From positions 1 to 25,125 of IMG/VR virus record IMGVR_UViG_3300034198_006791: a stretch of 25,125 nucleotides of DNA. One strand, given 5' to 3'. This document shows positions 1 to 25,125 of the stretch, one piece after another (position 1 is the stretch's first letter; each line of letters starts with the position of its first letter). This DNA comes from a virus. The notes beneath the pieces are model-generated. The model did no database searches. It was not told the DNA's origin and saw only the letters and a list, made by a program, of their open reading frames with translations. The translations under genes were made by a program, and so were the position numbers.

Positions 1-22
1 GACATTTGGCTGACTTGTTTGC

Positions 23-44
23 GAAACGTTTGGAGTAACGTTTC
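23..44. repeat. Perfect 8-bp inverted repeat downstream of the leftmost gene
   Basis: Arms GAAACGTT (23-30) and AACGTTTC (37-44) are perfect complements around a 6-base spacer. It lies about 40 bases past the stop of the acidic cyAbrB/ArdA-like gene in the direction of transcription. No T-run follows on the minus strand, so it does not look like a classical intrinsic terminator. An RNA-processing hairpin or an operator for the next gene is possible; that gene lies outside the window. Confidence 0.45.
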
Positions 45-81
45 TCAGGTGTGTTAGACCTAGATCGAAGTTGGGAGTTCA

Positions 82-636
82 TTATTTACGGAAGACAAAG
101 AGTTCGTAATCGTAAGAAACGTAATCATAGTCGTAAGAAAGTTCCCGAGCTACGGAATCCCAATCGATATGATGATAAAGGGGATTGTCATCGTTAATTG
201 CTCCCATACCTTCATAATACTCTTGAGCAAAGTCTTTTTCAGAATCAAATCGACCGTAAAAATTATCATCAAAGGAACGTTTATCTTCAATCCCATTTTC
301 TTTGAGAATGTCGATAAACTCTAGAACCGTTTCATGATCCCAAGTACGACCGAAACGGTCGTCAACTACGTCGTACAAACCTTTATCATCATCACTTAAG
401 TTATCGTAAGAATCATCCTCAACATCGCTATCTGTGACCGGGACAACACCCTTAGCCCTAAGAAGCTCAGTATAGAACTCTGTATAAAGAGCCTTGCCGT
501 CACTATTGACGTAGCCTGCATCTTTAATCATGTCTGTACGTGTAAGCTCTTGACGATTAACAAGGGTCATTTTATCGTCAACAAAGTCAACAAGAGATTG
601 ACCGGTAAGCATGATGGGAAGAGTTGTGGTGGACAT
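82..636 (-). CDS. Acidic protein with cyAbrB-like N-terminus and ArdA-like antirestriction C-terminus
   Basis: 184 residues. Residues about 8-66 resemble the cyanobacterial AbrB-like (cyAbrB) domain: LTGQSL at 10-15, then TRTDMIKDAGYV (32-43) and YTEFYTELLRAKGV (51-64), which fit the family pattern LTGKALL...S..D....CGY...FY.ALL.AKGV. The rest is very acidic. I count about 44 Asp/Glu against 18 Lys/Arg over the whole protein. Residues about 134-182 (DFAQEYYEG, then IDWDSVARELSYDYDY and a final VF) resemble the C-terminus of ArdA, a DNA mimic that blocks type I restriction enzymes. A role in protecting phage DNA at entry is inferred, and the N-terminal module could direct it to host AbrB-type regulators or DNA. 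It is the last complete gene on the left. ATG start with no clear Shine-Dalgarno. It could instead be an unrelated acidic phage protein with chance resemblance. Confidence 0.6.
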   Translation of the reverse strand: MSTTTLPIMLTGQSLVDFVDDKMTLVNRQELTRTDMIKDAGYVNSDGKALYTEFYTELLRAKGVVPVTDSDVEDDSYDNLSDDDKGLYDVVDDRFGRTWDHETVLEFIDILKENGIEDKRSFDDNFYGRFDSEKDFAQEYYEGMGAINDDNPLYHHIDWDSVARELSYDYDYVSYDYELFVFRK

Positions 637-659
637 AGCTGATTGCGTGATGAGTGTGA

Positions 660-887
660 TTAGAAGCTGGTGACAAGTTCTTCGTACTCATTAACTTCAT
701 CAAAGAAGTCAAGAGATTCGATCTCAGTTACAAGATCAGAAGGTTCCTCCAGTTGGTTGGGATTTTCATTAGTCAAGTAATCAGTAGAAATTTCCTCAAG
801 TTTAGTGAGGATGCTATTTCCATCTTTCTGATTACGCAAAGCTTGAATGTAAGTTTTTTGAAGAAGCTCTTGGTAAGTTTTAGACAT
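660..887 (-). CDS. Small acidic helical phage protein, unknown function
   Basis: 75 residues, beginning MSKTYQELLQKTYIQAL and ending acidic (DFFDEVNEYEELVTSF). It has no recognised domain, signal peptide or membrane segment; it is probably mostly helical. The open frame runs on upstream to 977, but that extension crosses the tRNA gene, so the ATG at 885-887 is the credible start. It sits between the tRNA-Leu and the acidic cyAbrB/ArdA-like gene, 23 bases from the latter, and is probably on the same transcript. I do not recognise the family. Confidence 0.6.
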   Translation of the reverse strand: MSKTYQELLQKTYIQALRNQKDGNSILTKLEEISTDYLTNENPNQLEEPSDLVTEIESLDFFDEVNEYEELVTSF

Positions 888-917
888 TTGGAAGACGCTA
901 CCCTCAGTGAGTAGCAA

Positions 918-992
918 TACCCTGCACAGGACTCGAACCTGCAATGGTACGGATTTTAAATCCGTTGCGTATACCAATTCCGCCAGCAGGGC
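918..992 (-). tRNA. tRNA-Leu (anticodon UAA) with unusually short variable region
   Basis: The minus strand folds as a full cloverleaf: acceptor GCCCTGC pairs with GCAGGGT (one G-U), the D-arm runs from GCG to CGC with the GGTATA loop, anticodon stem ACGGA/TCCGT holds loop TTTAAAA (anticodon TAA), and the T-arm is GCAGG-TTCGAGT-CCTGT. The discriminator base is A, as for leucine, and CCA is not encoded. Acceptor, D-arm and anticodon arm closely resemble bacterial tRNA-Leu(UAA). However, only six bases (ACCATT) separate the anticodon stem from the T stem, where leucine tRNAs normally carry a long variable arm. Total length is 75 bases. It lies between the 75-aa and winged-helix-like genes and may supplement UUA decoding during infection. 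Confidence 0.88.
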
Positions 993-1032
993 TAAGGTTG
1001 GTTATATGAGTAGGTACATAAAGTAAGTTAGG

Positions 1033-1251
1033 TTAAACTGTCTTGCGTTCTACCCAATAACATGTAATCCCACTATCTGTATGTTTAATTGAGGTTACTA
1101 GGTTTTTTCGTATAAGTGAGGACAGCACACCCGCAGTGCATCTATTTGTCCAGTTAGATGGTGCAATTTCATGCAGCCATCCACATCCTGGCTCATCCAT
1201 ACCCTCACTGATGTACGTGAGAAGTTGACTTTCTTTCTGAGTTAGTTTCAT
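1033..1251 (-). CDS. Small winged-helix-like protein
   Basis: 72 residues. The pattern MKLTQKESQLLTYISEG, then GCGWLHEIAP, then TAGVLSSLIRKNLVTS and a C-terminal YWVE strand reads like a compact winged helix-turn-helix: helix, helix, recognition helix at about 40-50, and a two-strand wing. A small DNA-binding regulator of phage or host genes is the likely role, but no exact family is recognised. Its ATG overlaps the stop of the DUF3574-like gene in an ATGA junction (4 bases), so the two are probably translationally coupled. Confidence 0.6.
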   Translation of the reverse strand: MKLTQKESQLLTYISEGMDEPGCGWLHEIAPSNWTNRCTAGVLSSLIRKNLVTSIKHTDSGITCYWVERKTV

Positions 1252-1529
1252 ACGAATTCCATAGCAGGAAGGATTTGTACGGCTACTGAGTCTTGATTAA
1301 AGGCATCTCGATAGGCCCTGGCTATTTCATACACACCTTCACGGTTATCAGTACATATAGTCATCAATTTAGTATCTTCTTTTTCACCTTTCCAAACACC
1401 GCTAACATCTTGGACTGTATACCCATCCACTACGGTATTGCAATAGTATAGAAACTTGGTGAAATCAGAGTCAGTGACTGTCCCACCGCTTGGTATATTT
1501 CGACCGAAAAACAGTTGGTATGTATTCAT
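1248..1529 (-). CDS. DUF3574-like small protein
   Basis: 93 residues. The N-terminal YQLFFGRNIPSGGTVTDSDF, the middle GYTVQDVSGVWKGE and the C-terminal YRDAFNQDSVAV follow the layout of DUF3574 proteins: T/E-LYFG, then V(S/T)(D/E)xxFxxFL, G-T-V-x-D-x-x-G-x-W, and AYRxxFxQxSV. The biochemical role of the family is not established to my knowledge. Bacterial members often have a signal peptide or lipobox, whereas this version has neither and should be cytoplasmic. It starts 16 bases after the preceding gene and overlaps the winged-helix-like gene by 4 bases. Confidence 0.62.
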   Translation of the reverse strand: MNTYQLFFGRNIPSGGTVTDSDFTKFLYYCNTVVDGYTVQDVSGVWKGEKEDTKLMTICTDNREGVYEIARAYRDAFNQDSVAVQILPAMEFV

Positions 1530-1545
1530 GCAGTAAGTAGTGTTG

Positions 1546-1779
1546 TTAAAAATAGGTGTACTCTTTATTCAGATCATAGATCGCATCGTCTACATCGCTG
1601 TTGTGGCAGATGTAGCTAACAAGGTCATCGAAGTCCTCAAAGGCATCACCGTCTACATCACCGTGAAGATCGATGAGTTCATAGACAACTTCGCCTTCAC
1701 CGTCAATCTTTACAAAGCTGTAACCAGTGCAATCCTGAAGGATGCTCTTAACCTCTTGCTCGTAGTTAGTGAGTTTCAT
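1546..1779 (-). CDS. Small acidic hypothetical protein
   Basis: 77 residues from the ATG at 1777-1779. The frame stays open back to a TTG at 1830, but ATG (MKLTNYEQEV) is the more likely start. The protein is rich in Asp, especially from about residue 38 (DLHGDVDGDAFEDFDDLVSY). The N-terminal half (VKSILQDCTGYSFVKID) suggests a small alpha/beta fold. No family is recognised. It belongs to the cluster of tiny genes at 660-1957. The opposite strand is also open here, but the acidic minus-strand product fits its neighbours better. Confidence 0.6.
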   Translation of the reverse strand: MKLTNYEQEVKSILQDCTGYSFVKIDGEGEVVYELIDLHGDVDGDAFEDFDDLVSYICHNSDVDDAIYDLNKEYTYF

Positions 1780-1801
1780 GTTTTGTACTGGAGTGGATAG
1801 A

Positions 1802-1957
1802 TTAGAGATGGGATTTGCGTTTACGGCCAAACGTGCTAGGGAGCACCTTGATCTTAAGTTGTTTCAGATCCTCATCAGGAGTCTCGACAATGCACTTCGC
1901 TAGTGGTATAGCAGAAGTGAACAGCGTTAGTGCCTGGTATGAATCTGGCTGGCGCAT
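1802..1957 (-). CDS. Possible 51-residue small protein
   Basis: A short frame starts with ATG at 1955-1957 and is preceded by AGGGAGAGG about nine bases upstream, a good Shine-Dalgarno. The product begins MRQPDSYQALTLF, has a soluble-looking middle (CIVETPDEDLKQLKIKVLP) and a basic tail (GRKRKSHL). The stop lies 22 bases before the 77-aa gene. No family is recognised. It would be the first gene of the tiny-gene cluster. A strong hairpin (arms at 1893-1902 and 1909-1919) lies inside it, so a non-coding RNA is an alternative. Confidence 0.4.
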   Translation of the reverse strand: MRQPDSYQALTLFTSAIPLAKCIVETPDEDLKQLKIKVLPSTFGRKRKSHL

Positions 1958-2373
1958 CGGTCGGTTCCTCTCCCTCGGTTGAACCTACTATACCAGAGTG
2001 CACAGGTGCTGGTGGTTCGTCCTGATACAAAACGAGAAAGTCTACCTATCAGCGTTTCTAATGGGTATGCGTACAGTGCTTGGTCTGGTGTGTCGTATAA
2101 GGCCAGTGCTGTTGTGTTTGAATAGCTGCGCGTGAGTGTGAAGAGCGAAGCGATGAGCCCATAGATTGGCCTTTGTATGAGGCTGTGCAGCATTCTATCT
2201 TGTGGTGATGTCAGTATACCTGATCAACATTACAGAGGGATTGTAGAGGCTTACAGAGTAGGATGGTGATGTTATAGCGTTGATGGGTTAGTATAAGTGT
2301 AGGTCGAAACAGATGTGCTAACTTTTAGCTTCACATTTGTTTACATCTTGTTCACATAAAAAACGATTTGATC

Positions 2374-2402
2374 ATTATAATATAGTTCAGACCGATACAC
2401 AT
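2374..2402 (-). promoter_or_regulatory. Weak promoter candidate ahead of the tiny-gene cluster
   Basis: The minus strand carries TATAAT at 2374-2379, about 420 bases upstream of the first possible small gene, in the only long AT-rich part of the gap. No matching -35 hexamer is visible 16-18 bases upstream, so this rests on the -10 match alone. The same eight-base palindrome gives a -10-like hexamer on the plus strand, so the direction is uncertain. Confidence 0.2.
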
Positions 2403-2405
2403 CGC

Positions 2406-2424
2406 GCTAGATACGGCATCTAGC
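2406..2424. repeat. 7-bp inverted repeat
   Basis: GCTAGAT (2406-2412) and ATCTAGC (2418-2424) pair perfectly around a 5-base loop. There is no T-run on either side. It is one of two hairpins within 70 bases in the non-coding gap and could be an operator, a processing site or part of a genome-end structure. Confidence 0.45.
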
Positions 2425-2458
2425 TATTCAAATAATGGGGCACGTCCCTACAAACTTA

Positions 2459-2472
2459 CCCCCCGATGGGGG
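2459..2472 (-). terminator. Candidate hairpin terminator after the thyX unit
   Basis: CCCCC (2459-2463) and GGGGG (2468-2472) form a short, pure G/C stem with a 4-base loop. On the minus strand the stem is followed by TAAGTTTGT, only moderately U-rich. It lies about 50 bases past the stop of the 43-codon gene, where transcription of the thyX unit would be expected to end. The stem is short, so efficiency is uncertain. Confidence 0.35.
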
Positions 2473-2524
2473 AAAATCGGAACTACGTTAGGCGCTATAC
2501 CCCTTTAGAAATTTCTATCAAAAA

Positions 2525-2656
2525 TTAAGGCCCTTCACGATACTCCCCTAGAAGCTCCTGTAAAGCCTTTCTAATGTTAGCAGCCAGGAAGGTATTGCCA
2601 ACCCTCTCCGCAACCTTTAGAGCCTCTTCTAGGCGTCTCTTACGATCATCAGTCAT
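2525..2656 (-). CDS. 43-residue helical protein coupled to thyX
   Basis: A short frame whose ATG (2654-2656) lies inside the end of thyX, overlapping it by 8 bases. The product starts MTDDRKRRLEEALKVAERVG, continues NTFLAANIRKALQELLGEY and ends EGP. It reads as two amphipathic helices with alternating charged and hydrophobic positions, so it is probably a real small protein. The overlap suggests translational coupling to thyX. No family or function is recognised. Confidence 0.5.
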   Translation of the reverse strand: MTDDRKRRLEEALKVAERVGNTFLAANIRKALQELLGEYREGP

Positions 2657-3293
2657 CACGACCCCACATAGCCTCACATATATTCGGTAAAAGCTTGAAA
2701 AGAATTCCTTTCACTGCAGCAGCAATCAACGCATGTTCTTTCTGTGTCCCATTGCTGCACCTAAGATCACAGTAATGAAGCCAAGACCTGATCGACCCAT
2801 TCATATACAACCGTGTCGGTGTAGCAAGTGGGAGGATCTCTCTGGCACACTCCTTAGCAATACCAGCATCAAGCATATCTCGATACAACCTGTAACCTTC
2901 AACGTAGTACTTGGCGATCTCCTGATCAAACTTCAGCTTGTATGCCTCATCAAGGTCTCCAGTGCTGTTCTGCCTGTTCTTTGGATCTTGTCTACGGAGT
3001 TCTGGTAACTCTGGTAGTTGGGTAACCCTGGCATAACGTTGGCTGAACTCTTGAAAGCTGAAGCTTCGATGACGGAGGATCTGTGCTGCAATAGACCGAG
3101 TGGTTTCAATCTCAACACACATGTTGACCATTTCAAACGGAGACCAATGGTTATGCTTGATCAGATACCTGATGAGCTTTGAGGATGTCTCAGTGTTGTT
3201 TTGATTATCTGGATTGGAGACCCTAGCCATGTAGCTGATCAACTCTTCAGCATCAGGGGTAATATGGACAAGAGAGACTTGGTGGGTAGTCAT
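2649..3293 (-). CDS. thyX: Flavin-dependent thymidylate synthase ThyX
   Basis: 214 residues, a normal length for ThyX, which makes dTMP from dUMP using FAD, NADPH and methylenetetrahydrofolate. The signature RHRxxSxQxxSxR is intact at residues 74-86 (RHRSFSFQEFSQR). The N-terminal HNHWSPFE (47-54) also matches the family, as do REILPLATPT (151-160) and MNGSIRSWLHYCDLR (164-178), with the nucleotide-binding Arg and His positions present. It supplies thymidylate for phage DNA synthesis in the cytoplasm. Its ATG overlaps the stop of the 60-aa gene by one base (TAATG) and its 3' end overlaps a 43-codon gene. Its place beside terL, rather than among DNA-replication genes, is worth noting. Confidence 0.96.
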   Translation of the reverse strand: MTTHQVSLVHITPDAEELISYMARVSNPDNQNNTETSSKLIRYLIKHNHWSPFEMVNMCVEIETTRSIAAQILRHRSFSFQEFSQRYARVTQLPELPELRRQDPKNRQNSTGDLDEAYKLKFDQEIAKYYVEGYRLYRDMLDAGIAKECAREILPLATPTRLYMNGSIRSWLHYCDLRCSNGTQKEHALIAAAVKGILFKLLPNICEAMWGRDD

Positions 3294-3475
3294 TAAGTGT
3301 GGTGGTCTAACTGTTTGTAAGCAGAAATGCGGATGTCATCATGTAAGGTTGGAAGATATCTCTTATGATACGAGACATCATAACCATCATCATTAAAATA
3401 TTGCTTCTTTAACTCATTAGCAGTCTTAGGTGATCTAAAGATAAAGTATGGGTTATTACGATACGTTCTACTCAT
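3293..3475 (-). CDS. Small basic phage protein, unknown function
   Basis: 60 residues beginning MSRTYRNNPYFIFRSPKTANELKK. Short proteins opening with R-x-YR-x-N and a R-x-PKT-x-x-E motif occur in cyanophages, from memory, with no assigned function. The product is Tyr-, Arg- and His-rich, with no membrane segment. It is the first gene after the hairpin-rich gap downstream of terL and overlaps thyX by one base, so it is probably co-translated with it. No clear Shine-Dalgarno precedes the ATG. Confidence 0.6.
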   Translation of the reverse strand: MSRTYRNNPYFIFRSPKTANELKKQYFNDDGYDVSYHKRYLPTLHDDIRISAYKQLDHHT

Positions 3476-3590
3476 TGTTAGTGTAGTAGTATAAGTAGTA
3501 ACAGGGATGATTAGAAGGGGAATATCATCAGGGTTTCACTGGATTCAGTATATTAGAGTAAGTAAGGGAAGGGAGTTGTTGTCTTTAAGG

Positions 3591-3612
3591 AATGTCCATT
3601 CCCAGGGACATT
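3591..3612. repeat. Inverted repeat in the gap after terL
   Basis: AATGTCC (3591-3597) pairs with GGACATT (3606-3612) around an 8-base loop. It is one of three inverted repeats within about 130 bases between terL and the next gene. Neither strand has a following T-run, so a terminator is unlikely. Confidence 0.4.
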
Positions 3613-3631
3613 GATAAAAGGGGAAGATGAA

Positions 3632-3652
3632 CAAGACAACTTGATTGTCTTG
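3632..3652 (-). terminator. Hairpin, possible terLdownstream terminator
   Basis: CAAGACAA (3632-3639) and TTGTCTTG (3645-3652) form a perfect 8-bp stem with a 5-base loop. On the minus strand it is followed by TTCATCTTCCCCTTTT, pyrimidine-rich but broken by C and A. It lies about 65 bases past the terL stop. It could be a weak terminator, an RNase processing site or a recognition element at the genome end. Confidence 0.35.
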
Positions 3653-3677
3653 GATGTCTTCCCCCGTTCAGGGATCG

Positions 3678-3718
3678 GGTCCACCCTCCCTCCCCCTGTA
3701 TACGGAGGGGATTGGACC
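3678..3718. repeat. Nested inverted repeat with G-rich minus strand at the end of terL
   Basis: GGTCCA (3678-3683) pairs with TGGACC (3713-3718), and inside it CCCCT (3693-3697) pairs with AGGGG (3706-3710). Between the left arms lies a pure pyrimidine run (3684-3697), so the minus strand carries GGGGG, GGG and GGG runs separated by single A residues. A further GGGGG on the minus strand at 3661-3665 could complete a four-run set with a long loop. The structure begins at the terL stop codon. The base pairs are directly visible; function is not. Confidence 0.45.
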
Positions 3719-5454
3719 TAAACCCAGGTGGGGACTGACTTTTTGTTTGCCAAACCTCTAGCCTTTTGTCTTTGGGGTAAATCCATCCCCAAAACCATGT
3801 GGTTAGCAGCAGATTGAGGATCGTCTTTCCATGTGTCTAGCATGTCTTGCCAGTCTTCCATCTTCTTTAATTTGACCGTCTCATAGGCTGAGATAGCCAT
3901 AGCTTCAGTAAAATACTTCACTCCTTGAGCTAGACTATCCAATCTGTCGTCGTGTTTGACTGCGCCCTTCTCCCGACACATCCTGGACATCTGGTAGAAA
4001 AGCATGTAAAGCAGCCTTTCCTCAGGTGCTTGATCTTTATTGGAGGCGTAATCCCACTCGACAACTGATCTATTGACAACAAGTCTGTGTTGGTTCATGA
4101 CAGGCTCTAAGGCATCAATGATCCTGTCTTCCTTACGGACATTAGCCCGTACTTCTTCTACATCAATAGCCTGTTTAGTCTGCTGTAGGTGCTTTTTAAA
4201 GAGTTCAGCGACGATACCATCACCAAAGTTGGTCTCAATCAGGAGCTTAGTGACGTTGTACTTCTTACAACCCCGAAGGATGTCTAGAAGTGTGTTATCA
4301 CTATAGCCATCACGGTAAGCACGGATTTCATGGACATATAAGAAGCCGTTCTTTTGACTTATGAAGGTAGCTGCTGTTTCATCTGATCCCCTACCAGACG
4401 GGTCAATTGAGCAGATCGTCTCAGTGTAAGGAGTCCACTCTCCTTGAAGCTGCATCGGGGAATAGAAATAATCACCCGGTAGGCCAACTGTAGGGAGATC
4501 CTTGAGGCAGTTACGAGGATCGCTGCACCACACCACAGCATCAGGTGCTTGGGTTGGGTTAACAGCGGTAATAACGAGGTCTGAGAACTTAAGTGGGAAC
4601 TTCTCTGCATCACTTAGGGTCGTATCCAGTTGAAACTGGAGCATAAAGTTGCTTCGACCCATAGATGATTCTCGTTCAAGGAGATCATCATCGGTAAAGC
4701 GATCAGGATCTGTAGGTGTCCACTCCTCAGCACCATTATCAATGTCTTCAACCAGTTGTGGGGCAAGTAATCCTTCATACTGAGAGAGTTTATCCTTACG
4801 TGGGTAGCGAGATGTCCAAACAAATGGACGGTAGTTACGTTCAGCTAGCTTTCGATAGATGGTGAAGGTGGTCTGTGGGGTACCAAGGTACATAATCCGA
4901 GACTCCTTCTTAGGTGTCAAGATGGATTCAGCTTCGGTACACAGTTGAAGGAGTTTCTCCCTCATCAGTTCAGTCATTGAGTTACCAGGAACCTCAACGT
5001 CATCAAGAATCATCAGGTCAGCACGACTACCAGTTAACTGACCAGTAATACCAACTGACTTTACTGAGGGTGCTTGGTGGGGAGAACAGTTAACATCAAA
5101 GGAGATACGTGACCAACGAGCATCATCACTCTTTGGTCTAAGGTGAGCTAACCACGGTGTCTCAATGATCAGCTTCTGTAGGAAGATCGACATGTTGTCT
5201 GCACGTTCCTTGGAAGCCGAAATGATCATGATCTTCTTCTCAGCATCGTTGAACAACGTCCAAAGAACAAACGCTCCAGTGATCCAACTCTTACCGACTC
5301 CTCGGAAGGCTTGGATCTGAAGACGTTTAGGACCGTTTTGGAGGTAGTCAGCAATAGCATACTGAGCACGGGTAGGTGATGGGAGGTCTAGCTGCTGCCA
5401 AAGAGCTTGAAGAAAGAGCTTAAAATCGCCTTTAAGGGCCTTTAAAACGTCCAT
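3718..5454 (-). CDS. terL: Large terminase subunit (T7 gp19-like DNA packaging ATPase/nuclease)
   Basis: 578 residues from the ATG at 5452-5454, close to T7 gp19 (about 586). A TTG at 5484 would add ten residues, but it abuts the upstream terminator. The N-terminal ATPase has Walker A FRGVGKSW (50-57), Walker B LMILDDVE (147-154, with catalytic Glu154) and coupling motif LGTPQT (190-195). The C-terminal RNase H-like nuclease has CSIDPSGRGSDETA (348-361, Asp351), Glu407 in LLIETNFGDG and HDDRLDSL (501-508). The enzyme docks on the portal, pumps DNA into the prohead and cuts concatemers. It follows the 100-aa gene after a strong hairpin terminator, so it may need read-through or its own promoter. 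No good ribosome site is seen at the ATG. Confidence 0.97.
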   Translation of the reverse strand: MDVLKALKGDFKLFLQALWQQLDLPSPTRAQYAIADYLQNGPKRLQIQAFRGVGKSWITGAFVLWTLFNDAEKKIMIISASKERADNMSIFLQKLIIETPWLAHLRPKSDDARWSRISFDVNCSPHQAPSVKSVGITGQLTGSRADLMILDDVEVPGNSMTELMREKLLQLCTEAESILTPKKESRIMYLGTPQTTFTIYRKLAERNYRPFVWTSRYPRKDKLSQYEGLLAPQLVEDIDNGAEEWTPTDPDRFTDDDLLERESSMGRSNFMLQFQLDTTLSDAEKFPLKFSDLVITAVNPTQAPDAVVWCSDPRNCLKDLPTVGLPGDYFYSPMQLQGEWTPYTETICSIDPSGRGSDETAATFISQKNGFLYVHEIRAYRDGYSDNTLLDILRGCKKYNVTKLLIETNFGDGIVAELFKKHLQQTKQAIDVEEVRANVRKEDRIIDALEPVMNQHRLVVNRSVVEWDYASNKDQAPEERLLYMLFYQMSRMCREKGAVKHDDRLDSLAQGVKYFTEAMAISAYETVKLKKMEDWQDMLDTWKDDPQSAANHMVLGMDLPQRQKARGLANKKSVPTWV

Positions 5455-5484
5455 ATAAGGGAATATACCTGAGTGGAGAAACAA

Positions 5485-5512
5485 GCCCCCTCTAGGCGTT
5501 TCTAGAAGGGGC
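5485..5512 (-). terminator. Intrinsic terminator upstream of terL
   Basis: On the minus strand an 11-bp stem (5485-5495 with 5502-5512; ten Watson-Crick pairs and one G-U) closes a 6-base loop and is followed by TTGTTTCT. It sits 11 bases past the stop of the 100-aa gene and 30 bases before the terL ATG. Stem length and G/C content support termination; the U-tract is interrupted. Confidence 0.75.
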
Positions 5513-5523
5513 TGAGAGCGTTA

Positions 5524-5826
5524 TTAGTCAGCTAATTTAATCCGTGGTTTCCAATAGGTGTTAAAGATCCTCTCAGGTGTACCGAGCCTTGATTGCATTT
5601 GCCGAACTTCTTGAGCAGGATCTTTTGCTCTAATAAATAGACTGCTATCGACTGGAGCACCAGTAATCTTAGCTAAACTAAGGTCAAAGTTCTTAGCGGT
5701 ACGAAATCCATGACCGACTATTGAACGTGCAATAGGGTTTTGACCATCGTAATATCCAGGAGCAATGAGGGAACGAAGTTTGTCAAGTACTGATTTTTCC
5801 TTAGCTTTCTTTTTTGGTGTTGGCAT
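5524..5826 (-). CDS. Small basic phage protein, unknown function
   Basis: 100 residues. It has a Lys-rich N-terminus (PKKKAKEKS), then LRSLIAPGYYDGQNPIARSI, a middle with NFDLSLAKITGAP, and a C-terminal DPAQEVRQMQSRLGTPERIF and W-K-P-R. No domain is recognised. Its ATG overlaps the stop of the 466-aa gene by one base (TAATG), so the two are translationally coupled. The pair lies between two intrinsic terminators, which suggests a shared role. It may be a virion or assembly component, but nothing proves it. Confidence 0.7.
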   Translation of the reverse strand: MPTPKKKAKEKSVLDKLRSLIAPGYYDGQNPIARSIVGHGFRTAKNFDLSLAKITGAPVDSSLFIRAKDPAQEVRQMQSRLGTPERIFNTYWKPRIKLAD

Positions 5827-7226
5827 TAGTTAATTCCAAGTGATTCAGAGATGCCGAATTCTGGTACAGCAATTTTTAGATTTCCAATTTTTGCTGACCA
5901 GTTACCTCCGCGTTTCTTTGCTTGCTCAGATCGAATTCTACGTTTTTCAGCTTCTTGTTGTTGAAGTAGATAGTTTTTATAGCCATCTAAGGTTCCGTCA
6001 CCAAGCCCATCAGGTTGGACGACATCACCGACTACTGGAACTTCTCCTATAGCTGTGTCAGTTACCGTTCCAAAAGCACCTTTCATATCACCAGCTTGAG
6101 CGTCCTGAGCAGCAGCTATAATTCCCGCTCCAATACCTACAAAAGGTAGCACCGACCCAGTTGCACGTCGTAATTTAGACCCAACTTTGATGGAACCTCC
6201 ATCAGAGACAAACTCAAGATTATTCGATTTCCTTGGAACAAGCACAGAGCCTTCTGGAGGTTTTGTTGACGTAACAGGACCACCATTTTTTGCTTGAACA
6301 TCTGGGTGATATTCAGATAAATCACGTTGGTCAAACCCAGCATTCCACATATCGTCAATATTAATCCCATCACCACCCTGAGATCTAATGTAATCATACA
6401 TTGCAACTGGATTTTGACCCTGCCTTTCAAACTCGTTGAAATTCCAGTTAAGCATCTCCAAGGTGTCCTGTGGAATCAGTCTGGAGCTATTTCCAAGTAG
6501 GTTCGTCCCAAGAGCAATCGATACCCATGGGTTTAACGGGGATCCTTTCAGCCCACCTCTGGTAGGAAGATCAAAAGTACTTAATGCTGTTTCAGCCATA
6601 CCAGAGACCTTGTTTGCGGCTACACCCACATTGTCGCCTTCATAGGAAGTAATTGGACGATTTGGATTCTCTGCACTTCTTCCGGCTGCTTGATTAGCAC
6701 CAGCAATCTCAGCACTACCAGAAGCAACATTTTGAGGAGCGCCTCTAGCGGAAGCAGTGAAATGTCCGATATCAACCTTATGTCCGAGTCGTCTACTTAC
6801 CTCTTGATACTGTTTTTGAAGCTGACTCCAATCATAAGCTTCCAGTTTTTTCAGATCTTTTGCAGTGAATCCAAGATTAGCCATATCCCAAGCCTGTTGA
6901 AGCTCAGGGCTGAGAGCGTCTCGAATCTTCCTACCAATAATCTTACCTCGTTCGTTAAAGAAGCTTCGACCCAAAGTAACTTCAAGTTTCTTTAGTGCCT
7001 CTAATTTTGAAAGCTTTTGATCTACAATTAAATCATGCAGTTCACCGATTAATTGACCTGGATCATTGAACCTTTTTGGAATTAAACCAGCTCTTTGGTA
7101 CTGCCTAAAGACATTTAATTTGCCTTGAGGATCCGTTGTTGTATAAACACCTTCCTCAAGAATTCTAGTAAGTTCCCTTGATTGCTTGCTTCTGGCTCTA
7201 GTTTTAATATCTTGTCGTGTTGCCAT
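5826..7226 (-). CDS. 466-aa protein with His motif and glycine-rich hydrophobic segment, unknown function
   Basis: Residues 1-145 are charged and mostly helical. At 149-190, HKVDIGHFTASARG is followed by GANQAAG and ENPNRP. A D-x-G-H-F motif followed by Asn residues is reminiscent of His-Me finger (HNH-type) nucleases, with His155 as possible catalyst and Asn178 or Asn187 as partners. Residues about 356-402 (SVLPFVGIGAGIIAAA, then TAIGEVPVVGDVV) form a small, Gly/Ala-rich hydrophobic stretch of the kind seen in membrane-inserting or toxin-delivery regions. The C-terminus has a charged helix (QQQEAEKRRIRSEQAKKR). The ATG lies 7 bases after a terminator U-tract and lacks a ribosome site. It could be an ejected virion protein, a nuclease or an effector; none is established. 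Confidence 0.65.
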   Translation of the reverse strand: MATRQDIKTRARSKQSRELTRILEEGVYTTTDPQGKLNVFRQYQRAGLIPKRFNDPGQLIGELHDLIVDQKLSKLEALKKLEVTLGRSFFNERGKIIGRKIRDALSPELQQAWDMANLGFTAKDLKKLEAYDWSQLQKQYQEVSRRLGHKVDIGHFTASARGAPQNVASGSAEIAGANQAAGRSAENPNRPITSYEGDNVGVAANKVSGMAETALSTFDLPTRGGLKGSPLNPWVSIALGTNLLGNSSRLIPQDTLEMLNWNFNEFERQGQNPVAMYDYIRSQGGDGINIDDMWNAGFDQRDLSEYHPDVQAKNGGPVTSTKPPEGSVLVPRKSNNLEFVSDGGSIKVGSKLRRATGSVLPFVGIGAGIIAAAQDAQAGDMKGAFGTVTDTAIGEVPVVGDVVQPDGLGDGTLDGYKNYLLQQQEAEKRRIRSEQAKKRGGNWSAKIGNLKIAVPEFGISESLGIN

Positions 7227-7232
7227 TACGCA

Positions 7233-7259
7233 TAAAAAAACCGCCCCTTTCGGAGCGGC
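7233..7259 (-). terminator. Strong intrinsic terminator after the lysozyme gene
   Basis: On the minus strand a G/C-rich 7-bp stem (7241-7247 with 7252-7258, including one G-U pair) has a GAAA tetraloop and is followed at once by seven T residues (7234-7240). It lies 36 bases past the lysozyme stop and just before the ATG of the 466-aa gene, separating the lysis/packaging block from what follows. Confidence 0.88.
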
Positions 7260-7294
7260 TGTATTGTTTACGTGTACTTAAGTGGATAGATAAT

Positions 7295-7912
7295 TTAGGT
7301 TGGTATCCACTTCTTTGTAGCAGCGTTCCATGTCACTGGTTTGCCTTTAAGAACAGCCTTGGTTCCATCCTTGCGGCTATAATTATTAGCTAAAGTGCTG
7401 TTAACTGGTGAAGCATATGGTTGCAACGCAAGTCGTGCTTCTGCTTCTCTACGCCTCTTTAAACCTTCATGTAGACTGCTGCCAGGTTCATCATATAGAA
7501 GTAAAGCTTTAGCTACTTGATAGTGATCTCCAGATTTAATTGCTTTGGTAATAGTGTTGAAATTATTACCACCAAAGAAATTAGGGCCTACGTTGAAGGC
7601 AAAGGAGAGAACAGCAGCCTGAGCATTAGGGTTCAGTTTTTTAAAACCTTGATCCTTAAATACGTTAGAACCATGTTCAATAATTTTCTTTGTTAACAGG
7701 GCCTCGGCATCTTGTCGAGAGATTTGTGCATTTTGTTTTACTGGACGGTTCTGTGCATCAAACTTGAAGCCATAACCGTAAGTATAGGTGTTATCATTTT
7801 CTGGACTGGGATAAGCATGTTCCTTAAATGATTCAAACTCACGAAGCAGAGAACGTAAACCTTTATCGTTAAAACTAACACCAGTAGGGAGTACTGTACC
7901 AAAGTTAGGCAT
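7295..7912 (-). CDS. Endolysin, GH24 (T4-type) lysozyme
   Basis: 205 residues. The catalytic core is residues about 17-165. EFESFKEHAY (25-34) supplies Glu27, equivalent to the T4 lysozyme general acid. TYTYGYGF (42-49) supplies Thr44, equivalent to T4 Thr26, and NPNAQAAVLSFAFNVG (94-109) matches the conserved second-lobe helix. It cleaves the glycan strands of peptidoglycan at lysis. There is no signal peptide, so it should need a holin. The usual Asp two residues after the Tyr is Ser36 here, with a two-residue insertion; Glu38 or Asp40 may replace it. A C-terminal tail (about 180-205, V-T-W ending KKWIP) may be a small wall-binding or folding module. The ATG has GGAG 7 bases upstream and overlaps the 83-aa gene by 8 bases. 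Confidence 0.9.
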   Translation of the reverse strand: MPNFGTVLPTGVSFNDKGLRSLLREFESFKEHAYPSPENDNTYTYGYGFKFDAQNRPVKQNAQISRQDAEALLTKKIIEHGSNVFKDQGFKKLNPNAQAAVLSFAFNVGPNFFGGNNFNTITKAIKSGDHYQVAKALLLYDEPGSSLHEGLKRRREAEARLALQPYASPVNSTLANNYSRKDGTKAVLKGKPVTWNAATKKWIPT

Positions 7913-8156
7913 ATTTCACTCCAGTACGCGGCCTACGACGGTTTGTAGATGCCTTTTCAAGCTTTCCAGTGTTAGGGCCAGTGTGAGAGGCATCTAAGCC
8001 GTCACCATTGCCATATGTTCCAAGATCCCTATTTAACCCATTAGCATCGGTTCGGATCTTTAAACCTTTTCTAGTTTTGTTGTAACGTGCCTGCTGCTTT
8101 AACCTACGTTTGTTGGCATCAGGATTAGCTTTGTAGTATTCTGATGTTCTCATCAT
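7905..8156 (-). CDS. Small basic protein, conserved in T7-like marine phages
   Basis: 83 residues. It opens MMRTSEYYKANPDANKRR, then a long basic helix (QQARYNKTRKGLKIR), then LGTYGNGDGLDASHTG, and ends with SxNRRRP-type residues. From memory, small phage proteins with a basic helix, G-(T/N)-Y-G-N-G-D-G-x-D-x-(S/D)-H and a final S-x-NR occur next to small terminase or lysis genes in many T7-like phages. They are sometimes labelled HNH-like without experimental support. A nucleic-acid-binding role in packaging or assembly is inferred from the charge and position. It overlaps the lysozyme gene by 8 bases and starts 8 bases after the small terminase. Confidence 0.68.
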   Translation of the reverse strand: MMRTSEYYKANPDANKRRLKQQARYNKTRKGLKIRTDANGLNRDLGTYGNGDGLDASHTGPNTGKLEKASTNRRRPRTGVKYA

Positions 8157-8164
8157 GCGTTGTA

Positions 8165-8410
8165 TCAGTATTTACCGTACAATCTTGTTTTAACTAACTC
8201 AGGATCAATTTTGGGGATAACAGTAGCAAGTTTATCTAATGGGTTACCATCGTAGGCAACTCCAGAGATATCATTTTTTGCAAGCCAATCAGCCGCAGCT
8301 TTTAGATCAGCAGTAGATGCTTCACCGGATTTAATCCGATTAAGGAACTCCTGAGTGACAATATTGTGGAGTTCATTAAACATGTCCTCCGTTGCTTTTT
8401 TCTTAACCAC
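8165..8410 (-). CDS. terS: Small terminase subunit (T7 gp18-like)
   Basis: 81 residues, similar in size to T7 gp18 (89). It has an N-terminal helix (EDMFNELHNIVTQEFLNRI), then KSGEASTADLKAAADWLAKNDISGVA, which matches the S/E-A-x-x-D-L-x-A-A-x-x-(F/W)-L-x-x-N-x-I core of small-terminase proteins in T7-like phages. It should recognise the concatemer and load TerL. The gene overlaps the preceding membrane-protein gene by 8 bases. As in T7, it is separated from terL by other genes. Confidence 0.82.
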   Translation of the reverse strand: MVKKKATEDMFNELHNIVTQEFLNRIKSGEASTADLKAAADWLAKNDISGVAYDGNPLDKLATVIPKIDPELVKTRLYGKY

Positions 8411-8660
8411 TTCTCAGCACAATCTGATCTAGTTTGTTTTCAATGCGGATCATGTGATCCTCCATTTTTCTAAGTGCAGTTGAAAGCTCCTCTCGTTGAA
8501 CATACTTTTCAGCAACTCTCAACTCAATCTGAGTAATTTTTTCTTCGATAACGTTCATACGTGAAGACGCTTTACCACTGACACTAATTACTCCCCCTGC
8601 GATGCCAATAACAAGAGTAAAGACTCCTGTTATGATTGCTTCTAACATTATGTGTACCAT
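8403..8660 (-). CDS. Membrane-anchored coiled-coil protein, possible holin or spanin-like
   Basis: 85 residues with one N-terminal membrane segment (about 6-29, LEAIITGVFTLVIGIAGGVISV) followed by a long coiled coil (about 34-82: IEEKITQIELRVAEKYVQREEL, then LRKMEDHMIRIENKLDQIV). A single transmembrane helix plus coiled coil fits a class III-type holin, an XhlA-like accessory protein or an inner-membrane spanin. The position between the C39-like peptidase and terS, near the lysozyme, supports a lysis role. In T7 the holin (gp17.5) also lies next to gp18. An alternative start at Met5 lacks a better ribosome site. Confidence 0.6.
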   Translation of the reverse strand: MVHIMLEAIITGVFTLVIGIAGGVISVSGKASSRMNVIEEKITQIELRVAEKYVQREELSTALRKMEDHMIRIENKLDQIVLRSG

Positions 8661-8672
8661 AATTAAAAGATA

Positions 8673-9221
8673 CTATTGAGCAGGTCGAAATGTCATATAC
8701 CAGCCGGTATTAGGTCCATCTACTTCCCACCTTCTTAACCAATTAGCCCAACTATACCTTACAGCACTACCACCAGATCCAACCTTTACATATCCACCGT
8801 TAATATTATCCAATTCACCGTAGGGATCGTTGAAGACTCCACTGTTACCATCTTCTCCAATGCAGAGCATCCAATGACCATTTCCGGTGGGTTTTGACGA
8901 TGGACCTTTATGAAGTATTCCGGTAGCTACTGGAAACTTATTGGAAATCTCAGAGAGGAGTTTTTGTTTGTTACCATCTTGCCGATACTGGGCAACAACT
9001 CCGTATTCTCGGCAAGCAAGTATTTGAGATAAATACGAAGTCGTATCTCCATATTTAAAAACAGTTCTTAAATAGTCGTCGTCTGCATTACTACCTTTTA
9101 AAGAGTCAGGTTTAAGATACTTAACGGCCATAGCACAGGTTGAGCTAAAGCACATTCGATATCCGTGATCAGTCCTGCTATCAGTTTGAAGGTAGTACTG
9201 CTTAACTGGAAGCAGTACCAT
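8673..9221 (-). CDS. C39-like papain-fold cysteine peptidase
   Basis: 182 residues. Gln12 is a candidate oxyanion residue. MCFSSTCAMAVKYL (23-36) aligns with the C-G-P-A-x-x-A-M helix of C39-type peptidases, with Cys24 as nucleophile. GNGHWMLCIGED (113-124) gives catalytic His116, and VFNDPYGE (129-136) gives Asp132. The complete Cys/His/Asp set suggests an active enzyme. C39-like domains cut peptides, and some are found in phage lysins that attack peptidoglycan cross-links. It lies between two small membrane proteins in the lysis region, so a wall-peptide or envelope role is inferred. Processing of a phage or host protein is the alternative. No signal peptide is seen. Confidence 0.72.
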   Translation of the reverse strand: MVLLPVKQYYLQTDSRTDHGYRMCFSSTCAMAVKYLKPDSLKGSNADDDYLRTVFKYGDTTSYLSQILACREYGVVAQYRQDGNKQKLLSEISNKFPVATGILHKGPSSKPTGNGHWMLCIGEDGNSGVFNDPYGELDNINGGYVKVGSGGSAVRYSWANWLRRWEVDGPNTGWYMTFRPAQ

Positions 9222-9224
9222 ACC

Positions 9225-9428
9225 TCATTCCTTCATACCCTTCACAGCCCTACGAATTCGATCGTCTTCAGATCGATACGGGGCAAGGTACCTAGCCACT
9301 TTAACAATGACTTGGGCAACAGTGTTAGAGCGAATCCTTTTATTGAGACCGATATATTCAGATGCAATGAAAAGCGCAAAAAATGCAAGCGTCTCATACG
9401 ACACTTTAATACCAAACAAAGTAATCAT
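9225..9428 (-). CDS. Small single-pass membrane protein, possible holin
   Basis: 67 residues. Residues about 11-27 (ETLAFFALFIASEYIGL) form a hydrophobic helix, followed by a basic segment (NKRIRSNT), an amphipathic helix (AQVIVKVARYLAP) and a charged tail. Similar proteins with F-A-x-F-x-A-S-E-x-I-G are common in cyanophages, from memory, with no proven function. Size, topology and position 3 bases from the C39-like gene make it a holin candidate, competing with the 85-aa protein. Its stop lies just before the C39-like ATG, so the two are probably co-translated. Confidence 0.6.
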   Translation of the reverse strand: MITLFGIKVSYETLAFFALFIASEYIGLNKRIRSNTVAQVIVKVARYLAPYRSEDDRIRRAVKGMKE

Positions 9429-9445
9429 ATACAGTAGTGGATAGT

Positions 9446-9868
9446 TTAAATAGAAAGTGTAGCCTTAATCTCTTCTGGGCTGTTAGCTGCATCTATATTA
9501 GTTTGAATCCGAGAGTATCGGTCCCTAATCTCCTGACGTTTAGCTTCTACATCAGTGAGGGACTGACCTGGAATTTTCTTGGCAATAATCTCATCTAATG
9601 GTGCAAACTCTTCAGATCGCTTTTGACGACGAATGTTGTGGCCAATAGACTTGCATTTATCCAAGTCATGGTTGATACATCGATCACCTTTAACCCAAGC
9701 GTCACGGAAAGTACGATCTTGTGGAATTAGATCGGAGTCAATAAATTCATATTTTAAACCAACTGGAACATCTTTCTTTGCAATTTGCTCAATTGAAAGT
9801 TCATCAGTTGGGATAATGATAGCTACTCCACCTTGAGGGGTAGAGTAGATGATGCGTTTAGTAGTCAT
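9446..9868 (-). CDS. Fibre-adjacent hypothetical protein with FRDAW motif
   Basis: 140 residues. The N-terminal half is a beta-rich module (RIIYSTPQGGVAIIIP) ending in DRTFRDAWVKGD (51-62). The second half is helical: CINHDLDKCKSIGHNIRRQKR, then LDEIIAK and a final QTNIDAANSPEEIKATL. Phage proteins with a D-R-T-F-R-D-A-W core followed by a helical K/R-rich region are widespread, often next to tail-fibre genes, and have no proven function. A structural or fibre-assembly role is a guess from position. It starts 5 bases after the fibre stop. Confidence 0.68.
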   Translation of the reverse strand: MTTKRIIYSTPQGGVAIIIPTDELSIEQIAKKDVPVGLKYEFIDSDLIPQDRTFRDAWVKGDRCINHDLDKCKSIGHNIRRQKRSEEFAPLDEIIAKKIPGQSLTDVEAKRQEIRDRYSRIQTNIDAANSPEEIKATLSI

Positions 9869-9873
9869 AGCTA

Positions 9874-11034
9874 TTATCGGAAAAAGGAAGCAAATACACC
9901 TTGCGGATCTACAAATGTTCCACCTCCGGCCTCGTTAAGGCAAACAATTCTACAGCTACTAGCAGTAATACCCGAATAAGTATTAGTTGTCCCTGACCCA
10001 GCTCTCATGAGCATTGCGTAACCAGTAGCTGCCGCCATGTAAGTGTTTGTTAACGCTACAGCATAATTTGCGTCAGTCAACGAGGTAGTAAAGTTTACAG
10101 TGTAATCACCGACCCCGTTGTCTGTTATGCTGCTAACATTTAGGTTACCTCTAATAGAGATCGTACCAGTCCCGTTGAAGTTGACCCAAGCCTTTGCTCC
10201 TGCATTTGAGGCAACAAACGCAGTCGTTGCAATCTGAGTTGTGTTGGTACCAGCGGAAGCAGTTGGGGCAGTTGGCGTACCAGTTAAAGCAGGGGAAGCT
10301 AGAGGCGCATAGGATGTAGCTACAAACGCAGTAGTGGCTAATTGCGTCGTATTCGTACCTGCTGCTGCGGTAGGAGCTGCAGGGGTACCAGTAAACGTAG
10401 GAGATGCTAAAGGAGCATAACCTGCAATGGTTGAGCCAGCGACAGTCGTAATAGACCCTGTGAACGTGCCACCAGCCTTAGGCATTGCAGCATTAGCAGT
10501 TGTCTGCGCTGAGGTGGCAAGAGACGATGCAGTGTTGGCTGTGGTGTTTGCTGTATTAGCAGTAGTATTTGCTGAGTTTGCAGTACTTAACGCGCTATTA
10601 GCCGTGGCAGCGATGCCATTTGCAGTCGTCTCCGCATTTGTTGCAGTGGTAATTGCTGTAGCTGAGTTAGACAAAGCTAAGTTGGCAGTAGCAGCAACAA
10701 TAGAGTTATCGAGGCTAGTTACATAGTTCTCTGTTTCTTGTGAAACATAAAGAGATTGCAGAGCATTCTCATTTAAATCCTGAGCCCTAATTGTAGACCC
10801 TGCGTAAAACTCACGGCGTACAGTGTCAGTGTCAGTATCTCGATAAATTTTAATTTGAGCACCATTGGCTGGAGCAGTATTAAATTGAACCGACGTAGCA
10901 CTAGCAAAAGTGAATGCAGTGGTAAGTGAACCATTGACAGACACTTTGACATCAACTAAGTCTAAATATGGAAAAGTAAAAGAGTAGGTAGTGGTAGATC
11001 CATTACCTGTGTAACTATTGGAAGTAACAGCCAT
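9874..11034 (-). CDS. Tail fibre protein (T7 gp17-like N-terminus)
   Basis: 386 residues, shorter than T7 gp17 (553). Residues 1-110 match the T7 fibre attachment domain: the opening Y-T-G-N-G-S-T-T-T-Y-S-F-T-F-P, VKVSVNG, the IKIYRDTDTDTVRREF strand and the closing DLNENALQSLYVSQETENY. Residues about 112-185 are an Ala/Thr/Asn repeat region (TANxA units) that could form a thin trimeric shaft. Two 36-residue repeats follow (206-241 and 242-277), of a kind common in phage fibres. Residues 280-386 form a beta-rich tip (AKAWVNFNGTGTISI), probably the receptor-binding part. The fibre attaches to the nozzle and selects the host. Confidence 0.92.
   Translation of the reverse strand: MAVTSNSYTGNGSTTTYSFTFPYLDLVDVKVSVNGSLTTAFTFASATSVQFNTAPANGAQIKIYRDTDTDTVRREFYAGSTIRAQDLNENALQSLYVSQETENYVTSLDNSIVAATANLALSNSATAITTATNAETTANGIAATANSALSTANSANTTANTANTTANTASSLATSAQTTANAAMPKAGGTFTGSITTVAGSTIAGYAPLASPTFTGTPAAPTAAAGTNTTQLATTAFVATSYAPLASPALTGTPTAPTASAGTNTTQIATTAFVASNAGAKAWVNFNGTGTISIRGNLNVSSITDNGVGDYTVNFTTSLTDANYAVALTNTYMAAATGYAMLMRAGSGTTNTYSGITASSCRIVCLNEAGGGTFVDPQGVFASFFR
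10204..10419 (-). repeat. Tandem 108-bp repeat inside the fibre gene
   Basis: Two adjacent 108-bp units (10312-10419 and 10204-10311) each encode 36 residues starting YAPLASP, then TGTP, GTNTT and ATTAFVA. The proteins are nearly identical, but many third-codon positions differ, which shows an old duplication kept by selection rather than a recent slip. Fibres commonly vary in repeat number, and this may affect reach. Confidence 0.85.
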
Positions 11035-11062
11035 AGTGTTAGTAGTTTATTTGGCTGGTGGA

Positions 11063-14000
11063 TTACTTGTTTTGCATGGTTAATGGGGATACAGTCCCGC
11101 CCTTATTCATTTCATCAGAGAGAACAGTGCGATATTCCTGCTCACGGATATCCCCGTAATTGGACAATTGTATTTCAGCCATGCGTTTTGCCATCCTTAA
11201 GGCATCATCAACTTGGTAGTGGATATTCCGCCATTTTGTAGCATCAACTTCACCACTAGATCTGGCTCTCCTTACTTCTTCCCTAAACTTAGGGCCAGAG
11301 ACTTCTTTCATAATGGTATCCAACTCTTGACGGAAATATGGATTCTCACCAATCAATTTAAATAATTCAGCCCTAGTTTTTGGATCGTAGTCAACACCAC
11401 CTTTTGAAGATGTCATAAATGTGGGGCGACCATCATACTCAATATCCATGAGGAATTTTGCGTATTTGTTTGTAGTTCCGTTTGATTTGAACGGCATAAC
11501 TGCATTCCACGCCCTAGCCCAGAAAGTCTCTCCTCCGTTAATCTTCTCACCCGTTAACCAGTTAGTCTTGTAAGGAAGGCTGCCTTTAGGATCAATAACA
11601 TCTAAATAATTGTTCCTGTTTCTAAGAAGCTGATTGAAGTCCATATCAAGCTCTCTCAGCGAAGGTGACATTATACGTCCAATCTCAGCACGAAGGCCAC
11701 CAAGAGGAGCAAGGTTATTACTAAAGGAAGCAGCCCAACGGTTAGCAGCAGCGGGGTTACCACGCAAAATATCAAAAACAGGTTCTACACCAGCAAGTGG
11801 AGACTTACCAGTTAAAGTAGTGCTAAGCACAAATCCAAATTTCTGAAACATGATACTAAGATCACGAGGATCTAAAGTATCAAAATGATCCATAGTTGTA
11901 GCTACTGCAGCGATCCAATCAGAAATAGGACCAAGGCCATCGTAGCTGTACCACTTACCGTCATTAGCGAGGTATGACCTAGGCTTCCATCCAACACTTT
12001 CCCTGGTCTTCTGACGCTCTTTATCAAAGACTCCATCACCAGTAAGCCGATCATTCATAAACATGAATCCAGCAATACTGACTACAGTAGTTCCAATGGC
12101 TTTACGACCTAGAGCCTCAGCTCTAACCATATCAAATTTAGCCTTAGCATAGGCATCAAACTCGATACCCTTACTAGTTAAAACCTGTCTAATTTCATCT
12201 GGAGTGAAAAGGTCAGCAGACTTATAGGATAAATCGTTGTACTCTCTTAAAAAGACAGACACAGGTGAAAATTTATCCACCATAGCAATCATGTTAATTG
12301 AAGTACGTGGAAACATCATGAATGGACGTATGACTGGAATCTTTTGAATCAGACTACTGAGAGCCCTTGCTCCTTCCATATCAAGGTTCATAGATATCTC
12401 ACGACTAGCAAAATCGATTGCCTTGTCTGTAATCATTTCCCCGTTACCAAACATTTGACGATAAATATCATCCTCAGCTTGCCTCAGTGTTTTACCGTTA
12501 AGGTCTTCTCCACCAGAAATAAACCTTTCATACGTCCTAAAGCGTGCTTCAGCGTTTGCAATAACAGCCCTTGTAAACCCATCAGTTGCTGAAAGAGCAT
12601 TAGTGCCTAAACGTAAAAGTGGATGATTTGCCATATCATCAATATTTTTGGCAAATTCATATAAAATTGAAGGGCCGTCGTTGCCCTCACGTTCCGCAGC
12701 ATCAGCGTATTCTTTTAAAACTTCCCAGGTTTGATCATTCTTGATTGCTAGGTCATCTCGGATAATGTAACTGACACTAGTTGGATCTTGAGATGCCTTT
12801 CTGAAAACAAGTGACATATGAGCAAGACCTTTCTGGAGGGTATCACCAAATGCAGAGTAGGTAAACCACGCTCTCTTTACCGTATCCATATCACCACGCA
12901 TTGCCGCCCCAGCAATAGCGGTAACTGGTTTGAGAAGAAGTAGCGAAGCGTTTCCCCAGAATGCTTTGGCAGTAGTTCCAGCAGCAGACAAGGTGGAGTT
13001 AAAAATGTTTGCCCATGCACCTTGAATGATAACATTAGGGATGTCAGGTTGGGAATCAATAAAAGCTTTTCCAACATTAGTTAAACTTTCTGCTGCAAAA
13101 TTATTTAACTTACTAAGAGTATCTACGTTTCCATCAGTAAGTTCCCATGCAAGTAACAGTGGCTTAAGAAACTCTGGCCTTTCCTTTGATAATTCCCTAA
13201 GTTGGTTTACAGAATTCTTAGTCTTACCAAGAAGCTCTGCCATGTACTGCTTTTTCTGGTTAAGGATATTTTTCTCAAGTTCTTTAGCATCTTGACCAAG
13301 GTTCTGAATCCTTTTCCAGATATTCATGTTGGCAAGCCCACGACCTCGGAGATATGAGGAAATTCCTCTTTCAACCATGAGGAATTCCATCATGTCCAAG
13401 ATCTGCTCTTGAGTTCGTTCAGAAGCATCTGTGCCTTCCATTAAGCGTGAAGCTTCTGCAGTATCGGAAAGCTGCCCAGCCTTCTGTGTAGAGGCTAGAC
13501 CGGAAGCCCTTAGGCTCGATTCTGTATAGTCACGGAGAATTTCTTTTGTAAATTTAGTGACAGCTCCAACACCACGTTCACCTAGGTAGCGAATTTCATT
13601 GCCAAACTCTGTAGTGGATTCAGTTTGGAAGGGAGCAAGCTCTTGCTTCATTTCATCCACACTCATCCGTGAGTTATACCAACGAGCAGCAAGCTCATCA
13701 GTAGACTGCATCAGATCATCGTAGGTAAACTTCTTAGCACCTAGAAGTAAATCAAACTTACCAGCATCATTGATCTGCTGCTCAACACCACGAACAATGG
13801 CCCGTGATTCAGCATTATCTGCATCTAGACCGTACTTCAGGGCAGGCTCACTGATGAAATTACGAAGGCGACCAAAGCTCGTACCAGTGTTGGATTGAAC
13901 CCTTGCAGCGTCACCAATGGCACCAATAGCACCTTCAGGGTCGGTACGACGAATACCAGAAGAAGGTGAATCAGGTACATCATGAATACCAACAACAGGT

Positions 14001-14980
14001 GTGGGAGAGTCAACCATCTCTGGATGCTTTTCCAGGCGATAAGAACCTAATTCATCAAGGGCTTTTTCGATATCAATATCAGCAGTCTCTAGTGGGTTTA
14101 CTCCAGGTTGAATCCTATTAAGCTTTTCAAAGAAAACTTTAGCAGTTTCATCCTTAGGAATCCACTGTTTGAAGCCACGGGTTGCGTCAGCACCAGCCTT
14201 AATAAGTCGTGCAGCACCTTCCGCCAGATCGACTGCCCAACCAAGCCCCACACCCTCTTTAACGTTCTTTGCTCGATAAACGTCAGGGGAATCCCCGGCG
14301 ACTGTTGCCCAGTCATCGGAGATCCATCCAAACGTTTTAGGCCATTCCTTTTTGAGGAAGCCCGAGAGGTTATCGCTGTTTTGATTGACAGAAGCAATGC
14401 TGTCAACACCAGCTCCAACCCCTCCAGTTAGCCCAGCTCTAGCAAACCACTTAAAGACCGGATCAGTTCCAAGCTTTGCTCCTACAGCCTCTTGGGCAGC
14501 CACTCCACCACGAAGACCGACTTTACTTAGATACCAAGTGGGAATGATGACAGAAGCAGCTTCTCTAAGACTCTGCCAAACCTTACCTTTAAAGGCTGGT
14601 GGTTTTTTAGCCTTCTCCATTCCTAACCAAGTAGCCGGACCTTGGTTGTAGGCATCCACAATAAAGTCACCAACACCCATAGGTGCTGTTAATAGTGCTT
14701 GACCTAAATCGTTTTGAGCGTTAAAAGTCTCACCAACAATAGAGCGATTGAAGCCATCTATAAGTGGGTTTCCAGAAGATTTAGTCTGTGGAGGTTGCTG
14801 TTGTGGTTGCTCCTTTGTTGGATCAGGGGGTGAATCCTGAATTTGTGACTTTGGTGCAGCACTAACGCTTGGAGCCAACTCTTCTTCATCTTGTTGAAGT
14901 AGTTTCTCCTGCTCAGCAATCCTCCGAAGGATCTCATCTCTGGTTACTGAATTGTAGTCACCAGCGTAAGAATTTAACAT
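11063..14980 (-). CDS. Internal core/ejection protein gp16-like
   Basis: 1305 residues, almost the size of T7 gp16 (1318), in the gp16 position between gp15 and the fibre. In T7, gp16 is ejected first and helps carry DNA across the inner membrane. The N-terminus here is a charged helix followed by a Pro/Gln-rich linker (about 40-68, including QPQQQPPQ). T7 gp16's N-terminal soluble-transglycosylase domain, with its E-S-x-F-x-P-x-A motif, is not visible. The middle is helical. Hydrophobic segments appear near 675-695 (LLLLKPVTAIAGAA) and 960-972 (TTVVSIAGFMFM), suited to membrane insertion. Calling it gp16 rests on size, order and these features. Confidence 0.85.
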   Translation of the reverse strand: MLNSYAGDYNSVTRDEILRRIAEQEKLLQQDEEELAPSVSAAPKSQIQDSPPDPTKEQPQQQPPQTKSSGNPLIDGFNRSIVGETFNAQNDLGQALLTAPMGVGDFIVDAYNQGPATWLGMEKAKKPPAFKGKVWQSLREAASVIIPTWYLSKVGLRGGVAAQEAVGAKLGTDPVFKWFARAGLTGGVGAGVDSIASVNQNSDNLSGFLKKEWPKTFGWISDDWATVAGDSPDVYRAKNVKEGVGLGWAVDLAEGAARLIKAGADATRGFKQWIPKDETAKVFFEKLNRIQPGVNPLETADIDIEKALDELGSYRLEKHPEMVDSPTPVVGIHDVPDSPSSGIRRTDPEGAIGAIGDAARVQSNTGTSFGRLRNFISEPALKYGLDADNAESRAIVRGVEQQINDAGKFDLLLGAKKFTYDDLMQSTDELAARWYNSRMSVDEMKQELAPFQTESTTEFGNEIRYLGERGVGAVTKFTKEILRDYTESSLRASGLASTQKAGQLSDTAEASRLMEGTDASERTQEQILDMMEFLMVERGISSYLRGRGLANMNIWKRIQNLGQDAKELEKNILNQKKQYMAELLGKTKNSVNQLRELSKERPEFLKPLLLAWELTDGNVDTLSKLNNFAAESLTNVGKAFIDSQPDIPNVIIQGAWANIFNSTLSAAGTTAKAFWGNASLLLLKPVTAIAGAAMRGDMDTVKRAWFTYSAFGDTLQKGLAHMSLVFRKASQDPTSVSYIIRDDLAIKNDQTWEVLKEYADAAEREGNDGPSILYEFAKNIDDMANHPLLRLGTNALSATDGFTRAVIANAEARFRTYERFISGGEDLNGKTLRQAEDDIYRQMFGNGEMITDKAIDFASREISMNLDMEGARALSSLIQKIPVIRPFMMFPRTSINMIAMVDKFSPVSVFLREYNDLSYKSADLFTPDEIRQVLTSKGIEFDAYAKAKFDMVRAEALGRKAIGTTVVSIAGFMFMNDRLTGDGVFDKERQKTRESVGWKPRSYLANDGKWYSYDGLGPISDWIAAVATTMDHFDTLDPRDLSIMFQKFGFVLSTTLTGKSPLAGVEPVFDILRGNPAAANRWAASFSNNLAPLGGLRAEIGRIMSPSLRELDMDFNQLLRNRNNYLDVIDPKGSLPYKTNWLTGEKINGGETFWARAWNAVMPFKSNGTTNKYAKFLMDIEYDGRPTFMTSSKGGVDYDPKTRAELFKLIGENPYFRQELDTIMKEVSGPKFREEVRRARSSGEVDATKWRNIHYQVDDALRMAKRMAEIQLSNYGDIREQEYRTVLSDEMNKGGTVSPLTMQNK

Positions 14981-15001
14981 TTATACCTATAATGCGTTAG
15001 T

Positions 15002-17932
15002 TTACTTTGGCAGTAATTTGATTTGAATGGGCGATACTCCTGCACCCGTAGAACCAAAGAGCTGTTTAAAAGCACCTTCAGTGAGATCAAGTAACCTTTC
15101 TCCGGGATTTGATGCAGCCATAACGTCGTTGACTTTAACAACAATGGATTTACCAGTGTCAGGGTTAGTAACCTTGACCCGACGACCCATATATTTCGCC
15201 CTTAATGACGGTTTAACGGCTGCAGTAAGGGCAGTATCGTCAAAGATGTCGCCATTAGCAGTTCTATCGTTAGGTGCACTTTCTCGGTTGTAGTAAGTAG
15301 CTACACCAAAGTCACCACCACCACTTGGTTTCTTCTTAGGTGCTGCATTAACGCCTACTGGCTGTTGACCTCTAGCCAACCGACTCCAGGTATTCTGAAG
15401 AAGCCATAAATTTGCTTCACGATCGATAGTACGAGTTCCCGGCAAATACGCATCAATTGATACGTGAGGACCAGTTGTTGATCCAGTGCGACCTTGAGTT
15501 CCAAGATATGTACCTGGAGCAAGCCACATACCTGGCTTAAGATCTATATTAAGATCGTTAAAATGTGCAACTAAAAGATCAGTCGTTCTACCATTGGGAA
15601 GTGTAGTCCTAATGATAAAATTATTTCCTGAGCTTCTAGGACTAGTGGGCGTCCTTTCAATCCTCCTAGGATCTCTCCTAATCTCAAGAACTTGCGCTCT
15701 ATATGGGAAGTAGAAGGGAACGTTTTCTCGATAAGCCCCGTTCCTATCAGGAATAGCAAAGTCTGTACCACCCTCACCGGGGTCTTGTGCACTTGTAATA
15801 GCAACTCTACCAGTAATAGATCCTGTTCTGGATGAATAGTCTCCAGATTGTGCTCCTAGAGGTGCAGACGATGAAGATTGAGGTTCATTAATAACAGGTT
15901 GATCAGGTTGCTGAGGAGGGTAACGCTTAATGATCTCTTCAAGAGCTTTCCTCACTCTGGGGGTTGGCGGAAGTTTAGTCTTAAGTGTATTGATATCAAT
16001 CGGTTTAAGTCCGTACTTAACCCTTTGAGCATTAATGACTCTAACCTTATTTAAGCCATCGGGATCTGGTCTCAATCCAGCCAGATAGTCAACACGAGCA
16101 TTAGAGATGCCAGCAAGTGCTTCAGATCTGGACATGAGGTTTTGTTCTTGACTGACTCTTTGCCAACCAGAATCAGTACCACCATAATTTCTAATCTTAG
16201 AGTTGATATCTCTTTTCCACTGATTTAAGACCCTAGCTTCACTTTGAACACTGGTACCATAATTAGTAAAAGACCCCTTTTTGAGATCAAAGTAGTATTT
16301 ACTTCTAGGATCCTTTTGTGCCTGTAAGTATTCATTTTGAACGGAGGTGGATGCTTGTTGAGCTGCTGCAGATGCTGGAGTTCCAGTGCCAACTAATTCT
16401 GCATATCTTGACCTAAATAGAGATTGAAGCTCACCAACAACAGTGCCACCAACAGTCTTACCATTTGGACTAGCTTCTACAGCCCTATTAATAACCATAT
16501 CTCTGATTCCATCGAGATTTGGTTTTATTGCCTTATCAGATATTCCACTAACTGTTTGCTCTTCTAAAGCTCTTTGCCCAGCGATACGTGCTTTACCAGT
16601 TAAAGTTGCCACAAAAGTAGGGGTAAGAGCACCCATACTCTTTAAGTTCTCTATTTGAGCTATTTGTTTTTCTTCAAGTTTAGCATCCTTAGAAGTTTCA
16701 TAAAGTGGATCTAAAGCCCTAGCAGAGCCTAAACCATAATTCTCAATAAGAAGACGTTTGGCATCATCCAGATCAGCATTAGTGTAATCTCGCTTATCTA
16801 GGAAGAACTTGACGTATTCTTCAGCAGCCTTCTGACCCTGCCTATTCCTCTCTTCATCACTAATAATTAATTTCTCTCTAGCCTTCTGTGCTTGATAATC
16901 ACGTACATTGTTGTATATTTCTTTCCTACTTAAGACAACAATTTTCCCATTTCCATCCTTAATGGCCATCTTCTTGTTTGTCACTGGATCATCAGTGTTT
17001 AAGAAAATGGTGTTAACTTCATCCATGGTAGTGGTGTTGTTAATCAGTGCATTTTGGAAATTTTTCCAAATCTGCGGGGTAGGAACAAACTGACCTGGGT
17101 TGTTAGGATCTTGAGTTGAACTAAGTGTACTAAGATAGTTATTAGCGTTCTTATCCTCTCCAAAGGTAATCTCGGCCCGTTCAATAGTACTCTGTGCATT
17201 TACTGAAGTCCAAGTATCGTTGGAATTAAGTAAATACTGATCCTCATAAGGACGTACCTTATCATCAAAGTTTTTTACATAATCGACGGGATCTACACCG
17301 TTACTGGCAAGAATACCGTTATCCAATAAAAACCTTTTTTTGTACTCAACCAAAGCAGCTTTTTGCTCTTCAGGATTAAGTTTTGAAAACTCAGCCCTTT
17401 TTTCAGCTAAGCCACCAATGTAATCCCTGGTCTTTTTAACGAGGAACCCACGTAAGTATGCACTTCTCTGCTTGTAGCTGAGAGAGTTTAAATAGTTTTG
17501 GAGCATACCAACTGATGCTGGTGATGCTCCATTTAGCTGTGCCTCTTTACTTAATTGACCAGTTACATTAGAGACAACTTGATCCTGAGCATTACGTGCT
17601 TCATACTGCTTACGAGCTTCGTCTACACCTTCACCACTCAGACCTTTGGCATAATATTCAGCATCAATTTCTTTGTCCCTACGCTCTTGGTACTTATTAA
17701 TTGAATCAAAGATCGTTGAAGAAAACTCTTTGAGCCGTGCCAAGTTGTTTTCTTGATTAAGTTGTTCAAACTTGCTTTGAACTTCAAGGTTGTTTAAAAC
17801 ACCCCTGTTTTGTAATTGAAGACTTTGCAACAGTGATGCGTTGCTCCTAGCAACCTCATCGGTCAAGTTAGGAACAGCTTGTGGATTATATGTGCCTGGA
17901 GCCTGTCCAGGTAGATTCAATTCAAGAGCCAT
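15002..17932 (-). CDS. Internal core protein gp15-like with M23-like and RlpA-like C-terminal domains
   Basis: 976 residues against 747 in T7. Residues about 1-670 are helical, as expected for gp15, a core protein ejected into the periplasm. A Pro/Gln/Ser linker (672-705) leads to a LytM/M23-like domain (about 706-845): GGTDFAIP (721-728), LLVAHF (786-791), then GTQGRTG (811-817) and TGPHVSIDAY (820-829). Asp724, His790 and His823 fit family positions, but the other two zinc ligands appear replaced by Glu720 and Ser825. Residues about 873-976 resemble the RlpA double-psi beta barrel: ATYYN, TANGDIFDDTALTAAV, then VKVTNPDTG and VVKVND (Asp936). Wall modules on gp15 could replace the enzyme missing from gp16. 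Confidence 0.85.
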   Translation of the reverse strand: MALELNLPGQAPGTYNPQAVPNLTDEVARSNASLLQSLQLQNRGVLNNLEVQSKFEQLNQENNLARLKEFSSTIFDSINKYQERRDKEIDAEYYAKGLSGEGVDEARKQYEARNAQDQVVSNVTGQLSKEAQLNGASPASVGMLQNYLNSLSYKQRSAYLRGFLVKKTRDYIGGLAEKRAEFSKLNPEEQKAALVEYKKRFLLDNGILASNGVDPVDYVKNFDDKVRPYEDQYLLNSNDTWTSVNAQSTIERAEITFGEDKNANNYLSTLSSTQDPNNPGQFVPTPQIWKNFQNALINNTTTMDEVNTIFLNTDDPVTNKKMAIKDGNGKIVVLSRKEIYNNVRDYQAQKAREKLIISDEERNRQGQKAAEEYVKFFLDKRDYTNADLDDAKRLLIENYGLGSARALDPLYETSKDAKLEEKQIAQIENLKSMGALTPTFVATLTGKARIAGQRALEEQTVSGISDKAIKPNLDGIRDMVINRAVEASPNGKTVGGTVVGELQSLFRSRYAELVGTGTPASAAAQQASTSVQNEYLQAQKDPRSKYYFDLKKGSFTNYGTSVQSEARVLNQWKRDINSKIRNYGGTDSGWQRVSQEQNLMSRSEALAGISNARVDYLAGLRPDPDGLNKVRVINAQRVKYGLKPIDINTLKTKLPPTPRVRKALEEIIKRYPPQQPDQPVINEPQSSSSAPLGAQSGDYSSRTGSITGRVAITSAQDPGEGGTDFAIPDRNGAYRENVPFYFPYRAQVLEIRRDPRRIERTPTSPRSSGNNFIIRTTLPNGRTTDLLVAHFNDLNIDLKPGMWLAPGTYLGTQGRTGSTTGPHVSIDAYLPGTRTIDREANLWLLQNTWSRLARGQQPVGVNAAPKKKPSGGGDFGVATYYNRESAPNDRTANGDIFDDTALTAAVKPSLRAKYMGRRVKVTNPDTGKSIVVKVNDVMAASNPGERLLDLTEGAFKQLFGSTGAGVSPIQIKLLPK

Positions 17933-17941
17933 AGTATTTTA

Positions 17942-18625
17942 TTAGTATTTACCAATACCTAAACCTTTAAAACCTTCTTTGGCAAGAATATCTGCAGCAC
18001 CACCAACTGCCCCCTGAAGGCCACCCATAAGACCGGCAGCAAAGACGTTTTGAGTTCCCTGGAGATATGGTTTAGCCGGAGCAAAGCCAGGATCAGGACG
18101 GAATGTAAGGGGAAGCCAAGAGTTCATCTCAGCACGACGACGTTGGATAGTCAGTTGATCGTTGCTACTTCTGACCTTTTTGTAAGCATTTGCAAGCGAC
18201 TCTTGGTTGAGAGCCATTTGCTGTCCAGCTTGAGAAGCAGCCATGTTGCTGAGTCGAGTAGTGGAATTACCAGCGGCTAAATCAGACGCTGCAATCTTCC
18301 CCTGACCTCCAAGAAGCTCAGTTAAAACATTGTTAGATTGAATACCCAAGTTACTGCGGATATCATTCAGGTATTCTTGATTCTGCCCAATTCCTTGGTA
18401 GTACGCCTCTTGGCTCGACCTCAACCCTTGCTCGTATTGAAGTTTCTGAGTGTTGTACTGATTGATCTCGCCTTGATATCTAGCAAGGCGCTCTGCCATG
18501 AGCTGCTTATATTGCTGAATTGCTAATCTGTTTGCAGCATTAATCTGGGAGTTAGTATTCTGTGCTCCAGTAATTCCACTAAATATCCCTTGAGCTAATC
18601 CCGGTAGCAACGGAAGTAATAACAT
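17942..18625 (-). CDS. Internal core protein gp14-like
   Basis: 227 residues against 196 in T7 gp14, in the gp14 position. It has a hydrophobic N-terminus (MLLLPLLPGLAQGIF), a long Gln/Asn/Tyr-rich helical region (QLMAERLARYQGEINQYNTQKLQYEQGL), then small-residue helices (ASDLAAGNSTTRLSNMAASQAGQQMAL) and a Gly-rich tail. In T7, gp14 is ejected and forms an outer-membrane channel; the composition fits that role. The ATG lies 47 bases inside the end of the gp13-like gene, an unusually long overlap, but no later start fits as well. Confidence 0.82.
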   Translation of the reverse strand: MLLLPLLPGLAQGIFSGITGAQNTNSQINAANRLAIQQYKQLMAERLARYQGEINQYNTQKLQYEQGLRSSQEAYYQGIGQNQEYLNDIRSNLGIQSNNVLTELLGGQGKIAASDLAAGNSTTRLSNMAASQAGQQMALNQESLANAYKKVRSSNDQLTIQRRRAEMNSWLPLTFRPDPGFAPAKPYLQGTQNVFAAGLMGGLQGAVGGAADILAKEGFKGLGIGKY

Positions 18626-19049
18626 AGTCTAATTCAATGAATTTTAAATTGTTTGGTCCGAAATAAATCTCTCGTTGCTTCTTGAATCCAAGAAACCTCA
18701 GTAACTTGAGATGAGTAGTATTCCTTGCATCACACCTACACCACAAGTACGGTTCAGATCGACCTTCAATAAACCGCTTAGCTTCTCTTGCAAATGTCAG
18801 TGGGTATTCATGAATACGAGAAGTACACAGCATCCACACTTCACAGTCATCAGTGATTCCAGCGATACCAGCTAAAGTACCGTCTGGAACAACAAACGTA
18901 TAACATTTTCCTCTTAAGGAAAGTAGAGGGATGGCGTACTTAGGTTCTACACCATGACCCTCTACACATTCTCGATAATCATCTTGCCTTAAATTTGAGG
19001 CGACCTGATAAGCTGCCTCCAAGGTAGATAGTGCAACAAAGTCAGACAC
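18579..19049 (-). CDS. gp13-like GNAT-fold protein
   Basis: 156 residues, slightly longer than T7 gp13 (138), and placed like gp13 between gp12 and gp14. The order resembles T7 gp13 and degenerate acetyltransferase folds: DDYRECVEGHGVEP (18-31), a beta strand around LAGIAGI, CEVWMLCTSRI (69-79), the helix TFAREAKRFI (84-93) and NTTHLKLLRFLGF (109-121), equivalent to the C-terminal GNAT helix. No clear acetyl-CoA loop (Q/R-x-x-G-x-G/A) is seen, so it is probably not an active acetyltransferase. T7 gp13 is needed for normal particles and was once listed as an internal virion protein. It overlaps gp12 by 8 bases and gp14 by 47. Confidence 0.68.
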   Translation of the reverse strand: MSDFVALSTLEAAYQVASNLRQDDYRECVEGHGVEPKYAIPLLSLRGKCYTFVVPDGTLAGIAGITDDCEVWMLCTSRIHEYPLTFAREAKRFIEGRSEPYLWCRCDARNTTHLKLLRFLGFKKQREIYFGPNNLKFIELDYVITSVATGISSRDI

Positions 19050-22000
19050 GGGTATAATACCGATTATTTAGATCTCCTTCCCAAGTGACTGAATAAATAG
19101 TTGCTGGTGATGGATGGGTTGAAGTAATACTGATTGAAGTATCTGTGTTGCGTGAATAGATGGGTACAGTCTGAATGTACTTTTCTTTTAATGCAACAGT
19201 ATCAGCGACGTACTGATCATACAGAGGAACGGCATACTCTTCAGTGTAATCATCATGTCCTAACCTCTGCAACGTGGTTGCGTAAATTCCCGAATCACCA
19301 AAGTTAATTTTGATTCTATGGAGAATCAGCGATGACCTAGTATCAGAGTTAACACCTTGCTGAGTTGGAGTCTGCTTGTAGATAGTTGGCAGTTTAACTG
19401 ACATCTCAAAGGTATAACCAACGAGAAGTCTGGTAGTTGTCCAATCACCATCAAGAACTAACTTCAACCCATTTGAATCATCTGGTAAATACTGAACAGT
19501 AGGTTTAGCAGCAAGACCAGCGTACTCACCCTCACTAAGACTGTAAGCGACCAATTCATTTGTACTGTAATACCCAAAGGGGACATAAAAGGAGGTTGTA
19601 TCAGTAACTGAACTATAGGTCATCTGATTGGAATAGATGATCTTAGAGCTATCCAGGTGGACATTGAAATTATAGGCATTACTATTTTGAACAAAAGCTG
19701 ACCACTCTTGAGTTTTTAGATCAAATTTCTGTATAGTAATGATGTCCTTACCAGTGATCGAGTCGATATTTTTTAGAACTACATAGTAGCCATCAATCAG
19801 CATTGCATGATGAAGAAGAGTACCGGTTAGTTCCCATCTAAACCAAGCACCTTGAACACGACGTTCTCCACTTTCAAAATACCTAAACACCCACAACTCA
19901 TTAGATCCAGTAGTACCGAGAAATAAACTACTGTAATCCTTGGTTGAGATAATTTGATCAATACCATCTGGGAGAAGAGATGAGATAATCTTGCTTTGCT
20001 CGATAATTTCAGCTTCAGCATTTGTTGGGATCTTAGTGATCTCATACATTGCCGTATTCTTACCAGTATCGGCTAGAAATGCAATACTTGTTCCAAGGCC
20101 AACAGGAGAAGTCCTACTGTTGAACTTGTAATTACTCATAGTAGTAATTCTAGCGGTCTCTGGCCCAAGAATATCATTGTCAGTGTAGATCAGATACTGC
20201 TCTGTGTCTCCAAAAATAACCAGACCGACTTTCGCAGAATACGCTGCCCTCAATGACGCTGGTTTTGTTGATCCGACTGCAATATCAATAGGGTCAGAGG
20301 AAGTTGCTGTAAGAGCGGTTTTAGCAAAGAAATTGAAATAATCTCCAGGGCGAGACATAATGACATTCTCATCACTAAACAGGACAAACCTGTTCCTAAA
20401 GAGCGTCATGCCTTGTATGTATCGACCTACAAAGCTTGGGACTGGGTTTGTGATGTCATCCCCTATAAGGCGGTCTTCCCACTCCACAGGGCTTACTACG
20501 AAGCTACCGTCTGGGGTTCTGACAATCTGATGGGGCATTGTTGCCGAGTTAAGTTTGGTGGAAACTCCCGGTTGATAGGTTTCTTCCCACACACCCTCAC
20601 CAGAAACACGAACTGAACCAGTCGTAGTTGCTACGCCGGTTTGATTAATCGTTGTACTGCTATTAAGATTAGAACCAGTTTTAACGCTGAATTTAAGATA
20701 ATAGTCATCTTCTTGTTCACTACTATTGACTACTTTAACTATATAACCATCCTTACATTGTGTTGGCAGACGAGTAATATTGTTAAGTTGATCAGTAAAA
20801 ACATTTAGGAGCTGAGCTTCAGCGGTTGAGATTGTGAACGGTTTTGTGTGAGAAAGGTAAATACCGTTTCCAATGATTTCAGTAGTAAAGCCTGTCGTAG
20901 TACTATCAATTGCAGTCTTAATATCAGTTAAAATGTCGTAAGCCTTAAGTACAGTAGTGGAGGTAGTAGAAGTGGCTGTAGGTCTAATTAAACCTGCAGA
21001 AGCATAAACTTCCGTGATTTTACTTGCGCCTATGACAATCTCGTAAGCCTTACCGTTCATGGTAACTTGAACTCTATCTCCCTTTTGCCAGCCTTCACCA
21101 CCAATCTCAAGCGTAGCTTCAGAGATGTACCTACAGTAATATCCTAAAGCTGCATTTTTATAGCTGTTAGGTATTGACTGGCCAGTGGTAACTAATTCAA
21201 ATCTAAGGTTTTGTCTAGTTAAAGCTGGAGATGCAGGATTCTTCTTTGTCCAAACACCACCAATTTTTGCATAACTATGTCCGTCTACAGTTTCAATCCA
21301 ATCAGCATCAGGATAAACGCTGCCAGTAGATGGATTAACGTCATAAACATTACTACCAACAAATGGACAGGCTCCATCAGTGGAAGTCCAATCTGTAGTT
21401 ACAACATTAATGGACTGTGCAGAATAGACTTTAGTAGAGGTTTGACTAGTACTATAATAATTCAGGTTAAGAGCATATTGTTTCCCGTATGCTATCTGAA
21501 GCACTTCAATGAACGCTTCATATGGCCTTGCAGTTAAGTCCGATCTAGACATCGAGACGGGGCCGGGACCAACTAAAGAATTCTTGTTTGCTACAAAGGT
21601 GAAATCATTGATAGTCAAAACCCTCAGATCATCTGGGTCTTGATGTTTAAAGTACGAAAGGATGCCTGTTGAAGCAATTTTTTCGTCGTCATAAATACCG
21701 CTATAAACAGGTATACTGGTAGCAGTAGTGTATGTATTATCAGACTTCAGTTGGAATGTAATAGTCTCATTATCCTCAAATGAAGCATCAGTTGTTGGAT
21801 TAACAGTAACGAGCTTTTCGGTCTCACCAGCACTAAAGTTAACTACACGATTAACTGCAGTTGGACTTACCGTTCCATCACCACTAATTGTATAATCAAC
21901 GTTAATGGTAGCAGTTCCGCCAACAGTATAATAAACAGTGGTTGCACCAGTAGTTGTACCTAGTCTTTGGAATTTGTAGATAATGTTAGGCGTACCGTCC

Positions 22001-23001
22001 TCATAGACAGCAGATGGATCAACAGTTAAAAAGATGTAGGGATCTGTTCCAGCAACTTGGGTATAGGGATCTAAATAAATTCCACACTTAGAAGCTTCTG
22101 TAGAGTAAGTAGTGTATGCAGATGCAGCCGCTGTTTGAAGTGCAGGGTATTGAGACTCTAATGTGGTAATAGAACTCTGTAAGGCTGAGGTTTGAGAGGC
22201 TATGTAAGCACTAGAATAGCATCTCCTCCAAGCATACAACTTGCCAGTTGTAAGCTGATTTCTGGTAAGAGTTGATCCACTTGACGTGTATGAAGTTGGC
22301 TTGTAGTATTGAACATCTTTAATAAAGGATCCCTGAACTACAGTCTGGTTCGCATTTGCTGATGGCTTGTTAAATTCAGTTGATACACCATCGCTAACCA
22401 CTACGCCAGTAATTTTTATACTGTTACCCTGCTCGTATGGATTATTGGAAGTATTGTCCTTGTAGTTCCAGATTTCCTCGCAACTTAACTCATCTATCTT
22501 ATCTGCTAAAGCTTGCTCGGCAGCATCAATCTCCTGCAACTTAGCATCCGCTGCTGCTTTGGCAGTAACGTATGCTTCCATTGCAGTTTTGAAACTACTA
22601 GCACTACATGCGGGAGCAATCGGTTTAGATAGGGTGTTTGCAGCTAAAATAGATGAGATGAAACTTTGTCTGATAGCATTATCATCCTTATAGGGGAGTG
22701 CTTGGTATCTGACAACTCTAGGGGTTCCATCTAATGCTGACCAGATTTCAACTTCCCCATTAGTTTTAATTCTACCAACATACTGCTCGGTGGCATCCCT
22801 ATCGATTGCAAACCATCGACCAGTAGAATCATTACTAATTGCCCCACCAACTAATTGAGCACCTGGACGCTTCTGAAGACCAGTAGTAACATCAAGGAAT
22901 ACATTCTTCGCATCCTTAAGTTGACCGGGAAGAAGTAACTCGTCAGGTTGTTGTGAGATGCCATAAATTAGGCTAGGAATAGTTTGTGTGACTGCGGCCA
23001 T
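19042..23001 (-). CDS. Tail tubular protein B / nozzle (gp12-like), enlarged with Calx-beta-like insertion
   Basis: 1319 residues against 794 in T7. The core is clear: GISQQPDELLLPGQ (14-27) and GLQKRP (41-46) at the N-terminus, LTINDFTFVANKN (462-474), and WEDRLIGDD (841-849) with SFVGRYIQGMTLFRNRFVLFSDENVIMSRPGDYFNFF (856-892). Extra sequence lies between residues about 125 and 452. It has two coiled-coil-like stretches (137-175 and 268-300) around a Calx-beta-like domain (about 321-437) with VYEDG (332-336), GTATINVDYT (362-371) and VNFSAGETEKLVTV (387-400) ahead of FEDNETITFQL (408-418). Further enlargement lies at about 500-830. The nozzle closes the tail and carries the fibres. Its ATG overlaps the gp11 stop (TGATG). 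Confidence 0.93.
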   Translation of the reverse strand: MAAVTQTIPSLIYGISQQPDELLLPGQLKDAKNVFLDVTTGLQKRPGAQLVGGAISNDSTGRWFAIDRDATEQYVGRIKTNGEVEIWSALDGTPRVVRYQALPYKDDNAIRQSFISSILAANTLSKPIAPACSASSFKTAMEAYVTAKAAADAKLQEIDAAEQALADKIDELSCEEIWNYKDNTSNNPYEQGNSIKITGVVVSDGVSTEFNKPSANANQTVVQGSFIKDVQYYKPTSYTSSGSTLTRNQLTTGKLYAWRRCYSSAYIASQTSALQSSITTLESQYPALQTAAASAYTTYSTEASKCGIYLDPYTQVAGTDPYIFLTVDPSAVYEDGTPNIIYKFQRLGTTTGATTVYYTVGGTATINVDYTISGDGTVSPTAVNRVVNFSAGETEKLVTVNPTTDASFEDNETITFQLKSDNTYTTATSIPVYSGIYDDEKIASTGILSYFKHQDPDDLRVLTINDFTFVANKNSLVGPGPVSMSRSDLTARPYEAFIEVLQIAYGKQYALNLNYYSTSQTSTKVYSAQSINVVTTDWTSTDGACPFVGSNVYDVNPSTGSVYPDADWIETVDGHSYAKIGGVWTKKNPASPALTRQNLRFELVTTGQSIPNSYKNAALGYYCRYISEATLEIGGEGWQKGDRVQVTMNGKAYEIVIGASKITEVYASAGLIRPTATSTTSTTVLKAYDILTDIKTAIDSTTTGFTTEIIGNGIYLSHTKPFTISTAEAQLLNVFTDQLNNITRLPTQCKDGYIVKVVNSSEQEDDYYLKFSVKTGSNLNSSTTINQTGVATTTGSVRVSGEGVWEETYQPGVSTKLNSATMPHQIVRTPDGSFVVSPVEWEDRLIGDDITNPVPSFVGRYIQGMTLFRNRFVLFSDENVIMSRPGDYFNFFAKTALTATSSDPIDIAVGSTKPASLRAAYSAKVGLVIFGDTEQYLIYTDNDILGPETARITTMSNYKFNSRTSPVGLGTSIAFLADTGKNTAMYEITKIPTNAEAEIIEQSKIISSLLPDGIDQIISTKDYSSLFLGTTGSNELWVFRYFESGERRVQGAWFRWELTGTLLHHAMLIDGYYVVLKNIDSITGKDIITIQKFDLKTQEWSAFVQNSNAYNFNVHLDSSKIIYSNQMTYSSVTDTTSFYVPFGYYSTNELVAYSLSEGEYAGLAAKPTVQYLPDDSNGLKLVLDGDWTTTRLLVGYTFEMSVKLPTIYKQTPTQQGVNSDTRSSLILHRIKINFGDSGIYATTLQRLGHDDYTEEYAVPLYDQYVADTVALKEKYIQTVPIYSRNTDTSISITSTHPSPATIYSVTWEGDLNNRYYTRV

Positions 23002-23621
23002 CAGTACCTACGGGTAGCATTAAATGGGATATATGACTGATAGATAGTTCCATTAGGAGTACCCATGTATGAGTAGTCACCTTGATTGCATTCAAACTCA
23101 ACACAGGATGCCCTTAGGTAGCTCTCTTGACTTGCAAGTAGGGCAACCAACTCTCGATTGGTAACCAGTTGCGTAGCAGCCCTTGCAGATGCTCTAGAGA
23201 TAATGTATCGCTTAAAGACAACGGGGATGTCCTCCCACTCAACGGCTTGAAGGTAGGTCACAGTAACCGGGTCATCAAACTGATCAGTCTGGTTATATTT
23301 GTCATATAGCTTCTTACCAGTAACAATAAAGTCCGTTGTTCTATCGTAACTGTTGGTGGAGCTATCAATTTTTAAAATGTTGTCTGGAACCCAAACATAC
23401 TTATCATCATCAGGGGTAAGCTCAACATCATAGAATGTGTTAAAACTCCACCCTTCAGAAAGAACATCAAGGATCGTATCTTGAAAGATACGGTAGACAA
23501 AAGAGATCTCCGGGTTTTCAAACTGAAGATCTGTAATAGGAGCTTGTCCAATGCTCCCCAGAATCGAATTTACTGCGGATAGTTCGGTATCGAGTTGTAA
23601 GACGTAGGAAGTAGTAGACAT
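23001..23621 (-). CDS. Tail tubular protein A (gp11-like adaptor)
   Basis: 206 residues against 196 in T7 gp11. The diagnostic N-terminus ELSAVNSILGSIGQAPITDL (14-33) matches T7 gp11, followed by a helix (YRIFQDTILDVLSEGWSFNT) and beta strands (VELTPDDDKYVWVPD). The C-terminal helices (ISRASARAATQLVTNRELVALLASQESYL) match the family. It forms the ring between the portal and the nozzle. It is the first gene after the 23633-23662 terminator and has no good Shine-Dalgarno, which may keep tail proteins below capsid level. Confidence 0.93.
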   Translation of the reverse strand: MSTTSYVLQLDTELSAVNSILGSIGQAPITDLQFENPEISFVYRIFQDTILDVLSEGWSFNTFYDVELTPDDDKYVWVPDNILKIDSSTNSYDRTTDFIVTGKKLYDKYNQTDQFDDPVTVTYLQAVEWEDIPVVFKRYIISRASARAATQLVTNRELVALLASQESYLRASCVEFECNQGDYSYMGTPNGTIYQSYIPFNATRRY

Positions 23622-23632
23622 GCTTATTTAAA

Positions 23633-23662
23633 GAAAAAAGGGGAACCTTTAATAGGCTCCCC
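23633..23662 (-). terminator. Intrinsic terminator between head and tail genes (T7 T-phi-like position)
   Basis: On the minus strand an 8-bp stem (23640-23647 with 23655-23662, one G-U pair) closes a 7-base loop and is followed by six T residues, then CTTT. It lies 14 bases past the stop of the 94-aa gene and just before gp11. This is where T7 has its late terminator, which lowers transcription of tail genes relative to capsid. Confidence 0.88.
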
Positions 23663-23675
23663 CGTTATTAAAGGA

Positions 23676-23960
23676 TCAGCTACGAGTGATAGCAGGGTAG
23701 TCAACCTCTTGTCCACCGTAACTCACACGAAGACCTTGAGTCTCGGAGTAAACAGTAGAGAAAGCGGATTGGTTACCAGTACCAAACGAACGCTGACTAC
23801 GAGAGGGGGACTTACGAACGGCAGTGCGATTCTGAACGTTCAGAGTACCGGCAGCACTGTAAGAAGCAGTACCAAGAGTACCAGTTGCAGTGCTAGGAAG
23901 ACCAGCAGCACGAACGCCAGAAACGCCACCAAGTCCAGTATTGGTTGCAGGGTTAGCCAT
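23676..23960 (-). CDS. Small Gly/Ser/Thr-rich head-region protein, unknown function
   Basis: 94 residues, low in complexity and rich in Gly, Ser, Thr and Ala. It opens MANPATNTGLGGVSGVRAAG, has a basic middle (NRTAVRKSPSRSQRSF) and ends SETQGLRVSYGGQEVDYP. No domain is recognised. Third-codon positions favour C and G, as in the neighbouring capsid gene, which suggests strong late expression. Its ATG lies 2 bases after the stop of the 199-aa gene, with GGAAG about nine bases upstream. A minor structural or head-completion role is inferred from position only. Confidence 0.62.
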   Translation of the reverse strand: MANPATNTGLGGVSGVRAAGLPSTATGTLGTASYSAAGTLNVQNRTAVRKSPSRSQRSFGTGNQSAFSTVYSETQGLRVSYGGQEVDYPAITRS

Positions 23961-23962
23961 GT

Positions 23963-24562
23963 TCAGAACTTCCGATATTCAACGTAAGAGCCAGCCTTGA
24001 GAGTAACGGTGCTGCTTGCAGCGTTGTAGTTGAAAACAAGGATACCGTTAGTCGTGCTGGAACCTTGGACGATCACACGGGACTGAGCATAAGCTTCAGT
24101 ACCAGCGGTACCAAGGGTAATAGAGGTGTTGGTGGGGGTAGTCAGCAGACCACCAGTACCACCAGTACCGGGAGAGGTAACACTCGAAGAGTTATCCCAA
24201 CGCTCTTGAGCTTGACGGAAGGTGTAGTTGTTAGTACCGGTGCTCAGCTCAGTGCGAACACGAGTCGCAGCAAGCCAATCAGCGGCGTTAACAAGAGCAA
24301 TCCGATAGTTCAGAACACCAGCAGCAGCACCATGGGTAAAGAGCAGATGGTAGTTCAGAAGCAGACGCTCACCTTTACCAACGGGAATAGCAAGTTCAGC
24401 AACGTTGGTATTGGCACCAGCCGTGGTGGTAACGTCACCAGTAGCAGTATTGAGGGCAGTAGCAGCGTTACAAATCAGGTCTGCCGAAACGATATTGGCC
24501 AGGTTAGCCATATCGGGAGCATACTGAACTACACCCGTCGTGGAGTTAAGAGTTACAGACAT
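23963..24562 (-). CDS. Probable virion surface/decoration protein, unknown family
   Basis: 199 residues, rich in Thr, Ala, Asn and Gly with short alternating hydrophobic strands (AELAIPVGKGERLLLNYHLLF, then VLNYRIALVNAADWLA). A Gly/Thr linker follows (about 127-146, SPGTGGTGGLLTTP) and a final GSYVEYRKF ends the protein. The beta-strand pattern and the end resemble jelly-roll decoration or head-fibre proteins, but no specific family is recognised. AGGA lies 9 bases before the ATG. The position right after the capsid gene and the C/G-ending codons suggest an abundant late virion protein, possibly sitting on the capsid. Confidence 0.65.
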   Translation of the reverse strand: MSVTLNSTTGVVQYAPDMANLANIVSADLICNAATALNTATGDVTTTAGANTNVAELAIPVGKGERLLLNYHLLFTHGAAAGVLNYRIALVNAADWLAATRVRTELSTGTNNYTFRQAQERWDNSSSVTSPGTGGTGGLLTTPTNTSITLGTAGTEAYAQSRVIVQGSSTTNGILVFNYNAASSTVTLKAGSYVEYRKF

Positions 24563-24586
24563 TTAGTGAATCCTATAAATGAATTA

Positions 24587-24814
24587 TCAGGTACCACCGG
24601 AGGCACCAGTAGTGCCGGAGATGGAGCTAGCAGCCGTTGCCTTCAGGGCTTCACCACCGGAAACCGTACGCCCATACTCCAAGGGAGTAGCGGGGTTCAA
24701 GGTAACGGACTTCACGGTTTTAGAAGAACCAAAGACTTTACCGTAAGGAGTGTTGGGAGCAGCAGCAGTACCGCCCACAGCAACAACACGGGACAATCCA
24801 GGTGCAATAGACAT
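24587..24814 (-). CDS. Small head-region protein, unknown function
   Basis: 75 residues: MSIAPGLSRVVAVGGTAAAP at the start, TVKSVTLNPATPLEYGRTVSGGEALKA in the middle and a Gly/Ser/Thr tail. It has no charged helix or membrane segment and is probably a small beta-rich or extended structural protein. It has a strong ribosome site and lies 17 bases after the capsid stop, so it should be made in large amounts. Interestingly, TLNPA also occurs in the capsid C-terminus, which may be chance or a trace of duplication. Confidence 0.6.
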   Translation of the reverse strand: MSIAPGLSRVVAVGGTAAAPNTPYGKVFGSSKTVKSVTLNPATPLEYGRTVSGGEALKATAASSISGTTGASGGT

Positions 24815-24822
24815 GACCTATT

Positions 24823-24829
24823 CCTCCTT
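24823..24829 (-). promoter_or_regulatory. Strong Shine-Dalgarno for the 75-aa gene
   Basis: AAGGAGG on the minus strand lies 8 bases before the ATG at 24812-24814. It is the best ribosome-binding site in the window; most other genes have weak or no such site. It supports high expression of the small protein downstream of the capsid gene. Confidence 0.85.
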
Positions 24830-24831
24830 GA

Positions 24832-25125
24832 TCAGCTACGAGCAGACTGCAGTTCGATGGCAGCAGCAGGATTCAGGGTGCCACAACCCATAGCCATGCG
24901 ACCAACGATCACATCGCCTTGGTAAAGGGTGCGGATGTCAGAACCAGTGGTTTGGACTTGAGGACCGATAGCTTCCACAACGCCAGCAGCATCCTTGTGA
25001 TAGATCAGGCCACAGTGGGTGCTGAAATCACCGGAATAGTCGTTGTTCTCACCGGACACGCCACTAACAGTACCAGCCAGGAAGGGCAGGTTGTTGGAAC
25101 GCTTAATCTGAATACCAGCGATCTC
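24832..25125 (-). CDS. Major capsid protein (gp10-like), C-terminal part
   Basis: Only the last 97 residues are present; the frame is open to the window edge at 25125. It begins EIAGIQIKRSNNLPF, continues through NNDYSGDFSTHCGLIYHKDAAGVVEAI and ends with a TGA at 24832-24834. IQIKRSNNLPF followed by a variable loop and G(L/M)xxHKDAVGxxE is characteristic of T7-like capsid proteins of the HK97 fold. A GTG at 25057-25059 could be read as a start but is internal. C- and G-ending codons predominate, typical of a very abundant protein. Confidence 0.93.
   Translation of the reverse strand, partial: EIAGIQIKRSNNLPFLAGTVSGVSGENNDYSGDFSTHCGLIYHKDAAGVVEAIGPQVQTTGSDIRTLYQGDVIVGRMAMGCGTLNPAAAIELQSARS

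Follow-up and report, generated by a model that had tools for sequence, protein, structure and literature searches.

The gene P0001 encodes a fusion of the N-terminal domain of cyAbrB with the acidic C-terminal part of ArdA, which is a new form among ArdA-type DNA mimics and suggests a cyanophage decoy aimed at the protein by which the host packages, and silences, both its own and foreign DNA. P0001 lies at the far left end of a 25,125-base virus record that bears the late genes of a T7-like cyanophage; "the window" below means this whole 25,125-base stretch. The initial annotation had called a gene of 184 aa at 82-636, and this call was confirmed and assigned to the minus strand, for which no strand had been given earlier. 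All motifs quoted for it, namely LTGQSL, AGYV, YTEFYTELLRAKGV, DFAQEYYEG and IDWDSVARELSYDYDY, were found in P0001. The features of the gene and its surroundings in the window are as follows.

82..636, minus strand: P0001, complete gene (open reading frame call), 184 aa, cyAbrB-N / ArdA-C fusion
445..612, minus strand: cyAbrB N-terminal domain, residues 9-64 (profiles, alignment and structure model)
517..519, minus strand: codon of Ala40, at the site of the Cys of most host cyAbrB proteins (CGY motif; alignment)
397..444, minus strand: linker with lowered structure-model confidence, residues 65-80 (AlphaFold2 model)
85..396, minus strand: acidic ArdA-like C-terminal core, residues 81-184 (Pfam, charge, fold and profile comparison)
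106..315, minus strand: stretch matched by the Pfam ArdA family PF07275, residues 108-177
918-992, minus strand: tRNA-Leu with anticodon taa, on the upstream side of P0001
2649-3293: ThyX (Pfam / PHROGs matches)
3718-5484: terminase (Pfam / PHROGs matches)

A 100% identical copy of P0001 was found on a second IMG/VR contig, 3300032233_000782. Because this contig extends past the end of the window, where it encodes a regulator, an integrase, a single-subunit RNA polymerase and a Gp2.5-like protein, the fusion gene could be placed between ThyX and the RNA polymerase. The same placement was seen in DSL-LC07 and S-B28, and in S-CBP1 and WH11-B the fusion gene also lies upstream of the RNA polymerase. 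The fusion gene is an early-region gene, ahead of the RNA polymerase, where T7 has gene 0.3. At L118:10691-11572, as in S-CBP1, an integrase and a small regulator directly precede the RNA polymerase of this T7-like cyanophage. In the window, the minus-strand neighbor at 1248-1529 encodes a 93-aa protein that matches DUF3574 at 44.3 bits; its match to an S-adenosylmethionine lyase model is weak (23.2 bits, cut-off 28). It has relatives in S-CBP1/2/3 and in Prochlorococcus myophages. Since phage T3 counters restriction with an S-adenosylmethionine-degrading enzyme, this neighbor may, by analogy, be a second antirestriction gene.

The relationship of the N-terminal domain to cyAbrB was examined in both directions. 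Local alignment of P0001 with the best host cyAbrB gave a score of 83, whereas none of 2000 shuffles scored above 49, and the profile of the phage domain matched a profile of 65 host cyAbrB proteins at 97.7% (E 2.5e-12, for a single comparison), as against 2.7% for lone ArdA proteins in a control. A model built from podophage domains only, leaving out P-TIM68 gp074 as a sequence closer to cyAbrB, was searched against ten cyanobacterial genomes in six frames; the best matches had E-values of 3e-12 to 1e-10 in 10/10 genomes, and those of the best places that were read were cyAbrB genes. This search and the shuffle test together refuted a chance origin of the N-domain similarity. In the reverse search of 50,697 phage records with host cyAbrB, only cyanophages were matched at E-values up to 0.5 (P-TIM68, 9e-11; B23, 3e-6; WH11-B and S-B28, 0.01; S-CBP1, 0.5), and the matches were confined to the first 50–55 residues of cyAbrB. 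The initial cyAbrB queries served only as probes, and the conclusions rest on the real sequences retrieved with them. Three helices are predicted in the domain (residues 12-27, 33-39 and 51-61), and residues 1-66 carry a net charge of only -2. In a structure library, the N-terminal part of the predicted full-length model matched a phage entry that bears the name AbrB family regulator; the full-length fold search of solved structures yielded none matched by this domain.

The CGY-motif Cys is present in 56 of the 65 host cyAbrB proteins and in all eight fusions of a second clade, and podophage fusions mostly carry Ala at this site, as P0001 does at Ala40. We infer that the site is probably C34 of cyAbrB2, within the N-terminal domain, whose glutathionylation disrupts DNA binding (PMC13421787). 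The initial annotation had proposed an AbrB-like pattern at residues 8-66 and a comparison of the two halves with Pfam. The homology was upheld at residues 9-64 by the shuffles and profiles, and PF07275 matched residues 108-177, but P0001 lacks the DNA-binding AbrB-like domain, PF14250 having no match in the window at E-values up to 10. This null result is no argument against the N-domain match, because PF14250 models only the C-terminal half of cyAbrB, from about residue 50 into the C-terminal region. Judged by these alignments, the shared part is the N-terminal domain of cyAbrB minus its DNA-binding half. P0001 as a cyAbrB regulator was ruled out by the missing PF14250 domain.

ArdA is a known DNA look-alike that disarms DNA-cutting enzymes, and its well-established target is type I restriction. 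The Pfam ArdA model scored P0001 marginally (27.3 bits, cut-off 27, E 6.4e-6), and the match covered profile positions 87-151 of 155. The majority of podophage relatives fell under the cut-off, and three further tests of the ArdA assignment were therefore made. The C-terminal core profile matched lone ArdA-type proteins of large cyanophages at 99.1% and two annotated gammaproteobacterial phage ArdA proteins at 96.0%, and cyAbrB, as a control, at 0.1%. For the core as modeled by AlphaFold2 (pLDDT 93, pTM 0.80), the best PDB fold match was the solved ArdA structure 2W82 (probability 0.97, TM 0.54, E 0.045), the next unrelated match having a probability of 0.10; this match supports the ArdA assignment of the predicted fold, although with its weak E-value it is no proof alone. 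Many matches of the full predicted model among predicted viral structures were named antirestriction. As had been noted at the outset, the part following the N-terminal domain is strongly acidic, with a net charge of -24 over the 118 aa of residues 67-184, and the family median was -21.7 per 100 aa. Searching PDB sequences with the profile of the family returned weak chance matches only, no NCBIfam family was matched, and the Pfam and PHROGs matches at E-values up to 1 included no Ocr family, although an Ocr model may be absent from these libraries. Scattered Pfam matches, among them Radical_SAM, T9SS plug and RNase E/G, were dismissed because they lay under threshold and differed from member to member. 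The ArdA-like C-terminus of the initial annotation thus stood by the Pfam score and by the structure comparison with 2W82, except that the profile alignment places only the C-terminal part of ArdA in P0001 and no full-length ArdA. By the same alignment, the cyAbrB domain occupies the place of the N-terminal domain of ArdA.

Both halves were present at full length in 62 of the 74 related podophage open reading frames examined, the others being truncated or divergent. The division into two parts that was proposed earlier holds, as do the two family assignments. The N- and C-terminal motif sets are near-invariant among relatives, and the N-terminal domain is retained across divergent ones. The second fusion clade comprises proteins of about 155 aa on contigs of up to 205 kb. 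Given this spread in podophages and a second clade, the fusion is, on comparative grounds, not accidental. Related cyanophage ArdA cores elsewhere bear unrelated N-termini, and P-TIM68 carries an ArdA-like gene (52234-52605) and a stand-alone N-domain gene (55868-56026) on the same strand, 3.3 kb apart. Synechococcus phage B23 gp246 (L283:1465-1893) joins a cyAbrB N-terminal domain to an unrelated C-terminal part. From these three arrangements, the ArdA core and the cyAbrB N-terminal domain are separable modules that were joined. In an N-domain tree with few columns and long branches, a supported branch (97/96) separated the fused domains from those of the hosts and the lone ones, which agrees with a single putative fusion event without proving it. 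Lone N-terminal domains of 52 aa were seen in the Prochlorococcus myophage P-TIM68 (gp074, L037:1504-1662) and on a viral contig (L357:3001-3159), and are 83% identical. cyAbrB genes were also observed on viral-classed contigs (L264, L266, L268-L270, L273-L276, L278, L280 and L281), and almost all of them include the PF14250 half; they are either regulators carried by phages or host DNA classed wrongly as viral.

The candidate target is widely encoded: cyAbrB was found in 42/42 genomes of a freshwater-type genus (G001, G005 and G011-G050), with 2–11 matches each, although this genus may not be the host of the contig. cyAbrB1 and cyAbrB2 interact and have similar binding regions, and cyAbrB2, which covers AT-rich tracts as well as 80 of 125 insertion elements, was likened by its finders to H-NS and Lsr2 (PMC11368403). 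In P0001 the cyAbrB domain replaces the N-terminal domain of ArdA. In the simplest functional reading, P0001 would be a DNA mimic directed at cyAbrB, relieving silencing and perhaps blocking type I restriction too, a reading to which we give, by analogy, just short of an even chance. P0001 would encounter host cyAbrB soon after DNA entry via the shared N-terminal domain, by co-assembly or docking; the ArdA core, as a mimic of B-DNA, would occupy or block the DNA-binding surface of cyAbrB, and cyAbrB, as an H-NS-like coat of AT-rich and foreign DNA, would be titrated or kept away from phage DNA. The same core may additionally block type I restriction enzymes. Such a mode of action would resemble that of T4 Arn, an anti-H-NS mimic, combined with that of H-NST, a truncated poison of the complex. 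We infer this reading from the homologies with their controls, the modularity, the conservation, the early position, the presence of cyAbrB in hosts and the precedents. Its weak step is what the N-terminal domain of cyAbrB does, for which no report was found in the literature searched; oligomerization of cyAbrB2, likewise counted against it, is biochemically still putative (PMC11368403).

Further points weigh against a cyAbrB-directed function. The cyAbrB domain might be no more than a neutral scaffold, the Pfam ArdA score is marginal with most podophage relatives lower, and the established type I target of ArdA is encoded by most freshwater-type genomes. In the main rival explanation, P0001 might be an ordinary ArdA antirestriction protein whose core blocks type I enzymes at entry, the cyAbrB domain merely serving folding, dimerization or solubility; we regard this as doubtful, though far from remote. 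It agrees with the ArdA homology and acidity of the core, with the T7 0.3-like gene position, with type I HsdS over the cut-off in 32/42 genomes of the freshwater-type genus (again, perhaps not the contig's host) and with the sufficiency of single-domain sArdC proteins (PMC12548430). A neutral spacer, however, would not be expected to be a host-derived domain conserved in two phage groups, nor to occur as a stand-alone gene in P-TIM68, and of the 61 genomes of Prochlorococcus type (G009 and G051-G110) only 8 gave an HsdS match. The antirestriction and cyAbrB-directed functions may be compatible in one protein.

It is improbable, in our estimate, that the N-terminal domain docks at host promoters, with cyAbrB or some other protein as its partner, while the core blocks RNA polymerase or DNA-binding proteins and so redirects transcription. 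Ocr inhibits RNA polymerase (PMC7064336), and in E. coli the expression of genes is changed by ArdA proteins (PMC13300388), but these precedents are general and not specific to P0001. That the cyAbrB or ArdA similarity reflects chance or convergent composition is very improbable indeed: the Pfam ArdA score lies barely above threshold and PF14250 is unmatched, but the two-way profile searches, shuffles, negative controls and structure matches are concordant.

The cyAbrB-directed reading has parallels in known systems. The phage DNA mimics Arn and Ocr counter H-NS, and T7 gp5.5 does so by binding the oligomerization domain of H-NS (PMC6936261). H-NST of genomic islands is a truncated H-NS consisting of the oligomerization domain only (PMC7074111). 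Going by the titles of references 19 and 20 of PMC13300388, ArdA ColIb-P9 reportedly activates H-NS-dependent genes, and the ArdA N-domain reportedly inhibits H-NS repression. The earlier proposal that restriction evasion and interference with a host regulator are combined in one protein is, by analogy with these precedents, plausible. P0001 shares the acidic DNA-mimic C-terminal core with ArdA (PF07275; Tn916 ArdA, 2W82) by sequence and fold match, but has a cyAbrB N-terminal domain where ArdA has its own N-terminal part. The sArdC proteins, single-end small ArdA proteins that shield phage lambda against type I enzymes (PMC12548430), likewise consist of the C-terminal part of ArdA only, yet they stand alone, whereas the core of P0001 is fused to a host-derived domain. 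With cyAbrB1 and cyAbrB2 it shares the N-terminal domain of about 55 aa, but it is without PF14250, and the CGY Cys is replaced by Ala in P0001 and most podophage members. T4 Arn and T7 Ocr are, like P0001, acidic early phage proteins proposed as DNA mimics against a nucleoid protein, but no sequence relation to P0001 was found, and neither is described with a nucleoid-protein domain. H-NST similarly keeps a nucleoid-protein N-terminal domain and lacks the DNA-binding domain, but belongs to another fold family, and the DNA-mimic core is additional in P0001; the closer analogue of H-NST is the lone P-TIM68 gp074.

The literature searched contained no publication describing a cyAbrB-N / ArdA-C layout, in agreement with the initial annotation, which knew of no such protein; some fusion members are already annotated "antirestriction protein", with the N-terminal domain unmentioned. 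Cyanophages may have built a dedicated counter-silencer against cyAbrB, with decoy and address label in one protein, where elsewhere these are separate genes; by analogy we think this possible, at somewhat less than an even chance. Enterobacteria silence foreign DNA with H-NS, and P0001 makes directly testable the question of whether cyAbrB is a cyanobacterial silencer of foreign DNA. P0001 is also a probe for the role of the cyAbrB N-terminal domain. For ArdA-type mimics, reported against both H-NS and restriction enzymes, a swap of the N-terminal module may explain the choice of target. The view of cyAbrB2 as an H-NS-like nucleoid protein is itself only a recent proposal (PMC11368403), and the counter-silencer reading, if true, would imply that cyAbrB is an antiviral xenogeneic silencer.

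Follow-up and report, generated by a model that had tools for sequence, protein, structure and literature searches.

Short-tailed phages pierce the cell wall with injected proteins. In T7, gp15 forms a periplasmic tube and the N-terminus of gp16 cuts the wall; the available part of the review that describes this arrangement places the peptidoglycan-lytic domain of K1E and K1-5 on gp15 instead of gp16, which it terms domain swapping (PMC8954989). The octameric gp15 equivalent of PhiM1 has been solved and carries a C-terminal lysozyme-like domain (Gly718-Ser903), and the accessible text of that study also reports an internal endolysin-like domain in the gp16 equivalent, assigned with BLASTP and DALI (PMC11440229). 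In the hub protein gp15 of cyanophage A-1(L), a domain that its authors named endoglucanase (residues 284-392 of 8kea_A), which matches the barrel discussed below, and a peptidase domain were both able to hydrolyse Anabaena cells, and replacing conserved catalytic residues one at a time gave proteins that were inactive or poorly expressed, as far as the available sections of the article go (PMC10966104). No paper for the pre-ejectosome of cyanophage A4 (PDB 9k2v) was found in the literature searched.

The gp15-like protein and its genomic context

The window, that is, the whole 25,125-base stretch analysed here, is the record of a T7-like virus whose terminase DNA is ~80% identical to that of S-CBP3. 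Its minus-strand genes follow the order gp12 nozzle, a small gene, gp14, gp15, gp16 and gp17, the gp15-like gene sitting between the gp14-like and gp16-like genes (Table 1). The gp16-like protein is 38% identical to S-CBP4 gp16; it matches 55 phage records, of which 49 are named Synechococcus, Cyanophage or Prochlorococcus. Since these records mostly bear cyanophage names, and given the terminase and gp16 similarities, the host is probably a cyanobacterium. A twin contig is 99.92% identical to the window over 13,256 bases and encodes a 100% identical gp15 protein.

Table 1 Features of the gp14-gp16 region, in positions of the window
Feature	Residues	Position	Strand	Basis
gp16-like ejection protein, 1305 aa		11063..14980	-	phrog_6651 internal virion protein, E 1.5e-289
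gp15-like ejection (internal core) protein, 976 aa		15002..17932	-	open frame; gp14/gp16 neighbours; body profile
RlpA-type double-psi beta-barrel (DPBB_1), with Asp936	876-970	15023..15307	-	Pfam; fold matches
M23-like domain, canonical motif order	~705-845	15398..15820	-	hhalign (residues 768-835); shuffles; fold
Proline-rich linker	~661-704	15821..15952	-	seen in sequence
gp15 body common to cyanopodovirus gp15s	12-648	15989..17899	-	hmmsearch; Foldseek
gp14-like internal virion protein		17942..18625	-	phrog_15746 internal virion protein, E 4.5e-6; synteny

The gp15-like protein is 229 residues longer than T7 gp15 (747 aa), in agreement with the original prediction, which had put the difference at about 230. 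Its body is recognised by a profile made from 42 other gp15 bodies, the window being left out, with 170.7 bits against a maximum of 6.8 in 1000 shuffles; the same cyanopodovirus profile does not recognise T7 gp15 itself. The body was predicted alone from alignment A10, since alignment A4 misplaced M23 rows, and reached a mean pLDDT of 69. The first three PDB matches of this model in Foldseek are T7 gp15 chains, with weak E-values (0.025-0.049). In VIA-align, whose lists omit some families, so that absence from them is no evidence, ejectosome chains of PhiM1, T7 and cyanophage A4 fill places one to seven with Z of 7.0-7.6 (only 7.0-7.5 for the T7 gp15 chains), values that are little proof for a helical protein if taken alone. 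Nevertheless, because gene order and homology to the gp15s of relatives stand together with these fold matches, the product can be firmly identified as gp15, the presumed ejection protein of this T7-like cyanopodovirus. The body is followed by the expected proline-rich linker, which occupies the place of the SLT domain in S-CBP4-type relatives. Base composition gave no signature of recent import for the tail, where GC3 is 0.27-0.34 against 0.18-0.42 in windows of the body.

Tail domains of gp15 and search for an enzyme in gp16

The Pfam match of Peptidase_M23 (PF01551) to residues 781-828 (E = 0.012, 16.2 bits) lies under the cut-off of 28.7 bits, and could have been a chance resemblance. This was ruled out by hhalign and shuffles: residues 768-835 align with the M23-like tail of S-CBP4-type gp15s (hhalign 95.8%, E = 7e-9, 37% identity over 67 columns), and the corresponding profile, built from nine gp15s, gives the window 23.2 bits against a maximum of 11.3 in 2000 shuffles. 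S-CBP4 gp15 itself scores M23 at E = 2.1e-9 in Pfam. A BLASTP comparison of the region with the M23 of S-SRP01 was non-significant in a plain run and reached E = 0.002 with other settings. The LytM/M23-like region of the original prediction is thus upheld, though not by its Pfam score alone.

As the joint tail alignment (A8) put M23 rows on the barrel, the tail was instead predicted from alignment A9 with four barrel rows, which yielded a model of modest confidence (mean pLDDT 62). Within it, the M23-like part is a low-confidence region (pLDDT ~30-75 by blocks) whose predicted fold resembles those of LytU, LytM and lysostaphin, with moderate Z of 8.3-8.7. The zinc ligands of M23 peptidases are a His, an Asp and a last His. 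Glu720 stands in the window for the first His and Ser825 for the last, so that two ligands are lost, as had been anticipated, and Asp724, His790 and His823 are kept; these three residues and Asp936 of the barrel had all been correctly named. The S-CBP4-type domain has likewise lost both, with Gln at the first His and Ser at the last, and zinc ligands are missing in the M23-like domains of those relatives that were inspected.

The expected double-psi-barrel at the C-terminus obtains a Pfam score (DPBB_1, PF03330) above the gathering threshold (E = 3.5e-8, 34 bits against 28.8). It also matches PDB 4avr (PA4485) in phmmer (E = 5.4e-7) and the NCBIfam family rlpA (TIGR00413) with 45.2 bits, below a cut-off of 82.15 that applies to the full protein. 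The predicted barrel superposes on 4avr over 94 residues (Z = 13.5, rmsd 2.0) and on residues 284-392 of the A-1(L) hub (Z = 13.2), which the barrel profile also matches with E = 7.4e-29, the profile (A8) including five misplaced M23 rows. The A-1(L) endoglucanase domain is, in our own reading, the same type of barrel as that of the window. Expansins and kiwellins are also among the fold matches.

Conservation was counted by column on the rows of A8 minus the five misplaced ones. Asp936 aligns with an Asp found in 33/33 compared phage barrels. Asp895 stands where all 33 have Glu, Met938 replaces the Gly of the NDxG motif (Gly in 33/33), and Val906 is found where 20 of 32 have His. The column of Asp936 is, judging also from the motif, presumably that of the catalytic Asp of Pseudomonas aeruginosa RlpA. 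The catalytic position is an Asp in the active P. aeruginosa protein and a Ser in the inactive Escherichia coli RlpA, according to the accessible part of the source (PMC9712689). The changes at residues 895, 938 and 906, all conserved columns, mean that the barrel may be weak or inactive; with Asp936 kept and two positions altered that are invariant elsewhere, catalysis appears uncertain. Among the relatives of the barrel in viral contigs (best 80 of at least 512), only the twin of the window adjoins gp16, and a barrel within gp15 occurs, among the matches listed, only in the window phage, as two near-identical contigs.

The window gp16 has no Pfam match at E ≤ 1 and no transglycosylase detectable by profile, in keeping with the original prediction. 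The positive control, T7 gp16, contains SLT at E = 1.7e-31 and is also scored by the module profiles; T7 gp15 has no Pfam domain. In 20 gp16 rows, which represent the window plus 17 named phages, Pfam found no wall domain, and the gp16s of the viral-contig survey described below carry no wall module (0/226 among the matches listed). Against the PDB, the profile of the window gp16 gave only chance-level matches, mostly to histones. Since the endolysin-like domain of the PhiM1 gp16 equivalent was found with BLASTP and DALI, the window gp16 may nonetheless hide a wall-enzyme fold invisible to profiles.

Diversity and exchange of gp15 tails

As a query, the window gp15 retrieved only barrel matches in phages (three records in tblastn) and only the twin in viral contigs, so the relatives were collected via gp16. 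Three gp16-based scans of viral contigs, each providing at most its 80 best matches, gave at least 226 loci in all; among the matches listed, 171 have a gp15 upstream, 157 of these are complete and 116 are left after dereplication. A recognised wall-type module is present in 97 of these 116 gp15s among the matches listed, according to profiles built here, whose E-values are inflated because they were iterated on the survey set itself. The class names LysGH, X_permM15, M23perm and M23deg were coined in this analysis. Still out of 116 and among the matches listed, the tails are glucosaminidase with permuted M23 (28), lysozyme-like (16), SLT with M23-like (9), Phage_lysozyme2 type (8), SLT with permuted M23 (6), SLT, SLT with M15_3, Hydrolase_2 and X (5 each), SLT with X (4), M23-like alone (3), M15_3 (2) and, for the window type, M23-like with barrel and no SLT (1). 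The lysozyme-like class member L034, scanned alone, has no Pfam domain, and in PHROGs L034 and L030 match an endolysin family. The M23-like domain of the window type is found in 13 of the 116 gp15s among the matches listed, in nine with SLT, in three alone and in one with the barrel. This distribution and the missing zinc ligands of the inspected domains suggest a non-catalytic role, such as binding.

The 19 gp15s of the 116 without a module, among the matches listed, comprise seven tailless proteins of 757-796 residues and 12 of 858-983 residues. When eight of the latter were submitted to Pfam, five had a wall domain, one of them just under the cut-off, and three had none. Among the 18 gp15s from the window and the 17 named phages, Pfam likewise detected several kinds of wall domain, for example SLT and M23 in S-CBP4, glucosaminidase and M23 in S-SRP01, SLT_3 in S-CBP3 and Hydrolase_2 in S-RIP2, and in some it detected none. 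The original prediction held that the wall modules had moved to gp15 in the window phage. The modules are indeed in gp15 and none was detected in gp16, but the idea of a move specific to this phage is rejected, as a wall-type gp15 tail is the rule among its relatives (97/116 among the matches listed). The expression is misleading, since such tails are general in the relatives and have been published for K1E/K1-5 and PhiM1.

A gp16 tree was computed with 63 rows, among which 15 tail architectures occur; along it the architecture changes at least 23 times, the minimum possible being 14 and the shuffled mean 45.6; the tree is a quick one, without a mixture model and with long-branch warnings, and its tip labels are classes defined here. 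Two of its rows, S-CBP4 and L076, are identical in sequence. Several near-identical gp16s are accompanied by unlike tails: L071 and L072, with lysozyme-like tails, lie beside S-SBP1 (L007) and L075, with Hydrolase_2, the end branches of all four being 0.015-0.03. L060 (SLT and M23-like) neighbours L063 (SLT and X). The window gp16 branches alone, and its nearest gp16 is 46% identical. Judging from these sequences, the wall module at the gp15 C-terminus is swappable, and relatives commonly exchange it. A more extensive proposal, for and against which we would put equal weight, is that the end of gp15 serves the cyanopodoviruses as a hot-swap seat, with a much quicker turnover than the surrounding ejection machine, where in the window phage an RlpA barrel would have replaced an unrelated SLT, the zinc-less M23-like domain being kept as a wall anchor, and which would also host circularly permuted M23-like domains.

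Role of the tail and comparison with known systems

The explanation that best accounts for the whole, and that we regard as moderately probable, is that the window encodes the gp15 of a T7-like cyanopodovirus with a swappable tail whose barrel cuts glycan at DNA entry in the stead of SLT, the M23-like part gripping or positioning. In that case, gp15 would be packaged in the virion and then ejected, and its body, by analogy with the family, would form the periplasmic tube while the DNA is delivered. On arrival of gp15 in the periplasm, the barrel would most likely cleave glycan strands in the cyanobacterial wall, with the zinc-less M23-like domain holding the wall or positioning the barrel. The putative order of events would have the barrel taking the place of SLT, one transglycosylase fold for another. 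The function of cutting or gripping is most likely located at the gp15 C-terminus.

Several other scenarios may explain this tail. One that seems rather unlikely, yet deserves attention, is that neither tail domain is catalytic, the barrel being expansin-like or wall-binding, and that the wall is opened by an enzyme that has escaped recognition, located in gp16 or in another part of the virion. The changes of Glu to Asp, His to Val and Gly to Met at conserved barrel positions, the lost ligands of the M23-like part and the expansins and kiwellins among the barrel fold matches would agree with it, as would the internal endolysin-like domain reported for the PhiM1 gp16 equivalent in the accessible text (PMC11440229). 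Entry without a gp15 tail also seems possible in some relatives, since seven of the 116 gp15s among the matches listed are tailless, at 757-796 residues. Nevertheless, the barrel keeps the Asp of all 33 compared barrels and scores above the Pfam cut-off, its A-1(L) relative is lytic in the available part of its description (PMC10966104), and gp16 offered neither a wall domain (0/20 rows in Pfam) nor a module (0/226 among the matches listed).

Alternatively, the tail could be mainly structural, packing the core or touching gp16 or DNA, its resemblance to wall enzymes being a relic. In PhiM1 the lysozyme-like gp15 domains border a groove, beyond which lies density that could be DNA, according to the accessible text (PMC11440229), and the loss of zinc ligands and the degenerate M23-like domain as sole tail of three of the 116 gp15s among the matches listed would fit such a role. 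Yet unrelated wall folds substitute for each other at the same seat, which is better explained by selection for wall action than by packing, and makes this scenario very unlikely. The idea that the M23-like domain has retained peptidase activity by means of a different metal site could appeal to the conservation of Asp724, His790 and His823, but is extremely unlikely given Glu720 and Ser825 in place of the first and last His ligands and a S-CBP4-type group that likewise lacks both.

To pierce the wall, a whole group of cyanobacterial viruses apparently relies on the C-terminus of gp15, its wall module differing from phage to phage. This allows one to ask whether host wall chemistry is the driver of the exchanges, and whether a specific enzyme is required for entry or any will do. 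A further product of the survey is a set of candidates for virion-borne enzymes directed at the cyanobacterial wall.

The literature searched, which left most subscription journals outside, yielded no report of an RlpA-type barrel in gp15, nor of gp15 tail swapping in cyanopodoviruses. The window resembles T7 in gene order and, presumably, in the roles of the proteins, and T7 gp15 gives the first, though weak, Foldseek matches of its predicted gp15 body; it differs in that T7 has SLT at the gp16 N-terminus and a gp15 without a Pfam domain. K1E and K1-5 are set apart by their description, which in the available text is of a lysozyme activity and not of an RlpA-type barrel with an M23-like domain. 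PhiM1 shares a wall-type domain at the C-terminus of its gp15 equivalent, and one of its ejectosome chains is the top VIA-align match of the window body (Z = 7.6); nevertheless, its tail has another fold and, as the accessible text has it, its gp16 equivalent also bears an endolysin-like domain. S-CBP4 gp15 has a homologous body and a homologous zinc-less M23-like domain, but this domain (889-1034) follows SLT (743-848) and there is no barrel. The A-1(L) hub likewise unites a barrel and an M23-like peptidase within one virion protein, yet according to the available sections it is a myophage baseplate hub instead of an ejection protein, its peptidase is active and lies after the barrel. Proteins of ~1020 aa from other viral contigs (L111/L129 type) have the M23-then-DPBB order of the window, but no gp16 neighbour, and their M23 is circularly permuted with its ligands kept. 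Wall domains on gp15 have already been described for K1E/K1-5 and PhiM1, so an arrangement of this kind is known; what appears new, as far as the literature search shows, is the presence of a barrel in gp15 and how widely tails are exchanged across the cyanopodoviruses.

Permuted M23-like and canonical M23 modules in other viral sequences

The gp15 tails of S-CBP1, DSL-LC07 and several of the other viral sequences compared with the window (L023, L024-L027 and L032) appear to carry a circularly permuted M23 domain: the motif that normally stands last is at the front, and the chain stops shortly after the middle His motif. The viral contigs L111 and L129 each encode a protein of roughly 1020 aa in which a circularly permuted M23 with its ligands intact precedes a DPBB barrel. 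In L129, a canonical M23 profile built from two sequences matched the two halves in swapped order (2.4e-5 and 6.9e-8). The gp15-position protein of Plectonema phage Pbo-yong3 matches canonical M23 strongly (2.8e-22), and the gp16-position protein of that phage has an ADP-ribosyltransferase-like domain at its C-terminal end (E = 2.4e-9).

Another module, which we call class X, is present in the gp15 tails of L022, L033, L059, L063, S-CBP3 and S28C3. A Pfam match was sought in L022, L059 and S28C3 and none was found. The module has an HGG..H.H motif ahead of a GxAIDxP-like motif and may be a permuted M15-like peptidase.

Loci of the proteins discussed
Feature	Sequence	Position	Strand	Basis
gp15, permuted M23-like tail	L023	6960-9842
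gp15, permuted M23-like tail	S-CBP1 (L003)	17182-20145
gp15, permuted M23-like tail	DSL-LC07 (L014)	189-3182
gp15s, permuted M23-like tail	L024-L027, L032
Permuted M23 + DPBB	L111	7493-10558
Permuted M23 + DPBB	L129	7700-10759
gp15-position protein	Pbo-yong3 (L187)	4117-7140
gp16-position protein	Pbo-yong3 (L187)	7140-11555
gp12 nozzle, 1319 aa	window	19042-23001	minus
C39-like peptidase	window	8673-9221	minus	PHROG match
Phage_lysozyme	window	7295-7912	minus	PHROG match

Nozzle and endolysin genes of the window

Residues 348-425 of the gp12 nozzle protein gave a weak Calx-beta match, under the cut-off (E = 5e-4). The endolysin seems to be split over two genes, C39-like peptidase and Phage_lysozyme, which match two parts of a single PHROG family (phrog_3617) and have three small genes between them. 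In the S-CBP1 lysozyme, a C39-like domain is fused to a glucosaminidase.
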